Source of the DNA: Bacteroidia bacterium
GTDB taxonomy: Bacteria; Bacteroidota; Bacteroidia; J057
Direction of reading: 5' to 3'
Assembly: GCA_022760475.1 (NCBI GenBank)
Contig: JALEFZ010000085.1
Span: forward strand, 1 to 64,000
DNA: 64,000 bases
The position numbers were made by a program, and so were the translations under genes. Each line of letters opens with the position of its first letter. The first letter of the stretch is position 1. The notes beneath the pieces were generated by a model. The model was given only the letters and a program-made list of their open reading frames with translations. It was not told where the DNA came from and searched no databases. Below are positions 1 to 64,000 of the stretch, piece by piece.

Positions 1-1985
1 AACAAGTTCTGACGAATGGTAATCAGGCTGTGTTTGCTGATATCAAACAACATGGGTAGGAGTTTGATTCTTCCATTCAACAAAATAACCTGGGCATTTT
101 GTTTCGCAATTTCAGTAGCCTCTCCGAGAGAAATTCCTACATGGGCTCTGGCCAAAGCAGGCGCATCATTGATGCCATCGCCTACCATAGCAGTGATGGA
201 TGAAAAGGCGAGTTCCTCCACTTTAGCCAATTTCTCTGCAGGTAACATTTCTCCATGATACTCTTCTATTCCCAATTGCTTGGCCACAGTTTCACATCGG
301 GGAATTCGATCCCCACTCAGCAAAATGGCTTTAATTCCCTTTTCTTGTAGGTATTGAATCATTTCCAAGGCTCCCTCTCTTATTTCGTCTTCCAGGTCAA
401 TCCCTGCCCAGAATTTGCCATTTTTCAAGATGTATAGGGTATGAATGTCCTTTTCCAGGAGTCCTTCCACGATTCGGAAAGATCCAATCTGATAAGCGTT
501 GCCTTCCATGTCTTCACCTGATATCCCTATCCCTTTTACCTCCTTTACATTCCTTAAATCTATGGCAGAAAATTCTTTTAACTCACTGACCAGGGATTTG
601 GCGATGGGATGGTTTGAATATTGTTCAAGGCTTTTGACTATGGTCCCTACCTCTCCAAATTCATTCGCATTGGCAGTTTGTATTTTTTTGAGTTTGAAAT
701 TACCTGTTGTCAATGTGCCTGTTTTATCGAAAACCACCTGACGAATTTCGGAAAACTGCTCCAATACACGCCCTCCCTTAATCAGTATTCCATTTTTACT
801 TGCCCTTCCAATCCCTACTACAACCGCGGTGGGTGTAGCAAGCCCCATCGCACATGGACAGGCAATCACCAATACAGCTACCGCCCTGATCAAAGCCTCA
901 GAAAAGCCTGGACCAATTGCCCAATTCAAAATGAAAGTCAATAAGGATAGGGCCAAAACTGCAGGCACAAAAATGGAACTGATTTTATCAGCAAGTCTTT
1001 GGATGTTGGGTTTATCAGCTTGTGCTTTTTTTACCAGATCAATGATTTGAGACAGGGAAGAAAACTTGCCCACCTTACTGGCTTTGACTTCAAGTTGGCC
1101 TTCGACGACCAAGCCTCCACTGTGAACAACATCACCCTTCTTTTTTCGCAAAGGCAAGGCTTCGCCGGTAAGTACAGATTCATCCACTTCACCCCCTTCA
1201 TTAGAAATGTAGCCGTCTACAGAAATACGTTCTCCACTACGAAATAGAAGCGAATCTCCTTCCTGGATATCTTTGAAAGCGACTTTTTCCCAATTTCCTT
1301 CGGCTGTTTTCTTCAAACTGAATTTGGGTTGCAGGTCTTGAAGTTCTTTTATGGAAATCGTGGTCTTCTGGACAGCCCTATGTTCTATTAAATTTCCCAG
1401 GAGGACAAGCGTAATGACTGAAGCAGCTGTTTCAAAAAACAGGAAATCAGGACCGAGATTCATAATCAATCCATAAAGGCTGTACCCAAAGGCTGCAATT
1501 GCCCCAATAGAGATCAATACATCCATATTGGGAATGCCAGACTTAAGCGATTGAATTGCAGATTTCCCGAAATATCCCATGCCAAGTACAAAAACTGGCA
1601 AGGAAAGGCATAATTGAACAATGGGATTATGGAGAAAGTGCCAGGGCACAAACATATGCAGCAAAAGTGGAATGGTAAAAATCAGGCTAAACCAGAAATA
1701 CTTCTCCACCTTTCCAAGACCTGTTTTTTCTTCCTCTCCATCCTTTTCTACTTCAAAACCAAGACTTTCAATACCCTTTATCCACTTGGGTAATCCTTCA
1801 GTATTTGGAGTTAAAAAATTAACCTCGCCACTTGCAAAGTCTACATAGACACTTGCCAGCCCTTCCTTTTCCAGGTATTTCTCTACCCCCAGCGCACAAT
1901 TGGTACAGGTCATTCCACTGACCTTAAGCTCAACAGCCTCCAATTCCCGTGTTTTATTTATCAAATCAGTCTCCAAGATGTCCAA
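1..1985 (-). CDS. copA: Copper-type heavy-metal P-type ATPase, 3' end outside window
   Basis: Integral membrane ATP-driven pump, probably exporting Cu(I) from the cytoplasm. Reading the minus strand, the protein has an N-terminal HMA domain with the metal site GMTCTNC, then membrane segments, the actuator motif DESVLTGE near 1150-1170, the ion-site motif CPCAMGL near 845-865 (CPC is typical of copper and silver pumps), the phosphorylation motif DKTGTLT at 708-728 and the hinge GDGIND at 150-167. All these lie in one uninterrupted frame. The last membrane helices are beyond position 1. The frame has no ATG before the HMA motif: an in-frame TAG is followed closely by TTG codons at 1985 and 1976, so a TTG start at 1985 is chosen. 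The gene is divergent from the DUF1573 gene. Metal specificity is inferred from CPC and GMTCTNC, not proven. Confidence 0.93.
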   Translation of the reverse strand, partial: MDILETDLINKTRELEAVELKVSGMTCTNCALGVEKYLEKEGLASVYVDFASGEVNFLTPNTEGLPKWIKGIESLGFEVEKDGEEEKTGLGKVEKYFWFSLIFTIPLLLHMFVPWHFLHNPIVQLCLSLPVFVLGMGYFGKSAIQSLKSGIPNMDVLISIGAIAAFGYSLYGLIMNLGPDFLFFETAASVITLVLLGNLIEHRAVQKTTISIKELQDLQPKFSLKKTAEGNWEKVAFKDIQEGDSLLFRSGERISVDGYISNEGGEVDESVLTGEALPLRKKKGDVVHSGGLVVEGQLEVKASKVGKFSSLSQIIDLVKKAQADKPNIQRLADKISSIFVPAVLALSLLTFILNWAIGPGFSEALIRAVAVLVIACPCAMGLATPTAVVVGIGRASKNGILIKGGRVLEQFSEIRQVVFDKTGTLTTGNFKLKKIQTANANEFGEVGTIVKSLEQYSNHPIAKSLVSELKEFSAIDLRNVKEVKGIGISGEDMEGNAYQIGSFRIVEGLLEKDIHTLYILKNGKFWAGIDLEDEIREGALEMIQYLQEKGIKAILLSGDRIPRCETVAKQLGIEEYHGEMLPAEKLAKVEELAFSSITAMVGDGINDAPALARAHVGISLGEATEIAKQNAQVILLNGRIKLLPMLFDISKHSLITIRQNL

Positions 1986-2258
1986 GTTTAACTATTAAAT
2001 ACCACATCCACGGTATCAATTATCACACTCATGAATGGGAATTACGATGATAATGATCAGTGGTTGTCCAAAGAATATACAAAATACTATAATCAAGCTG
2101 TTGGGCTGGGGACATTGTTTATTTTATGGATAGGAAGTTCATCCGATTTAACTTTTTCTTAAGACAATAAATGAATCAAAAATTTTGGGGTAAACATTTA
2201 TTTACTAAACTTATTGTTGTAAAGTAGAAACTAATTTTAAGAATCAACAACAAATCTC
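1986..2258. other. Divergent intergenic region, copA / DUF1573
   Basis: This AT-rich stretch separates two divergent genes and must hold both promoters. I see no clean TAnnTTTG box and no convincing operator palindrome. Nothing in it looks coding. Confidence 0.5.
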
Positions 2259-2915
2259 ATGTCAAAAATCATTGCTAATATCCTTGTATTTGGGCTTTTA
2301 TTGAGCCTTGGGTCGCCCCTAATGGCTCAAAACTATCGCAAGGAGCTAAACAAGCTAATGAAAGAAATGCCGGAAGACCTCCAGCAGCAAATTGTAGATT
2401 ACGCCAAGCGTAAGCAAAAGTCATATGAAATCGCTCAAAAGAAGCTGGATACCAAAGCAGTTGAGGCCGAAAAATTGGTAAAAGAAAAAGCAGAAAAGAC
2501 GGCTACCCTGGAAGTACAGCCAAAACCTGCACCTTTGCCACCAAAGACCCCTCAAACTCCACAAGAGAAGGCCATGGCTATGCCTCAGACTTCTGTAGAA
2601 TGGGCAGAAGAAGTATTTGATTACGGTACGGTTGTGCAGGGCAAAAAGGTTACCCATACCTTTAAATTCAAAAATACAGGAGATAATCCACTTAACCTTA
2701 CCCGTGTCAAGGCTTCTTGTGGATGTACTGTGCCTTCCTACTCAAAAGAGCCCATTGCTCCCGGAAAGAATGGAGAAATCAATGTAACCTTCAATTCAGC
2801 AGGAAAAATGGGACGCCAAATCAAAACTGTGACAGTTACTGGAAACTTCCCTGGCCAGCGTAAGGTATTACGCATCCAAGGGGTAATCGAAGCCAAAACT
2901 CCTACAGAGAAATAA
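2259..2915 (+). CDS. DUF1573 domain exported protein
   Basis: A 218-residue exported protein. Residues 1-23 form a signal peptide ending in an alanine-rich cleavage site before Gln. Residues about 25-110 are charged and Lys/Glu/Pro-rich, probably a linker or coiled coil. Residues about 113-210 match the DUF1573 Ig-like fold, with the family hallmarks FDYGTV, HTFKFKNTGD, the Cys pair in ASCGCTVP and the PG(K)NGEI strand. Bacteroidota carry many such proteins; their biochemical role is not established. The gene stands alone, divergent from the copper pump and convergent with the TlpA-like gene, with a shared bidirectional terminator after it. I assign only the family, not a function. Confidence 0.88.
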   Translation: MSKIIANILVFGLLLSLGSPLMAQNYRKELNKLMKEMPEDLQQQIVDYAKRKQKSYEIAQKKLDTKAVEAEKLVKEKAEKTATLEVQPKPAPLPPKTPQTPQEKAMAMPQTSVEWAEEVFDYGTVVQGKKVTHTFKFKNTGDNPLNLTRVKASCGCTVPSYSKEPIAPGKNGEINVTFNSAGKMGRQIKTVTVTGNFPGQRKVLRIQGVIEAKTPTEK

Positions 2916-2925
2916 TCCATTAGTA

Positions 2926-2968
2926 TAAAAAAGAGAGGCTATCCTGTCCAGGTAGCCTCTCTTTTTTA
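2926..2968. terminator. Bidirectional rho-independent terminator
   Basis: A perfect 10-bp stem, AGAGAGGCTA (2932-2941) with TAGCCTCTCT (2953-2962), is flanked by an A-run on the left and a T-run on the right. It can therefore stop both the DUF1573 gene and the convergent TlpA-like gene. Confidence 0.92.
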
Positions 2969-2978
2969 TTGCTATTTC

Positions 2979-4403
2979 TTACTCCTCCAGGTAAGCTTTT
3001 ATTTCCTCAGACAAGGTAGGCCCACTAGGTCTTGGCGGATTGTTGTTCACAATCACCCCATTTTTGTCAATTAGGAAGTAGTTGGGAATGGACTTAACCA
3101 AATAAGATTCAGGAACAGATTTGCGGAAACCTCCAGCCCAAAGATGAATACCATCCAGCTTTTCTTCCTCCATGGCCTTTCTCCATGCTTCTTCGCTGTC
3201 ATCAACGGATACATACAGAAATACTACGTCTTTTCCCTTGAAATCCTGTTGGAGCTTCCTTGCATAGGGCATTTCTCGGCGGCAAGGTCCACACCAGCTT
3301 GCCCAGAAATCCAGGTAAATCACCTTACCTTTGAAATCTTCAAGACTAACTTCTTTTCCATTTTCATCCTTCAGTTCAATTTCAGGAGCATTACTTCCAG
3401 GTGAGATGGGTTTGATGCTTTCGTATACAGCAGTTAGTTTATCCAGAAACGGCACTTCTTCTTCTTCAGCAGCGCTTTTCTTGTAGTCCTTCAACATCTT
3501 CTCAGCAGCCATAAAACTTCCATACTGAAATTGTTCCATGATCATACTTGCCTGCATGTACTGCAATACCTCTCCCTTAAAAATCTCTTTGGTCAATTCT
3601 CCCTTACGGTTTGCTTCCTGGTAGGAATCAAGTTTGGGCTCTTGAGAGTAGGCAAATTCCAGGTAGCTCCTGACGAAGCCGATATACTCATTCAGCACGA
3701 GGGCATCAGGATTGTTGACCTTGATTTTCTTGGTAAAGTTGTAATAATCTTCGGGAAGTTCTACCTCGCTGATGTCCATACCCTCCTTGTAAGCACGGTA
3801 TGCAGGAAGATTTAACAAATTGGTATAAGCATAATAGGTGCTTTTGTCCTGCATCAATTGAGCAAAGTTGTCTGACAGTTCATTTTCCTCTGCGAATGCT
3901 TGCAAAAATTTATGCTGTGATTGCATCAGTGAAATGAAGAAACTCTTGGCTTTCTCAATGGGCTGATTGCCGAAGGCATCACGCATATCTTCTTGAACTC
4001 CTGTATCTTCAAACTTAAGGAAGTAGGCAGCCATGTAATTGGAAGCTGCAACACTTTCTCCCTTTCCTTCATATTTTATCGTTTCGTCGAATTCATTGGC
4101 ATCCAAACGGACCATAAGTTCGTCTGACGGCTTTAGGTAGATGCTGGTAACTTCCCTGTTATAAGCGAAAGTCATGATTCGAGCCTCATTTAGCTCAACT
4201 TCCATTTCGAAACTTCCATCTTCACCTACTTCTCCAGAAAATACCTCACGGTCTCTTCCAATCAGGGAACTGCTATAATATACCACAGCTTCTCCCCCTT
4301 TTGCGTTTTCAATTTGGCCTGATACCCTCGCAGTTTCTGCAATTAAGCCCAAAGGCAATAGCATCAAACTGACCAGACACAGGAGCAAAGAATGTTTTGT
4401 CAT
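2979..4403 (-). CDS. TlpA-like thioredoxin-fold protein with N-terminal DUF4369-type region
   Basis: A 474-residue envelope protein with a signal peptide (residues 1-22). Residues about 25-120 resemble the DUF4369 beta-sandwich common at the N terminus of Bacteroidota thiol-disulfide proteins. A helical region of about 200 residues follows. The C-terminal 140 residues form a TlpA/AhpC-TSA thioredoxin fold with the active site WASWCGPCRREMP and the cis-proline region SIPNYFLID. The intact CGPC pair implies a working thiol-disulfide oxidoreductase in the periplasm, probably a reductant for cytochrome or other envelope thiols; the partner is unknown. It is transcribed alone, convergent to the DUF1573 gene. 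Confidence 0.92.
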   Translation of the reverse strand: MTKHSLLLCLVSLMLLPLGLIAETARVSGQIENAKGGEAVVYYSSSLIGRDREVFSGEVGEDGSFEMEVELNEARIMTFAYNREVTSIYLKPSDELMVRLDANEFDETIKYEGKGESVAASNYMAAYFLKFEDTGVQEDMRDAFGNQPIEKAKSFFISLMQSQHKFLQAFAEENELSDNFAQLMQDKSTYYAYTNLLNLPAYRAYKEGMDISEVELPEDYYNFTKKIKVNNPDALVLNEYIGFVRSYLEFAYSQEPKLDSYQEANRKGELTKEIFKGEVLQYMQASMIMEQFQYGSFMAAEKMLKDYKKSAAEEEEVPFLDKLTAVYESIKPISPGSNAPEIELKDENGKEVSLEDFKGKVIYLDFWASWCGPCRREMPYARKLQQDFKGKDVVFLYVSVDDSEEAWRKAMEEEKLDGIHLWAGGFRKSVPESYLVKSIPNYFLIDKNGVIVNNNPPRPSGPTLSEEIKAYLEE

Positions 4404-4545
4404 TTTTAGGTTAATTAGTTGTAATTCTTTGATGTAGTTTAAAATCTTAACATATCAAGATAATTAAAAAATTACAACAGCCCATCTGGCGAACTTTTTA
4501 TAAGGAAGAATTTTTATCAATTTACCTTTCAAACAAATTCACTCA

Positions 4546-4824
4546 ATGAAAACCTATAACGAATCAGAAGCGGCTCCAAAACTGGCGGAATTATCAGGAT
4601 GGACATTTGTCAAAAATGGGATTGAGAAGAAATATCAATTCAAAGACTTTACGCATGCGTTTGCGTTCATGAGCGGATGTGCAATCCTTGCAGAGAAGCA
4701 CAACCATCATCCCGAATGGTTTAATGTCTATAATCGTGTTGAGATCAGGCTGAGCACCCATGATGCCGGGGGTTTGACTGACTATGACTTCAAGCTGGCT
4801 GCCGCCTTTGACGAACTTTCCTGA
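4546..4824 (+). CDS. phhB: Pterin-4a-carbinolamine dehydratase
   Basis: A 92-residue cytosolic enzyme (EC 4.2.1.96) that dehydrates 4a-hydroxytetrahydrobiopterin and so supports recycling of the pterin cofactor of aromatic amino acid hydroxylases. The diagnostic motif [10 protein letters not shown] (residues about 44-53) carries the catalytic histidines, followed by the typical strand [16 protein letters not shown]. Length is normal for the family. It lies 30 bp upstream of the dUTPase gene and is probably co-transcribed with it. No phenylalanine hydroxylase is present in this window. Confidence 0.95.
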
Positions 4825-4854
4825 TTAATCTGACTATTAAAAGCCTCAAATAAA

Positions 4855-5289
4855 ATGATCGAAGTAAAACTCGTAAATAAATCCTCCAACCCCCTACCCC
4901 ACTATGCCACGGCAGGTTCTGCGGGTGTAGATCTTTATGCCAATAACGATGAGCCCATTACACTCTCTAGCCTTGAAAGGACCCTGGTGCCCACAGGGCT
5001 TTACATGGAACTGCCTTTGGGATTTGAGGCTCAAATTCGTCCACGCTCAGGCCTGGCCATACGCCATGGTATTAGCCTTGTAAATACTCCTGGCACAATT
5101 GATTCTGATTACCGTGGTGAAATTAAAATCATCATGGTCAACCTGAGTAAGGAAGATTTCACCATCCAGAAGGGCGAAAGAATTGCTCAAATGGTCATCA
5201 CCAGGCACGAACAAGTAAGCTGGAAAGAAGTTTCTGACCTCTCTGATACAGACCGTGGAAGCGGAGGGTTTGGACATACCGGAACCTGA
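4855..5289 (+). CDS. dut: dUTP diphosphatase (dUTPase)
   Basis: A 144-residue trimeric dUTPase (EC 3.6.1.23), hydrolysing dUTP to dUMP and PPi, which keeps uracil out of DNA and supplies the dTMP precursor. All five family motifs are present: [20 protein letters not shown] (nucleotide binding), [11 protein letters not shown] (catalytic Asp), GERIAQMVI and the flexible glycine-rich C-terminal arm [11 protein letters not shown]. Length and motif spacing are normal. It follows the pterin dehydratase at short distance. The 138-bp gap to the next gene is AT-rich, with no terminator I can identify. Confidence 0.97.
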
Positions 5290-5427
5290 TTGTACAATAA
5301 GGTATCCATGCTTCTCGTACTTTTTATAGAAAGTGTAGCTGCATCTTGCTAGTTTTAACTTCTTTATGGATTAAAATTCTCTTTCTCTATTTTAATTTAT
5401 TATGTTGTAGCAAGTGTAGTCAGATTC

Positions 5428-7146
5428 ATGATGAGATATTTCATACTAATTGCAGTACTCGGCCTTGCTGCTATAGGATTTGCATGTAAATCCTCACAGC
5501 CTGCCATTGGCGAGGCCCAGCCCAAATCCAATCCAGGATTCTTGTTTGAGGATAAACTGCTAGGTAAAGCATCTAATATTTACATAGATGCTTGTACCGA
5601 AATGATAAAGGGTGATTATGCCCAAGCCACTCAGGGATTTGAGGAGGTATTGGAGATCAATCCTGCCTATCATGCAGCCAAGTATAACATCGCCAAAATG
5701 GCTGTCTCCCTCAGGGATTACGACAAAGCCATTGACTATGGCAAGGAGGCACTTTCAGAAGACCCATCAAATTATTGGTACTATAAGGTGCTGCAAGAGG
5801 CATATCAGGGAGCTGGGAATTTCTCAGAAGCTGTGGCTACACAAGAAAAGTTGGTTGGACGCTTCCCTGAAAAAATTGGACAAAGGCTGGTGCTGGTTAG
5901 CCTTTACCTCAAGAATTCACAATCGGAGGATGCATTAAGACAACTTCGAGAAATTGAAGCACAAGGCCAAGGGAGCAAACAAACCGGCCTGCAACAACTG
6001 CAGATCCTAAAGGCCATGAAAAAGTACAAAGAAGCTGTAGTCACCTCAGATAAATTATTGGAAAAGTATCCTGAAGATGTCCGACTGATAGAGGAAAAGT
6101 ACAAGCTCCTTAGCCTGATGGGGAAAGAGGAAGAAGGGATTGAGTTGCTGGAAAAGTTGTTTGCTTCGCAGCCTGACAATGGCTTGGCAGCTTTAAGGTT
6201 GGCCGATTATTACAAGAAAAAGGGAGAACTAAAAAAGTCTGATGAGTATCTATTCAAGGCATTTGAAAACCCTGCGGTAAACCCCAATGGGAAACTAGAC
6301 GTGATTATTCAATTGCTCCAATTCGCCTCGAAAGAGGGGAGTGATGTTATTCCCAGAGCCAAAAAGTTGATTCAGATTTACGAAAATACCCACCCCAATA
6401 GCAAAGAAACAAATTTGCTGGAGGCCCGGATATTTTCCTTTGAAAACAAACTGGACTCCGCCAGACAACAGTTTCTCACAGCACTTGAAAATCAATCTAC
6501 AGACATCAACATCTGGTTTGAACTACTTGAACTGGATTTCAAAATAGGAGAGGCGCGTTGGCTCTATGAAGACGCTGAAGAAGCATTGACCTATTACCCC
6601 AACCAAAAACGCATTCTATATTATTATGGATTGGGTGCTGCCTTAAGAAGACAGTGGGATGAAGCAGCCTATGCAGTAAAAAAATGCAAAAGGCTAGGAG
6701 CGGATAATGAGTTTTTTGAAAAGGAACTCGATTATCTATCAAAGTATATTGATGCAGAGGTAAGTAACAGCAATACCCCATCAACTAGTTCAAAAACTTT
6801 TTTTACCAGCAACAAAGATTTTCCAATAAGCAATCTCTATTTGGGAAGGTATTATATCATGCTGGGTGTACTAGAGCTAGCCGTAGAGCCATTAGAAAAA
6901 TTCAAAGCCAGCAAGGGTACCATTTTTCCGGATTTAATCGAGGTGCTAGTGGCAAATAGGGAATTCGACAAGGCGAAAGACTACATTCAGGAGGCTATCG
7001 GCAAAGGAGAAACCCCAAGTATGCTAGAAGTCTGGGGTGATCTTCTGTTTAGGAATGGCCAACAAAATGAGGCAGAGCAGAAATGGAAAAGGGCCATTGA
7101 ATTGGGAGCTTCTGACATTGACATTAAGAAAAAATTAAATCAATAA
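5428..7146 (+). CDS. TPR-repeat lipoprotein
   Basis: A 572-residue lipoprotein. The N terminus has a hydrophobic stretch with a lipobox ending GFAC at residue 20, so it is membrane-anchored. Many tetratricopeptide units follow (for example about residues 53-120, 190-290 and 470-570), with typical [WLF]-x-x-[LIY] spacing such as YDKAIDYGKEAL and NEAEQKWKRAIEL. A Ser/Thr-rich segment near 445-460 breaks the array. It begins a same-strand envelope cluster with the beta-helix protein (15 bp on), the DUF4292 lipoprotein and the M23 peptidase. In Bacteroidota a TPR lipoprotein next to DUF4292 and an EnvC-like gene is a recurring order, which suggests a role in outer-membrane or peptidoglycan maintenance (inference). 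Confidence 0.85.
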   Translation: MMRYFILIAVLGLAAIGFACKSSQPAIGEAQPKSNPGFLFEDKLLGKASNIYIDACTEMIKGDYAQATQGFEEVLEINPAYHAAKYNIAKMAVSLRDYDKAIDYGKEALSEDPSNYWYYKVLQEAYQGAGNFSEAVATQEKLVGRFPEKIGQRLVLVSLYLKNSQSEDALRQLREIEAQGQGSKQTGLQQLQILKAMKKYKEAVVTSDKLLEKYPEDVRLIEEKYKLLSLMGKEEEGIELLEKLFASQPDNGLAALRLADYYKKKGELKKSDEYLFKAFENPAVNPNGKLDVIIQLLQFASKEGSDVIPRAKKLIQIYENTHPNSKETNLLEARIFSFENKLDSARQQFLTALENQSTDINIWFELLELDFKIGEARWLYEDAEEALTYYPNQKRILYYYGLGAALRRQWDEAAYAVKKCKRLGADNEFFEKELDYLSKYIDAEVSNSNTPSTSSKTFFTSNKDFPISNLYLGRYYIMLGVLELAVEPLEKFKASKGTIFPDLIEVLVANREFDKAKDYIQEAIGKGETPSMLEVWGDLLFRNGQQNEAEQKWKRAIELGASDIDIKKKLNQ

Positions 7147-7161
7147 CACTTATATAATCGG

Positions 7162-7998
7162 ATGAAACTCACGCACAAATCCCTCATTTTTATCTTTTTT
7201 GCCCTATTCTTATTCCAATGTGCCTTTGGACAGGAAAAAGTTACCGTCAGCTCAGTGGAAGACCTCATTGAGGCGATCAAATCTAATACACAGATCACAC
7301 TTCTTCCCGGTCGTTACAACCTGAGCGAGTATGAAGGCAAGATCAGGACGAAAAACATTTCTTGGTCAGAAGTCTTTGACGGCATGGAAATGGTAGTCAC
7401 CGATGTGGAGAACCTTGAAATTAAAGGAATGGCTGGCGCAGAAATTGTTGTCAACCCAAGGTATGCATGGGTCATGAAATTCCGCCGAGGCAAAAATATC
7501 AAGCTCTCCAACCTGACCATGGGCCATACCGAAAAGGGTAGCTGTGTGGGTGGAGTAGTAAGTTTCTACACAGGTAAGGACATAAAAATTGAAAATTCTA
7601 TCCTTTACGGAAGTGGAACAGAAGGTGTAAAATTGAGCAATGTGTCCAAATTCACCTTCACCAACTCTGTGATCAAAGAATGTACGTACGATTTGATGAG
7701 CCTTTCTAATTCAAATGAAGTCCTTTTTGAAAACTCTGCCTTCCTGAATACCGGCGAGTTTGATATGGTCATCATCGAAGGAACAGGTAAAATAGTATTC
7801 AAGAATTGCATGTTTAGAGACAATGTCAATGGCAGTTATTACCCTCATTTGTTCTCCTTCTCAGAAGGTGATGCATCTGTAAAGCTTCAAAATTGTCAAT
7901 TTATCAACAACCAAATCAGCAAATTCTCCAATATCGAAGGAAGGATTGAATTGGTAGACAATGTTTTCAAAAACAATGGTTTTGTAATTCCTGACTAA
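7162..7998 (+). CDS. Exported right-handed beta-helix protein
   Basis: A 278-residue exported protein. Residues 1-23 are a signal peptide. Residues about 30-275 show the short beta-strand and turn periodicity of a single-stranded right-handed parallel beta-helix (NIKLSNLTMG, DIKIENSILYG, KFTFTNSVIKE, EVLFENSAFLN, KIVFKNCMFRD). The fold is shared with pectate lyases and with structural envelope proteins. No lyase catalytic motif is recognisable, so I do not call an enzyme. It sits 15 bp after the TPR lipoprotein gene and 34 bp before the DUF4292 gene, almost certainly in one operon, which argues for an envelope role rather than polysaccharide degradation. Confidence 0.82.
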   Translation: MKLTHKSLIFIFFALFLFQCAFGQEKVTVSSVEDLIEAIKSNTQITLLPGRYNLSEYEGKIRTKNISWSEVFDGMEMVVTDVENLEIKGMAGAEIVVNPRYAWVMKFRRGKNIKLSNLTMGHTEKGSCVGGVVSFYTGKDIKIENSILYGSGTEGVKLSNVSKFTFTNSVIKECTYDLMSLSNSNEVLFENSAFLNTGEFDMVIIEGTGKIVFKNCMFRDNVNGSYYPHLFSFSEGDASVKLQNCQFINNQISKFSNIEGRIELVDNVFKNNGFVIPD

Positions 7999-8032
7999 GG
8001 TAAATCGAAACACAACAACGACAATTATTTTT

Positions 8033-8812
8033 ATGAAGCGCTTAATTTTTCTGAGCTTACTGTCCGTTCTTGTATTTTCAAGTGGATGTAAACTCTTCAA
8101 AAAGGGTCAAAAGGAAGATCCCAATGTCAGGCTTTTAAGAGAGGTCGTAAGTCAGACCACCCAAAGCAACCTGGACTTCGAAAATGCCTTCATCAGCGGG
8201 AGAGCTAAGCTGGAAATGCCTGAAGGGGATTTCAAGAACCTGGCCGTTGATTATCGGATCTATATGGACAAGGGAGACGCAATCCTGGTCAGGGTGAAAA
8301 AGTTCATAGAAGTGGCCAAAGTTTATATCGACAAGGACTCCATTTATGTGGTCAACAAAATAAATAAGGAACTCTACGTCCTTCCTACTTCCCAGTCTGA
8401 AAGTCTCCTTGGCTTCAAGGCAGACTTCAGTATTCTGGAAGATGTATTGATGGGTAACCTCAACTTATTTGGCCTTCAACTCCAAGATCTGAATACTGTT
8501 GATATGGAAAGTAATCCGATCAGTTTGAGTGGGAAGTTTCAGACTTCTGAGTTAAATTATAAAATTGATAAGGAGATTTATAAACTGCTTTCATTGGCCA
8601 TCACGGATTCCGTTCAAAAAGCGGATGCAAGCCTGAATTATGGTGACTTCGAAGAAATAGAAGGAGTTAAAATTCCCAAAAGGATGAAAATTGATGTCAA
8701 AGCTCCACAAGAAGCTCAAGCAGAATTCTCACATAAACGAATTGAATTGAATAAAAAGGACTTCAAAATATCATTTGAAGTACCCAAGTCTTATGAAAGG
8801 GTCGATTATTGA
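8033..8812 (+). CDS. DUF4292 lipoprotein
   Basis: A 259-residue lipoprotein with a lipobox ending SSGC at residue 19. The rest matches the DUF4292 family: an amphipathic beta-rich fold resembling LolA/LolB-like lipoprotein carriers, with segments such as FENAFISGRAKLEMPEG and ILVRVKKFIEVAKVYID. The similarity to lipid- or lipoprotein-binding folds is family knowledge recalled rather than computed. The 3' end overlaps the start of the downstream M23 peptidase gene by about 20 bp, so translation is probably coupled. Its place between a TPR lipoprotein and a murein hydrolase activator suggests outer-membrane biogenesis. Exact function unknown. Confidence 0.82.
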   Translation: MKRLIFLSLLSVLVFSSGCKLFKKGQKEDPNVRLLREVVSQTTQSNLDFENAFISGRAKLEMPEGDFKNLAVDYRIYMDKGDAILVRVKKFIEVAKVYIDKDSIYVVNKINKELYVLPTSQSESLLGFKADFSILEDVLMGNLNLFGLQLQDLNTVDMESNPISLSGKFQTSELNYKIDKEIYKLLSLAITDSVQKADASLNYGDFEEIEGVKIPKRMKIDVKAPQEAQAEFSHKRIELNKKDFKISFEVPKSYERVDY

Positions 8813-9980
8813 TCAAAGAAAAATATTGAACTTCAGGGTAAGGGCGTTGTTTTTAGCCTTTACCCTGCTTTTCCTTTTGCCCCTTTCCGCCCAAAAAAAT
8901 TCACCCAAAAGAGACCAACTCGAAAGAGAAATCCAGCTTACCGAAAAGTTGCTGGAAGATTCTCAGAACAAAGAAGGGGAAGCACTTGGTAAACTTCGCA
9001 TCCTTAATCGCCAAATTAAACTCAGGAAGAAACTCATTTCTCGTACACTTCTTAGCATCGAAACGGAGTCAAATAAAATCATCGAGCTGGACGGAATTAC
9101 AAGACAACTTGAGGAGGATGTGAAAGAAATGAGCCTTTCCTACAGTCGAATGGTTCAACTGAGCCAGAGAAACTATTTGGCTCAGAACTTTTGGCTAATG
9201 ATCTTAAGTTCTCGCAACATCACAGATGCCTATCACCGATTTACTTATTTCAGACAATTTTCGAATTTCAAAAGGCGCCAAATTGAAGCTATAAATAAAA
9301 CTGAAATCTACCTTCAAAGTAAATCGGAACAGCTCAAAGAAAGCATTGAAAAAAATCAAGGACTCCTATTGATAAAAGAGAATGAGAATGAAAAGCTGGC
9401 TGTCTCAGTCAAACGACAACAAAAGTTACTGAAAGATACCAAAAGACAGTCCAGGGTCATCAAAAACCGTCTGGCTATAAGAAAAGGGCGTTTAAAAAAA
9501 CTTATCAAGGAAGATCAGAATACTTTTTTGCTTAAGCCAGGTAATATTGATGATGAGTACGCCGAGAATTTTCGCAAAAGAAAAGGACTCCTGCCCTGGC
9601 CTATTCCTCCACAAAATGTAGTCATAACTAAACAATATGGGGAGGATGAGGACGAATTTGGAAACAGGGTTTTCAACGATGGCATCCATATGGCAAGCTC
9701 GCAGGGTCAGCCCGTTAAAGCTGTCTATTCAGGTAAGGTAACCGCTGTTACTCGACTACCAATGAGTGGGACTGTCATCATTTTGGAGCATGGAAAGTAT
9801 AGAACGGTTTATGCAAACTTGGTAAAGACTCATGTCAAAAAAGGGGATTTAGTATCTGAAAATCAAATACTTGGCTCAGTAAGGCAAGATCCCCGAACCG
9901 GAGAAAACTCATTCAACTTTTTGATCTACCTCATTCCTGACAAATTCCTCAACCCTGAGAGCTGGTTGTTGGACAAATAG
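8793..9980 (+). CDS. EnvC-like murein hydrolase activator, M23 family
   Basis: About 395 residues. The ATG at 8793 is preferred; a TTG at 8775 would add six residues, and both lie inside the end of the DUF4292 gene. After a membrane/signal segment (residues about 15-33, ending in SAQ) come long coiled-coil helices (about 40-250), typical of EnvC, and then a C-terminal LytM/M23 domain (about 275-390). That domain has degenerate metal ligands: the usual HxxxD is FNDGIHMASS and the usual HxH is not present as such, whereas EnvC-type activators also lack full zinc sites. The protein probably activates an amidase during septum splitting rather than cutting peptidoglycan itself (family knowledge plus inference). 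Confidence 0.87.
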   Translation: MKGSIIDQRKILNFRVRALFLAFTLLFLLPLSAQKNSPKRDQLEREIQLTEKLLEDSQNKEGEALGKLRILNRQIKLRKKLISRTLLSIETESNKIIELDGITRQLEEDVKEMSLSYSRMVQLSQRNYLAQNFWLMILSSRNITDAYHRFTYFRQFSNFKRRQIEAINKTEIYLQSKSEQLKESIEKNQGLLLIKENENEKLAVSVKRQQKLLKDTKRQSRVIKNRLAIRKGRLKKLIKEDQNTFLLKPGNIDDEYAENFRKRKGLLPWPIPPQNVVITKQYGEDEDEFGNRVFNDGIHMASSQGQPVKAVYSGKVTAVTRLPMSGTVIILEHGKYRTVYANLVKTHVKKGDLVSENQILGSVRQDPRTGENSFNFLIYLIPDKFLNPESWLLDK

Positions 9981-10154
9981 ATATATTCCCCTTAAAAACT
10001 CCCCGAATTCATTATTATACACATCCCAAGTTAGCCTTAGGCTTACTTTTTGTATCATAATCTTTTAGCTCGTTAAATCGTTAATAGAATAGGTAATTTA
10101 ATTTGGAGGAAATCTTCACATGTAATTTTTTCCATACAAATAAAGAGCTTCTTC

Positions 10155-11477
10155 ATGGAAAAAGGCTTAAGCATCCGACGACACCCGCTTCTTAACTCCT
10201 ATTTAGAAAAATGGAGCCAGGATAGTTCTGGGAAAATTGCACTGATTCAAGCAGAGCAGGGAAGGCAGTGGATGTATCGCCAACTCATGCAGCAAGTTGA
10301 TCACTTTACCGGACACCTTTGGAAGTCAGGCCTTCGTCCAGGAGACAGACTAGCCAGTTTCCTGGGAAACAAGATGGAAAACGTCGCCCTGATGTGGGCT
10401 TGTTGGAAAATCGGAATTGCTTTTGCCCCCCTTCAAAACAGGCACATCGCCAAGAATGCCCAGCAATTACTTGACACCATACAACCTTCCATGGCGGTGA
10501 TATCAGCTCAAACAGCCAAAATACTCCATGACCAAAGGGTTTTATTTGATGTAAGTCCTATTCAATGGAGAGAGTTTCACCAGAATAAAAAGGGAATTAT
10601 TGGTCTTTCAGGTCTGGACTACCTTGGGCCATATAAATTTTCATATCGGGAAGCCATTTTCAAGAAGAAAAAGCCTTGGCAAGACCTTGGTAATGAGATT
10701 CACAGTTGGAGACCGGCTTTGATTTTGTATCCCTATACCCAGTCGGACCATTTCGATCCGATGCTCATTTGCTTTGAGCATATCGCCGCACAGATCCATG
10801 CATTGGCAGACCTGACTAACCTGGACAAAAGGATCAAAACATTGGTAGTCCCTCCTTTGGAAACACCCGAATCAATCATCCTGAGTATGATTCTGCCCAT
10901 CATGCTTGGAGGCAGTGCAGTACTTACAGATGCCGACTCCACCCTCGAGTGGCAAAGCCTGGTAAGCAGGTACCATGTAAATACACTTTTTCCAAGGTCT
11001 ATTGAGGTTGAAAATATCCTTGAAGAAAAGAATCTCAGGCCAGAATGGTCATCTCTCAGCAAAATCTTTTACCCCTATCCAAAAGCAGATGCTGCTAGCA
11101 GGAGCAGCCTATTCTGTAAAAAGATTGGGGGCATAGTCTTCAAGGAAACAGGGGGCTATATGGCCTTACAACATCCCCGGTACTCCGAACTTTTCATTCC
11201 CCTCAGCCGAATCAGCATCAGGGAGTCTTTACATGAAAGTGGGAAGGATGGCCGCGAACTACAAGCAGGTGAAATAGGTGAAATATGTATCCATCCCCCA
11301 ATGGTTCATGGCGGATTGTTACAAAAAAATGGGGTCATTTCTCCAAAAGTTAGTCGAGAGGGAATTTTCTACACTGGCCTTAGGGGTAGCCTTTATAACA
11401 TGGATGACAAAATCTTCCTGAAGATCGAAGAGGAGGCTGCGGTACCCATGAACATGAGATGGAATCCCGCTGCATAA
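10155..11477 (+). CDS. Degenerate acyl-CoA synthetase/AMP-binding-like protein
   Basis: A 440-residue protein related to the N-terminal domain of adenylate-forming enzymes. Recognisable parts are the early motif LRPGDRLASFLGN...ENVALMWACWKIGIAFAPL (residues about 58-95), the GGSAVLTDAD region and a GEIGEICIHPPMVHGGL segment (about 375-391). The features needed for catalysis are missing. The Ser/Thr/Gly P-loop (usually TSGTTGxPKG) is replaced around residue 195 by ILYPYTQSDHFDP. The YxTGD motif is IFYTGLRGSL without the Asp. The C-terminal subdomain with the catalytic lysine is absent, and the protein stops about 100 residues short. The reading frame is intact, so this looks like a maintained pseudoenzyme rather than a fresh pseudogene. 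It stands alone upstream of mutL. Function unknown. Confidence 0.75.
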   Translation: MEKGLSIRRHPLLNSYLEKWSQDSSGKIALIQAEQGRQWMYRQLMQQVDHFTGHLWKSGLRPGDRLASFLGNKMENVALMWACWKIGIAFAPLQNRHIAKNAQQLLDTIQPSMAVISAQTAKILHDQRVLFDVSPIQWREFHQNKKGIIGLSGLDYLGPYKFSYREAIFKKKKPWQDLGNEIHSWRPALILYPYTQSDHFDPMLICFEHIAAQIHALADLTNLDKRIKTLVVPPLETPESIILSMILPIMLGGSAVLTDADSTLEWQSLVSRYHVNTLFPRSIEVENILEEKNLRPEWSSLSKIFYPYPKADAASRSSLFCKKIGGIVFKETGGYMALQHPRYSELFIPLSRISIRESLHESGKDGRELQAGEIGEICIHPPMVHGGLLQKNGVISPKVSREGIFYTGLRGSLYNMDDKIFLKIEEEAAVPMNMRWNPAA

Positions 11478-11526
11478 ATATGCCTTTCTCCTCACTAAAA
11501 AATTCAGCTTTTTGATTCCAAAAAAA

Positions 11527-11558
11527 TTGGAATTAGCCAGAGAATTAACCTATTTTTG
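11527..11558 (+). promoter_or_regulatory. Probable mutL promoter (Bacteroidota type)
   Basis: TATTTTTG at 11551-11558 fits the TAnnTTTG -7 box, with a TTG at 11527-11529 and a 21-bp spacer, which fits the -33 element. Transcription would start about 35-40 bp before the mutL ATG at 11602. Confidence 0.6.
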
Positions 11559-11601
11559 CCTGTTAGCGAAACAGTGAGAAGGATCATTTGGGCGAAGCTT
11601 C

Positions 11602-13425
11602 ATGCAACACATCATTCAATTACTTCCAGATGCCATTGCCAATCAGATAGCCGCAGGCGAGGTCGTCCAGCGACCAGCTTCGGTACTGAAAGAACTCCTG
11701 GAAAATGCGGTAGACGCCCATGCCAGCAGAATTGATGTTCTGATAAAAAATGCCGGTAAAGACCTGATACAGCTTACGGACAATGGCTCAGGAATGTCTG
11801 TAGGCGATGCAAGGATGGCTTTTGAAAGGCACGCCACCTCCAAAATACGTGTACAGGAAGATCTATCCCAGATACGGACACTTGGCTTCAGAGGTGAAGC
11901 CCTCGCCTCCATTGCAGCGGTTGCTCAAGTCAAGCTCAGGACCCGCCTCCAGGGGGAAGAACTCGGAACCGAGATAGACATTGAAGCCAGTGAAATCAAA
12001 AAGCAACAGCCCTGTGCCTGTCCAGCAGGATCTACTTTCCAGGTAAAGAATCTGTTTTTCAATGTTCCAGCAAGAAGGAATTTCCTCAAGTCCAATCCAG
12101 TAGAAACCAGACACCTACTCAATGAGTTTTTAAGGGTCGCTATCCCCCACCCTGAATTACACCTAACATTTACCCACAACGAAACAGAGGTTTATAACCT
12201 TCCTCCCCAAAGCCTGGAAGAAAGGCTGATCAGGATACATCATGAAAATCTTAGGGGACAACTGATTGAAGTAGAGGAATCTACTGGCTATGCCCGTTTT
12301 TCAGGCTACATAGGCAAACCCAGCGTCTACAGGAAAAATAGGGGTGAACAATATTTCTTCGTTAACCAACGCTTCATCAAGAGTAACTACCTCAACCATG
12401 CCATTGCCGGGGCTTTTGAAAACTTCATTCCAAAAGATACTTACCCCTTTTATGTCATTTTCATTGATATAGATCCTATCCACGTCGACATCAACATACA
12501 CCCGACCAAGACTGAGGTGAAATTTGATGACGAACATACCCTATATATTCTCCTTCAGGGCATGATCAAAAGAGGGCTGGCAGAAACTCACCAAATACCC
12601 TCTGATTTTTCAATCCCACAAGAAAAGTCAGGACATAATCCCATTTATCAGGAAATATACCAATCCCCAGATACCAAACTCCCAGGTAATAAACCCCTTA
12701 ATCCAAGAAAACCCAGCACCAAGCAAACAGATCTGGATTTCGGGAAATTGGGCCAGTCTGCCACCATCAAGGATTGGCAGAAGCTATATGCCCCTCCCAA
12801 GGCACCTGCCACTGTTGAGAAGAAAGCACCTAGCCTGATTGAAGAGGAACAGCCTGAGGAAACCTTCTACCAGGAATTCATCGGAAAATATATTTTGAGT
12901 TCCAGAAAGGGAGATCTGATTGTTGTGGATAAGCAACTGGCACATCAAAGGGTTCTCTATGAAAAGTTCCTGAAAGCCAAAGACGGTAAAAACCTTCCCT
13001 CCCAACAATTGTTATTTCCTCAGACGGTTGAGTTTTCTCCAATAAATTTTGAAGCCATTCGTCTGGTAGAGGAGGTCTTGTTGAAGCTGGGATTTGAAAT
13101 AAAGGAGTTTGGAACAAATACACTGATAATTTATGGGACTCCGAGTGGGATCATGAATACTAGTGTGAAAGAAATCCTTGAACAGATTTTGGAGGAGGTT
13201 AAGCAAACAGACCAATCCCAAATTGCTGAAAGGCTGTTTTCGGACGTGGCCAAGACTGTTGCTTATCGTTGCGCCATCACTTCCAGGAAAAAATTAAGTA
13301 TCTTGGAAATGAAAAATTTGATTACAGAACTATTTGAATGTGAGGTACCGGGTTTTTCCCCATCAGGAAAACCCACCTTCAAAAAAATTGAAGGGAAGGA
13401 ACTAGAGGAATTTTTTAGATCATGA
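11602..13425 (+). CDS. mutL: DNA mismatch repair protein MutL
   Basis: A 607-residue MutL. The N-terminal GHKL ATPase is unmistakable: IAAGEVVQRP, ELLENAVDA (Mg/ATP Asn), DNGSGM and TLGFRGEAL (residues about 14-100), then the S5-like domain with FFNVPARRNF and HPTKTEVKF. A proline/lysine-rich linker of about 100 residues leads to the C-terminal dimerisation domain. The C-terminal metal-binding endonuclease motif DQHAxxExxxYE is replaced by VDKQLAHQRVLYEKF, so the nicking activity may be lost or altered; this is also common in Bacteroidota MutL. It acts with MutS, which is not in this window. The stop overlaps the rhomboid start by 4 bp. Confidence 0.97.
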   Translation: MQHIIQLLPDAIANQIAAGEVVQRPASVLKELLENAVDAHASRIDVLIKNAGKDLIQLTDNGSGMSVGDARMAFERHATSKIRVQEDLSQIRTLGFRGEALASIAAVAQVKLRTRLQGEELGTEIDIEASEIKKQQPCACPAGSTFQVKNLFFNVPARRNFLKSNPVETRHLLNEFLRVAIPHPELHLTFTHNETEVYNLPPQSLEERLIRIHHENLRGQLIEVEESTGYARFSGYIGKPSVYRKNRGEQYFFVNQRFIKSNYLNHAIAGAFENFIPKDTYPFYVIFIDIDPIHVDINIHPTKTEVKFDDEHTLYILLQGMIKRGLAETHQIPSDFSIPQEKSGHNPIYQEIYQSPDTKLPGNKPLNPRKPSTKQTDLDFGKLGQSATIKDWQKLYAPPKAPATVEKKAPSLIEEEQPEETFYQEFIGKYILSSRKGDLIVVDKQLAHQRVLYEKFLKAKDGKNLPSQQLLFPQTVEFSPINFEAIRLVEEVLLKLGFEIKEFGTNTLIIYGTPSGIMNTSVKEILEQILEEVKQTDQSQIAERLFSDVAKTVAYRCAITSRKKLSILEMKNLITELFECEVPGFSPSGKPTFKKIEGKELEEFFRS

Positions 13426-14081
13426 TGAATCAATTGAGACTTACGCCTGTAGTATTGAGGCTTTTGATACTGAACGTGGCTATTACTTTCTTTTTCGCAA
13501 TATTTAAGAGCAACGAATTTATTGCAGACATTTTCTTCGATTACTTTCTTCTTTGGAAGATTGATATCCTCCAATACAATCCCGGCAATATGGGTCGAAG
13601 TTTATTTCACCCTGTTCAGCTGGTAAGCCATTTTTTCTCTCATTCGCTTTCGGATATGGGACACCTGTTGTTCAACATGCTCTCATTGATTTTTTTCGGT
13701 CCTTTTCTTGAAGAAGTATTGCGTTCAAAAAGATTTTTGAGGTTTTACCTTTTCTGTGGCCTTGTTGGTGGATTACTTGTTACCTTATTTGATCCCAGTC
13801 CAAACCCAGTTTTAGGAGCTTCTGGTGCCCTATTTGGCGTGGGAATGGCCTTTGCGTTTTATGCCCCCGAGCACAGAATCAGCTTGTTGTTCCTCCCTTT
13901 TTCTTTCAAAGCAAGAGAATTAATGATTGGATTGACAGTCATTTCAGCTGCCTTTGTACTAATGGATGTGGCTGATATAGATGGAGGCCAAGGCAATATT
14001 TCGCACTTTGGGCACCTATCGGGGGTAGCAGCTGCAGCTCTTTATTTTCAAATAGAGAAGTATTTACCCTTCAAGGATTAA
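13422..14081 (+). CDS. Rhomboid family intramembrane serine protease
   Basis: A 219-residue polytopic membrane protease. The catalytic serine lies in GASGALFG (Ser134) in the fourth membrane segment. The catalytic histidine is in ISHFGHLSG (His195, less likely His198) in the sixth. The conserved loop His-Asn region GHLLFNMLSLIFFG (about 80-93) is also present. Six hydrophobic segments fit the basic rhomboid core. It starts in an ATGA overlap with mutL, which suggests translational coupling. The substrate is unknown. A second, probably inactive, rhomboid-fold gene follows 159 bp downstream. Confidence 0.93.
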   Translation: MMNQLRLTPVVLRLLILNVAITFFFAIFKSNEFIADIFFDYFLLWKIDILQYNPGNMGRSLFHPVQLVSHFFSHSLSDMGHLLFNMLSLIFFGPFLEEVLRSKRFLRFYLFCGLVGGLLVTLFDPSPNPVLGASGALFGVGMAFAFYAPEHRISLLFLPFSFKARELMIGLTVISAAFVLMDVADIDGGQGNISHFGHLSGVAAAALYFQIEKYLPFKD

Positions 14082-14240
14082 AATAGCTATTCGACTGACG
14101 AAACTTATTTGATTGTTGTGGGTTAAATTCATTAATTCAGATAATTAGAAAAACCAATTCAAATGTTTTAGGCTGGATATTAAAAAAGTGAAGTTTTATT
14201 TTCCTCTATTGTCTGGCCTCATTTCTGCTTAATTTTAAAC

Positions 14241-15335
14241 ATGAACCTTAGGACGCAGATACAGCAATTTCTGAGCAGGTACCAAACGACTGGATGGCTT
14301 ATCCTCTTGATGGGAACAGGATTTTTAATTGAGATCCTGCTCATTTTAGTAGTAGGAGCCGTAGCAGATAGAGAAATTGCCTTCAAGGTAGTAGATAGCC
14401 TTGCCTTACCTACCAACTTCAAAGATCTGGTTTACCAGCCGTGGAGCATAATCACTTATCCATTTTTCCCGGTACTTGAAGGGTTCAGGTTCTTCAGTTT
14501 CCTGATTACGGGCTTTATTTTATGGACTTTTGGAAGGATTCACCAACAACTCCTGGGTGATGACAGAACCCGAAGAATGGTCATCCTGGCCATCCCGTTG
14601 ATTGCCCTGCTTACCATTAGTACTACCAGCATCATTGGATTTTATTATGATGGAGCGTCAAAGGATGCTGCCCTTACCCGAACTACCCAAACAGATACAA
14701 AGGGTGCTGATAGTAGCCTTGTAGAACGATCACTTGATGAACAGGACAAGGATGATGCTCAAAGCACGGAAGAAAATTCAGAGGAAAATCCTAAGCGAAA
14801 AGGGATAGAAGTAGCTCCAAAATACCTGGCTTATGTCTCAGGAATGATGGCCATAGTACTTCTCATGGTCATTTCATGTATCACACTGGTCCCAGAGTAT
14901 CCGGTTCAGCTTTTTTTATTTGGGAATGTAAAGATCGTCTATATTGGGATCATCCTATTCATTCTAGAGCTTGCATTTGCAGCCTTTGCTACTCCCTTGG
15001 CCATTTCATATGCTTTTGGTGGATTGCTTGGATTCGGCTTCGTATATAGCCTGAGAAGGGGTACCGACATCACAGAAATTATTTGGAATTATTATACCCA
15101 AAAGCCAGATAGGGGTAGTAAAACAAGAAAAATGGAGGTGAAACCTGGCGGTGCCAAGCAAACTATTGGCAAAAATAGGAAACCTTCTACCGACAAAAAG
15201 GGTAAAATCCCAGAGGAAATCATAGATAACATCCTGGATAAGATATCAGAATCAGGATATGAGAGCCTGAGTAGAGAAGAAAAAGAACTCCTTTACAAAG
15301 CCTCTACCCAAAAGGAAGATGAAAAACGCGATTAA
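14241..15335 (+). CDS. Rhomboid-like membrane protein, probably catalytically inactive
   Basis: A 364-residue membrane protein with the layout of Bacteroidota rhomboid relatives. Hydrophobic segments occur at about residues 18-40, 75-95, 110-135, 200-222, 232-252 and 253-270. The fourth contains YVSGMMAIVL where an active rhomboid has GASGA, so the serine may remain but the oxyanion glycine context is changed. The sixth has ISYAFGGLLG where the active neighbour has ISHFGHLSG, so the catalytic histidine appears to be Tyr. An acidic, Asp/Glu/Ser/Thr-rich insertion of about 55 residues (about 135-190) precedes the fourth helix. The C terminus ends in the motif ILDKISESGYESLSREEKEL, which is common at the tail of these proteins (DUF6576-like). 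Overlaps the next gene by 17 bp. Confidence 0.72.
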   Translation: MNLRTQIQQFLSRYQTTGWLILLMGTGFLIEILLILVVGAVADREIAFKVVDSLALPTNFKDLVYQPWSIITYPFFPVLEGFRFFSFLITGFILWTFGRIHQQLLGDDRTRRMVILAIPLIALLTISTTSIIGFYYDGASKDAALTRTTQTDTKGADSSLVERSLDEQDKDDAQSTEENSEENPKRKGIEVAPKYLAYVSGMMAIVLLMVISCITLVPEYPVQLFLFGNVKIVYIGIILFILELAFAAFATPLAISYAFGGLLGFGFVYSLRRGTDITEIIWNYYTQKPDRGSKTRKMEVKPGGAKQTIGKNRKPSTDKKGKIPEEIIDNILDKISESGYESLSREEKELLYKASTQKEDEKRD

Positions 15336-16377
15336 GAAAATCGGCATTGGAATAGCGGTGATATTGTATATCATCCCCCTGCTTGCGAGCATCCTTGGCG
15401 TCTTGGCGCCCTATCTTCCCGTTGGTTTCCTTACCTTCGCTCAAATGATTCCTCCCTCGCTTAGTTTGCTAAGCCTTATCAATCTACTTTTCTTTCTATT
15501 TTTCATAACCAGATCCATCAGGTGGGGAATCGTTTCTGCAATTGCCATGGGACTTACCCTTTGGACAGCTTCTCAAGAAGTTAAGCCCTTTAGTAAGGCT
15601 GGGGAAGAGCCTACTCATTCTCATCTAAAAGTTGTATCGCTGAATGTAGCTGGATTTGCATTCGAAGCCGATAATGTAGATAAAGTTGCAAGCCTCCTAA
15701 AAGAGATTGATGCAGATGTAATTACGCTGCAGGAATTCAGGTACCATAAACTTGACAAAGCTCAATTCGCATTGGGACACATTGCTAAAGCTTTGCAGAT
15801 CGACTACTTTAGATTCGATCACAGGCCGGGTAACCTCCATGGAGCAGCTACATTCTCAAAATATCCCATTGTACAGGTGGATACCCTCTTCATGAGCAGG
15901 GGACAAATCAATACAGGCATAATTTCCACCATTGAATCTCCCATTGGCAAAGTGGGAGTTGCGAATATTCACCTTACGTCTTATGGCATTAAGCCCAAAT
16001 TGATCAAGGACAAATCCTACTGGGAAAAGGCCAAAGAACTGTATAAGCATGGAATCAAAGTAGTAAAAGACCAACAGGATAAGGTCGATCAGGTATTAGA
16101 AAAGACCAAATCATACCCTTACCCTTTGGTAGTTGCTGGAGACCTTAATGCTGCGCCACATTCAAGAATAGTTCACCACTTCAGAAAAAGATTTCAGGAC
16201 AGCTTCATTGAGCAAGGTGCCGGAAGTGGTTTCACTTATCCGATTTGGGGCCCTTATGGCCTTCGAATCGATTATCAATTTGCCGGAGAAGAGTTGCAGA
16301 TCCATTCTCACGAAATAGTCAGAAAGCCCGTTTCTGACCACTATCCGGTCGTAGTCTGTTACAGCCTTAATCCCTAG
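15319..16377 (+). CDS. Membrane-anchored endonuclease/exonuclease/phosphatase (EEP) family protein
   Basis: A 352-residue protein. The first about 95 residues hold three hydrophobic segments, and the EEP domain covers about 103-350. Its metal and catalytic motifs are visible: VVSLNVAGF (Asn), ITLQEF (Glu metal ligand), ASHxx-type loop GAATFSKYPIV, VVAGDLNAAPHS (Asp/Asn) and KPVSDHYPVV (Asp-His). Family members with this membrane layout hydrolyse phosphodiesters or phospholipid-like substrates at the membrane surface; the true substrate cannot be read from sequence. The start overlaps the preceding rhomboid-like gene by 17 bp, so the two are translationally linked. Confidence 0.9.
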   Translation: MKNAIKKIGIGIAVILYIIPLLASILGVLAPYLPVGFLTFAQMIPPSLSLLSLINLLFFLFFITRSIRWGIVSAIAMGLTLWTASQEVKPFSKAGEEPTHSHLKVVSLNVAGFAFEADNVDKVASLLKEIDADVITLQEFRYHKLDKAQFALGHIAKALQIDYFRFDHRPGNLHGAATFSKYPIVQVDTLFMSRGQINTGIISTIESPIGKVGVANIHLTSYGIKPKLIKDKSYWEKAKELYKHGIKVVKDQQDKVDQVLEKTKSYPYPLVVAGDLNAAPHSRIVHHFRKRFQDSFIEQGAGSGFTYPIWGPYGLRIDYQFAGEELQIHSHEIVRKPVSDHYPVVVCYSLNP

Positions 16378-16466
16378 GGCAATTTCAAAATCCATATTTC
16401 TGAACACCCCCTTCAAACTTTATCCTTTTCGAAGGCATAATCTTTATTTTTCCATGCAAGCATTTA

Positions 16467-16474
16467 TATCTTTG
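16467..16474 (+). promoter_or_regulatory. cysS promoter -7 box
   Basis: TATCTTTG fits TAnnTTTG, 18 bp before the cysS ATG. The -33 TTG element is not clear, so only the -7 box is called. Confidence 0.5.
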
Positions 16475-16491
16475 CACAACAATTTTATCCC

Positions 16492-18105
16492 ATGAAGGAA
16501 TTACATGTTTTCAATTCTTTAAGCAGACAAAAAGAATTATTCACTCCCATCAACCCTCCCTTTGTGGGTATGTATGTGTGCGGCCCTACCGTTTATGGAC
16601 CTGCCCACCTGGGACACGCTCGATCTGCCATTACCTTTGACATCGTTTTTCGATATTTGAAGTTCCTTGGCTACAAGGTTCGATATGTTCGAAACATAAC
16701 TGATGTAGGACACCTGGTAAACGATGCAGATGCAGGAGAAAGCAAAATCGAAAAGCAAGCCCGTCTCGAGAGGTTGGAACCCATGGAAGTAGCCCAGAGA
16801 TACTACAATAGCTACATTGAGGACTTAACAGCATTGAATCTCCAGAGGCCAAGCATAGAACCCAGAGCAACTGGCCATATTACCGAACAGATTGAGGCGG
16901 TTGAGGCCATCCTTGCGAATGGATACGCCTATGAATCAAATGGCTCGGTCTATTTTGATGTGGCTAAATACAACGAGGACTATCAATACGGTAAACTTTC
17001 AGGTCGAGACCTTGAAAACATCCTCAATACCTCAAGAGAAAACCTGGTAGGCCAGGAAGGAAAACGCAATCCTGCGGACTTTGCGATTTGGAAGAAGGCA
17101 GATCCAGAGCACATTATGAGGTGGAACTCACCCTGGGGCGAAGGATTTCCAGGCTGGCACATTGAGTGCACCGTGATGAGTACCAAATACCTAGGAACCA
17201 AATACGACATCCACGGAGGTGGAATGGACTTGCTCTTTCCTCATCATGAGGCAGAAATTGCGCAATCCAATGCATGCAACCATCACCTTGATACAGATGA
17301 CAGAGATGAAGCTAAATACTGGCTTCACAACAACATGATTACCTACGAAGGCAAAAAGATGGGCAAATCCCTAGGAAATGCCATCAACTTGAGGGGCTTT
17401 TTCTCTGGAATCCACTGGACCAAACTTCAAGACCACATGACAGTCAAGGAAGGAATGGAACTTCGTGATGCACAAGATGAAGATGGAGAAAACTTCAAGG
17501 AGATCAACCTGCTTAGCCAGGCCTATACTCCTATGACCATACGCTTTTTCATCCTTCAGGCCCATTACAGGTCTACCCTGGACTTCTCAAACGAAGCCCT
17601 TCAGGCAACTGAGAAAGCCTTAAAAAGGATGAATGAGGCAATCAAAAGGCTACAGGGAATTTCCCATAAAGGGAAAATGCTGGCCATCAATGAAGAATTT
17701 GAGAAAAATCTGTCCAGTTTCCTCGAAGATGTAAAAGAGGAGTTGAATGATGATTTTAATACAGCAAGGGTAATTGCGAGGATGTTTGACACCCTCAGTG
17801 TCATCAACCAATTGTACAAAGAGAGTAAAAATATCTTTGCCGTAAATCCAGATACCTTTGATAAGTTCCGAAATGACTTCCTCGCAGTATACCAAGACAT
17901 CCTGGGACTTCGTGCAGAATCAGAGGAAGCAGAAGAGTCTAATGACCTGCTTGATGGCGTTATGCAGTTGTTAATCGCCCTTCGTGGAGACGCCCGGAAG
18001 GAAAAAAATTGGGCCATGTCCGATACCATTCGGGATGAACTTGCCAAACTAAGCGTGAAACTGGAAGATAGTGCAAAGGGAACCGATTGGTTTCTAGATA
18101 AATAG
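16492..18105 (+). CDS. cysS: Cysteinyl-tRNA synthetase
   Basis: A 537-residue class I aminoacyl-tRNA synthetase (EC 6.1.1.16). Motifs: the zinc-binding start MYVCGPTVYGPAHLGHARS, which contains the HIGH-like signature; GWHIECTVMS with the second zinc Cys; HHEAEIAQSNA; and the KMSKS-like loop KKMGKSLGN. The C-terminal 170 residues form the helical anticodon-recognition domain. An insertion near residues 300-340, rich in Asp/Glu, lengthens the protein beyond the E. coli enzyme (461 residues), which is common in Bacteroidota. The start is 18 bp after a -7 box, and a strong terminator follows, so the gene is monocistronic. Confidence 0.98.
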   Translation: MKELHVFNSLSRQKELFTPINPPFVGMYVCGPTVYGPAHLGHARSAITFDIVFRYLKFLGYKVRYVRNITDVGHLVNDADAGESKIEKQARLERLEPMEVAQRYYNSYIEDLTALNLQRPSIEPRATGHITEQIEAVEAILANGYAYESNGSVYFDVAKYNEDYQYGKLSGRDLENILNTSRENLVGQEGKRNPADFAIWKKADPEHIMRWNSPWGEGFPGWHIECTVMSTKYLGTKYDIHGGGMDLLFPHHEAEIAQSNACNHHLDTDDRDEAKYWLHNNMITYEGKKMGKSLGNAINLRGFFSGIHWTKLQDHMTVKEGMELRDAQDEDGENFKEINLLSQAYTPMTIRFFILQAHYRSTLDFSNEALQATEKALKRMNEAIKRLQGISHKGKMLAINEEFEKNLSSFLEDVKEELNDDFNTARVIARMFDTLSVINQLYKESKNIFAVNPDTFDKFRNDFLAVYQDILGLRAESEEAEESNDLLDGVMQLLIALRGDARKEKNWAMSDTIRDELAKLSVKLEDSAKGTDWFLDK

Positions 18106-18130
18106 CCCTATCAAAGCCTTTGATTAACAT

Positions 18131-18170
18131 ACTTCTCACAGGATCAATCTCTTGTGAGAAGTTTTTTTTG
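18131..18170 (+). terminator. Rho-independent terminator after cysS
   Basis: Perfect 10-bp stem ACTTCTCACA (18131-18140) with TGTGAGAAGT (18153-18162), a 12-nt loop and a run of eight T's. Confidence 0.93.
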
Positions 18171-18276
18171 ATCGTTTTGATAAATATCTATAAAGTCTCA
18201 AACATACTTCTACCGTCAGACAGGCTTTTTTTTATGAATATTTCCTAAAATCCCCTGCTCTGGCTAATTTGCCATT

Positions 18277-19284
18277 ATGAAGAAATCAGTTTTGAAACCG
18301 ATTTTATTGATTGGAGTCTTAGCGTTAATTGCCACTCCTTTATTTTTGGTTTCCTGTAAAAATGATAATAGTGGGAGTGGAAAAGGCAAGGGCAAACTGC
18401 CTCCGGTAGTTTTGGTTAATCCAAATATTAAGGTCCCTAGCTTTTCTCAAGACTCTGCATATAAGTTTATTGAAAAACAGCTCTCATTCGGCCCCAGGGT
18501 TCCGAATTCAGCCCCTCATGCAGACTGTGCAGATTGGCTGATCAGGAAGTTTATCAGCTATGGAGCAGAAGTTCAGACCCAACCCGCTGTGGTACAGGCT
18601 TACGACGGCACTCCATTAAACATGCAAAACATCATTGCATCCTATAATCCAGATCGTGCACAAAGAATCATGTTGACAGCTCACTGGGATACAAGACCAG
18701 TTGCAGATCAGGACGTCGAAAGACAAGATGAGCCCATTCCAGGAGCAAACGATGGGGGCAGTGGAGTCGGGGTACTTTTGGAGATTGCTAGGTTAATCGG
18801 GCAGGATAGCAACCTGAACATTGGTGTGGATATCATCCTCTGGGATGCAGAAGACTATGGAAATTCAAATGTCCCTGACTCTTATTGTCTGGGTTCCCAA
18901 TATTGGGCGCGTAATCCTCATAAGGCAAATTACAATCCCGTTTATGGCATAAACCTGGACATGGTGGGTGGCATCAATGCGCGATTCACCCAGGAAGGTC
19001 AATCGATCACTTACGCTCCAAGTGTAGTCCAGAAGGTTTGGAATACTTCCAGTAAAATTGGGTATAGCAAATTCTTTTCAACACTAAAGACCCCAGGGAT
19101 CATTGATGACCATTTGTACATCAACCAAATAGCCAAGATTCCAACCATTGATATCATTGACAATCAGCCGGGAACTTCATTCTTTGGGCAATGGCATACA
19201 CATGCAGATGATATACATATCATCTCAAAAGAAACCTTAAAGGCGGTAGGACAAACAGTTCTTACTGTGGTCTATAACGAATAA
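18277..19284 (+). CDS. M28 family zinc peptidase lipoprotein (glutaminyl cyclase-like)
   Basis: A 335-residue lipoprotein with a lipobox ending LVSC at residue 27. The M28 fold has the metal ligands in HWDTRPVAD (His/Asp), GANDGGSGVGVLLE (bridging Asp), DAEDYG (Glu/Asp) and WHTHADDIH (His), with the inner segment GINLDMVGG. The single-domain size and these motifs match the Bacteroidota group annotated as M28 aminopeptidase or glutaminyl-peptide cyclotransferase. The two activities cannot be told apart by eye. Anchored in the outer membrane or periplasm, it would process N termini of exported peptides. It lies 10 bp upstream of the GT2 gene. Confidence 0.88.
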   Translation: MKKSVLKPILLIGVLALIATPLFLVSCKNDNSGSGKGKGKLPPVVLVNPNIKVPSFSQDSAYKFIEKQLSFGPRVPNSAPHADCADWLIRKFISYGAEVQTQPAVVQAYDGTPLNMQNIIASYNPDRAQRIMLTAHWDTRPVADQDVERQDEPIPGANDGGSGVGVLLEIARLIGQDSNLNIGVDIILWDAEDYGNSNVPDSYCLGSQYWARNPHKANYNPVYGINLDMVGGINARFTQEGQSITYAPSVVQKVWNTSSKIGYSKFFSTLKTPGIIDDHLYINQIAKIPTIDIIDNQPGTSFFGQWHTHADDIHIISKETLKAVGQTVLTVVYNE

Positions 19285-19294
19285 TTAATGTGGT

Positions 19295-20395
19295 TTGTGG
19301 GCACTTTTCATTGCAGGACTTGCTTCCCTGGTTTACCTAACACTACTTTTTTGTTTAAAAATTGGCGTAAATAAGCTAGGACAATCAACTGATCCAGAGC
19401 CAGTTGGGGAAATAGCTGTTTCAATTATTATTGCAGCAAGGAACGAGGCTTCCAACCTTTCCAAATTTTTGCCGTCTATTTTGACTCAAGATTATGGAGC
19501 GTACGAAGTCCTTATAGTCCTTGACAGGTGCAGTGATAACAGCCTTGAAATTGTCAAACATTTTGCTGCGACATACCCGCAACTCAGGTTTATTGAGATA
19601 AGGGAATTATCAGGAGATTGGTCAGGCAAAAAATTTGCCATCAAAGAAGGGATTGCTGCTGCCAGGCATCAAAATCTTTTGTTCACAGATGCTGATTGCG
19701 AAGCACAAGCTGAATGGGTTAGCAGAATGGCTACATCCTTCAAACAAGGAAATCAAATTGTCCTTGGAGTAGGAAAGTATTTTAAGGATAAAGGTTTTTT
19801 GAACCTATTTGTTCGCTTCGAAACTTTCTATGTGGCCTTCCAATATTTAGGCTGGGCAGGTTTGGGTAAGGCTTACATGGGAGTGGGCAGAAACCTGGCT
19901 TACTCGAAGGAAGTTTTTGAAAAAAATAAGGGATTTTCAGGATTCCGAGACAGCCTTTCGGGAGATGATGACCTCTTTATTAATGCTTATGCAAAATATC
20001 ATGAGCTTGGGGCCGTCCTTGATGAAAGGGCTTTTACCTATTCAGTTGCTAAAAAGAGCTGGAAAGAGTGGTTTGAACAAAAAAACAGGCACCTAAGTGC
20101 TTCACATAAATATTCCTGGAAGAGTAGGCTTAGATTAGGGATTTTTCACTTGTCGCACATGATTTCTTATATAGGAGTCTTCCTGGCGATGATGATAGGA
20201 GTTCCCATGACGCTGACATTAAGTCTACTCATCGGAAGAATTGGCATAAGCCTGTATATTTTGAAGAAGGAAATACGCCAATTCGGCGACAAAGAAATCC
20301 TTTATACGTTTATGGCTTTGGATTTGTTCTTTTTTCTCTACAATTTATTTATCATACCAATAGGACTAATAAGAAAACCTTCATGGATCAAGTAA
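19295..20395 (+). CDS. Membrane glycosyltransferase, GT2 family
   Basis: A 366-residue GT2 enzyme. One N-terminal membrane helix (residues 3-24) is followed by a GT-A domain with VSIIIAARNEASNL (nucleotide-sugar binding), LLFTDADCEA (DxD metal site at about residue 130), the GDDDLF acceptor region and a QxxRW-like EQKNRHLSASHKY. Two or three C-terminal membrane helices follow. The likely role is transfer of a sugar to a lipid carrier or envelope glycan; donor and acceptor are unknown. The frame has a stop at 19286 and no ATG near the start, so TTG at 19295 is the start. The 3' end overlaps the sigma factor gene by 13 bp, an unusual pairing. Confidence 0.9.
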   Translation: MWALFIAGLASLVYLTLLFCLKIGVNKLGQSTDPEPVGEIAVSIIIAARNEASNLSKFLPSILTQDYGAYEVLIVLDRCSDNSLEIVKHFAATYPQLRFIEIRELSGDWSGKKFAIKEGIAAARHQNLLFTDADCEAQAEWVSRMATSFKQGNQIVLGVGKYFKDKGFLNLFVRFETFYVAFQYLGWAGLGKAYMGVGRNLAYSKEVFEKNKGFSGFRDSLSGDDDLFINAYAKYHELGAVLDERAFTYSVAKKSWKEWFEQKNRHLSASHKYSWKSRLRLGIFHLSHMISYIGVFLAMMIGVPMTLTLSLLIGRIGISLYILKKEIRQFGDKEILYTFMALDLFFFLYNLFIIPIGLIRKPSWIK

Positions 20396-20994
20396 ATTCC
20401 GGAAAAGCATCAAAAAATACCCTGGAGGATCGTGGACTCGTAGCTGCAGCAAAAACTGGTGATGAGAAAGCCTTTGAGACGCTGTTGAAGAAGTACCGCA
20501 AGTCTGTCTATTACATGCTCCTAAAAATGGTCAAGAGTGCTGATGACGCTGAGGACTTGACCCAGGAAGCCTTTGCTAAAGCTTTTAACTCGATAGAAAA
20601 GTTCGATTCTAAATATGCCTTTTCAACATGGTTATTCAGAATTGCAACCAATAATACCATTGACTTCATCAGAAAAAGAAGGGTTCAAACCGTTTCTATT
20701 GATGCTCCTATAGAGGGAGATGATGGAAGCAACATGACCATCGATGTAAAGGATGAAGAACTCAATCCCAATGAGGAACTGCTAAAAAAACAAAGGGCAA
20801 AGTTCCTTCACATGGGTATAGCAAAATTGCCAGAAAAGTATCGAATACTTGTGGAATTGAGGTACTTCAAGGAGTTTTCGTATGAAGAAATTGCCACTGA
20901 GCTACAAATTCCGTTGGGCACTGTGAAAGCACAGTTATTCCGAGCGAGGGAGTTACTCAACCAGGAATTGAAGAATATAAAATCTCAAATGTAA
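20383..20994 (+). CDS. RNA polymerase sigma factor, sigma-70 (ECF-like)
   Basis: A 203-residue sigma factor. Region 2 (residues about 35-105) contains DAEDLTQEAFAKAF and the -10 recognition helix AFSTWLFRIATNNTIDFIRKRR. Region 4 (about 145-198) has the helix-turn-helix FSYEEIATELQIPLGTVKAQLFRAREL. The spacing and absence of region 3 fit the ECF group. No anti-sigma gene is adjacent, so control is not by a neighbouring membrane anti-sigma factor. In Bacteroidota a similar sole-standing factor close to envelope genes serves as a constitutive general factor (family knowledge, not proven here). Its start lies within the GT2 gene; a strong terminator follows. Confidence 0.93.
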   Translation: MDQVNSGKASKNTLEDRGLVAAAKTGDEKAFETLLKKYRKSVYYMLLKMVKSADDAEDLTQEAFAKAFNSIEKFDSKYAFSTWLFRIATNNTIDFIRKRRVQTVSIDAPIEGDDGSNMTIDVKDEELNPNEELLKKQRAKFLHMGIAKLPEKYRILVELRYFKEFSYEEIATELQIPLGTVKAQLFRARELLNQELKNIKSQM

Positions 20995-20997
20995 AAA

Positions 20998-21031
20998 ATC
21001 CCGGTAAGAATGATCTTACCGGGATTTTTTT
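20998..21031 (+). terminator. Rho-independent terminator after sigma factor gene
   Basis: Perfect 12-bp stem ATCCCGGTAAGA (20998-21009) with TCTTACCGGGAT (21014-21025), a 4-nt loop and a T-run. The A-run on the left means it may also serve the convergent small gene at 21043. Confidence 0.95.
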
Positions 21032-21042
21032 ATGTCATGGAC

Positions 21043-21240
21043 TTATGCGTCCTTTCCTGCGTTGTATTTGTTATAGGCAAAAATAACTACGTAAGCGATC
21101 CCCCCTAATGCCGCCAGACCAAGAGCAACTTTAAGCATTTTAAACAAGGACATCACAAGTAGTACCAATACAAGTGGTGCAGCAATTTTCCCCCAAAGTG
21201 GAAGGCGCATGTATGTTTTAAAAAGCCAGTTATTTTGCAT
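21043..21240 (-). CDS. Small membrane protein, unknown function
   Basis: A 65-residue protein with basic N terminus and a long hydrophobic stretch (residues about 18-55) that could make one or two membrane helices joined near Gly41-Gly42. I do not recognise a family. It has its own ATG, ends right before the sigma-factor terminator and starts close to the divergent TPR gene, so it fits the space between two divergent/convergent genes without overlapping any. That position and the clean membrane-protein composition support a real gene. Confidence 0.55.
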   Translation of the reverse strand: MQNNWLFKTYMRLPLWGKIAAPLVLVLLVMSLFKMLKVALGLAALGGIAYVVIFAYNKYNAGKDA

Positions 21241-21288
21241 GATTAGAAATATTTGTTTCCTATTCTTGTTTTCGAATAAAATGAAAGA

Positions 21289-22503
21289 ATGTTACATAAA
21301 CAATATACGAATTTTCTTTCAAAATTGCTGCTGACTTGGATAGTAGCTTGGGTACAATTCCATCCTGAAACTTACTACGCACAGGTTTTTGCTGATCAAC
21401 ACTTCAGGCAGAAAGCCGAAGAGGCCATGGATCTGGTCTATGAACAAAGGCATGAAGAGGCAGAAAAACTCCTTAACCATCTGAAAGAAGGCTATTCTGA
21501 GCATCCCGCTCCCTATTTCCTTCTGGCAACCAATCGTTGGTGGCAGAGTTATACCTCCACTACTCCCCACTATCACAGTTACATGCGCGAACATTTGGAC
21601 AAGGCATTGGAACTGAATGAAAAACTTGCTAAAAATGAAGAACTTGAGCTGGAATATATCTTTTTTCAGTACATGTGTTATGCTTTTCGAACCCGCTTGC
21701 ACACCCTAAGGAGGGAATGGCTCAAGGCCACAAATGATGGATTGAAAGCCCTTCCCTATGTAAAGAAATGCATCAAATTGGCTGAAGAAAGTCCAGAATT
21801 CTATTTCAGTGCAGGCATCTACCATTATTATGCAGAGGCTTATCCTGAAGAGCATCCATACTTGAAGCCCATTATTGCCTTGTTCCCAGATGGGAGTGCT
21901 ACAGCGGGACTGGAGGAGATGGAGAAATCGGCAAGGATTAAAAATTTCACACAGGTTGAGTCCATCTTTTACCTGACTGACGTGTATATTTTTTGGGAAA
22001 AGGACTACGATAAGGCTGTTGAAAATATTTATCGATTACATTCTACCTATCCCTCAAATACCTGGTTTTTTGCTGAGTATGCACGGGCATTGGTTTTTGC
22101 GGGCAGGTATGAAAAAGCCATTCCTCATCTTGAGAAGGTAATTGGCTTGTTTGAAAATATTGCAGGGCATCAAACTCGACACATTGCTTCCACAGAATCT
22201 CCCTTGACAGCCAAACTGATGATTCGGCTTTACCACTATCATGGAAAGGCCTTGTTATTGGGAAGGAATGATGTGAGCAAAGCCGTTCAATCCTTCCACA
22301 ACAGCCTCAAACAAGCAGAACTATCCGGAATTCCCGCTTACGAATACATTCCTGGAGATTACCTTTACCTGGGCTATTGCTATGACCGTCTCGGCCAACG
22401 ATCTATTGCAAAATCATACTATCAAAAGGCTATTGATTCAGAAGACAACGACCTTTATAAAAGTGAGGCAAAAAAAGGATTGAAGGAGCCCATATTTAAA
22501 TAG
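21289..22503 (+). CDS. TPR-containing protein, unknown function
   Basis: A 404-residue protein. An N-terminal hydrophobic region (about residues 10-30) may be a signal peptide ending near YYAQ. Helical repeat units follow, with TPR spacing best seen at residues about 35-65, 250-280 and 360-395 (GRYEKAIPHLEKVIGL, GQRSIAKSYYQKAID). Tryptophan- and tyrosine-rich helices between them (NRWWQSYTS, YFSAGIYHYYAEAYP) are not standard TPRs. It is likely a periplasmic scaffold. It precedes the Bat operon by 100 bp and may or may not belong to it, because a promoter box lies in between. Confidence 0.8.
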   Translation: MLHKQYTNFLSKLLLTWIVAWVQFHPETYYAQVFADQHFRQKAEEAMDLVYEQRHEEAEKLLNHLKEGYSEHPAPYFLLATNRWWQSYTSTTPHYHSYMREHLDKALELNEKLAKNEELELEYIFFQYMCYAFRTRLHTLRREWLKATNDGLKALPYVKKCIKLAEESPEFYFSAGIYHYYAEAYPEEHPYLKPIIALFPDGSATAGLEEMEKSARIKNFTQVESIFYLTDVYIFWEKDYDKAVENIYRLHSTYPSNTWFFAEYARALVFAGRYEKAIPHLEKVIGLFENIAGHQTRHIASTESPLTAKLMIRLYHYHGKALLLGRNDVSKAVQSFHNSLKQAELSGIPAYEYIPGDYLYLGYCYDRLGQRSIAKSYYQKAIDSEDNDLYKSEAKKGLKEPIFK

Positions 22504-22558
22504 CTTGTTTTAACACATTTTAACTTTTCTTTAACAACATCATAGGGCTGTAATGGGG

Positions 22559-22566
22559 TATATTTG
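22559..22566 (+). promoter_or_regulatory. Bat operon promoter -7 box
   Basis: TATATTTG fits TAnnTTTG, 37 bp before the first gene of the Bat cluster. I do not see a clear -33 TTG at the right distance, so confidence is moderate. Confidence 0.45.
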
Positions 22567-22603
22567 AAGACAGAAAATCCGCATTTAGTGGGATTTAATT
22601 CCT

Positions 22604-23605
22604 ATGAGTATACTTCGACATCGTCTTTTCATATTAATTCTGTTTTCCTTCCTGTTTTCTCCACTATGGGGCCAGGATATTTCTGCTAAATGGATCATAG
22701 AAGAGGGAGATCCATCCCTCAACGAATTCCTCCATCTGGAAAAAGTCAGGCTGGAAATAAGCCATCCTAAAAGCAGTGTGGTGGTTTGGCCTCAATTCAA
22801 AGACTCTATTGGTGATTTTGAAATTCTCGAAGCCGGAAAGGTGGATACTACCTTTGACAATGGCGACCTATTGACCAGAAGTCAGAACTTTATGTTGATA
22901 GCAAGCGGGAATGGAAAAATGGAATTACCCGGAGTGGATATCAAAAGTTTAAGCAACGACCAGGAATTGTCGCATAAAGTCAACGGTGTATTGCTGGATG
23001 TTGCGACCCAGGCCATTGATACTACCAAAGGCACAAAAGAACTCAAAGAAATCGTTGATGTCCCGGTAACTGTTGGCGAATGGTTGCCTTGGGTAGGGAT
23101 TGGCTTGGCCCTGATTGCATTAATTGGTGGCGGGATCTGGTATTACAGAAAGCGCAAAAACGACGAGCCGATATTTGCTCCTTCTCCCCCCCCTGTCCCC
23201 GCGCATGAAATTGCCATGCGGGCGCTTGCCAAATTGGAGGAACAGAAACTCTGGCAAAATGGATATGTCAAGGAATATTATGTTGACTTAACCAACATCA
23301 TAAGGGCTTATATAGAAAAAAGGTTCAAGGTTCCTGCTATGGAATCTATTTCAGATGAGATTTTGAAGGATTTGAAGCAGGAAAAACTTAAACCCATTAT
23401 GCTCAAAGGACTTTCGGATCTACTCATCAGGGCAGACTTGGCCAAGTTTGCCAAATCGCAGCCTGACTCAGGTGAAAACCTTGCTTCTATGGAATTTGCA
23501 AGAACTTTTGTAAAGGAATCCAAAAATATGATGACCCTTTGGGAGGAAGAATTGAAAAAACAGGCAGAAAATGAAAGCGTAAGAAAGGAGGAAACTGAAT
23601 TATGA
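22604..23605 (+). CDS. Bat operon membrane protein (DUF4381/BatD-like)
   Basis: A 333-residue protein with signal peptide (1-23), a beta-rich periplasmic domain (about 25-150), one membrane helix (about 162-183) and a proline-containing, mostly helical cytoplasmic tail (about 195-333) with KLEEQKLWQNGYVKEYYVDLTNIIRAYIEKRF. This layout matches the DUF4381-type protein that usually precedes batA in Bacteroidota. The family partners with MoxR AAA+ ATPases and von Willebrand A proteins, but no moxR or DUF58 gene is adjacent here. Its last codons overlap batA in an ATGA junction. Confidence 0.82.
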   Translation: MSILRHRLFILILFSFLFSPLWGQDISAKWIIEEGDPSLNEFLHLEKVRLEISHPKSSVVVWPQFKDSIGDFEILEAGKVDTTFDNGDLLTRSQNFMLIASGNGKMELPGVDIKSLSNDQELSHKVNGVLLDVATQAIDTTKGTKELKEIVDVPVTVGEWLPWVGIGLALIALIGGGIWYYRKRKNDEPIFAPSPPPVPAHEIAMRALAKLEEQKLWQNGYVKEYYVDLTNIIRAYIEKRFKVPAMESISDEILKDLKQEKLKPIMLKGLSDLLIRADLAKFAKSQPDSGENLASMEFARTFVKESKNMMTLWEEELKKQAENESVRKEETEL

Positions 23606-24609
23606 TGAGTTTCCTAAGACAGTTGGAATTTGCCAGTCCCTGGGTTCTCTACTTTCTAATAGTTCCCTTACTCATGGTACTGTGGCATTTTTTCAGACTA
23701 AGAAAAAAATACCCAAGTTTGCGACTCCCCATAACAGCTGGTCTGGTGGCACATAGCAAGCCCTTCAGGGGTATGCTGAAACAAAACCTGTTTATACTGA
23801 GGGTACTTTCCCTCATCTTTTTAATTTTTGCCCTTGCCAGACCTCAGACAAGTTTCAACGAAGAAAATGTAAATACCGAAGGGATAGATATCATGCTTGC
23901 CCTGGATATTTCGGGCAGTATGAAGGCCCTTGATTTCAAGCCTGACAGGCTAGGGGCGGCTAAACTGACAGCTTCCAATTTTATAAAAAACAGGAAAAAC
24001 GATCGAATGGGCCTCGTGGTATTTGCCAGTGAAAGTTTCACACAATGCCCTTTGACTACCGACCATCAAATGCTTCAAAGCCTTTTGAGGGACATTGATG
24101 AAGGGCTTCTGGAGTCCGGTACGGCGATCGGGATGGGATTATCAACGGCTGTTATTAGATTAAAAGATTCCGATGCCAAGAGCCGTGTAGTCATCCTGCT
24201 TACGGATGGGGATAACAACAGCGGCTTTATAGACCCGGTTACAGCAACTGAAGCTGCCAAACAATTTGGAATCAGGGTCTATACGATTGGTGTAGGGAAA
24301 AACGGGATGGCTCCCTATCGGGTTAAAGGCCCTTTTGGGAATTACCAAATCATTCAACAGGAAGTAAAGCTCGATGAGAAATTATTGGAGCAGATCGCGA
24401 ATTCGACAGGGGGAAAATACTACAATGTAAAGAACAATAAGGCATTGGATGCCGTCTACGAGGAAATTGACCAGTTGGAGAAGACCCGTATCCAGGTCAC
24501 ACGAATTACCCGAAAGACTGAAAGATTCTATTGGTTCCTGATCATTGGAGGAATGTTATTGTTGTTGGAGTGGATTCTGAGGTATGCGGTCGTCAGGTCT
24601 ATACCCTAG
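23602..24609 (+). CDS. batA: Von Willebrand factor A membrane protein BatA
   Basis: A 335-residue membrane protein: two N-terminal membrane helices (about 13-30 and 58-80), a VWA domain with the MIDAS residues DISGSM (about 100-105), the Thr in QCPLTTDHQM and Asp in LLTDGDNNSG, and a C-terminal membrane helix (about 310-330). Bat proteins were named from Bacteroides aerotolerance; the direct activity is not settled. The perfect MIDAS suggests metal-dependent protein binding on the cytoplasmic or periplasmic side. It overlaps the upstream gene by 4 bp and precedes batB by 23 bp. Confidence 0.93.
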   Translation: MMSFLRQLEFASPWVLYFLIVPLLMVLWHFFRLRKKYPSLRLPITAGLVAHSKPFRGMLKQNLFILRVLSLIFLIFALARPQTSFNEENVNTEGIDIMLALDISGSMKALDFKPDRLGAAKLTASNFIKNRKNDRMGLVVFASESFTQCPLTTDHQMLQSLLRDIDEGLLESGTAIGMGLSTAVIRLKDSDAKSRVVILLTDGDNNSGFIDPVTATEAAKQFGIRVYTIGVGKNGMAPYRVKGPFGNYQIIQQEVKLDEKLLEQIANSTGGKYYNVKNNKALDAVYEEIDQLEKTRIQVTRITRKTERFYWFLIIGGMLLLLEWILRYAVVRSIP

Positions 24610-24632
24610 AAATGAAAGGATAAACGAAAGAA

Positions 24633-25649
24633 ATGATTCAATACGCTCATCCAGAGGCATTTTACTTACTCATAGGCTTGATACCACTGGCCTTGCTTTT
24701 CTTCCTTTTTATGAGGGGAAGAAAAAAAGCCCTTTCTGCCATGGGCAAGGATAGCCTTGTCGCACGGCTGAGTCCAAATAGTCCAAAGGCTAAGCATCAA
24801 TGGAAATTTGCCATGGTAGCTTTGGCTTACAGCCTGCTGGTGATTGCGCTTGCCAATCCACAGATAGGCGAAGCCAAGGAGAAGGTAAAAAGAAGCGGGG
24901 TAGATCTCATGATTGCCCTTGATATATCGAGGTCTATGCTTGCTCAGGATGAGCAGCCCAATAGGCTCCTTAGAGCTAGACAGTTTGTATCAAACCTGAT
25001 AGACAGGCTAGGTGGAGACCGTGTTGGTCTGGTTTTATTTGCGGGGAATGCCTATTTGCAGGTACCGGTCACAACGGATTACCTTGCGACAAAAACCATT
25101 CTGAGAACTGTCTCTACCGATTTGGCTGGAACCCAGGGAACGGCTATTGGAGAAGCCATCCAGCTTACCAATGACGCATTTGAGCGCGGCAAGCATGAGA
25201 AAAGGGTCTTGTTGATCATATCTGATGGAGAGGACCACGAGGGAGAATCCCTGGAAATCGCCAAGAAAGCGGCAGAAGCTGGCCTTGCTATTTATACCAT
25301 GGGCATTGGTTCACCCAAGGGAGCGCCCATCCCTGAATATAGTGGAAACCGACAGGTGGGCTATAAGCAGGACAAAAACGGAAGCATCGTCTTGTCCAAG
25401 TTAAACGTCTCTATGCTGAAGCAGGTGGCTGAAAGTGGAGGAGGAAAATACCTGAACCTGAATGTTGATGACTTTCTGGGTGAGCTAGCTCAGATGGAGA
25501 AAGAAGAATTCGAAGAACATGTCTTCACAGATTTCCAGGATCAATTTCAGTGGGCATTGGGTTTGGCCTTGCTATTTCTTGTATTAGAATACTTTATTTC
25601 GGAGAGCAAATCCGCTTGGTTAACAGATTGGAATATTTTCAAGTCCTAA
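24633..25649 (+). CDS. batB: Von Willebrand factor A membrane protein BatB
   Basis: A 338-residue paralogue of BatA with the same order: N-terminal membrane helices, VWA domain with DISRSM at about residues 92-97 (MIDAS DxSxS intact, although Gly is replaced by Arg), VPVTTDYLA and ISDGEDHEGE, then a C-terminal membrane helix near 308-325. The paired batA/batB arrangement is typical. It lies 23 bp after batA, and only 2 bp separate it from batC. The two VWA proteins probably act as a pair in one membrane complex. Confidence 0.93.
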   Translation: MIQYAHPEAFYLLIGLIPLALLFFLFMRGRKKALSAMGKDSLVARLSPNSPKAKHQWKFAMVALAYSLLVIALANPQIGEAKEKVKRSGVDLMIALDISRSMLAQDEQPNRLLRARQFVSNLIDRLGGDRVGLVLFAGNAYLQVPVTTDYLATKTILRTVSTDLAGTQGTAIGEAIQLTNDAFERGKHEKRVLLIISDGEDHEGESLEIAKKAAEAGLAIYTMGIGSPKGAPIPEYSGNRQVGYKQDKNGSIVLSKLNVSMLKQVAESGGGKYLNLNVDDFLGELAQMEKEEFEEHVFTDFQDQFQWALGLALLFLVLEYFISESKSAWLTDWNIFKS

Positions 25650-25651
25650 GT

Positions 25652-26305
25652 ATGAAGGGATTTTTTTACATGCTGCTTATTATTTGTATTCCTGTTCTGG
25701 GTATGGGACAAGTCTTTACTCCTAAAGTAAAAACCTATACCCGTGAAGGAAACAGATCCTATAAGGCGGGATCTTTTGTAGATGCAGAGGTGAGCTACAA
25801 GAAAGCCCTTGAGGAGGAAGCCGCAGACTTTAAGGCTCGTTTCAACCTTGGAAATTCCCTCTATGCCCAGGAAAGGTATGACGATGCCATCAAGGAATAT
25901 CAGCAGGCTGCTGGACTGGGTGAGGATAAACTCAGTCAGTCTTTGGCTTACTATAACCTTGGAAACAGTTTTTTGAACAAAAAGGACTACAGAAAAGCGG
26001 CCAATGCATTCAAAGATGCGTTAAAAAGGAATCCTTCTGACATGGATACGCGTTATAACCTGGCCTATGCCCTTGAGCAATTGAAGAACAATTCTGACCA
26101 AAATAAGGACGATGACAAGAAGGATCCTTCAGAATTTGCCAAGAAACTAAAGGCTCAGGCGGATGAATTGGTAAAGGAGAAAAAGTATCAGGCTGCCTTT
26201 GATTTGATGCAGAGTGGATTGAAGAAGGATGAGACGGTATCCTACTACAACGATTTTATTGGAAGACTGAAAGAAGTAAGTGGAGTTGATGAATCAAATA
26301 AATAA
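25652..26305 (+). CDS. batC: TPR protein BatC
   Basis: About 217 residues from the ATG at 25652; an upstream in-frame start would lie inside batB and would place hydrophilic residues before the signal peptide. Residues 1-20 are the signal peptide (ending GMGQ), followed by TPR units about 25-58, 62-95 and 100-135 (ARFNLGNSLYAQERYDDAIKEY, YNLGNSFLNKKDYRKAANAF). A charged Asn/Asp/Lys linker leads to a last helical pair. BatC binds other Bat components through TPRs in the model. A second, TPR-poor protein follows at once, which may be a split-off half of a longer BatC. Confidence 0.88.
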   Translation: MKGFFYMLLIICIPVLGMGQVFTPKVKTYTREGNRSYKAGSFVDAEVSYKKALEEEAADFKARFNLGNSLYAQERYDDAIKEYQQAAGLGEDKLSQSLAYYNLGNSFLNKKDYRKAANAFKDALKRNPSDMDTRYNLAYALEQLKNNSDQNKDDDKKDPSEFAKKLKAQADELVKEKKYQAAFDLMQSGLKKDETVSYYNDFIGRLKEVSGVDESNK

Positions 26306-26306
26306 A

Positions 26307-26783
26307 ATGATGAGACACGAAATGGCCTTTCTAGTGATGCTGATGCTTGGTTATGGGCTAAATGCACAAACAGCCAAGGATTATTTTCACCAGGGAGCAC
26401 AGCAATATATATTTGGTAAAAAGCAAGAGGCAATTGCCTCTGTCCAGCAAGGCCTACAGATTGATCCCAATGACAATGAGTTGAAGGAATTGTATGAAAT
26501 TCTGATGAAAGAGGAGGAAGAAAAGAAGGATAAAAATCAGAATGAAGACAAAAAGGATGAGGAGAAGAATGACGATGAACAAAATCAAGATCAAAAACAG
26601 GATCAGGAGAAGGAACAAAATCAGGAGCAACAAAACAAACAACAAAGCCAGCCTCAACAGATGAGCAAGGAAGACATGGAAAAGCTCCTTCAAGCCTTAC
26701 AAATGGAGGAAGAAAAGCTCCAGAAAAAACTTCAAAAGAGAAAAGTAAAAGTAGTACGAAAGAATGTTACCAAAGACTGGTAA
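26307..26783 (+). CDS. Second BatC-like protein with highly charged low-complexity region
   Basis: About 158 residues from the ATG at 26307, one base after the batC stop; an in-frame GTG (26280) and ATG (26289) lie inside batC and are less likely because the signal peptide begins at 26307. Residues 1-20 are a signal peptide. Residues about 23-60 form one TPR-like hairpin (QYIFGKKQEAIASVQQGL). Residues about 65-115 are almost only Lys, Glu, Asp, Asn and Gln, and residues about 117-150 are Gln/Glu/Lys-rich helices. Its location shows it belongs to the Bat complex. The low-complexity belt is probably disordered or a coiled coil. Confidence 0.8.
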   Translation: MMRHEMAFLVMLMLGYGLNAQTAKDYFHQGAQQYIFGKKQEAIASVQQGLQIDPNDNELKELYEILMKEEEEKKDKNQNEDKKDEEKNDDEQNQDQKQDQEKEQNQEQQNKQQSQPQQMSKEDMEKLLQALQMEEEKLQKKLQKRKVKVVRKNVTKDW

Positions 26784-26873
26784 GTTGGCTAGGGAACTTG
26801 GTAGGGAAGGAACTTTATTTACAGAGACTTTTCAATCATTCATTCCTTTTCTACACCACAAAACAAAAAGCAC

Positions 26874-27218
26874 ATGGCTAACAAAGATCCACTGGTCGAA
26901 CATACCTTGCAATATGCCCTTGCGATAAGGGGTTTCGGGAAACAGTTACCGATGTCGGTGGCAAATGTTGAAGATTTGAAAGAATTGATTCGTTCTTCAG
27001 GACTTGTGGGGCAGATTTACCTTCAGGCTACACAGGCTACCAACAAAAGGGATTTCCAGTTGGGTGTACGGGCTTGCTACAACCAGTTAGACAAGACTAT
27101 TTACTGGTTGAAATTGGTGGACGTGCAAGGAGAAGTTGCCCTGGATCAAAAAAGGGGGCAATTGATCGCAGCGACGGAGGAGATTATGGATTTATTGAAG
27201 CGTCTAATTCAAAACTAG
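26874..27218 (+). CDS. Four-helix-bundle protein (S23/Avd-like) inside the Bat operon
   Basis: A 114-residue helical protein without a signal peptide. It resembles the four-helix-bundle family once called 23S rRNA intervening-sequence protein (S23), to which the diversity-generating-retroelement protein Avd also belongs: NKRDFQLGVRACYNQLDKTIYWLKLV (residues about 57-82) fits the family's central signature KRDFxxKLxIAxKEAxEtxYWLxLL. A retroelement context is absent: no reverse transcriptase, template repeat or 23S gene lies near. It sits 90 bp after the second BatC-like gene and 3 bp before batD, on the same strand, so it is probably transcribed with the Bat genes. Role unknown. Confidence 0.7.
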   Translation: MANKDPLVEHTLQYALAIRGFGKQLPMSVANVEDLKELIRSSGLVGQIYLQATQATNKRDFQLGVRACYNQLDKTIYWLKLVDVQGEVALDQKRGQLIAATEEIMDLLKRLIQN

Positions 27219-27221
27219 GAT

Positions 27222-29030
27222 ATGAAAAAATTGTGGGTATTTACAGGAATTCTGATCCTTTGCCTTGGGCAAGCAAATGCCCAGGAATTTTCAGCATTTC
27301 TGAGTAAAAACAAGGTGGCTGTCGGAGAAACCTTTCAGGTGAGTTTCAGGCTCACCAACCTTCAGCGTCAAGCTATTGACTATCCTGACCTTTCGGATTT
27401 CCAGCTTCTTGGCGGCCCCAATGTGAGCCAGAGTGTCCAGATGATGAATGGGAAAACAACCCAGTCCATTACCTATTCATTTTACCTCAGACCTGTAAAA
27501 GAAGGGAGCTTTGTCATCGGTCCAGCCAGCACAAAAATCAGTGGAAAGAAAGTCAGCACCAAGCCCCTTAAAGTAACTGTAGCTGCGGGAAAAGCGGCTA
27601 CGAACCCCAATGCCAGGAATCAGGCAAAGAATGCCCAGGCGAACAATCAAGACCTTGAGAAGCAGATAAGAGAAGCATTATTTCTGAGGACCCTCATCAG
27701 CAAAAGAGATGTCTATCAGGGGGAACAAATCACTGTAACCTACAAGCTTTACAATCAAATCCAGCCTTATGAATTGGAATTGACCAAAGCACCTGCCTAC
27801 GATGGTTTTTGGAAAGAAAACGTAAAAATTGCAGATGCTCCTCAAAAGGTTGAGGTCTATAAAGATGAGCAATACCGAACAAGGGTAATTTACCAGGACA
27901 TCATTTTCCCACAACGCTCGGGCAAAATGGCCATTGATCCTATGGAGCTTTCCTGTGTGATTCAGGTTCAGACACAAAGCAGAAGAAGGAGAAGTATTTT
28001 CGATGATTTTTTCCCCTCGTACCAGCAATATCCCTATAAATTTGGTGGACAAAAGGTAGCAATCAATGTCAAGCCATTGCCTGCAGGCAAGCCAGCAGAT
28101 TTCAGTGGTTTGGTTGGGAAGCTCAACATGGATATGAGCCTGGACAAAACAGAAACGGAGACAGGATCTCCAATTACGGTCAAGGTAAAACTTTCGGGGC
28201 AGGGAAATATGAGAAAGTTGTCGGAGCCGGAGTTGCAATTTCCTGCCGATTTTGAGGTATATGACCCTCAAATTAAGGAATCATCCAGCCGTGCAGGAGG
28301 AATTTTAGGTGGAAGCAGAACTTATGAATACCTGGTTATTCCTGCCAATCCCGGGACTTTTGAAATTCCGCCCCTTACCCTATCCTATTTTGACCCTGAG
28401 TCGGGATCTTACAAAACGGTATCCTCCAGGGCATATTCCATACGTGTTGTAGGTGAGCCCACAGGCAGAGGCCCAGGCCCTACGGTAAAACAGGAAGTTT
28501 CCGTCCTTGAAGAGGACATCAGGTATATTGAAACCGGCGGGATTGCAAGTTGGGAGAAATTTGAGGAGAAAGAGGAGAACACTGCCTTATATTGGGGAGC
28601 TTTTGGGATGCCTTTCATCTTCTTGTTTATCCTTTTGGCTTACAAAAGAAGGAATGATGCAAGGTCTGCCGATGTGGTTGGAAGCCGCAAACGAAAAGCC
28701 ACCAAACTAGCTCTTAGTCGTTTGAAAGGGGCAAAGACGCATATGGAGGCCAATGACCAAAAAGCCTTCTACAACGAGGTTATACGTGCCATATGGGGGT
28801 ACTTGGGAGACAAACTCAACATGGGACAATCCGAGATGTCCAAAGAAAACATCAAAGAGAAACTTAGCCAGAGAAATGTAAGCGAAGGGAACACCAATAT
28901 CCTAAAGGACATCCTTGACAGCTGCGAGATGGCCTTGTTTGCTCCTTCGGCGGTAGGACAAGACATGCAGCAAACATACGATCAGGCAGTTTTACTCATA
29001 AGCGATATTGAAAATGAGATTACTGATTAG
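27222..29030 (+). CDS. batD: Oxygen-tolerance protein BatD
   Basis: A 602-residue membrane protein. Residues 1-20 are a signal peptide. A tandem of Ig-like/BatD domains follows (about 22-420) with the typical phrases VAVGETFQVSFRLTN, EGSFVIGPASTKISGK, YQGEQITVTYKLYNQ and SYFDPESGSYKTVSS. One membrane helix lies near 465-485, and a cytoplasmic helical tail ends the protein. An Asn/Ala/Lys-rich linker divides the first two domains (about 122-148). The gene begins 3 bp after the four-helix-bundle gene and overlaps batE by about 17 bp. BatD is the largest periplasmic part of the complex. Confidence 0.94.
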   Translation: MKKLWVFTGILILCLGQANAQEFSAFLSKNKVAVGETFQVSFRLTNLQRQAIDYPDLSDFQLLGGPNVSQSVQMMNGKTTQSITYSFYLRPVKEGSFVIGPASTKISGKKVSTKPLKVTVAAGKAATNPNARNQAKNAQANNQDLEKQIREALFLRTLISKRDVYQGEQITVTYKLYNQIQPYELELTKAPAYDGFWKENVKIADAPQKVEVYKDEQYRTRVIYQDIIFPQRSGKMAIDPMELSCVIQVQTQSRRRRSIFDDFFPSYQQYPYKFGGQKVAINVKPLPAGKPADFSGLVGKLNMDMSLDKTETETGSPITVKVKLSGQGNMRKLSEPELQFPADFEVYDPQIKESSSRAGGILGGSRTYEYLVIPANPGTFEIPPLTLSYFDPESGSYKTVSSRAYSIRVVGEPTGRGPGPTVKQEVSVLEEDIRYIETGGIASWEKFEEKEENTALYWGAFGMPFIFLFILLAYKRRNDARSADVVGSRKRKATKLALSRLKGAKTHMEANDQKAFYNEVIRAIWGYLGDKLNMGQSEMSKENIKEKLSQRNVSEGNTNILKDILDSCEMALFAPSAVGQDMQQTYDQAVLLISDIENEITD

Positions 29031-29769
29031 CATCATCCTGTTGGGCGGCATTGGCTTTACCTTTGGGCAGGGCGCGGCCTATAACCGGGCAAATACGGCC
29101 TATATGGCTCAGCAGTTCAGCCAGGCGGCTGAGGTCTATGATTCCCTTATCAGGGAAGGATATGTCTATGAAGACCTATTTTACAATGCAGGAAATGCCC
29201 ATTACAAGTTGGGGCATATTGGCTCTGCCATCCTGAATTATGAAAGGGTTTTGAAGATCAACCCTGGCAATGAGAATGCTGCTCACAACCTTAAGTTGGC
29301 GAAGGAAAAAACTATCGACAAACTCGAGCAACAACCTGAGTTATTTTTAAATAAATGGTTCAAGGACATTTACCGCTCGAAAAATGCAAGCCAGTGGAAA
29401 GCATTTGCTATGATCTGGATTTGGGTTGCCTTTGCCTTTGGGGCTTTGTTCATTTTCGTGCCCTTAAAAGTCCTGAAGCAAGTCGGATTCTTTGGAGCCA
29501 TACTTGCTGCGGTGATTTCCTTTATAGGGCTGGGTCTTGGACTTAGCAAAGGGATGGGATCAGCACTATCCTCGGAGGCCATTGTCATGACCCCGGCAGC
29601 TTACATCAAGGAAGCTCCTGATGGGCAGACAGATTTATTGATCCTTCATGAGGGAAGTAAGGTCAAAATTCTTGATGAAATCGGCGAGTGGCGCAAGGTC
29701 AGGATCGAGGCGATCAGTACGGGAAAAGTCGAAGGATTTGTTCGCTCGGAACAGGTAACAAAAATTTAA
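29014..29769 (+). CDS. batE: TPR and SH3-type protein BatE
   Basis: About 251 residues from ATG 29014 (a TTG at 29008 is an alternative); both lie within the end of batD. Signal peptide residues 1-20; TPR units about 25-92 with NAGNAHYKLGHIGSAILNYERVL; two membrane helices (about 128-148 and 155-175); then a C-terminal bacterial SH3-like domain (about 190-250) with HEGSKVKILDEIGEWRKVRI. This TPR-2TM-SH3 order is characteristic of BatE. It closes the Bat operon. The SH3-like domain probably binds peptidoglycan or a partner protein. Confidence 0.92.
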   Translation: MRLLISIILLGGIGFTFGQGAAYNRANTAYMAQQFSQAAEVYDSLIREGYVYEDLFYNAGNAHYKLGHIGSAILNYERVLKINPGNENAAHNLKLAKEKTIDKLEQQPELFLNKWFKDIYRSKNASQWKAFAMIWIWVAFAFGALFIFVPLKVLKQVGFFGAILAAVISFIGLGLGLSKGMGSALSSEAIVMTPAAYIKEAPDGQTDLLILHEGSKVKILDEIGEWRKVRIEAISTGKVEGFVRSEQVTKI

Positions 29770-29825
29770 AAAAAATTCTTGCCAAGATTTGTATAAGTCA
29801 AATAAACGGCCTTTATTTGCATCCA

Positions 29826-29863
29826 CTTAGGAAATAACGCACATTAAAAGTGTTTCCTAAGTA
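29826..29863. repeat. Perfect inverted repeat in the tRNA-Asp leader
   Basis: ACTTAGGAAA (29826-29835) pairs perfectly with TTTCCTAAGT (29854-29863) over an 18-nt spacer. No T-run follows on either strand, so it is not a standard terminator. It lies between batE and tRNA-Asp, 17 bp before the tRNA. Confidence 0.7.
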
Positions 29864-29880
29864 GTAAAAAAGTTCATTTT

Positions 29881-29957
29881 GGTCTGGTAGTTCAGTTGGT
29901 TAGAATACATGCCTGTCACGCATGGGGTCGCGGGTTCGAGTCCCGTCCAGACCGCCA
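29881..29957 (+). tRNA. tRNA-Asp (anticodon GTC), CCA encoded
   Basis: A complete cloverleaf. The acceptor stem is GGTCTGG paired with CCAGACC and the discriminator G is at 29954, followed by an encoded CCA (29955-29957). The D arm is GTTCAGTTGGTTAGAAT, the anticodon arm CATGC-CTGTCAC-GCATG with anticodon GTC, and the T arm contains GGTTCGAGTCC. It marks the boundary between core genes on the left and the polysaccharide region on the right. Confidence 0.98.
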
Positions 29958-29974
29958 ACACAATTAAAAAGAAG

Positions 29975-30007
29975 CCTAGTAAGTCGATGATTTACTAGGT
30001 TTTTTCT
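29975..30007 (+). terminator. Terminator after tRNA-Asp
   Basis: CCTAGTAA (29975-29982) pairs with TTACTAGG (29992-29999) over a 9-nt loop, followed by a T-run. It ends the tRNA transcript. Confidence 0.85.
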
Positions 30008-30122
30008 TTTTAGAAAGAGCACAATGAATGGTAACTGGAAATTCCTTTTATCTAACTCCAACGTAGAAACAATTCACAATCTCATATATATTGAATTTTC
30101 GGTAATCTAACTATCTTTAAGT

Positions 30123-30237
30123 AGCTGTATAAATTTAGATTTTGAGTTTACAGGTAGGATTTTAAGGTTCTGAGGAAATTATGAACTCGGGTTTTAAAAA
30201 GCCGACTGTAAAAAAGAAAGAAAATTTTTAAACAGCT
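30123..30237 (+). repeat. Intergenic repeat element, copy A
   Basis: One of three related non-coding elements, all in the same orientation. The ends are AGCTGT (30123-30128) and ACAGCT (30232-30237), so the element is bounded by an inverted repeat. The internal core at 30150-30177 contains GATTTTAAGGTTCTGAGGAA, identical in copy B over these 20 bases. Shared internal pieces include TATGAACTC (with B) and the AAGCC-ACTGTAAA segment (with C). It lies between the tRNA-Asp terminator and the 3' end of the esterase gene. Confidence 0.72.
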
Positions 30238-30245
30238 TCCAAGTC

Positions 30246-31151
30246 TTAAATACTTTTTAGCCAGTTTTTCAAGCGGTCCATCCAACGATCCTTTGTCGTC
30301 AAATTATTCAGGCCATAGCCATGTCCTCCCTTGGGATACAGGTGCATTTCTGCTTCTACCCCTTGTTTCAAGCAGGAATTATAAAAAGCCAGGCTATTGC
30401 CTACGGTCACTACCTTGTCATCGGCTGCGTGAACCAAAAAGGCTGGAGGAGTATTTTTATTTACTTGTAATTCATTGGAAAATCTAAGAATAGCCTCGGG
30501 CTGAGGGTCTTTACCAAGGAGGTATTTTCGAGAACCCTTATGTGTCAATTCATCTGTCATGCTGATCACGGGATAAATCAGAATGACAAAATCAGGTCGT
30601 ACCGAACTCGTATCACGAACACTTGAATCTGCAAGGCTGTCAAATTGAGTTGCGGCACTTGCTGCCAGATGTCCGCCTGCCGAAAAACCCATGATTCCGA
30701 TTCTATTGGCTTCGACTTGGTATTTCTTCGCATGGCTTCGTACATGGCGAATGGCTTGCTGGGCATCCTGCAGGGGGGCCAGGGATTTATCTGGGTGATG
30801 TTTATCCTGAGGGATGCGATATTTGAGTAAAAAGGCCGTTACGCTATCTTCATTCAGGGACTGGCATATATGGATACCTTCCTTGATGTAGGAAGTCCCC
30901 TTGTAACCTCCTCCTGGACATACTATGACTGCCTGGCCATTGGGGTGCTCAGGTAAATACGCTGTAAGGGTAGGAATAGAGGTGTCATGGATAAAATCAT
31001 GCCCAGTTTTCCTTTTCTCAATCCATTCCCCGTCTTCCATTTGCAAATCATTGGGAATTAATCCTGGATATAGGTCCATGGTAAATACTTGGGTTTGTGC
31101 ATGACTGAAGGAAATCCCCCATATCAAAAATAGAAGGAGTAGCTTATTCAT
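30246..31151 (-). CDS. Exported alpha/beta-hydrolase esterase (acetyl-xylan-esterase-like)
   Basis: A 301-residue exported hydrolase. Residues 1-18 are a signal peptide. The fold shows the oxyanion segment VIVCPGGGYKG (residues about 74-84), the nucleophile GFSAGGHLAAS (Ser about 157), an Asp in HAADDKVVT and the catalytic His in KGGHGYGL. This set is typical of the BD-FAE/'endo-1,4-beta-xylanase B'-like esterases that deacetylate plant and algal glycans. It lies at the left edge of the polysaccharide region, divergent from the large DNRLRE protein. Removal of O-acetyl groups is the most likely role; the glycan is not known. Its frame is intact and length normal. Confidence 0.88.
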   Translation of the reverse strand: MNKLLLLFLIWGISFSHAQTQVFTMDLYPGLIPNDLQMEDGEWIEKRKTGHDFIHDTSIPTLTAYLPEHPNGQAVIVCPGGGYKGTSYIKEGIHICQSLNEDSVTAFLLKYRIPQDKHHPDKSLAPLQDAQQAIRHVRSHAKKYQVEANRIGIMGFSAGGHLAASAATQFDSLADSSVRDTSSVRPDFVILIYPVISMTDELTHKGSRKYLLGKDPQPEAILRFSNELQVNKNTPPAFLVHAADDKVVTVGNSLAFYNSCLKQGVEAEMHLYPKGGHGYGLNNLTTKDRWMDRLKNWLKSI

Positions 31152-31196
31152 TTTCTTTATGATTGGAATGAAAATTAAATAGCAATGTTAAATTTT

Positions 31197-31204
31197 CAAA
31201 TTTA
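31197..31204 (-). promoter_or_regulatory. Esterase promoter -7 box
   Basis: On the minus strand this reads TAAATTTG, matching TAnnTTTG, 46 bp before the esterase ATG. A correctly spaced -33 element is not evident. Confidence 0.4.
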
Positions 31205-31333
31205 GAATGGCGCAATCCATCCAGGCCCATACAAGAAAATCGTGTAATTCTTGGGGGGTAATTATCTAATAAAACATACGCTTAAGACTATTTATCCAAA
31301 TAAGGGATAAATTCTGATTCAGGATTAATAGTA

Positions 31334-34255
31334 ATGACAATGATGATTAATAATTTCAAAACAGAGATCCTAAATGGGTTGATCATAGTTACTTTGTTAT
31401 TGGGATTTCAAAACCTTAGAGGTCAAGGAAGCAGTTCACTTGTATTTCTAGATGGGGGTAAGCTAAGCTATTCCCCATTTTCTATGGAAGGACAAAGCAA
31501 TCCGGTGAACCTCATTCCTGACTTTTCCTACGCAGGCTATATGCAGGGAGGAGTTGCCCTACGAGAGGTTCCGGTACAGGTTACCCTTGAACCGGAGCCG
31601 GGCGACAACCGAGCTGCTATACAAGCAGCCATCGATTATGTGGAATCTTTGCCTGTGAATCCGCAAGGATTCCGTGGCGCGGTCTTGTTGCGAAAAGGAG
31701 TCTATGAGGTAAATGGTGCCCTAAATATTGAGGCAAGCGGAGTCGTCCTAAGGGGAGAAGGTCAAGGAGATGACGGGACGGTATTATTTGCTTCCCTCAC
31801 CCAAAACCATGACTTTATCCGAATTCAAGGAACTGGAACGGGCATTGAGGAGGACCCTGCTACAACCATCCCAATCACCAGTGATTATGTTCCAGTAGGA
31901 AGCAATAAAATGGTAGTCGCCAGTGCTACCTCTTTCCAAGTGGGAGATCTTGTATCAATCAGACGTACCCCAAACCAACTTTGGCTGGATACCCTTCAAA
32001 TGACACAATATGGCTGGACCACTCCAGCCTATGCGATCCAGCATGAGAGGCGAATTGTGGCGATTAACGGAGACACATTGACCATCAATATTCCTATGGT
32101 GGATGTGATTGAAGAGCTCTATGGCGGGGGAACAGTCTCGCAAGCCTGGGTAACAGGGAGAATCAGCCAATGTGGAGTCGAAAACCTTCGGGTAAAATCT
32201 ATTTTTGCCAGTGGAAGTGATGAAAACCATGTTTGGAAAGCTGTCAGGCTCCGCAGGTGCACCGATTCCTGGGTAAAAGGAGTAACCGCCCAGTACTGTG
32301 GCTACTCATGTGTCAGCGTAGAAAATGAATCAAATTTCAATACCATCCAGGAATGTGCCATGATAGATCAGAAATCCCAGATTTCGGGGGGCAGGAGATA
32401 CTCTTTCAATATCTCTAATGGCATGGGCAACCTGTTTCAACGTTGTTATACCTCTGAAGGTCGCCATGACTTTGTCACCAGTTCAAGGGTCGCTGGACCG
32501 AATGTGTTCCTGGATTGCCTCGCAGAAAACACCTTCAACGATATTGGACCTCATCACCGTTGGGCAACCGGGACTATGTTTGACAACATAAAAGGAGAAA
32601 TCATCAGGGTTCAAAACAGAGGGGCATCAGGTACGGGACATGGATGGGCTGGTGCCCAAACCATGTTTTGGAATTGTGAAGGCACTACCATAAAGGTAGA
32701 AAGTGCCCTGGGTAGCCGCAATTGGGGCATTGGCTGTATAGGTACAGATCAACAAGGGAGTGGATATTGGGAAAATTGGGGACAAGCAGTCTTACCACGG
32801 AGTCTTTACCTTCAACAGTTGGAGGACAGACTTGGTCCATCGGCGGTTGATAACATTGCCATTGACGAACAAAAATCGGGATCTATAAATGACCTCTTAA
32901 GTGATTGGGCAGGAGAAGGAGATTTTAATGTTTCCCAAGATAATTTTTCCATTAGAATCAAAAGCCTGGAGGATGCATATGTTGCTGCCGGCTCCTTCCA
33001 AAACGATAACTTTGGCACCGATCCTCTCCTCAGCAGCAATACATCAAGTATAGTAGATGCTATTTCTGAGACATACCTCAAGTTTGATGTTTCTTCAATA
33101 AATACAGTATTTGAAAAGGCCGTTTTGAGGTTAAAAGTGGCACAAAATAATGGTACGCCTTTCCAGGAAATAGCCTACATCCAGGATGATGGCTGGTCAG
33201 AATCTAACATAAATTGGACCAACAAACCCTCCGAAACCAATTCGCTGGGGCAGGTCGCTGCTCGCTCAGCAGGATTCTGGATTGAATTCGATATCAGCCA
33301 ACAAATGCTTTCGGAGATCAATGGGGATGGATTTCTCAGCCTGAAAATCAAGTCTAAAGGAAACAATCAATTGGTCAGGTTTTATTCGGCTAATCACCCG
33401 GACTCAACCAATCGACCTGAAATTGCCTTAATTCCCAAAAAAGAACAGATTGACCTTAGTCCGATTGCCGACGCCTATGTGAGGGGAGGAAGCTTTGCGT
33501 CAGATAATTTTGGTTCGTCTGATATTCTCGCCCTGCAGTCATCTTCCTCGCCTGATGATGAACAATCGAGTTTTCTAAAATTTGATTTGAAGGGAATCAA
33601 TGCGAATGTCACAAAAGCCACCTTAAGGCTCAAGGTGGACAGTCAGCAGTCTAATCCATACCAGAGTCTATGGCTGGTTGGGGACAACAATTGGTCAGAA
33701 AACACCATCAATTGGACAAACCAACCCGCTGGTACTGACAGCATTGGTATTGGATTAACCCCTGGAAAAGGGAATTACCTGGAATGGGATATTAGCCAAT
33801 TCATCAAGAACATTGCAGCTGACTCTGTATTGAGTTTAATGCTGATGCCAGTGGAGGAAAATCCATATACCAGCTTTCATTCCAAAGAAGATGGCAATCA
33901 GGAAAATCATCCTCTGCTTATCCTGGAGACTGTATCCTCTGCCCCCATCTCCACCAGGATTCAAGAGAAAGCGAATTGGAACTCCATTAACCTATCCTGT
34001 TATCCCAATCCCGTAAAGGAATTTGTCAGGCTGGAATTCAGCTTGTCAAAGCCAGGAATGACAAAGATTGAAATATACGACAAGCAAGGAAAAAGCCTAA
34101 AAACACTCTTCCAAGGCAATTTAGGCAGTGGAGAGCATAGTTTTGTTTGGCAAAGTGTAGAATTAGGTAAAAAAAACCTGCCCAATGGAATGTACTTTAT
34201 TCGGCTTAGCAGTCAGGAAGTTCAGTCAGCAATCAAGGTACTGTTGGGAGAATAA
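31334..34255 (+). CDS. T9SS-secreted beta-helix protein with two DNRLRE (CBM96-type) domains
   Basis: A 973-residue secreted protein. Signal region residues about 1-32. Residues about 80-520 form a pectate-lyase-type right-handed beta-helix, opening with DNRAAIQAAIDYVESLP and LLRKGVYEVNGAL, and containing conserved His/Arg clusters GRHDFVTSS, GPHHRWATG and GHGWAGAQT that could form an active site. Two DNRLRE modules follow (about 548-700 and 710-858), each with ADAYV..GSF..DNFG, FLKFD, NWSExxINWTN and EWDIS or EFDIS; related modules in other proteins bind alginate-like glycans. The last about 85 residues are a T9SS type A sorting domain (YPNPVKEF...GMYFIRL). It is likely a surface lyase or binding protein for the target glycan; catalysis is unproven. 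Confidence 0.85.
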   Translation: MTMMINNFKTEILNGLIIVTLLLGFQNLRGQGSSSLVFLDGGKLSYSPFSMEGQSNPVNLIPDFSYAGYMQGGVALREVPVQVTLEPEPGDNRAAIQAAIDYVESLPVNPQGFRGAVLLRKGVYEVNGALNIEASGVVLRGEGQGDDGTVLFASLTQNHDFIRIQGTGTGIEEDPATTIPITSDYVPVGSNKMVVASATSFQVGDLVSIRRTPNQLWLDTLQMTQYGWTTPAYAIQHERRIVAINGDTLTINIPMVDVIEELYGGGTVSQAWVTGRISQCGVENLRVKSIFASGSDENHVWKAVRLRRCTDSWVKGVTAQYCGYSCVSVENESNFNTIQECAMIDQKSQISGGRRYSFNISNGMGNLFQRCYTSEGRHDFVTSSRVAGPNVFLDCLAENTFNDIGPHHRWATGTMFDNIKGEIIRVQNRGASGTGHGWAGAQTMFWNCEGTTIKVESALGSRNWGIGCIGTDQQGSGYWENWGQAVLPRSLYLQQLEDRLGPSAVDNIAIDEQKSGSINDLLSDWAGEGDFNVSQDNFSIRIKSLEDAYVAAGSFQNDNFGTDPLLSSNTSSIVDAISETYLKFDVSSINTVFEKAVLRLKVAQNNGTPFQEIAYIQDDGWSESNINWTNKPSETNSLGQVAARSAGFWIEFDISQQMLSEINGDGFLSLKIKSKGNNQLVRFYSANHPDSTNRPEIALIPKKEQIDLSPIADAYVRGGSFASDNFGSSDILALQSSSSPDDEQSSFLKFDLKGINANVTKATLRLKVDSQQSNPYQSLWLVGDNNWSENTINWTNQPAGTDSIGIGLTPGKGNYLEWDISQFIKNIAADSVLSLMLMPVEENPYTSFHSKEDGNQENHPLLILETVSSAPISTRIQEKANWNSINLSCYPNPVKEFVRLEFSLSKPGMTKIEIYDKQGKSLKTLFQGNLGSGEHSFVWQSVELGKKNLPNGMYFIRLSSQEVQSAIKVLLGE

Positions 34256-34282
34256 TTTTTCTACTACCTGCTCAAAAAAAAT

Positions 34283-34314
34283 GTCTGGGTCCTTCCATGG
34301 CCCAGACTTTTTTT
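34283..34314. terminator. Bidirectional terminator
   Basis: GTCTGGG (34283-34289) pairs with CCCAGAC (34301-34307), with A's before and T's after. It serves the beta-helix/DNRLRE gene on the plus strand and the GH2 gene on the minus strand. Confidence 0.88.
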
Positions 34315-34353
34315 ATAATGAGAGTTAATCTGCTTTGCTTGTAACAACTTATG

Positions 34354-36825
34354 TCAATCCAGCTTCAAGAAAGCAGGCACCAATTCTGCCCTTGCTTTGA
34401 CTTTACCCACATCGGGTACCAGTTTAACACTTGCCATGGATATGCCTTTATTCTTTTTTATCCAAATCCAGGCCTTCCCATTTGCAAGACCAACCCGTCT
34501 GGAACCAAATGAGGTCCCGAGGTTATCCATCAATTCTCCATTTCCTGTAAGGCCAAATTCCACAAAATCTCTGGCATCAAGGCATAGAATTTCATTTTCG
34601 TCCAGCAAACTTGCCTCAACAAGCACATGATTTCCTTCTTCCCTGACAGTCCTTAAGTCCAGGTGATGAGCCAAGCCCCACTTTTTTGTAGTGTAGTTGA
34701 TTTCCAGGGTATCAATAATGCTGCGGCCATCCATTTTCCCTTTGGCAATAATCAAGTTCTTCCCTTCTAATAATGTTGTCTTCCACCTGAGTCCGGCTGC
34801 AGGGAAATCCTGGCTATTTCTCTTTTTGATTCCCAATGATTTTCCATTTACAATCAACTCTACCTTTGGGCAATTAGAATAGACTTTTAATAGTTTTTCC
34901 TCATCGGCTTCGCCCCAGCGTGTCTCCCAGGTACTTCCATAGATATGGACCATCGGATTTTCTGTCCAATAAGACTGGAATACATAGAAGCTTTCTTTTT
35001 TGGTAAAATCTCTCTCTAGGACACCCTTTTGATTGACATAGGGAATTGGGTTTTCTGGGCGAAGTGGAGTAGAAAAGTCCTTAAATGGCCAGTAGGCAGT
35101 CCCAGTCAGCCAAGTCATGTTTTCTTGCTCCTTCAGGTGCCAGTCTATCAGGTTACAGGCATAGGTCGTAGACCAATCTCCGTCCTTGGACACCCGTGCA
35201 TCCCCTCCTTTAAGTAAGAAATCCCCTTCACGTTCATCTGCTGATTTGGCTCTACCTACCGCCTCTATCCCCTTATCGGGATTTTCGGAATGTCGGTAGG
35301 TAAAATGGGAGGCTCCCCATTCTGCATGAAAGAAGTGATCTACCTCCATCATTTCTTTATAGCTTACCTTTTGGTAGTCAGGATAAATCCCACGGTACCA
35401 GCCCGCCCAAATAGATGGAGAATACACATCGACGATATCCTTGGCAAAGTTGCATCGCCTAATGGCTGTTTTTCGGTTGTCATCCAGGTGATGGGAAAGC
35501 TGATGTAACTCCTTCATGAATTTCCTTATAGCCACTGTGTCCAGGTAAGCCCTTTCGCCTCGCCAGTCATGTTCATTGCCTAATCCCCATATGATGATGG
35601 CAGGATGATTATAGTGCTGAGAGATCATGTTTTGAAGGGCTTGCCTCCCCATAGACTTCTGTTCTTCTGAATCTGCACCTGCCCTGCACCATGGAATTTC
35701 TTCCCAAACCAGGAGTCCCAGGGAATCACACATGTGCAAGGCCAACTCAGATTGTTGGTAATGCCCGAGACGAATAAAGTTCACCCCCATTTCCTTCATC
35801 ATGATAAACTCCTTTCTAATCTGCTGGTTAGTCATGGCGCCAGCTACACCAGCGTGGTCTTCATGTCTATGTGTTCCCCTTAGCAGGAGACGTTCACCAT
35901 TCAGGAAAAAAGGGCCCTTCTTATCAAAGTGATATGTTCGAATGCCAAAATTATCAATAATTCTATGGTTGCCATGAGGTGATTCCAGTGTCAATTCGCA
36001 GGTGTAGAGGTAAGGGGATTGAGGAGACCATAACTCCACATTCGTTATTTCAACCTCTAATTCTTCGGCTGAGCTCAAGTTGTTTCCAAGATTTGTTTTG
36101 GCAATGACCCTTCCTTGATCATCCAAAATTCTTAAGGAAAAACTCAGTTTATCTACAAGATTTTCAGGGTTGTACAGCAGAGGTTTTACATGGACAGTCG
36201 CAGTCCTCAAACTTTCATCCAGCTTGCTGGAAATGTGTACCCTGGATAAGGAGATAGCAGGAACATAGGAGCATTTTACTTTCCGGTAAATTCCACCATA
36301 AAGGTTAAAATCGCTAAGGTCAGAAGGAATACTGTTCAGGTTTCTGCTATTGTCAGCCAGGACAGCCAATGGTATTTTTTCTCCGTATTTCTTTCGAGGA
36401 AAGGCAGGGGGGGCATTTTGGTATTCCTTCACTCCCTCTGTCAAATCAACGGTAAACTCATCATAACCTCCTTCATGGGTTCCGACCTTGGTATCATAAA
36501 TATAAACTTCAGCACGTTGGCCTACCCCTTCAAAATGAAGCAAAGTACGACCGCCTGGAAATGGATTTTGAAGTTCTATGGCTGTTTTGTACCAGCCTTC
36601 CCCTTGGTAGTATTTTTCGTAAGGCTCGACAGCATCTTCTGCATTAAAACAATGAGGTAACTTTATTTGCTTCCAAACTTCCCCCTCATAGGAGATCTGT
36701 CGCCAAACATCCCACATCCCACCAAACTTACGCTGGGCAAACTCCCACTCTTCAATATATCGATCCTGAGCAAGTAGGTTTGCAGATATCCCCATCAGGA
36801 TCACGAGTATGAACTTATTCTTCAT
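34354..36825 (-). CDS. Glycoside hydrolase family 2 (beta-galactosidase/beta-glucuronidase-like)
   Basis: An 823-residue exported enzyme: signal peptide 1-19; a GH2 sugar-binding domain (about 30-190, with the characteristic LLHFEGVGQRAEVYI); an Ig-like domain (about 195-300); the TIM barrel (about 300-600) with RGTHRHED; the acid/base Glu in WGLGNEHDW (about 415); and the nucleophile Glu in HAEWGASHF (about 502). C-terminal beta domains (about 640-823) follow. GH2 covers beta-galactosidase, beta-glucuronidase, beta-mannosidase and others, so the sugar cannot be read from sequence. Last gene of the run from the TonB receptor, 104 bp after GH88. Confidence 0.93.
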   Translation of the reverse strand: MKNKFILVILMGISANLLAQDRYIEEWEFAQRKFGGMWDVWRQISYEGEVWKQIKLPHCFNAEDAVEPYEKYYQGEGWYKTAIELQNPFPGGRTLLHFEGVGQRAEVYIYDTKVGTHEGGYDEFTVDLTEGVKEYQNAPPAFPRKKYGEKIPLAVLADNSRNLNSIPSDLSDFNLYGGIYRKVKCSYVPAISLSRVHISSKLDESLRTATVHVKPLLYNPENLVDKLSFSLRILDDQGRVIAKTNLGNNLSSAEELEVEITNVELWSPQSPYLYTCELTLESPHGNHRIIDNFGIRTYHFDKKGPFFLNGERLLLRGTHRHEDHAGVAGAMTNQQIRKEFIMMKEMGVNFIRLGHYQQSELALHMCDSLGLLVWEEIPWCRAGADSEEQKSMGRQALQNMISQHYNHPAIIIWGLGNEHDWRGERAYLDTVAIRKFMKELHQLSHHLDDNRKTAIRRCNFAKDIVDVYSPSIWAGWYRGIYPDYQKVSYKEMMEVDHFFHAEWGASHFTYRHSENPDKGIEAVGRAKSADEREGDFLLKGGDARVSKDGDWSTTYACNLIDWHLKEQENMTWLTGTAYWPFKDFSTPLRPENPIPYVNQKGVLERDFTKKESFYVFQSYWTENPMVHIYGSTWETRWGEADEEKLLKVYSNCPKVELIVNGKSLGIKKRNSQDFPAAGLRWKTTLLEGKNLIIAKGKMDGRSIIDTLEINYTTKKWGLAHHLDLRTVREEGNHVLVEASLLDENEILCLDARDFVEFGLTGNGELMDNLGTSFGSRRVGLANGKAWIWIKKNKGISMASVKLVPDVGKVKARAELVPAFLKLD

Positions 36826-36929
36826 ATTTTTTTATGTATGCAACGAGCTTTCTTGTTTGTCCCCAATCCAAAGGGAAATTTTTCTTCCCTCAACCATCTG
36901 ACAGCATAGCTTTTCTTGAAAATGATGCC

Positions 36930-38147
36930 TTATAAAAAGGCTAATTTCGTTTCTATCATCTTGCCGAGCTTTATCCTTCTCATCAGCGCTTCCACGAAGT
37001 AATAATCGGCATATATGATGGGGACATCTACCTCTGAATCTCCTGGAATGTTGCCAACGCTGTGGTCAAGCAAAAAAGGAGGAGTATGTGCAAAAAACTC
37101 CTTGCTATTCAGGGTCTTCAAAGAGAGATCAATGCGAGGCAACATCTTACTATGACATGTTGAATCCAATTCACAAAGGATCAGCATCCCACATGTAGCA
37201 ATCGCAGCAGCAGAGGCATCCACTGGTTCATTAGGAATTTTTTCTGCATTAAAATCCCAATAGGGAACACCATGACTGGGCATATTGGGATGTTCGTACA
37301 TAAAATCTGAAATGGCAACGGCTTGTTTATAAAAGCGTGGATCTTTTGTTTCTCTGTATGCCATGGCAAATCCATATAGTCCCCAGGCCTGCCCCCTTGC
37401 CCAAGAAGATTCATGACTTTGCCCCTGATGGGTGTGGCGATTTCTCACTCCCCCAGTCAAGGTATCATAATCAATCACATGATAAGTACTGTAATCTGAC
37501 CTGAAATGATTTTTTAATGTGGTCAATGCATGCTGATAAGCTAAATCATAAAAAGTAGAATCCCCGCTTAAACGAGTGGCCTCAAATAACATCTCCAAAT
37601 TCATCATGTTATCGATAATTACTGGAAATTGCCAGACATCTTTATTAAAGTCCCATGATCTAATACAACCAACCTTGGGATTATACCTGTTGGCAAGTGT
37701 TTTGGAAGCTTCCAAAACCACCTCCATATAGGAATTGTCATTTGTGTTTTTGTAGGCTTGGCCAAAGCTGTTATAGACCTTGAATCCCAAATCGTGTGTA
37801 TGGGTGTCATATTTTTCCTTTTCCACAAATTGTGTCCAATCCAAGGCAGCTTCTTTGAACCGAGTGTCATTGCTATGGGCATATAACATCCAAAGTACCC
37901 CAGGATAAAACCCACTGGTCCATGATCTTGAATTTGTCCCATAAAGGCTTCCATCTTTGTGTGCGGATCTTGGAATGGCCATTGAATCAGGGTCTACCTC
38001 AGAAAGGTGAGCAAGGGCTTCTTTGCTGAGGCGCTCCATCTGTTTCTGATAGAATTTTGCAGATGGCTCTTTTCCACCAGACTGGTCAAAGGTACATCCA
38101 ACCAAAGCAACCAATAGAGAAATTAAAAGAAAACTGAATACTCTCAT
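36930..38147 (-). CDS. GH88 unsaturated glucuronyl hydrolase lipoprotein
   Basis: A 405-residue lipoprotein (lipobox ending LVGC, Cys18) of the (alpha/alpha)6 GH88 family, which hydrates and removes 4,5-unsaturated uronates made by polysaccharide lyases. The two key acids appear as Asp119 in HTHDLGF and Asp179 in IIDNMMNLE. Their 60-residue spacing matches the pair Asp88/Asp149 of the well-studied Bacillus enzyme. Other hallmarks are SWTSGFYPGVLWMLY, HQGQSHESSWARGQAWGLYG and PYWDFNA. Membrane anchoring suggests action in the periplasm on imported oligosaccharides. It follows a 218-bp gap with a small ORF-like remnant and precedes GH2. Confidence 0.95.
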   Translation of the reverse strand: MRVFSFLLISLLVALVGCTFDQSGGKEPSAKFYQKQMERLSKEALAHLSEVDPDSMAIPRSAHKDGSLYGTNSRSWTSGFYPGVLWMLYAHSNDTRFKEAALDWTQFVEKEKYDTHTHDLGFKVYNSFGQAYKNTNDNSYMEVVLEASKTLANRYNPKVGCIRSWDFNKDVWQFPVIIDNMMNLEMLFEATRLSGDSTFYDLAYQHALTTLKNHFRSDYSTYHVIDYDTLTGGVRNRHTHQGQSHESSWARGQAWGLYGFAMAYRETKDPRFYKQAVAISDFMYEHPNMPSHGVPYWDFNAEKIPNEPVDASAAAIATCGMLILCELDSTCHSKMLPRIDLSLKTLNSKEFFAHTPPFLLDHSVGNIPGDSEVDVPIIYADYYFVEALMRRIKLGKMIETKLAFL

Positions 38148-38159
38148 GTTTGTAAAGCC

Positions 38160-38360
38160 TTATTCCTGTGCCCCGGAAGGAAACAAATGAGCACATGTAG
38201 CTGATAATGTTGGTAAATGCCCAGTACCTAACCCGCCATTTGAATTATCGAAAGCAGGATAGGTCCAAGCCATTTTATCGATGTTTTGAGGGAATGGAGC
38301 TTTTTGCCTGAAGTGAGATTCTTCTTCAAAAGAATCATTGGCAAAAAGCTCATTCCCCAA
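38160..38360 (-). pseudogene. Possible C-terminal remnant of an unknown gene
   Basis: An open frame of 66 codons on the minus strand without an ATG (TTG or earlier codons only), filling the space between the beta-helix gene's stop and the GH88 start. Its composition looks protein-like, with NIDKMAWTYPAFDNSNGG and a closing TLSATCAHLFPSG, and nothing lies on the opposite strand to make it a shadow. I do not recognise the family. It could be the tail of a gene lost by deletion or a short real gene with a non-ATG start; both are speculative. Confidence 0.3.
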
Positions 38361-38365
38361 AAACC

Positions 38366-39979
38366 CTATCTATTCAAAATAAATTTTTCAGTATGCACCT
38401 TTTCACCCACACGAAGTCTTGCAATATAAAAACCGCCCTTCAGCTTGGAAGGTACTTCCCACTTGAGCTTATGTACACCTGCAGAAACAACTCCTTCATT
38501 TATGACAGAAAGCACACGCCCATTCAGGTCAAATACTTCAAGGACAACATCTCCTGTATGCTCCAGAGTAAAGACAAAATTAGCCTTCCCTAAGACTGGA
38601 TTAGGATATATTTTAAATGCCGTTCCGTCCAGTAATTCTTCATTATTTGTGGCCCCACCAAGATTCCATAGCTGGGGACAAGTAGAGGTTACACCGATGG
38701 CTCCCCCTGTAGTGGATGCCGTTGCAGAAGCAGAACTAGCGGAATAACATGGTGAAGTTTCAGATAGATCAAAGAGATTACCTGAGTCAAAAGCTGTTCC
38801 GGAAACCAGGATATCTTCCACAATGAAATCATACATGGAGTCAGATTGAGGATTGGCATAAAGGTCCTTCACATATTGCAGGATGGAGCCTGGAAGACTA
38901 TCGAAGCCGATTACCTCAGTAAAGTATGCATTGCCACTATCTGCAGCAGTACCCATGTTCTGAACGATCAAATCAGAAAGAATTCCTGGAGCGTTTACCG
39001 TATCTACGGTTGCCCAATAATCAGTTACATCAGATGTCCAAAATATGTTATTTCCCGCTATGGTTAGGTCGGTCTCGGCAAAAAGTGTATCAAGAGTTAT
39101 TACTTTATGCAAGTTATTGTCGGGCTGGGTTTGCTCGTCCGTGAATACCGGACTACTTCCCAACATGATTGGATTGCTGAAAATGTTGTTGGTAATGATG
39201 GCCTTTTTAACCCTTCCCAACTGGATATGACCATGACGTCCAGCAGTATTGAAAGAAGTACAGTGGTCAATCATGATATAGTTGTGGGGAACTACTGCTC
39301 CCTGGCTGCGGAAGAAACGGTCCTGGATGTTATGAACAATGGTATTGGTCATAACAAGGGTGTCCAAGGTAAAATTTCTAGCATCAACGCCACGGCCATT
39401 TCCCTGGAGGATTCTTCTATTTCCTCCATTTCGGAAAATACAGTTGTCGATAAAAATCTTGAGGCTATCAGCCCTTACCTGGATGAATCCACCACGGTCT
39501 TTTTCGATGATACAATCTTTCACAACGATGCGTGTTTTGGAACCGGAAGCACGAATCCTTCCCCAATCATGGTTCTCCAATGCACCTCTTTCTCCTGAGA
39601 TGATCCAAAGATTTTTAAAGGTAAAATCTCCTTCAGGGCGTCCAATGTCTGGATAGGTACCACTGGAATTGGGCAGACGTGTAAGGATAGCCTTATTTTC
39701 CAGATCTGTGAGGTTCTCAGCCTCAATTTGCAGCGGCCAATCTTTGGTATTGCGTAGTCGACCGGAGGTTACATAGGTAACCCCATTTTCCAATTGATAA
39801 ATAGTGTTGTTGTCAACTCGAGCTCCATTGGCTGTATCTCCCATGATCACAGGGAAAATATCCGTCGGATTAGCCGGGTCGCCGCTGGCGGCAATTTTCA
39901 CATAACGCTGGCCAAAGCTGGCCTGAGTCATTAGCATTGACAGTGCCAATGCTACGAAATAGTACATTTTCTTTTCCAT
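38366..39979 (-). CDS. T9SS-secreted right-handed beta-helix protein (partner of the receptor)
   Basis: A 537-residue secreted protein: signal peptide 1-23; a single right-handed beta-helix (about 50-400) built of short repeats such as DFTFKNLWIISG, RIVVKDCIIEKD, LKIFIDNCIFRNGG, TLVMTNTIVHNI and KKAIITNNIFSNP; a Ser/Ala/Thr-rich linker; and a T9SS type A sorting domain in the last about 80 residues (IYPNPVLGKANF...GGFYIARLRVG). The helix resembles PL6/chondroitinase-B-like folds, but I cannot identify the catalytic Lys/Arg set, so activity is open. It begins 28 bp after the TonB receptor gene, where a SusD would be expected in a classic PUL; it may bind or cut the glycan at the surface. Confidence 0.85.
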   Translation of the reverse strand: MEKKMYYFVALALSMLMTQASFGQRYVKIAASGDPANPTDIFPVIMGDTANGARVDNNTIYQLENGVTYVTSGRLRNTKDWPLQIEAENLTDLENKAILTRLPNSSGTYPDIGRPEGDFTFKNLWIISGERGALENHDWGRIRASGSKTRIVVKDCIIEKDRGGFIQVRADSLKIFIDNCIFRNGGNRRILQGNGRGVDARNFTLDTLVMTNTIVHNIQDRFFRSQGAVVPHNYIMIDHCTSFNTAGRHGHIQLGRVKKAIITNNIFSNPIMLGSSPVFTDEQTQPDNNLHKVITLDTLFAETDLTIAGNNIFWTSDVTDYWATVDTVNAPGILSDLIVQNMGTAADSGNAYFTEVIGFDSLPGSILQYVKDLYANPQSDSMYDFIVEDILVSGTAFDSGNLFDLSETSPCYSASSASATASTTGGAIGVTSTCPQLWNLGGATNNEELLDGTAFKIYPNPVLGKANFVFTLEHTGDVVLEVFDLNGRVLSVINEGVVSAGVHKLKWEVPSKLKGGFYIARLRVGEKVHTEKFILNR

Positions 39980-40007
39980 AAGAAATTTGGTTTTGGAAGT
40001 AGTAGAA

Positions 40008-42926
40008 TTATTTAAGTTTGTATTGTAGACCCATTGTGCCCGTCCAGCCGTAAGTCTGGATGGTATTGGTATATTGGGGGTTTCGGGTAAATGAAATATC
40101 TCTCTGATTACTGATGTTGTTCAAGTTGGCAAAGAGGCTCCAGTGTTCTCCAAATTTTTGTTTAAGTGAAGCATCAAAACGCCAGAACTCATTATCAAAG
40201 GTGTCAAAGTCTTTGTTGACAGAGTAGTTGCTTACCTTGGTGCCCTGATAAGCTGCAGAAACCCTGAATGAAAATCCCTTGTAATCATAGCCCAATGAAG
40301 TTCTAAGGATGTGAGGCGCCTGGCTTCGCATGTTTACTTCTCTTGTCTGATTAGTAAAAATGGTTTCGAATATAGGCGGCACAGGAATGATAAGGACTTG
40401 CTCCGAGGTAAGGAAGAACACCTCCGTTTGAGAGTATAGCCTGGAGTAGTTAATATTAAATACCAGGCCATTCAATGGCTTTGGCAAAAAGCTAAGCGTA
40501 GTCTGAAAGTCCAGTTCGTACCCAAATACGGTTGACTGAGGTGAGTTGGTGAAGGAACTCAATTCATAGCCACGGTTGTTGGGAAAGCCAAAAGCCTGAG
40601 CAGTTGAATCATCCACAAGGAAGGTCTCCCAAGGGTAGAATATGTCCCTTACCTGTTTGTAAAAGAATCCCAGAGAGATCAGTCCATATCCACCCTTATA
40701 GGCCGAAATGGCCAGGTCATAATTGGTGGATACGGCATGTCGAAGGTTAGGATTCCCTGAGACAATGTCAATATTGCTGTCATTAATCTGGATACGAGGA
40801 GTTACATAGAAGAAATCAGGTCTGGCAAGTGTCTTTGCATAGGATGCTCTTATATCCAGCCAATCGTTTGGCTTGACCTTAATGTGTAGATGGGGTAAAA
40901 ATTCACCATATCTTTGAAAGGTGGTAGTATCAATGAAGAAACCATTGACTCCGTATCTTCCATTGACAGTAGAAAGTCCCGAACTATAGCTGTTGTCAGA
41001 ATATTCATAGCGAAATCCAGGGATGATGGTTAGCTTATCACCAAGTTTGAATTTGAACATCATATAGCCTGCTGCCACAGATTCGTCCACTTCATAGTTC
41101 TGGACCAGGGCATTCCTATCAGTATTTAGAATATCTCTTTGAGACTCATACCATTGTCTCATTTTTTCCGGATCAAGGCTAACATTCAAACCAATATCTT
41201 GTCCATCTCTATCCTGAAAGTTGATGTCATTTTCCTGCGTGAAAGAATTGATGCTGATAAGCAGTTGGTTCTGTGGCAAGAATACAAGGTCCTCTCCTAC
41301 CCCATTCTCTTCTCTGTAAGTCTCATAGGCCGCAATTGCCCGGCGAGCCTCCTCTGTACCCAGGTAATAAAATTCTTCTGACTGAATATCAAAATCACGA
41401 TCTCTAAGAATGTTTTTATATTTCCCTCCAAACTTAAGGGAACCAGATATTTTCTTTCCCCATTTATAAGGAAGCTCGAGATTAAGGGTAGCTGCTCTTG
41501 TAACCTCATCCACCCGAGAATTGCGAAGGGTTGTATTCCTCAGGATGGTTTCACCTAGGTTAGGAGTCGCTGCTGCAAAATAGTTGGAAGGGACATCATC
41601 CGGATCTAGCCCATCATCAAAGGGGTCTCGATTGTCACGAAAGCCCATTCGAAGGTCAAAGGGAGTTCTTCCCCTCGAGCGAGAATCTGCCAGGGTCCAG
41701 TCTATCTGGAAAGGTCCCAGGTTATGATTGCCAGTAAGGGAAAAGAATGTAATGTCAAGTGAGTTTTCTATCTCATTTCCAATAAACTCAATGCGCTGAT
41801 CTGAAGGAGAATAAATTTCTTCCATTTCAAAGCGATCACGGGTTGTTCGGCTAAACAATCCAAAGAAAGCAAACTGATTTCCTCCCAAATCATAATCCAA
41901 TCCAAGGCTGGTATTGTACCTGCGCCTGATTTCTTTTCGATCCTCTAAAGTGAGTCTGTTACCAAAAATCTCGGTTACCCCCAAGGAGTCCGTTGCTCCC
42001 TGCCTCCAACTTTGACGGTAGATATCACCTCCACGGTTGAACCGCTCTATACCCCCCTGAAAAACGACCCCTAATTTATCCTGGAACACCCGCTTACTGA
42101 TTTGAAGCACGCTTTTATTATCCCTTGCATCATTGTTTAGTTGATTATAACCACCCAAAACCTTGGCCAACAGGCGAAATTGCTTGGGGGCTTTTCGAAG
42201 TTTTAAGTTTACCGTACCCCCTACTGCCTCGGCGTCCATATCAGGTAAGGGAGACTTAAATACTTCTATTCCATCTAATAATTCAGGGGCAATGAGAGAT
42301 AGGTCTACCGAACGGTCCACACCCGAGTTAGATGGGAGATTTACACCATTTATCGTAATTGCGGCAAACTTAGGCTCTAGCCCTCGGATAACGACCTTTT
42401 GGCCTTCGCCACCACTTCGATTGATAGCAATACCTGGAAGCCTTGCTATGGCTTCTGCAGCATTTACATCAGGTAGTTCCTGGATTCGATCTGCAGAGAC
42501 CATATTGGCAATTGCATCCGAATTCAATTGTTGATTGATGGCCTGGGTTTGTCCCAATGCCTGGGCAGAGATTACTACTATATCACCCTTGATATCAATA
42601 GGGTTCATATCTATCAGTACCTCTTGAATTTCTTTAGCAGTTACGTTTATGGTTACAATCTTATCTTTATAGGTAAGGTAACTTACCTTAAGTTGATGTT
42701 CTCCTGCTGGGAGATTTGCCAGTGAAAAATTTCCATTCACATCTGTGATGCTTCCTCTTTTCAATGACTCAATCACAACATTGGCACCTGTCAGGATAGA
42801 CTGGCTGGAAGAGTCTCTCACATTCCCACGAATAATACCTCCCTGGGCAGACATCAAACTCCATGAGGCCATGCAGACTATAACTAGTAAGAGCCTTTTT
42901 TTCATGCCCATAAATTCTTGGTTCAT
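40008..42926 (-). CDS. TonB-dependent outer-membrane receptor (non-SusC type)
   Basis: A 972-residue outer-membrane transporter. ATG 42926 is annotated, though the signal peptide looks best from the internal Met at 42905. After the signal peptide comes a carboxypeptidase-regulatory-like beta domain (residues about 30-115, with DVNGNFSLANLPAG). The plug (about 125-245) has LPDVNAAEAIARLPGI and VVIRGLEPKFAAITINGV, which resemble the TIGR01782 class of TonB-dependent receptors rather than SusC/RagA. The beta-barrel fills the rest and ends with an aromatic-containing strand. It imports oligosaccharides using TonB-ExbBD energy. First gene of the minus-strand run toward GH88 and GH2; no SusD gene follows. 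Confidence 0.93.
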   Translation of the reverse strand: MNQEFMGMKKRLLLVIVCMASWSLMSAQGGIIRGNVRDSSSQSILTGANVVIESLKRGSITDVNGNFSLANLPAGEHQLKVSYLTYKDKIVTINVTAKEIQEVLIDMNPIDIKGDIVVISAQALGQTQAINQQLNSDAIANMVSADRIQELPDVNAAEAIARLPGIAINRSGGEGQKVVIRGLEPKFAAITINGVNLPSNSGVDRSVDLSLIAPELLDGIEVFKSPLPDMDAEAVGGTVNLKLRKAPKQFRLLAKVLGGYNQLNNDARDNKSVLQISKRVFQDKLGVVFQGGIERFNRGGDIYRQSWRQGATDSLGVTEIFGNRLTLEDRKEIRRRYNTSLGLDYDLGGNQFAFFGLFSRTTRDRFEMEEIYSPSDQRIEFIGNEIENSLDITFFSLTGNHNLGPFQIDWTLADSRSRGRTPFDLRMGFRDNRDPFDDGLDPDDVPSNYFAAATPNLGETILRNTTLRNSRVDEVTRAATLNLELPYKWGKKISGSLKFGGKYKNILRDRDFDIQSEEFYYLGTEEARRAIAAYETYREENGVGEDLVFLPQNQLLISINSFTQENDINFQDRDGQDIGLNVSLDPEKMRQWYESQRDILNTDRNALVQNYEVDESVAAGYMMFKFKLGDKLTIIPGFRYEYSDNSYSSGLSTVNGRYGVNGFFIDTTTFQRYGEFLPHLHIKVKPNDWLDIRASYAKTLARPDFFYVTPRIQINDSNIDIVSGNPNLRHAVSTNYDLAISAYKGGYGLISLGFFYKQVRDIFYPWETFLVDDSTAQAFGFPNNRGYELSSFTNSPQSTVFGYELDFQTTLSFLPKPLNGLVFNINYSRLYSQTEVFFLTSEQVLIIPVPPIFETIFTNQTREVNMRSQAPHILRTSLGYDYKGFSFRVSAAYQGTKVSNYSVNKDFDTFDNEFWRFDASLKQKFGEHWSLFANLNNISNQRDISFTRNPQYTNTIQTYGWTGTMGLQYKLK

Positions 42927-43279
42927 TAGTAGTTAGAAGTAGTTCTGGATTCGGGAATTATGTCCTATAGACTTTCTCCCATAATCTTTAAATTAAACTT
43001 ACATAATATAGGGTTGACAAAAATATATTAGTGGGAGGAAAATCGTACAAATCACTAATAGTCAAATACTTAAGCACTCCCCCAGGACAATATTTTCCCC
43101 TGAGAAATGAGGAAAAGCTAAAATAGGAGTCAAATGCCTCTTTGAGTTTCAAATTCAAAGAGAAAACTTTATCACGGGATTGGAAATTTCATTTCTTAAT
43201 CCCAACAACTTATGGGCTTTGACTCTAGGTTTTGCCAGAATAATCGGAACAAAAGTTCAATGGTAGCTCATATCTCGAC
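42927..43279. other. Intergenic region between HTCS 3' end and receptor
   Basis: About 350 bp without a gene. It carries the receptor promoter and is the most likely binding region for the AraC-type output domain of the hybrid regulator encoded just upstream. I do not see an obvious direct repeat operator or a strong terminator for the regulator gene. Confidence 0.5.
43018..43051 (-). promoter_or_regulatory. Promoter of the TonB-receptor operon
   Basis: On the minus strand, TATTTTTG (43025-43018) fits the TAnnTTTG -7 box, and TTTG (43051-43048) sits 22 bp upstream as the -33 element. This gives a leader of about 85 nt before the receptor ATG. Confidence 0.62.
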
Positions 43280-46200
43280 TCAGACTTCCATCATTTTTTC
43301 TTCGCGATATGCCGTTGGAGTCATGTTAAATTGTTTTTGGAAACATTTACTGAAGTACCTCGAATCTCGGAAACCAACCTGATAGGCGACTTCGGCAACC
43401 CTAAAGTTAGATTGGCTGAGCAGTTGGGCACTTCTCTTAAGTCGGAGGGATTTTACAAAATTATTGGGAGTTTGGTTGGTGATCCCCTTGAGTTTGGTAA
43501 ACAATAAAGGCCTGCTGACAGCCAACTCTCTGGCAAAAAGATCTACATTGAAATCAGGATCATCCATATATTCCTCAACAACAGAAATTGCTTTGGAGAT
43601 AAACTTCTCATCTGGAGAAGTCAGGGTAATTTCCTTAGGCTCCAATTTCAAAACTGTATGGAAGCGTTGTTTGATTCGCTTCCTGGATTCCAATAGGTTA
43701 AATACCTGGAGTTTTAACTCATAAGGGCTAAAAGGTTTGGTAAGGTATGCATCGGCCCCCGTTTCCAATCCTTCTACTTTGAAGATCTGGCCAGTCCTTG
43801 CAGTAAGCAAGATGACGGGGATATGGCTTGTTTCTAATTTACTTTTTAGTTGGCTACAAAGGTTGATCCCATCCATTTCTGGCATCATTATATCACTAAT
43901 AATGATATCAGGGGAAAATTCTATGGCTTTTTCAAGGCCTTGCTTCCCGTTATTTGCCAATATTACATGAAAGAATGGGGTAAATATTTTATGGATATAA
44001 GCCTGAACCTCCAGATTATCTTCTACAATCAGGATGGTTTCTTGTGGTGAATCTGACTCCTGAACTTCAAAAAGTGCTTTTTCCTCCTTAGCGACTTCTG
44101 TAGTAAACTTCTCCAAATAAGCGTCCATGTTTTCACTACTCTTGAAGTCTGCCAGGAAATCCTGGGGAACAAAATGTTCATTACCCTTTGGGATCGTAAT
44201 TTTGAAGCAAGCGCCTTTGAGTCTTCCCTTATCCAATGCAATTTTCCCACCATGCAATTCTATCAGTTGCTTGGCAAGCGCGAGACCGATACCACTGCTA
44301 GCCTCAGATCCGCTGGGATCAATGTCTCCTTGAAAGAAACGGTCAAATACCTTTTCAACAAGTTCTCCTTTTATCCCGGGACCGGAATCGCAAATCCGGA
44401 CTTCTACCCAGTCTTTTTGTGTCAATACAGCAATCTGGATTTTCCCTCCAGAGGGGGTAAACTTAAATGCATTAGAAATGATATTAAAAAAGACTTTTTC
44501 CAATTTATCTCTATCAAAAAAGAGGGGAATACTTTCTTCGGAGGATTCAAAATGATAGGCTATGTCTGATGTACGGGCTTTTTCCTGGAAAGACAAATAA
44601 ACTTCCCTCAGAAACCTGACGATATTTCCCTCTGCAACTTCAAGTCTATCATAATCTTTCTCAAGGCTTCTAAAGTCTAAGAGTTGATTTACCAAACGTA
44701 GAAGACGCTTTGCGTTCTGGTGAATGGATTGGAGTTGTCTTTCTCGACCAATGCTATCCATCCCATTTCGAATTAATTCTTCTACTGGGCCTAAAATCAG
44801 CGTAAGGGGGGTTCGAAATTCATGGGTTACATTCGTATAGAACCTCAATTTACTTTGATGTAACTCTTCTTGCTGCCCCTTGGCTATTTTCTCCAATTGA
44901 AGGCGTTGTTGCATAAGGATCAACCGATAAAGTACTGTAAGCAATATTATTAATAGGCTTAGGTAGATAAAGTAGGCAATCGGAGACTGCCATGGCGGGG
45001 GCAGCACAGTAATTTTCAGGGTCTTTTCTGTCTTGTTCCATATACCGTCATTATTTCCTCCCTTAAGTTTGAAGACATAATCTCCCGAACGCTGCAAAGT
45101 GTAACTGACTTCTGGTTGACCTTTTATATGCTTCCATTCTTTGTCCAATCCTTCAAGCTTATACATGTACTGGTTGTTGTCAGGATTAAGAAAATCAAGG
45201 GCAGCAAATTTCAAGGTAAAATTTGCCTTGTTGTAGGGAAAAACGATATGCTTGACCTTATTAATGGATTCAGAAATAATAGCTGTTTCATCATGGGGTT
45301 TAACAAGACGATTTGCTGAAGAAAGCGAAGTAAAAACTACTGGAGGTACAAAGGTATTGGTATGAATACTCCTAGGAAAGAAGGAAGTAAAGCCTTTGGT
45401 TCCTCCAAAAAACATTTCTCCTAAGCTGGATTTGTAAGCGGCATTAAAATTATATTCGAGGTTCGCCAATCCATCAGAATAATTATAATCTGTTACAGAA
45501 TTATCAGCTCTATTTATTTTTGCCAACCCCTTTTCAGTACTAAGCCAAATTTGGGATTGGTCATCTTCCAGCAGTCCAAAAACAGAATTTCCGGGTAACC
45601 CATTGGCTTTTGAATAAACTTCCTCCGTGGTTCCATCCGCAGCAAGTCGAAACAAGCCCTTTTTGTAAAAGCCTACCCAGATTTTCCCGTTATTCCCTTC
45701 TAACAATGAGCATACCATCCCGTCTTTTATCACATGCTGAAAATCTAGAACAGAATCTTCGGGATTAGGAATCTTATAAAGCCCTCTGGTTGTTCCTACC
45801 CAGATAGCTCCTTTAGCATCTTTTAACAATACCCGAACACCTCTCGCTTTAAAGCCTGAATTGGAAATTTCGTCTGGGCCATACTTATCCACCTGCCTAC
45901 TTTCAAGATCCATGATATTCAGGCCACCTCCATAAGTAGCAATCCATAATTTGTTGCCATTCAGTAGCAATCCATATACATTGTCATCACTTAAGTTTTC
46001 TCCTAGAGGCTTCTCCTTGTCAAACTTTTCCCACTTCCCAGAACGGATATTGAGGAGATTTAAGCCTTCGGCAAAGGTTCCTACCCAGAGGGAATCTCCC
46101 CTGCCAACCATGGCTTTGACATTGTTGCCACTAAGGCTATTCAGCTTCCCTGATTCGTATAAATAGTGTTTGTATTTCCCATTTTTGGGATTCAGGCAGT

Positions 46201-47389
46201 TGATACCACCCCCCTCTGTGCCTATCCAAAGATGATTGTTGTCGTCCTCCCAAAAGGCGCTCACTACCGCATGGCCAAGTTTATCTTCGCCTTCCTTGGG
46301 TTGATGGTGGGTAAATCGGTAGGATTCAGAATTATAGTAACTCACTCCTCCATAGTAGGTCCCAACCCAAGTACTTCCCCTGGAATCAAAGAAAATCGCC
46401 CTTACAGATCCATTGCTCAGGCTGCGTTCGATACCCAACTCCTTTTCGTATCGACTGAAATTTCCGGATTTTCCATTAAAAATACTTAATCCTCTGAATG
46501 TCCCAATCCAGACATTGCCCTTATTATCTATTTCCATGGATCGGACATCGTCGTCATTCAGGCTTCCACCATCAAAAGCGTCATGTTTATGGTGAATCAA
46601 TCCTTTACCAGCTTTCCATTGGTAAACTCCATCCTTTGGTGCTGCAAACCAGTAGTTGTCTTGGCCATCCTGCACACAAATTTGAATTGGAATATTTAGT
46701 GGACTACCATCCAGGTCCTTTACAATATTTCGTTCAAATACGGGTTGATTTTTGGAATCAAACTTCATGACGATTGGACCCAATCTGCTTCCAATCCAAA
46801 TCGAAGTATCCTTATCTTCCATCAGGTCCCAAATCAACATGTTGTGTTCAACATAACCATCTTCCAGAGAAATGGGCTGCTCCACAAAAAAACCCGTCTC
46901 TTCCTGGAACTTGAATAAGCCTCTTTCGGTACCAGCCCATAGATTACCCTTAGAATCCCTCAAAATATTTCGAACGTATTCTTGTGTAAGAGAATCATTC
47001 TTCCCCCTCTGGAAAAGTATATTCCGAAATGATTCATTTTCGGGCTCATACCAACATAGCCCCTTCGGACTGGAAATCCATAGCCGATCTATTTGCTTAT
47101 CATAATAGAGAAGTATGATTTCATTATCGATTAATCCTGAATGAGATGAGTCTCTTCCCACTTCATAAACCACCATGTTGTAACCGTCATACCTATTCAG
47201 CCCATTCCTGGTTCCAAACCACATGAATCCATCTCCATCCTGGGCAATGGCATAAACAGAATTCTGAGACAAACCTTTGCGATCATCAATGTGTCGGAAA
47301 AACAGAGATTCCTGCCCAAAGAGAGGTAAAGTACTGAGTGAAAGTCCAAAGGCAACAATCCAACAAAACCGTAATAGTAGAATATTCAC
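43280..47389 (-). CDS. Hybrid two-component system sensor/regulator (HTCS)
   Basis: A 1369-residue single-protein sensor and regulator of polysaccharide utilisation. Order: signal peptide 1-25; two-bladed-propeller periplasmic sensor of Reg_prop repeats (about 30-715, many NVWIGTFRGLSIF/LWIGTEGGGIN-type units); Y_Y_Y domain (about 720-785); membrane helix (about 790-812); HisKA with the phospho-His in HEFRTPLTLILGP (about 854); HATPase with NIISNAFKFTP, SGPGI and GIGLALAKQL; receiver domain with the phospho-Asp in IIISDIMMPEMDG (about 1164) and Lys in LTKPFSPYEL; and a C-terminal AraC helix-turn-helix (about 1260-1365). The frame has a stop just upstream, so translation must start at the GTG at 47389. 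It lies directly upstream of the receptor operon on the same strand and probably activates it when an oligosaccharide binds the sensor. Confidence 0.97.
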   Translation of the reverse strand: MNILLLRFCWIVAFGLSLSTLPLFGQESLFFRHIDDRKGLSQNSVYAIAQDGDGFMWFGTRNGLNRYDGYNMVVYEVGRDSSHSGLIDNEIILLYYDKQIDRLWISSPKGLCWYEPENESFRNILFQRGKNDSLTQEYVRNILRDSKGNLWAGTERGLFKFQEETGFFVEQPISLEDGYVEHNMLIWDLMEDKDTSIWIGSRLGPIVMKFDSKNQPVFERNIVKDLDGSPLNIPIQICVQDGQDNYWFAAPKDGVYQWKAGKGLIHHKHDAFDGGSLNDDDVRSMEIDNKGNVWIGTFRGLSIFNGKSGNFSRYEKELGIERSLSNGSVRAIFFDSRGSTWVGTYYGGVSYYNSESYRFTHHQPKEGEDKLGHAVVSAFWEDDNNHLWIGTEGGGINCLNPKNGKYKHYLYESGKLNSLSGNNVKAMVGRGDSLWVGTFAEGLNLLNIRSGKWEKFDKEKPLGENLSDDNVYGLLLNGNKLWIATYGGGLNIMDLESRQVDKYGPDEISNSGFKARGVRVLLKDAKGAIWVGTTRGLYKIPNPEDSVLDFQHVIKDGMVCSLLEGNNGKIWVGFYKKGLFRLAADGTTEEVYSKANGLPGNSVFGLLEDDQSQIWLSTEKGLAKINRADNSVTDYNYSDGLANLEYNFNAAYKSSLGEMFFGGTKGFTSFFPRSIHTNTFVPPVVFTSLSSANRLVKPHDETAIISESINKVKHIVFPYNKANFTLKFAALDFLNPDNNQYMYKLEGLDKEWKHIKGQPEVSYTLQRSGDYVFKLKGGNNDGIWNKTEKTLKITVLPPPWQSPIAYFIYLSLLIILLTVLYRLILMQQRLQLEKIAKGQQEELHQSKLRFYTNVTHEFRTPLTLILGPVEELIRNGMDSIGRERQLQSIHQNAKRLLRLVNQLLDFRSLEKDYDRLEVAEGNIVRFLREVYLSFQEKARTSDIAYHFESSEESIPLFFDRDKLEKVFFNIISNAFKFTPSGGKIQIAVLTQKDWVEVRICDSGPGIKGELVEKVFDRFFQGDIDPSGSEASSGIGLALAKQLIELHGGKIALDKGRLKGACFKITIPKGNEHFVPQDFLADFKSSENMDAYLEKFTTEVAKEEKALFEVQESDSPQETILIVEDNLEVQAYIHKIFTPFFHVILANNGKQGLEKAIEFSPDIIISDIMMPEMDGINLCSQLKSKLETSHIPVILLTARTGQIFKVEGLETGADAYLTKPFSPYELKLQVFNLLESRKRIKQRFHTVLKLEPKEITLTSPDEKFISKAISVVEEYMDDPDFNVDLFARELAVSRPLLFTKLKGITNQTPNNFVKSLRLKRSAQLLSQSNFRVAEVAYQVGFRDSRYFSKCFQKQFNMTPTAYREEKMMEV

Positions 47390-47451
47390 ATATAAAAATT
47401 AATGAATTTATATCCCTTATGCAATGAAAATGGAGGATAAAACAGTTCTTG

Positions 47452-47466
47452 ACAATTCAGAATTGT
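47452..47466. promoter_or_regulatory. Palindrome upstream of the HTCS gene
   Basis: ACAATTC-A-GAATTGT is a perfect 7-1-7 palindrome, 63 bp upstream of the HTCS start. It could be an operator site; no regulator is assigned. Confidence 0.35.
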
Positions 47467-47480
47467 GCTAATTTCTCCAT

Positions 47481-47522
47481 AAAATAAAAAGAGCTTTTTC
47501 AAGGCCCAGTTCCTCTGGGTCT
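47481..47522 (-). terminator. Weak terminator-like hairpin after the sulfatase-lyase gene
   Basis: On the minus strand GACCCAG and CTGGGCC (47503-47521 region) form a hairpin with one mismatch, followed at about 10 nt by a T-rich tract (47490-47481). It is weaker than the other terminators in the window. Confidence 0.3.
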
Positions 47523-47696
47523 TACTTTTCTTCATCAATAAGAAACCCTCCACAATTGTACCCATTAAGGATTTTTTGAAAACTTGTATTTTATGCCTCA
47601 TGTTAAAAAGTCGAACCTGGCCTGCCTTGTTATATCGGTCAGACTTAGAAAAGTAAACAGCATTAAGCCACATTTTTTCTTGATTTTAAGAAATCA

Positions 47697-50342
47697 TCAG
47701 GGTCTGAACATCGTATCCACCTCAATAGTGGGATACAACAAAGCATTTCTCAATCCATCTTGATGGTCTATACAAAGTTGTACATAGGCTTTCTCAATCA
47801 AGGGATCATCTATATAATAATGTGCAAGCCAGATCATTTCTCTGAATGCTTTCATTCTGCTTTCAATGCCTCCAAGCTGTGTATATGTCCATTTTTTCTC
47901 CCCCAGCATATAAGGTATCAGGAATTTTACGGCCTTTTTGATTGACCTTCCATCTGAGGATTCATAATTCCAGAGGTCTATTCCATAATACTCACCTAAA
48001 ATAGCGTTTTCAAATAGGTGGTTTAAATTTTTAATGCTGTAGGTCATCGACTTGGTCCGCTCAAGTTCCCAAGGCTGGCTTCCATCGGGTTCGATTTGTC
48101 TGCTTATTCGCTTGATTGCTACTGAATCCAGAATTAACCTGGCTATGGAGTCTTCCCCAACAAACATAGAATAGGAAGCTACCTGACTGTCATAAGATGA
48201 GCCATGGTTGTTATGCCACCGCCTTTCATCCCAAGCTTTTTCACTGCTTACCAGCCATTCATTATAGGTTTTAAACCAGTTTTTAAGTTCCAGATCAAGT
48301 TCTTTAGAATATGATTTAGATCCTTTCAACATACCTACACCATTTATCACTTTTAGGAAATTTCCCGTTTCGATGATTCCAATCCCTCTACCCTCCACGA
48401 TTCCAGGAATAGCCTGGCCATACTCCAGATGGGGATTCATTTTGGTAGCAGGATTTACAAACCATGTATGTATCAATTCGGTGGACTTGGCTGCGAACTC
48501 TTCCTTTTCTGTAAAGAAATAAGCCAAAGAAAGAATATGTACCGCGTCGGCCATCTTGTGAAGGGAAACCCCATCATAGTCGTTATACTCAGGATTTTTG
48601 ATGCCATCCTTCCTGATGTAAGGTAAGCCGTCAGGCGTTTCAGGGTTTGGCCACCAATAGATCCCTAAACTGTAATAGTCATGTTTATCTCCACTTGGAG
48701 GGATGAGCTTTTTGTCCAGGATGGTATAGGGTTTTGTTGTGAGAAGCTGAGTTGCACGTTTGTCCAGATCTATGACCATGGAACTATTATTAAATTCTCC
48801 CCTTTTAAAGCTTTTTTTTGCATGAAGTAAGTTTGCCTTGTCATAAAGAAAGACCTCAGGTTGCTCTGCAATTCCTTTTATGGCTTGATCGAATTTTTGG
48901 TGCAGTTTAGCAGCAAGTTCCCTTACAATCTCCTTATAAGGTTCCATTTCCGCCACATTATAATTTTCCAGGGAGTCAGAGCGATGGTCATACAATTCTG
49001 CAGCCATTTTTCTACCAGATGCCAGCTGTATCCACTCTGTATATCGAAAACCAGTTGTCCGTAAGCTGAACCCACTTACAGTCCTATCTTCAGACCTTCG
49101 ATCCCTTGGGAAGATACTGAATACATCTTGATGAACCTCATTTTCAGGATTTTCAAGAATAGGGACAAGACTTTGACCTTCCAGGTGATCAGGTTTGGGA
49201 ACTCCAGTCAGATCACAAAGGGTGGGATACATATCCAGCAATTCAGCAAAAGCATTGCTTTGCTCTCCATCTGTCTTCATTCTGGGTGTACTGATTATCA
49301 AGGGTACGCGGGTATCAACCTCAAAATTAGTGTGCTTGCTCCATGCGTGGTGATCTCCAAGTTTCCATCCATGATCTCCCCAAAGCAGTACAATGGTATT
49401 TTCTCTGAGGCCATTTTTTTCAAGGGCATCTAGTACCCTCCCCAACTGTGCATCTACATAGCTAACACAGGCATAATAGGCCCTTTTTAACTGAATAGCC
49501 ATTTCATCAGGTATTTGGTCTTTTCCTTGGGGAATCCCATAATATCCTCTCAATTCCCCCCAGTTGGTCAAAGAATAAGCTGTCTGGCCTGAAGGGAATT
49601 CTGGAGCAGGACTCAAAGTCATCTCCTCTGGCTTATATAAGTCCCAATATTTTTTGGGGGCACACCAGGGAAGATGGGGCTTATGAAAGCCCAAGGCCAT
49701 AAAAAATGGCTTTTTACTCTTTTTTAATTTTTTGAGTTTAGAAATGGCAAAATCCGCATTCGCCCCGTCCAGGTACTCATTGTCTTGGACATTTGCGATT
49801 TCGTATGCAGGTCCTTTTTCCTTTTTGGAGGCATCAAATCGCTTATTTACCCGAATAAGGTCCTTGGCTTCTGGAGTAATATACCCCCGCCCAGTCCAAT
49901 TTTCTTTGGGATCATGCCAATCTTCGCCAAATTGGTCGATATGATCCTCATCATGGTGATATACTTTGCCAATACAAAGGGTCTTATAACCATTCTCTTT
50001 AAAGTGCTGATTTAAGGTAAGGACATTCGGAACCAAATCCGTTAGAGAAGCACAAGTATAAATTCTCTTATTTTCAGGTCTAATTCCACTCATTAGGCTT
50101 GCCCTGGAAGCCATGCAAATGGCTTGTTGGCAATAAGCCTTTCGGAAAAGCAACCCATCCTTTGCCAAGCGATCCAGGTTAGGGCTGTGGACCAAATCTT
50201 GTCCATATGCTCCAAAGTCAGGACGTAAATCATCTATAGAGATAAACAGGACATTCATCCTGGAAGGCACCAAGTTTTCTGAAACCTGTCCGTAATCCTT
50301 TAGGCTAAAAGTCAGAATAAAGGCAAGTAGTAGGTATCTCAT
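47697..50342 (-). CDS. Sulfatase fused to an alginate-lyase-superfamily domain
   Basis: An 881-residue exported bifunctional protein (signal peptide 1-19). Residues about 28-485 are an S1-type sulfatase related to iduronate-2-sulfatases: metal Asp37-Asp38 in ISIDDLRPD, formylglycine Cys76 in CMASR, the GKVYHH and GFHKPHLPW segments, and Asp323-His324 in WGDHGWKLGDHHAWSKHT. Residues about 500-870 are an (alpha/alpha) barrel of the Alginate_lyase superfamily (PL5/PL38-like): YYSLGIYWWPNPE, MNPHLEYGQA, the catalytic NNHG (711-714), and the Arg762/Tyr768 pair in ERTKSMTYS. Both halves keep their catalytic residues. It would remove sulfate and cleave a uronate-containing chain by beta-elimination in the periplasm. 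The neighbour at 50563 is a stand-alone relative of the second half. Confidence 0.93.
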   Translation of the reverse strand: MRYLLLAFILTFSLKDYGQVSENLVPSRMNVLFISIDDLRPDFGAYGQDLVHSPNLDRLAKDGLLFRKAYCQQAICMASRASLMSGIRPENKRIYTCASLTDLVPNVLTLNQHFKENGYKTLCIGKVYHHDEDHIDQFGEDWHDPKENWTGRGYITPEAKDLIRVNKRFDASKKEKGPAYEIANVQDNEYLDGANADFAISKLKKLKKSKKPFFMALGFHKPHLPWCAPKKYWDLYKPEEMTLSPAPEFPSGQTAYSLTNWGELRGYYGIPQGKDQIPDEMAIQLKRAYYACVSYVDAQLGRVLDALEKNGLRENTIVLLWGDHGWKLGDHHAWSKHTNFEVDTRVPLIISTPRMKTDGEQSNAFAELLDMYPTLCDLTGVPKPDHLEGQSLVPILENPENEVHQDVFSIFPRDRRSEDRTVSGFSLRTTGFRYTEWIQLASGRKMAAELYDHRSDSLENYNVAEMEPYKEIVRELAAKLHQKFDQAIKGIAEQPEVFLYDKANLLHAKKSFKRGEFNNSSMVIDLDKRATQLLTTKPYTILDKKLIPPSGDKHDYYSLGIYWWPNPETPDGLPYIRKDGIKNPEYNDYDGVSLHKMADAVHILSLAYFFTEKEEFAAKSTELIHTWFVNPATKMNPHLEYGQAIPGIVEGRGIGIIETGNFLKVINGVGMLKGSKSYSKELDLELKNWFKTYNEWLVSSEKAWDERRWHNNHGSSYDSQVASYSMFVGEDSIARLILDSVAIKRISRQIEPDGSQPWELERTKSMTYSIKNLNHLFENAILGEYYGIDLWNYESSDGRSIKKAVKFLIPYMLGEKKWTYTQLGGIESRMKAFREMIWLAHYYIDDPLIEKAYVQLCIDHQDGLRNALLYPTIEVDTMFRP

Positions 50343-50562
50343 AGCTATTTGAGCTAAGGTTTTTTGGTAGTCATTTCCAAAAGGTAATCCCTCAATGGAA
50401 TTGATATCATTATAATCTGCTCTCTTTCTATGGAATAATCAAAGTCGAATAGCTTTAATTAAGCTGAGGATACGATTTTCATATTAAAATTAGACTTTTC
50501 ACAAGGGCATTGAATCCGGCATGGAATAACTTATGGATGCAAGATTCCATAAATAATTGCCC

Positions 50563-51750
50563 ATGAAAAAGCCCATGACATTATGCATCATTCTTTTATT
50601 GATGTGCATGAATTCCTGTAAACAAACAGAAGCAGGCGTATCTGATGGTGCCTTAATTGCCCTAAAGGATGGCATTCTGGAACGAGCCTCCAGGAATCTC
50701 AACGAAAAACCTATCACAGTTACCCATGCAATAAGTACTCGAAGCACAGGTGGAATACATGACTTCTTTTCAGAAGGGGATTATTGGTGGCCTGACCCAG
50801 ATAATCCTGGAGGACCATACATCCGAAAAGATGGCCAAAGCAATCCAGAAAACTTTGGTGATCATCGCAAGGCTTTGATGAGATTCAGTGAGGTTGTAGG
50901 CAACCTTTGCTCTGCATTCCTGATCACAAATGATACAGGCTATGTCAATCATATTAAAGCCCACTGTGATGCATGGTTTGCAGTAGATTCCAGTAAGATG
51001 AATCCACATTTGCTATACGCTCAAGCCATCCATGGCAGACATACCGGTAGAGCCATTGGCATCATAGACGGCATCCACTTGATGGAGGTCGTCCAATCTC
51101 TCATAGTCCTGGAACAAAGGGGGCTCCTGGAAGGAGTTCGTCTCAACTCTTATAAGGCATGGTTTTCATCCTTTTTGAATTGGATGACTACCCATCCTTA
51201 TGGCCTCAAAGAAATGGTTCATCCCAACAATCACTCTACTTGCTGGAATATGCAGGTAGGGCTTTATGCCGACTTTACAGGGAATGATTCGATTTTTCAT
51301 GCCTGTGTTGAGCGGTTCACCCACATACTACTTCCAAGCCAGATGGCCCCTGACGGAAGTTTTCCCTTGGAACTAGCTCGAACCAAACCCTATGGTTATT
51401 CGCTATTTAACCTGGATGCCATGGCGGGCAACGCACTGGTGCTTTCCACGGACAGCCTCAACCTGTGGAATTATCAAGCTGACAGTGGACAATCGATCCA
51501 AAAAGGAATTGTCTTCATGGCTCCCTTTGTCAAGAACAAAGGTAGTTGGACTTGGCAAAAGGATATCATGTATTGGGAGAATTGGCCTGTCGCACAGCCT
51601 GCCTTCATTTTTGGAGCTAAGGCTTATGGAAGACCGGATTTTTTCCGCTTGTGGGAAGTTTATGAACACTTTCCTGAGGTATTTGAGGTAAAAAGAAATC
51701 TACCCATAAGAAACCCACTCATTTGGATGGAAAGGCTGAATTCAATCTAA
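50563..51750 (+). CDS. Alginate-lyase-superfamily lipoprotein (PL5/PL38-like)
   Basis: About 395 residues from ATG 50563 (a TTG at 50557 is the only upstream choice). A lipoprotein: lipobox ending MNSC at residue 19. The (alpha/alpha) barrel has DYWWPDPDNPGGPYIRKDG, KMNPHLLYAQAIHGRHTGRAIGIID, the catalytic-type NNHSTCWNMQ, and ELARTKPYGYS with the Arg/Tyr pair. The equivalent motifs in the sulfatase fusion match closely (YWWPNPETP, MNPHLEYGQA, NNHG, ERTKSMTYS), so the two are paralogues. It is divergent from the sulfatase fusion, separated by 220 bp. Probably a membrane-anchored lyase for the uronate chain; alginate itself is only one possible substrate. Confidence 0.92.
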   Translation: MKKPMTLCIILLLMCMNSCKQTEAGVSDGALIALKDGILERASRNLNEKPITVTHAISTRSTGGIHDFFSEGDYWWPDPDNPGGPYIRKDGQSNPENFGDHRKALMRFSEVVGNLCSAFLITNDTGYVNHIKAHCDAWFAVDSSKMNPHLLYAQAIHGRHTGRAIGIIDGIHLMEVVQSLIVLEQRGLLEGVRLNSYKAWFSSFLNWMTTHPYGLKEMVHPNNHSTCWNMQVGLYADFTGNDSIFHACVERFTHILLPSQMAPDGSFPLELARTKPYGYSLFNLDAMAGNALVLSTDSLNLWNYQADSGQSIQKGIVFMAPFVKNKGSWTWQKDIMYWENWPVAQPAFIFGAKAYGRPDFFRLWEVYEHFPEVFEVKRNLPIRNPLIWMERLNSI

Positions 51751-51765
51751 AACTCAGGACTTTTA

Positions 51766-51800
51766 AGAGCCCGTTTGAAATTTAATCTTATCAATTACAG
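51766..51800 (+). repeat. Possible partial copy of the intergenic repeat
   Basis: GAGCCCGTTTGAAATTTAAT and the following TTACAG resemble the left end of copies B and C (GGCTGTTTGAATTTAGAAT and TTACAGG). No core or right end is present, so this is a fragment or a chance match. Confidence 0.3.
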
Positions 51801-51867
51801 TTGGCTCTCAAGAACCAAAGTTCCATTCTTTTTTCGCTTTAGCTCCATCTTAGAAACACAATAGGTT

Positions 51868-53517
51868 ATGGACTATACTAGATTTATACTCGCATTCACA
51901 CTCCTGTTTGGAGGGATATTTTTATGCCAGGGACAGGAACCTTCTTTTTCTCAGTCTCAAATAGGACCCAACAATTTCCTGAATAAGCCATGGGATTTGG
52001 AATATGCTCCTGATGGTTCCTTATGGGTTACTGAACGCGAAGAGGGGAAAATTGTGCGAATAAATCCTTCATCAGCCAGTAAACAAACCCTAGTTACCAT
52101 CACTGAGGTGTCGTCAACAGCTAATCAGGATGGATTATTGGGCCTCGCTCTCCACCCCAATTTCGCTACTGATAGTCCATTTGCCTACGTTTCCTACACC
52201 TACCTGGATGGTGGAGAGCGGAGGCAAAAAATTGTTCGATTTACTTACAGCATAAGTGGGGTAAACTCAGCCCTGTCCAATCCATTTACCCTCATTGACC
52301 AACTGCCAGCCAGCAATGACCACAATTCAGGCAGACTCGTCTTTGGCCCAGATGGGAAGCTATATTATTCAATTGGAGATCAGGGTGGTAATCAAAACCG
52401 AAATTTCTGTAATCCTATTCTTTCACAACATTTACCTACACAAGAAGAAATTGACCTACAAAATTGGGAAAACTATCCTGGAAAGATCCTTCGGCTGAAC
52501 TGTGATGGAAGCATACCCACAGACAATCCATTGTTCCGATCTGTCCAGAGCCACATTCTTTCCATCGGTCATAGAAATCCGCAAGGCCTGGTTTTTTCAT
52601 CAAATGGAATGCTTTACTCGAATGAACACGGACCTAATACAGATGATGAGATAAACCTAATCTCCAAAGGCAAAAATTATGGTTGGCCAAGGGTAGTAGG
52701 TTACCTGGACGATCAAGCTTATGACTATTGCAACTGGTCTTTGGCAACGGACTGTGAAAATTTGAGCTATTCTAATGGGAGTTGCCCAACTGGGGTTCAA
52801 GCTCTCGAAGAAAGCAGTTTTACTGACTCCCTTTACCAGGACCCTTTGTTTTCCCTCTTCGCAGTGCCGGATAGCTTTGATTTCAATGATCCTACATGCC
52901 AAAATTCATGGATTTGCCGCCCAAATATAGCCCCTTCCAGCATCGCCATTTATGAAAGTGATGCCATCGAAGGATGGAAAAACTCACTTTTGACTACCAG
53001 TTTGAAAAGGGGCAGGATTTACCGACTCCAATTAGACAGTACAGGTACTGAAATTGTGGGAGACACCCTCCACCATTTTTACACTCCAAATAGGTACAGG
53101 GACATTGCAATCTCAGCAGATGGGAAAACCATCTATATCATAACAGATCAGAGTGGAAGTACCTCAGACCTATCAGGTCGAAATGTGGTTTCCAGTTCCA
53201 ACCTTCAAAACAAGGGTAGCATTCTCCAATTTTCCTTGATCAGCACAGATCTGGAGCAGGAATTCCCCTCCAACAGGCTTTCCTGTAGCATATGGCCTGT
53301 CCCAAGTTCAGGGCATTTAAACCTGGAAGTAAATGAAGTAAAATCCAATGTTCTAAGTGCCTCAATCAGAAGCATTCAAGGCAACATCATTAAAAAATTT
53401 GAAGGACTCAAAGCCGGAAGAAATCTTTTGGATACCAAGCAACTCGCTGCAGGACTTTATATCCTGGAAGTCAATGATGGTGGCACAGGCTGGCAAACAA
53501 AGTTCGTACAAGAATAA
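51868..53517 (+). CDS. T9SS-secreted PQQ-type sugar dehydrogenase-like beta-propeller
   Basis: A 549-residue secreted protein: signal peptide 1-22; a six-bladed propeller of the soluble glucose/sorbosone dehydrogenase (GSDH) family (about 30-450) with NKPWDLEYAPDGSLWVTER, NQDGLLGLALHP, HNSGRLVFGPDGKLYYSIGDQGG, IGHRNPQGL and EHGPNTDDEINLI; and a T9SS sorting domain (about 470-549). The motifs include the conserved His-Asn-Ser-Gly catalytic-type segment and a calcium/PQQ-binding-like HGPNTDDE. The protein is therefore probably a surface aldose oxidoreductase. Its place among lyases may be incidental or may oxidise released sugars at the cell surface. It is followed by the BNR propeller gene 19 bp later. 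Confidence 0.88.
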   Translation: MDYTRFILAFTLLFGGIFLCQGQEPSFSQSQIGPNNFLNKPWDLEYAPDGSLWVTEREEGKIVRINPSSASKQTLVTITEVSSTANQDGLLGLALHPNFATDSPFAYVSYTYLDGGERRQKIVRFTYSISGVNSALSNPFTLIDQLPASNDHNSGRLVFGPDGKLYYSIGDQGGNQNRNFCNPILSQHLPTQEEIDLQNWENYPGKILRLNCDGSIPTDNPLFRSVQSHILSIGHRNPQGLVFSSNGMLYSNEHGPNTDDEINLISKGKNYGWPRVVGYLDDQAYDYCNWSLATDCENLSYSNGSCPTGVQALEESSFTDSLYQDPLFSLFAVPDSFDFNDPTCQNSWICRPNIAPSSIAIYESDAIEGWKNSLLTTSLKRGRIYRLQLDSTGTEIVGDTLHHFYTPNRYRDIAISADGKTIYIITDQSGSTSDLSGRNVVSSSNLQNKGSILQFSLISTDLEQEFPSNRLSCSIWPVPSSGHLNLEVNEVKSNVLSASIRSIQGNIIKKFEGLKAGRNLLDTKQLAAGLYILEVNDGGTGWQTKFVQE

Positions 53518-53536
53518 TCCAGACAAATTTATCATT

Positions 53537-54853
53537 ATGAAATTTAAGGCTCTACTTACTTATTTTCTCCTTTTTTCTAGCATGATTATGGTTCAAACAA
53601 GCCATTCACAAAACACTCAAGGGATACTGGCTGATGACGGAACCTGGTGCTGGTTTTCTGACCCCAGGGCAATTATTACCAATGGTCATATCTATACGGG
53701 TTGGGTAAAGCAAAACGGTACAGTCGAGGCAGCGAGGTTTAACCTAGAGTCTCTCGAAATCCAAACGAACGACCTTTATTATAGACTTCAGGAGGACGAT
53801 CACAACAATCCTGCCTTTGTAGAAAGTAAAGATGGAAACATCATGGCGATGTACACCCGGCACAGCCTCAAAGACCTCTTCATCAACTCTTTCAAAACGA
53901 GCCAAGACACATTTGAGTTTACCAGACCCCAATTGTTACATCCCGTTTCAGGAGATGAGTTAAAAAAGTTTCCAAAGGAAACCGTAACCTATGCGAATCC
54001 ATATAGGCTTGAGGAAGAATCCAATAGGATATACTGCTTTGGAAGGTGGACAGGATACAAACCCAACATGATGTGGTCTGATGATCAAGGTCTTTCATGG
54101 ACAAAGAGTAAGGTATTTATTACAAATTACCCTTTTGACCCCAACAATCGTCCGTATGTCAAGTACTTTTCGGATGGAAAATCCAGGATTCACATGGTTT
54201 TCACGGATGGACATCCCAGGGTAGAACCTACCAACTCTGTTTATTATGCCTATTACGAGGCGGGGAGTTTTTACAAGGCGGGAGGAGAAAAGATTTGCGA
54301 ATTGGGTACCATCCCTTTTGAACCCAAAGATGCCAGCCGGGTCTTTCAGTCTAATGAAAAGGAAGGCAGGGCATGGATCGCAGATATTGTTGCGGATAAA
54401 GCAGGGAATCCCATTATTCTTTACACAAGAAGTCCCAAAGAAACCGACCATCGATATTGGTATGCCAGTTTTACAGATGGGGACTGGGTACAACATGAGA
54501 TCTGCAAGGCAGGCAAGTGGTTTCCTCAAACCCAGGAGGGGGCTGTTGAAAGAGAACCCCATTACTTTGGGGGAATGACTCTCCATCCTGACAAGCCCAA
54601 CGTGATATATATTTCCAGAGAGGTAAATGGAGTTTTTGAAATCGAAAGGCGAGAGACAAAGGATAATGGCATGACATGGTCAATTGAAGCTGTTACCCAA
54701 AACTCAAAACAAGACAATGTCCGTCCTTATGTTCCTCGTGGTTTAAGTGCAGAAGCGGATGAAGTAGTATTGTGGATGGAAAACAAAATGTACATCCACT
54801 ATACCAAATACCAGACCTCTATAATGTATCAAATCAGAAATCGGAAAAATTGA
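53537..54853 (+). CDS. Exported BNR_4-type seven-bladed beta-propeller
   Basis: About 438 residues from the ATG at 53537, chosen because an ideal signal peptide (residues 1-25) begins there; earlier in-frame starts lie inside the preceding gene. The fold is the BNR_4 propeller, with ILADDGTWCWFSDPRAI, IYTGWVKQNG, DDHNNPAFVESKDGNIMAMY, AYYEAGSFYKAGG, DIVADKAGNPIILYTRSPKETDHRYWYAS and HYFGGMTLHPDKPNVIYISREVNG. The propeller is shared by ulvan lyases (PL24/PL25 types), GH145-type enzymes and non-catalytic relatives; the conserved HNN and DHRYW residues resemble catalytic positions of lyases but I cannot decide the activity. Co-transcribed with the GSDH gene. Confidence 0.85.
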   Translation: MKFKALLTYFLLFSSMIMVQTSHSQNTQGILADDGTWCWFSDPRAIITNGHIYTGWVKQNGTVEAARFNLESLEIQTNDLYYRLQEDDHNNPAFVESKDGNIMAMYTRHSLKDLFINSFKTSQDTFEFTRPQLLHPVSGDELKKFPKETVTYANPYRLEEESNRIYCFGRWTGYKPNMMWSDDQGLSWTKSKVFITNYPFDPNNRPYVKYFSDGKSRIHMVFTDGHPRVEPTNSVYYAYYEAGSFYKAGGEKICELGTIPFEPKDASRVFQSNEKEGRAWIADIVADKAGNPIILYTRSPKETDHRYWYASFTDGDWVQHEICKAGKWFPQTQEGAVEREPHYFGGMTLHPDKPNVIYISREVNGVFEIERRETKDNGMTWSIEAVTQNSKQDNVRPYVPRGLSAEADEVVLWMENKMYIHYTKYQTSIMYQIRNRKN

Positions 54854-54856
54854 CTA

Positions 54857-55016
54857 AGAGGCTAGTTGAATTTAGAATTTCAATTTAACAGGCAAGATTT
54901 TAAGGTTCTGAGGAAGGGTTTTTTTTGAGTTTTGGTGAGACTAAAACCAAAGAAATATGAACTCAGATTCTTGATGATCAACTATAAAAGATAAGAATGA
55001 ATCTTAAACAGTCTCT
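54857..55016 (+). repeat. Intergenic repeat element, copy B
   Basis: The longest copy, between the BNR propeller gene and the convergent acetylesterase gene. AGAGGCTAGTTGAA at the left and the reverse complement of CTTAAACAGTCTCT at the right form imperfect inverted ends. The core (54888-54915) contains GATTTTAAGGTTCTGAGGAA, as in copy A. The middle holds ATATGAACTC (shared with A) and ATAAGAAT-AATCTTAAACAG (shared with C). Confidence 0.72.
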
Positions 55017-55066
55017 AAATCATATTGATGCTTATAGATAATCCTTAACAGCATTCAAAAACCAAG

Positions 55067-55104
55067 AACCCTGTTTTAATTCTTCAATTAAAACAGGGTT
55101 TTTA
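55067..55104. terminator. Strong bidirectional terminator
   Basis: A perfect 15-bp stem: AACCCTGTTTTAATT (55067-55081) with AATTAAAACAGGGTT (55086-55100) and loop CTTC, T-run after and A's before. It separates the BNR gene and the convergent acetylesterase gene. Confidence 0.95.
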
Positions 55105-55133
55105 CCAAAATGCAGGTTGTTGGACCGGATAAA

Positions 55134-56543
55134 TTATTCAGGCATCCAATTATCCGTTCTAAAGGGAGAGGCAGGCAGTTCAGCCCCATTATAGAGATTC
55201 ATGTTTGCTGTATCAGAAAATCCATAACGAACAGCAACTGGATTTTTTACTCTTGAACTTGATACAATCAATACTTTCCCTTCAATTCTGGCCTTGGCGG
55301 AGTAAAATTTCCGATCCTCTCCTGCAATTTCAATTTCCTTCAGTTTTTCACCCCTTATGTGAAGGCCTTCATTGGCATGGTCAAAATGGATGTGGATCTT
55401 TTTTCCTACTACCTTATAATCCTTAAATAGTGGTCCAGAATACACCAACTGTTTCTTCCAATAATCCTTAGCCAAAGCCCAATATGCAAGACGCTCTCCT
55501 ACCTCTTTTTTGCGGTGGGGATGGATGTCTGTGGAATCCCCCACATCTGCCGTAACCACCATCCCGGTATGGGGTGAAACGAGTGTTTGAAGTTGGGCTT
55601 CTCTGATATATGGGGCACCTGCCTGGCCCCTGAGTCTCAGGTAATCATAGGGAGCTATTTGCACAAAATAGAAGGGAAGCTCCTCACCCCATTCTGCCCG
55701 CCACGCCTCAATCAGTTTGAGCATCAAGCGCTGGTAGCTATGGGGTCTCCAGCGATTACTTTCCCCCTGATACCAGGTGATGCCTTTAATTTTGTATCTG
55801 ACGAGGGGATGGATCATGGCATTATAAAGGATGCCGGGTGCCCTTGGAGAGGGGCTTTGCCCCTGGATACCTTCGGCAGATGCCGCCAAGACAGAGTCGC
55901 TCAACAGGTATGGAGCTGGAGTCCAGGCGTCAGCAGGCGTTCCGCCCCAACTGCTTTCAATACTTCCTATGGGAACCTTTAGGCTGTCGTGCAACATTTT
56001 GGAGAAAAAATACTTAACCGCAGAATACTTTTTTATGGTTTCAGGGCTACATTTGACCCATTTTCCTACCAGATCGTCCTGAGGAAATGGAGAAGTCTTT
56101 CGTTCTACCTTAAAAAGCCGGATATCAGGAAAATTGGCCGCCTTGATCTCTTCCTTATATGCAGGTATTCTATCAATAGACATTTCCATGTTGGATTGGC
56201 CAGATCCCAACCACACCTCCCCTACCAAAACATCCTTAATTTCTATGCTATCTTTGCCTAGAATAAACAAAGAGTATGGCCCACCAGCTATGGGCGTTTT
56301 AACTTGGACAGACCATCTCCCGGCTTGCGGATGAGTAACAAGGGTGTCCATTCCCCAGGAAGCCCATACTCTGATATCTTCCCTTGTCTGTGTCGTCCAA
56401 CCCCAAATGGTAACTGTAGTTTCCTGCTGCAAGACCATGTGATCCGAGATGATGGCAGGTAGAATTATCCTCGCCTGGATAGATTGGCAACACCAGATAA
56501 GAAGTGATAGGATCAGGATGAGTGTTGAAAGAAATGGTCGCAT
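55134..56543 (-). CDS. Sialate O-acetylesterase family (SASA) esterase
   Basis: A 469-residue exported enzyme (signal peptide 1-24). It has the typical N-terminal beta domain (about 28-100, with ILPAIISDHMVLQQ) and an SGNH hydrolase core. The nucleophile is Ser117 in GSGQSNMEMS; other family motifs are GSIESSWGGTPADAW, GITWYQGESN (Asn/Gly oxyanion) and the Asp/His pair in DSTDIHPHRKKEVG (about 340-355). A second beta domain ends the protein. Such esterases in polysaccharide loci remove O-acetyl groups from uronates or rhamnose rather than sialic acid; the real glycan is inferred from the neighbours only. It precedes no gene of the same operon closely (GH105 lies 71 bp upstream on the same strand). 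Confidence 0.93.
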   Translation of the reverse strand: MRPFLSTLILILSLLIWCCQSIQARIILPAIISDHMVLQQETTVTIWGWTTQTREDIRVWASWGMDTLVTHPQAGRWSVQVKTPIAGGPYSLFILGKDSIEIKDVLVGEVWLGSGQSNMEMSIDRIPAYKEEIKAANFPDIRLFKVERKTSPFPQDDLVGKWVKCSPETIKKYSAVKYFFSKMLHDSLKVPIGSIESSWGGTPADAWTPAPYLLSDSVLAASAEGIQGQSPSPRAPGILYNAMIHPLVRYKIKGITWYQGESNRWRPHSYQRLMLKLIEAWRAEWGEELPFYFVQIAPYDYLRLRGQAGAPYIREAQLQTLVSPHTGMVVTADVGDSTDIHPHRKKEVGERLAYWALAKDYWKKQLVYSGPLFKDYKVVGKKIHIHFDHANEGLHIRGEKLKEIEIAGEDRKFYSAKARIEGKVLIVSSSRVKNPVAVRYGFSDTANMNLYNGAELPASPFRTDNWMPE

Positions 56544-56614
56544 AGCGTGTACATTTATCGTTTCAAATTTATTGTTCTTAATTGATGCTTGTGTCGCTTC
56601 CTAAAGCAAGAACT

Positions 56615-58486
56615 CTAGTCCAGTATTGATACTTTGAAGTCTTCATATCTGGAGCCTCTTGTCCACATATGCCTTAGCCCAATCCTGCCTTCCTTCACCA
56701 TTTGTGATTCATTCAATGTCCAATGGAATAAAAAATTATTTTCATCATTCCGGATGTACATAAAAAGATCCTTGCCCTTTTTAATGACTGTAATATTATA
56801 GGCTACCCCTTGTTCAAAAAGGCCAGTATTGAAATAACTTGGTTCTATATCTGTTCCTATTAATCTTCCTGATTCAGGCACATAACGTCTTGCCCTTATA
56901 TAATCAGCAGCGTTTTTGTTCATGTCAATGCCATAAGCTGCATAACTAATATGAAGGGTATTCATGTTTCTAAAATAGGTACTCATGGTAGGTACAACTC
57001 TTTTGTCTGACCATTTAAAAATATCAGCCTCATAGCCTTCTTCCCCACTTCCGGTCGCCTGGATATATAAAATGTTAACAGCTTCCTTCCTATCATCCAA
57101 CTTGGTATAGGTGTATTCTATCTTAATGTCTCCCTCAAAACTCTTTTTTGTCCATAGTACGGCATGATGAGCATTGACCTTTCTTGCAGGCCCTGCCCAA
57201 AATTCCAGGGCATTATCTATGTTTTTTACACTTGCATACGCTCCATCCAGTGCCCAATTTTTCTTCCATGAGTGGTGGAAGTCATCGCTAAAACCTTCTT
57301 TCCAATTCAAACTTTCAAGTTGAGCATAGAGCTTTGATTGATCGGCTTTGGGCTTGATTTCCTGGCTTTCCTTTTCTTTGAAAAAACGATACATCTCTGT
57401 TCCGGCAGCCAGGAAGGCTCCTGAACCATATACTTCAGTTCGATCTGGCCACGCCTGACCGGGGGCAGCACCCACAGGTTGGACATAGCCGAGTTTTCCC
57501 TCTGCTGAGACATGAGAAAGCAGGCAGTTCCAGCTTCTCAGTACAACAGGCTCAAATTTCGTCCTATCGAGGATTCCCTCGTTGATACCCCACGCAAGTC
57601 CAAAGGTAAAAAATGAAGTACCGCTGGTTTCTGGTGTGGGATATTCCTCTGCCTCCATCAAGCTCATGGCCCAATAGCCTTCTTTGGTTTGAAGGTCTCT
57701 GAGGGTTTCAGTCATTTTTAAATAAATCTCTAGGAAATAGGCATAGGCTTCGGTATCCTTTTCTAATGTCTGAAGTATATTGGCCAAACCGGCAAATACC
57801 CAACCATTTCCCCTTGCCCAAAATACCTTATGTCCCCTCTCATTTGGAAGTTTAAAACGCTCATCCCTGTAGTACATACCCAGTTTTTCATCTCTCAAGA
57901 AATCACTGGTAGCCTTATATTCCTTCATCAAGAAATCAAGGTACTTTTGTTCGCCTGTCTTTTGGTACAATTTGGCCCATACGGGCGGAGACATAAAAAG
58001 AGCATCACACCAATTCCACCTATCCTGATGGAATGGACTTCCCCAAGAGAGCGAAGATTGAGCAGGATGCATGAGGATATAATCAAATTGATCCTTCAAG
58101 TGCCTGATCATTTTTTCATCGCCAAATTTATCATATAGAGCCAGGTACATCTGACCAACTGCATGATCATCTGCATGATACATCCTTGAGTGAAGTTTCC
58201 AGTCATGTGCCTTGCCTATCCTCCGCAACCAGGTATAAAATCGATCATCTTCTGATAATTCTGCCCATTTGGACATGCCAACATACAACGCAGCATTGTG
58301 CCAGGAAAGGGGGTGGTGTGCTTGAATATAGCTGCTGTATAGATCCTGAAAATGTTTTATTTGCCAGTCTGCTACTTTCTCCATGACAGCCTTGGTCTGG
58401 GCAGTCCTTTGAGGCTGGGCAAAGACCCCTCCTGACCATAAAAGGATCACAAGCAGACTGCTAACACATGTGATGTATTTTTTCAT
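56615..58486 (-). CDS. GH105 unsaturated uronyl hydrolase fused to DUF1961 domain
   Basis: A 623-residue exported protein (signal peptide 1-23). Residues about 30-370 are the (alpha/alpha)6 GH105 domain: MYHADDHAVGQMYL, WNWCDALFMSPPVWAKL (catalytic-type Asp), FWARGNGWVFAGL and TSFFTFGLAWGINEG. These enzymes take 4,5-unsaturated glucuronyl or galacturonyl residues off lyase products. Residues about 395-623 form a beta-sandwich with YEADIFKWSDKRV, IRARRYVPESGR and IGLRHMWTRGSRYEDFKV, which matches the DUF1961 family, usually a separate protein. The fusion suggests the sandwich binds the substrate or a second step. Located 71 bp upstream of the acetylesterase gene, same strand, so likely co-transcribed. 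Confidence 0.9.
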   Translation of the reverse strand: MKKYITCVSSLLVILLWSGGVFAQPQRTAQTKAVMEKVADWQIKHFQDLYSSYIQAHHPLSWHNAALYVGMSKWAELSEDDRFYTWLRRIGKAHDWKLHSRMYHADDHAVGQMYLALYDKFGDEKMIRHLKDQFDYILMHPAQSSLSWGSPFHQDRWNWCDALFMSPPVWAKLYQKTGEQKYLDFLMKEYKATSDFLRDEKLGMYYRDERFKLPNERGHKVFWARGNGWVFAGLANILQTLEKDTEAYAYFLEIYLKMTETLRDLQTKEGYWAMSLMEAEEYPTPETSGTSFFTFGLAWGINEGILDRTKFEPVVLRSWNCLLSHVSAEGKLGYVQPVGAAPGQAWPDRTEVYGSGAFLAAGTEMYRFFKEKESQEIKPKADQSKLYAQLESLNWKEGFSDDFHHSWKKNWALDGAYASVKNIDNALEFWAGPARKVNAHHAVLWTKKSFEGDIKIEYTYTKLDDRKEAVNILYIQATGSGEEGYEADIFKWSDKRVVPTMSTYFRNMNTLHISYAAYGIDMNKNAADYIRARRYVPESGRLIGTDIEPSYFNTGLFEQGVAYNITVIKKGKDLFMYIRNDENNFLFHWTLNESQMVKEGRIGLRHMWTRGSRYEDFKVSILD

Positions 58487-58516
58487 CGGTTAATTCTAAT
58501 GATAGTTAAGAAGATT

Positions 58517-58616
58517 GAGTGGCTGTTTGAATTTAGAATTTTCATTTTACAGGCAGGATTTTAAGTTTCTGTGGAAAAGCCAACTGTAAACCATAAGAAT
58601 AAATCTTAAACAGTCT
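58517..58616 (+). repeat. Intergenic repeat element, copy C
   Basis: The shortest copy, between the start of the GH105-DUF1961 gene and the stop of the four-repeat gene. GGCTGTTTGAA at the left and the reverse complement of CTTAAACAGTCTC at the right form inverted ends. The core (58549-58576) differs from copies A and B at a few bases and reads GATTTTAAGTTTCTGTGGAA. The AAGCCAACTGTAAA and ATAAATCTTAAACAG pieces match A and B. Confidence 0.72.
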
Positions 58617-58656
58617 CAGAGAGGGGTCTCTTTTTATGCAAGAAAGGAGAATAGCA

Positions 58657-58677
58657 GGAAGCTCGAAATGAGCTTCC
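58657..58677. terminator. Hairpin after the four-repeat gene, terminator-like
   Basis: GGAAGCTC (58657-58664) pairs with GAGCTTCC (58670-58677) over a 5-nt loop. No long T-run follows on the minus strand, so it is a weak terminator call. Confidence 0.35.
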
Positions 58678-58697
58678 CACCAGATCACTACTACTAC

Positions 58698-61208
58698 TCA
58701 ATTGACTTGGACTTTTTGGTAGAGGACCATATCTCCCACCTCAACTTTCAATACATATAATCCTTTTGATGACTTATCCATCTTCATCTTTACAGATGCC
58801 TTATTGTCTTGTATCCTAATGTTACGGCTCTCCAACAACCTTCCGTTCATGTCAAGCAGGCTCAGGCTTGCAGCCTTTCCTTCAAGATTACTTAATTCAA
58901 GTTGCAACTCCTGGCCTCTCTGTACAGGGCTTGGATAGACCTTTAGTGAGGTTTGAGTATTGGATTCAAGGCTGTTTTCTCCACAAGTAGAATTCCCACT
59001 GGCCGCTGGACTTGATCCAAGGCTTACATAATCGATGTATACCTCATTTCCTGCGAAGTTGGGTTGATCCCTGTCGAAGTAAAGGAACAAGTCCCTCAAA
59101 CTGGTTGAATCAAAGTTACCGAGATTCGTACCAGAGAGGTCAAAGACTACATCTGTCCATGTGCTCAAGCCAGCAGGAATTGTTTGGGTCATGATTTCGG
59201 TTCTTTCTCCTGAAGTTCCCTCTCCTCCTCTTACGACTAGCGAGAAATCTACCTGGGCAATGCTTCGAATTCGTGCATAAAAACGAAGTTGGCCAGAAAG
59301 GTCTTCAATGTCTAGCCCAAACTGGTCCACTGGATTGAGTATGATCGGTCTGAAAGCCGGATGTGGATTCATGACTGGGTCAGTTACCGTGATTCCAATT
59401 TGGCTACAACTTGTATCAACGGTTTGAGTCAAAAACTCTGCTCCAGAACCAGAGGTCAAGGGATCAAGGGTATCAGCCCAGTGAAGAACCCAGGGAAAAT
59501 CGAATGGAGGCACCAAAGAGCAGCTTGAATGAGTCTCTGCAGCAGGCAGGTCTCCAATAGCTATATAATCCAGCCAAAAAGCATTTCCACTAAAATTGTT
59601 GGTTCCATAGTCCAGGTAGAGCCAAACGTCCCGAAGGTCGGTAGAATCAAAGCCAGCCAATTCTACAGAATCAAAGTTAAAAGTCAACTCAGTCCACTGA
59701 AGGGTGTCTCCTACCAGACTTTGGCTAATTCTACTTGTCCTGAAGGCACTGCTACCATCGCCTGAGCGGAGCAAAAGGGCCACCTCTACGGTTTCCTTGC
59801 TTCTCGCACGAAGGTGAAAACTCATGCTGTTGGATAGGTCGGTTATGTCAGCTCCCATGGCATCCTTGGGATTCAATATGATGGGACTGGTCCCGTTCCA
59901 GGGATTGTTTGCGGTATCTGCCACAGAAATGAATAATTGACTACATGCACTATCAATAATCTGATCAATCGCAGCAGCACTGCTTCCAGTAAAGAGTGGG
60001 TCGTCATTATTGTCATAATGGATGGCATATGAGAGGCTTGCCTGAGGACCAGGATCTGAGGTAGTATCCAGGGGACAGGTAGAGTTCCCCATCGAATCAG
60101 GTGCCATCCCAAAGGCGAGGTAATCTATGATAAATTCATTTCCAGCAAAGTTTGCTGTTCCCCTATCCAGAAATAGCCACACATCTCTCAGATCCGTCGA
60201 ATCAAAGCCTGCTAATTGGGCGGCGTCAAACTTATAGTCAATTTCTGTCCATGAGGTGGTATCTGCCGGGATGATAAACTCCTGCAAATTTGTGCGAAAG
60301 GTACTACTTCCATCTACAGACCTGAGAATCAAGCCAAAGCTCACCTCCTCCAAACTTCGAACCCTGGCATGGAAGGATAGCTCACCCGAAAGGTCTGTCA
60401 GTTCTGACCCGTCTGGCAACCTGGGATTGATACTCAATGGGCTAAAAGCTCCTAAGGGAGAATTTGCCGTATCAGTAACCGACAAGATCAGCATACTACA
60501 TGCAGAATCCAGTTCTTGGGTGAGAGCTACTCCTCCACTACCCCCAAAGATCTGATCCTCGCTGCTTGTCCAGTGAATCTGATAAAATGAATTACCTGGA
60601 TTGGTAGAACCTGTATCAGGTGGACAAATTGAATAGGTAGAAGTATCCAGATTTTCTCCTATGCTGAAAAAATCAAATTGAAAATCGTTTCCCGCAAAAT
60701 TTGAAGTTCCCCTGTCAAGGTAAAACCAAACATCACGCAGGTCAGTAGAATCAAAGCCTGCCAATTGAACAGAATCAAACTGGAAACTGACTTCAGTCCA
60801 GTTTATAGTGTCCCCTGGAACAACTACCTCCAATCTGTCTGTCCTGAAGGCTGAACTGCCATCTCCTGATCGTAATAAAAATCCCAGCGATACCGCTTCT
60901 CTACTTTTCACTCTCAGGAAAAAGTTCATGTTGTTAGAAAGGTCTACTAGATCACCTCCACCTTGCATCATAGGATTTAGAATTAAGGGGCTACTTGATC
61001 CCAGGGGGGCGTTTACTGGGTCTGTTACAGAAACAGAAAGTTGGCTACAGGCGGTATCTAAAAGTTGTGTCAGGGCACTACCTCCACTCCCACCAAAATT
61101 TGGATCTCCAGAATCGCTCCAATGAAGTTGATACAACGATTGGGCACTCAAAGTACCTGAGTATCCAATTAAGCAAAACCATAGGGTAATAAGTCTGATA
61201 GCTTTCAT
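58698..61208 (-). CDS. T9SS-secreted protein with four tandem repeat domains
   Basis: About 836 residues from the ATG at 61208 (a TTG at 61232 is upstream). Signal peptide residues about 1-22. Four tandem domains of about 185 residues start near residues 25, 208, 398 and 585. Each opens with an LHW- or IHY-type strand and GSGG, then Cys in ACSQL, DLSxxxxFxxRVRS, LLRSGDGSSAFRT, DT..WTEVxFxFDS, LAGFDSTDLRDVWxYLDRGTxNFAGN and a closing IDYxxIG (the fourth is the most divergent). The last about 75 residues are a T9SS sorting domain (VYPSPVQRGQEL...KGLYVLKVEVG). No catalytic motif is seen. The domain shape suggests a galactose-binding-like sandwich, so a carbohydrate-binding or adhesive role at the cell surface is inferred, not shown. 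Confidence 0.82.
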   Translation of the reverse strand: MKAIRLITLWFCLIGYSGTLSAQSLYQLHWSDSGDPNFGGSGGSALTQLLDTACSQLSVSVTDPVNAPLGSSSPLILNPMMQGGGDLVDLSNNMNFFLRVKSREAVSLGFLLRSGDGSSAFRTDRLEVVVPGDTINWTEVSFQFDSVQLAGFDSTDLRDVWFYLDRGTSNFAGNDFQFDFFSIGENLDTSTYSICPPDTGSTNPGNSFYQIHWTSSEDQIFGGSGGVALTQELDSACSMLILSVTDTANSPLGAFSPLSINPRLPDGSELTDLSGELSFHARVRSLEEVSFGLILRSVDGSSTFRTNLQEFIIPADTTSWTEIDYKFDAAQLAGFDSTDLRDVWLFLDRGTANFAGNEFIIDYLAFGMAPDSMGNSTCPLDTTSDPGPQASLSYAIHYDNNDDPLFTGSSAAAIDQIIDSACSQLFISVADTANNPWNGTSPIILNPKDAMGADITDLSNSMSFHLRARSKETVEVALLLRSGDGSSAFRTSRISQSLVGDTLQWTELTFNFDSVELAGFDSTDLRDVWLYLDYGTNNFSGNAFWLDYIAIGDLPAAETHSSCSLVPPFDFPWVLHWADTLDPLTSGSGAEFLTQTVDTSCSQIGITVTDPVMNPHPAFRPIILNPVDQFGLDIEDLSGQLRFYARIRSIAQVDFSLVVRGGEGTSGERTEIMTQTIPAGLSTWTDVVFDLSGTNLGNFDSTSLRDLFLYFDRDQPNFAGNEVYIDYVSLGSSPAASGNSTCGENSLESNTQTSLKVYPSPVQRGQELQLELSNLEGKAASLSLLDMNGRLLESRNIRIQDNKASVKMKMDKSSKGLYVLKVEVGDMVLYQKVQVN

Positions 61209-61731
61209 GCAAGTTAGTAGTATAGGTTCCAATAGAGGTGTTTTTAAGATATAGGAATGCCATGATAATTCATGAGAAAGTATCTCTAGCGCTTGGGAAA
61301 AGCCTAAACAGAGATTAATTCAGAAAGCAATGGTGATTCCAAAAACAACATCATAAAACAGCCTCCTGGATACAATACTACCATCCAAAAATTTGAGGAT
61401 TGTGGAATTTAGTCTAAAAAGGGTGGGAAAAAAGTCAAGGATTCAATTAATCGAAGTACAGAATCCCCTTAGCTGAAATGGTCATGATTTACCAGTGAAC
61501 TGTACGATGACCATAGGTCAAGGGCCTATCAAGGTGGAAACTCTTCAAAATGATACCTTAGGATATAAAAAAGAAGAATTGCCCCCTAAATTTAGATTTC
61601 TGAGCGGGCCCGTTGCTAGACATATTCCTTTATGAATCTTTATTTTGAAAAGGGTTCTAGTCATATTACCCTATACTTTTTGAGGCCGCCATTCATCCTC
61701 CTTTAACCACTGCTTGCAAAAGACTACTGTT
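61209..61731. other. Divergent intergenic region, four-repeat gene / DUF4861 gene
   Basis: About 520 bp without a convincing gene. It must contain both promoters. TAAATTTAGATTT near 61587-61599 resembles the left part of repeat copy A, but no full element is present. Near 61670 a TACTTTTTG is one base off the TAnnTTTG box; I do not call it. Confidence 0.5.
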
Positions 61732-62952
61732 ATGAAAATACTCCCGAATTTATTAACAATTTTTATCTTAGGCCTTTTCCTTTACTCCTGCAATCAAAGC
61801 AGAGAGGAAACACCAAGCCTCATCATAAAGGTAGAAGAAGCTGCTTCGGGGCTGCCAATAATAGCTAATGTACCTGTCACTGAGTTGATTGATAGGGGGA
61901 TGAGTCAAGATAGGGATAACTTATGGTATCCCTATGATGCCAAAGGCAAGATGATTGCTGCCCAATACGAGAACCCAAAACAGGATGGAAATCTGGTCAG
62001 CCTTTTAATTCAAACAAAAAATGGAGAGGAAATCTTTTTTAAGGTTCCCGAATCCCAGTCCCCTACCCCTATGAAAACCAATCTCCATATTGGGAAAAGG
62101 AATAAGTCTGACATTGAATCACTTAAGCATGTAAAGCGGCTACAAACGGAACATAACAAAATTACCTACGCCACTTTTCAGTATGAGGGGATTGGTTGGG
62201 AGAATGACCTGGTTGGATTTAGAAACTACCTGGATTTGCGAAATGGCATTGATATTTTCGGGAAAAGGACTTCAGATATGGTTCTTGATGATGTAGATAA
62301 GGATCAAAACTCTCATTACCATGAACTCGCTGCATGGGGCATGGATATCCTAAAGGTAGGAACTTCCTTGGGAGCTGGAGGTATTGGATTGATATACAAG
62401 GATTCTTTGATCAGGCTTACCTCTAAGGATGCTGATGCAACCTTACTCAATGAGGGTCCCTTAAAATCCACCTTTGTAATGGAGTTCAGGAAGGTGGATA
62501 TGGGAGACAAGCAAATCGATGTTCGTCATGTCATTAGCATAGAAGCAGGGAAGCACTATTATGAAGGTAGACTTGAATTTTCTGACACCGATGATCTTAA
62601 AATTGTAATTGGAATCGTAGACATGCATGAAGCAGAATTTGAATTGATAGAATCCTCCAAACACATTGTTTTGAACTCTTATGGCATTCAAAGTGAAAAT
62701 AAGGATGTCCTCTCGATGGCTGTTATGGTTCAAAAGAATGCTTTCCTTGAGCAAATCAATTCGAGAGATTTTAACAGCACAATCACTGATACCAGAGGTC
62801 TTTCTGTTAGTCCTGATAAAGCTAATTACCGTTTTTATGCCCTTTGGGAGCTACAGGATGAGGACTTTAGGGAGAAAACAAAAGCGATCTCTTTTCTGGA
62901 AAAAGAAATGAGGCTTAAGGAGGCAAATCTTAAGCTAACTTGGAATAAATAA
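61732..62952 (+). CDS. DUF4861 lipoprotein
   Basis: About 406 residues from the ATG at 61732 (a TTG at 61714 is the alternative). Lipoprotein: lipobox ending LYSC at residue 20. The body matches DUF4861, a mostly beta protein found in polysaccharide loci: VPVTELIDRGMSQDRDNLWYPYDAKG, YEGIGWENDLVGFRNYLDLRNGIDIFG, NSHYHELAAWGMDILKVGTSLGAGG and AKSISFLEKE-type tail. The function is not known; association with lyases, GH88 and GH105 suggests processing or binding of uronate oligosaccharides (inference). It is followed 11 bp later by uxuA, so the two are co-transcribed. Confidence 0.88.
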   Translation: MKILPNLLTIFILGLFLYSCNQSREETPSLIIKVEEAASGLPIIANVPVTELIDRGMSQDRDNLWYPYDAKGKMIAAQYENPKQDGNLVSLLIQTKNGEEIFFKVPESQSPTPMKTNLHIGKRNKSDIESLKHVKRLQTEHNKITYATFQYEGIGWENDLVGFRNYLDLRNGIDIFGKRTSDMVLDDVDKDQNSHYHELAAWGMDILKVGTSLGAGGIGLIYKDSLIRLTSKDADATLLNEGPLKSTFVMEFRKVDMGDKQIDVRHVISIEAGKHYYEGRLEFSDTDDLKIVIGIVDMHEAEFELIESSKHIVLNSYGIQSENKDVLSMAVMVQKNAFLEQINSRDFNSTITDTRGLSVSPDKANYRFYALWELQDEDFREKTKAISFLEKEMRLKEANLKLTWNK

Positions 62953-62963
62953 GAATAAACTCT

Positions 62964-64000
62964 ATGCTAAAATCCTGGCGTTGGTTTGGCCCTAAAGACC
63001 CAATTGGATTGGAGGCCGTCCGACAAACCTCAGCTACGGGAATCGTATCCGCTTTGCATCATTGGCCCAATGGAGAAACATGGCCATTGGAAGAAATCCT
63101 TGACTACAAAGAGAAAATTGAAGCTACTCAAGGATTAAAATGGGAGGTAATTGAAAGCATTCCTGTGGTAGAATCTATCAAGCAAGGAAAACCTGATCGT
63201 GATGAATGGATTGACAAATACAGAAACAGCCTAAAGAATGTCGGGAAAGCAGGTATAAAAGTGGTTTGCTATAATTTTATGCCTGTTTTGGACTGGACAA
63301 GAACCCACCTCCAATGGCCCTTACCAACGGGAGGCTATGGCCTTTACTACCTCAAAAAAGCCCTAATTGCCTTTGATATATTCCTTTTGAAGAGGAAGGG
63401 AGCTGAATCAGATTACCCTGAGGCTGAAATCTTGGCTGCTGAAAAATGGCTCCATTCCCAAGGCGATAGTGAGATTAATCAATTGATCCAAACCCTGATT
63501 GCAGGGCTACCTGGATCAGAATTGGGCTTTGATATTGAGTCGTTCAGGAAAGAAATTGAGCCTTATAAAGACATCACCCTGGATGACTATCGGAGCAATT
63601 TATCCTACTTCCTGAATGCCATTCTACCCACAGCCGAAGAAGCCGGGCTGAGCATGGCCATTCACCCCGACGATCCACCTTTTTCCATACTTGGGCTGCC
63701 CAGGATCATTTCTACACAAGAAGATCTGACGCATTTATTTAGCCACCATCCTTCTCCTTCCAATGCACTCACCTTCTGCACAGGTTCCCTAGGAGCACGG
63801 CCTGACAATGATATCCAGCCTATGTGGGATCAATTTGCCAGTAGGGTGGCATTTCTTCACCTGCGAAACGTCTCTTTGAATGAAGACGGAGACTTTTGGG
63901 AAGATGATCACCTCGCAGGAAGGGCAAATATGAGCCTGCTGATTCAGGCAATTTTGAAGGAAGAGGAACGCAGAGGCCAAGAAATACCCATGCGACCTGA
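62964..64000 (+). CDS. uxuA: Mannonate dehydratase (5' part; runs off the window)
   Basis: The first about 345 residues of D-mannonate dehydratase (EC 4.2.1.8), a cytosolic TIM-barrel enzyme that makes 2-keto-3-deoxygluconate from mannonate, a step of glucuronate breakdown. Family signatures: the opening RWFGPKDPIGLEAVRQTSATGIVSALHH, VVCYNFMPVLDWTRT, MAIHPDDPP, TFCTGSLGARPDND (metal-ligand Cys region) and AFLHLRNVS. The C terminus is outside the window. The gene lies 11 bp after the DUF4861 gene. Glucuronate isomerase, fructuronate reductase and KDG kinase/aldolase genes would be expected nearby beyond position 64000. Confidence 0.96.
   Translation, partial: MLKSWRWFGPKDPIGLEAVRQTSATGIVSALHHWPNGETWPLEEILDYKEKIEATQGLKWEVIESIPVVESIKQGKPDRDEWIDKYRNSLKNVGKAGIKVVCYNFMPVLDWTRTHLQWPLPTGGYGLYYLKKALIAFDIFLLKRKGAESDYPEAEILAAEKWLHSQGDSEINQLIQTLIAGLPGSELGFDIESFRKEIEPYKDITLDDYRSNLSYFLNAILPTAEEAGLSMAIHPDDPPFSILGLPRIISTQEDLTHLFSHHPSPSNALTFCTGSLGARPDNDIQPMWDQFASRVAFLHLRNVSLNEDGDFWEDDHLAGRANMSLLIQAILKEEERRGQEIPMRP

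Follow-up and report, generated by a model that had tools for sequence, protein, structure and literature searches.

The SulfAtlas subfamily S1_7 includes the human iduronate-2-sulfatase, a characterised enzyme acting on iduronate 2-sulfate (PMC5066984), as well as P18, which acts on the 2-sulfo-xylose of ulvan, and enzymes directed against 4-sulfo-galactose (PMC9096561). The polysaccharide lyases of the PL38 family use a His and a Tyr as acid-base residues, H243 and Y298 in BoPL38 (PMC13169297), and their known substrates are alginate, beta-1,4-glucuronan, and HA/CS (PMC13027841). The PL38 enzyme Amuc_0778, together with a GH105 enzyme, was active on the GAGs tested, heparin sulfate excepted (PMC11790493). 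Within fusions, an "Alginate_lyase" module may lack activity, as in the case of the N-terminal module of RiPL8 (PMC13027841). In ulvan degradation, the GH78/S1_25 hybrid P36 has been termed the first multimodular enzyme (PMC8511951). Here, we describe a gene in which an S1_7-like sulfatase is joined to a PL38-type lyase, found in a stretch of 64,000 nucleotides from a Bacteroidia bacterium (contig JALEFZ010000085.1), hereafter the window.

Results

Organization of the fusion gene and its product

The open reading frame at positions 47697-50342 occupies the minus strand and runs for 881 codons with no internal stop; the plus strand of the same segment contains 27 stops. The encoded protein consists of a signal peptide, a sulfatase (residues 27-491), and a lyase barrel (residues 494-873), in this order. 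The features are as follows:

47697..50342, minus strand: whole fusion gene, sulfatase then lyase, 881 aa (single ORF, Pfam, AlphaFold2)
50268..50342, minus strand: N-terminal signal peptide region, residues 1-25 (MRYLLLAFILTFSLKDYGQ...), read from the sequence
48870..50264, minus strand: sulfatase domain, residues 27-491, S1_7-like, formylglycine site C76 (VIA-align, sequence matches, catalytic residues)
48852..48884, minus strand: very short junction, about residues 487-497 (HQKFDQAIKGIAEQPE followed by VFLYD), placed by gapless alignment to the homologue L042 (see below)
47724..48863, minus strand: PL38-type lyase domain, residues 494-873, with H713, R762, and Y768 (fold match and catalytic residues)

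Pfam detected Sulfatase at residues 30-381 (3.6e-47), SGSH_C, the C-terminal companion of Sulfatase, at 329-483, and Alginate_lyase at 544-818 (6e-78), the last profile being covered at 6-275 of its 275 positions. The uninterrupted frame and the presence of both domains bear out the claim of the earlier note that the sulfatase and the lyase form one chain. The AlphaFold2 model, built from an alignment of 50 rows, had a mean pLDDT of 90.7 and a pTM of 0.86, and was compared with solved folds by Foldseek and VIA-align. Judging by this model, both domains are complete with nearly no linker between them. A chance match of motifs was ruled out, as each half aligns over its full length with a solved enzyme fold. 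No lipobox was seen when the N-terminus was read, and Pfam found no Por_Secre_tail (T9SS tail) in the protein, which, given the signal peptide, is why the enzyme is probably soluble and periplasmic.

The sulfatase half

VIA-align superimposed residues 27-491 of the model end to end on 6hhm, the P18_S1_7 structure, with a Z score of 50.5 and 40% identity. The strongest sequence matches were to the same enzyme (6.8e-104, 350 bits) and to the human iduronate-2-sulfatase (2.6e-72, 242 bits), the next sulfatase scoring 127 bits; the half may thus be placed in subfamily S1_7 by its best match to characterised S1_7 enzymes. The active-site set comprises D37, D38, C76, R80, K126, H129, D323, H324 (of the DHGW motif), and K336, all of them invariant across the 22 aligned sulfatases that served for the model. 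The site C76-M-A-S-R80 with the metal and catalytic residues assigns the domain, on sequence grounds, to the formylglycine sulfatases of family S1; the complete S1-type sulfatase with CMASR, an Asp pair, and DHGW described in the earlier note is hence present. The genome contains 11 matches to PF03781, the FGE family, which is broad, and none to anSME above the cut-off. These FGE-family proteins could make the formylglycine.

The lyase half

Residues from about 492 to 874 of the model gave Z scores of 47.5 to 3nnb (the Bacteroides ovatus 3nfv/3nnb lyase) and 41.3 to BoPL38 (8bdq), so that this half is predicted to adopt the (alpha/alpha) toroid fold of PL38. The BoPL38 residues H243, R292, and Y298 correspond to H713, R762, and Y768 of the fusion protein, in which N711-N712-H713-G forms the NNHG motif, in agreement with the complete barrel reported before. 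Seven of the eight BoPL38 residues tested are kept (Y91, D108, Q173, N242, H243, R292, and Y298), and N712, H713, R762, and Y768 are invariant across the 30 aligned lyases that served for the model. In the lyase tree, the fused lyases, BoPL38, and 3nfv share one half of the tree, the deep branches of which are weak.

The eighth residue, H297 of BoPL38, is replaced by T767, which could mean that one half of the protein lacks catalytic activity and acts as a scaffold or a binding module. We regard this as improbable, since neither half has lost any other catalytic residue tested, these residues are invariant across relatives, and position 297 also varies among related lyases.

The junction

The earlier note had named a frameshift or an assembly join between two genes at residues 485-500, the range in which the junction falls, as an outcome that would overturn it. 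Such an origin is conceivable, as other phyla commonly have the two as separate adjacent genes, and a lost stop could mimic a fusion. There, the two genes nearly touch, and most lyases in the inspected pairs come with a start and a hydrophobic, signal-like leader of their own, the mature separate lyases beginning at the VFLYD point (RVFLYD in L043). In the window protein this start and leader segment is missing and the end of the sulfatase runs directly into VFLYD, a structure that a mere lost stop cannot explain. Moreover, the same fusion was found in L042, a Bacteroidales MAG from a separate project: its protein has 880 aa, is 53% identical over 845 residues, and aligns without gaps across the junction (IKGIAEQPE/IPGMQTKPS). 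In the AlphaFold2 model of the window protein, the junction (residues from about 487 to 500) has a pLDDT of about 90. The short contig of L042 also carries homologues of other window genes, namely the stand-alone lyase (47%), the GH2 (53%), and a beta-helix protein (43%). With the same junction in an independent assembly, the missing leader, and a relic of the fusion in L044 (below), an assembly join or frameshift has a negligible probability and was ruled out; the fusion is confirmed as real.

History of the fusion

The sulfatases of the window, L042, and L044 formed one group in their tree (SH-aLRT 100), in which L044 stood beside L042 (91), and the lyases of the window and L042 were sisters in theirs (99). 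The sulfatase of L044, also a Bacteroidales locus (L044:9959-11740), is not fused to a lyase. It is followed by about 36 residues matching the lyase N-terminus (LYDAASLLYARGRYRHG...) and then by a piece resembling a sulfatase C-terminus; none of 1000 shuffles reached the score of this segment against the window, L042, L043, or L045. L044 thus probably represents an earlier fusion from which the lyase was later lost.

A fusion of reverse order, lyase first and sulfatase second, was found in L160:1-2676 (= L235:7683-10298), in a genome from the order sampled around L042. Its sulfatase falls in a different clade, and grouping the three fused sulfatases as one clade was rejected in the AU test on the sulfatase half (p-AU 0.0002); one single fusion event was thereby ruled out for L160. 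The lyase half of L160 falls in another clade of the lyase tree as well. Since the L160 sulfatase belongs elsewhere and the joint clade was rejected, the trees indicate that the fusion of these two families arose at least twice, in both orders. The L160/L235 fusion gene adjoins a gene for a GntP-like transporter.

Frequency of the fusion and other arrangements

The lyase domain was used to search 395 Bacteroidota genomes (the phylum of the window) and 393 genomes of the L042 order, as well as 338 Verrucomicrobiota (the phylum of L045), 82 KSB1 (L043), and 392 Planctomycetota (L064) genomes. The survey was not exhaustive, in that it extended to the top-ranking loci of each search and to most of the long frames. 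The lyases examined comprised 125 distinct ORFs and those of loci fetched later, and only in the window, L042, and L160 did a sulfatase lie on the same chain. In the literature searched, no description of an S1_7 sulfatase fused to a PL38-type lyase was found. With three sulfatase fusions among the lyases examined, the impression of the earlier note that the fusion is uncommon holds, and the alternative it had set against itself, many already known fusions, found no support in the same literature searches and opened loci.

Separate, adjacent sulfatase and lyase genes were seen in KSB1, Verrucomicrobiota, Acidobacteriota, Pseudomonadota, and Bacteroidota loci, the sulfatase gene being first in most pairs and second in L118/L121. 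Draconibacterium mangrovi (L059) likewise has a separate gene pair. In L217, two adjoining lyase genes directly follow the sulfatase gene.

Compared with a sulfatase, GH88, GH2, an esterase, or a second lyase is the more frequent fusion partner in the PL38-type lyase family. Lyase-GH88 fusions of either order occur in L157, L164, L166, L170-L172, L220/L257, and L244, the GH88 part being identified in L164, L170, L220, L244, and L257 from Pfam or a match to the GH88 of the window and in the rest from visible likeness. The lyase stands behind a beta-glucuronidase-like GH2 in L221, L246, L248, and L257 (L257:3997-7593), esterase-lyase fusions are found in L044 (L044:17521-19479) and L050, and two different PL38-type lyase domains stand in tandem on one chain in L191:235-2607. 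The cluster of L044, with several different fusions, also includes a GH2 fused to a GH88/GH105-type domain (L044:3-2720). The window cluster encodes GH88, GH105-type, GH2, esterases, and a second lyase as separate genes.

Gene neighbourhood

The following genes accompany the fusion gene in the window:

30246..31151, minus strand: BD-FAE-type esterase (PF20434, 8e-27)
31334..34255, plus strand: secreted beta-helix-like protein with CBM96 (5.2e-64) and a T9SS tail (Por_Secre_tail, 3.6e-8)
34354..36825, minus strand: GH2, beta-glucuronidase-like (1.3e-287 to 6d7j; 53% identical homologue in L042)
36930..38147, minus strand: GH88 unsaturated uronyl hydrolase (1.9e-95 to 3wiw)
38366..39979, minus strand: secreted right-handed beta-helix-like protein, possible lyase (weak Beta_helix, 0.0018; weak Por_Secre_tail, 1e-5)
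40008..42926, minus strand: TonB-dependent receptor (PF00593, PF07715, PF13715)
43280..47389, minus strand: hybrid two-component sensor/AraC regulator, adjoining the fusion gene (Reg_prop, Y_Y_Y, HisKA, HATPase_c, Response_reg, HTH_18)
50557..51750, plus strand: stand-alone lyase, transcribed divergently and belonging to a different clade of the family (PF05426, 5.2e-74; tree)
55134..56543, minus strand: SASA-type acetylesterase (PF03629)
56615..58486, minus strand: GH88/GH105-type unsaturated glycuronyl hydrolase with a C-terminal domain (1.9e-57 to 4ce7; PF07470, DUF1961)

The stand-alone lyase keeps the same BoPL38 residues, H297 excepted. The CBM96 family was founded on an alginate-binding module (PMC9971899); the beta-helix-like CBM96 protein has homologues in the clusters of L042 and L044 and could be a further enzyme acting on uronans. 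No solved relative was found by sequence for the beta-helix-like protein at 38366..39979, and a neighbouring BNR_4 protein had no sequence match to any solved structure. A secreted protein of 844 aa (58698-61232) contains four similar repeats of about 190 residues and a T9SS tail, with no Pfam family beyond this tail.

Pfam gave no SusD match among the ORFs scanned between 30.2 and 61.2 kb, in which the GH2 was identified by its match to 6d7j instead. As read from the sequence, the locus therefore appears to lack the adjacent SusC/SusD pair of a SusCD-type polysaccharide utilisation locus. The TonB-dependent receptor stands without a SusD partner, though its gene has that of an HTCS regulator as a neighbour.

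Discussion

Proposed function and order of steps

From the two halves and their neighbours, we infer that the fusion protein is likely a bifunctional, probably periplasmic enzyme catalysing two successive steps on a sulfated glycan rich in glucuronate. Through beta-elimination at a uronic acid, the PL38-type domain would cut the chain and leave a 4,5-unsaturated uronate, with H713 and Y768 as the acid-base pair and R762 presumably engaged with the carboxylate. The sulfate removed by the formylglycine sulfatase domain would most likely be a 2-O-sulfate, carried by the uronate or by its pentose analogue, although the position is uncertain because S1_7 also contains 4-O-sulfate carrageenan sulfatases. 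The neighbouring GH88/GH105, GH2, and esterases would then finish the oligosaccharide. A dehydratase was considered because P29 (P29_PDnc of ulvan) yields the same unsaturated uronate by elimination of water; it was rejected, as the P29 homologues are predicted with PL37, a different family.

In the degradation of GAGs by B. thetaiotaomicron, 2-O-desulfation must come before GH88 (PMC6994673). Because a GH88 is encoded in the cluster and the 2-O-sulfatase precedes GH88 in the GAG pathway, the natural sequence would be lyase, sulfatase, GH88. This order, in which the sulfatase acts second and unlocks the GH88 step, seems to fit slightly better and is the one we tentatively prefer. The literature searches found nothing on a 2-O-sulfatase together with an unsaturated glucuronyl hydrolase.

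The sulfatase may instead act first, as the earlier note had suggested, in which case a sulfate at the cleavage site or beside it would have to be removed before the attached lyase domain could cut, and the fusion would couple desulfation to chain cleavage. The data agree with this order as well as with the preceding one. We consider this order possible: P18_S1_7, the nearest solved sulfatase, has been described as endo-acting on 2-sulfo-xylose, so that an S1_7 domain is able to act within a chain, and the sulfatase gene comes first in most gene pairs. However, gene order does not give the order of reactions, and is itself reversed in L118/L121, as is the domain order in L160. The PL38 enzyme Amuc_0778 was active on sulfated CS and DS in assay, hence a PL38 enzyme need not require desulfation. 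That the two steps follow no fixed order is unlikely. Even less probable, in our opinion, is an obligate coupled unit for a polysaccharide without an assigned enzyme pathway, e.g., a 2-O-sulfated glucuronan-like polymer, with neither domain efficient on the native chain in the absence of the other; if true, the fusion would define a new sulfated-uronan lyase activity.

The PL38-type lyases, GH88 (3wiw), GH105-type hydrolase (4ce7), beta-glucuronidase-like GH2, and CBM96 neighbour are pointers to a uronate polymer. By their family assignments, GH88, GH105, GH2, and CBM96 all seem to point to uronates and single out no one polymer. Two observations hint at ulvan, i.e., the nearest solved sulfatase is an ulvan S1_7 enzyme and the neighbour at 56615..58486 resembles the ulvan hydrolase 4ce7. 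Ulvan is a possible, weakly indicated substrate to which the lyase family does not point.

Comparison with known systems

The repeated independent fusion is strong evidence that both enzymes act on the same molecule, and it ties a single subgroup of S1_7 sulfatases to a single group of PL38-type lyases. A single construct would allow a test of the order of desulfation and cleavage. The fusions of the same lyase family to GH88, GH2, esterase, and sulfatase may reveal a whole pathway for one acidic polysaccharide.

The human iduronate-2-sulfatase (5fql, S1_7), a lysosomal enzyme, shares the fold of the sulfatase half (Z 44.8), its DHGW motif, and the aligned catalytic residues, but has a single catalytic function and 31-35% identity. 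P18_S1_7 (FA22070, PDB 6hhm) from the Formosa agariphila ulvan cluster is closer (40% identity, Z 50.5) and belongs, by best match, to the same subfamily; in contrast to the window protein, it is a stand-alone enzyme, with 2-sulfo-xylose in ulvan as its substrate (PMC9096561). On the lyase side, BoPL38 (8bdq), the PL38-like 3nnb/3nfv (BACOVA_01668), Amuc_0778, and RiPL38 resemble the window enzyme (Z 41-47.5) and have like catalytic residues, whereas none is described as fused to a sulfatase, and RiPL38 carries a 3keto-disac_hyd module instead.

Fusions of a sulfatase with a glycan-cleaving enzyme are known as such; the combination of S1_7 with a PL38-type lyase is absent from the literature searched and is well supported as real and recurrent. 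A parallel in design is the GH78/S1_25 hybrid P36 of the ulvan clusters (PMC8511951), in which, as in the window protein, a sulfatase is fused to a glycan-cleaving domain; the two domains of P36 act in consecutive steps, as proposed here for the window protein. P36 differs in the families on both sides, since it joins S1_25 to a rhamnosidase and the rhamnose is desulfated before hydrolysis.
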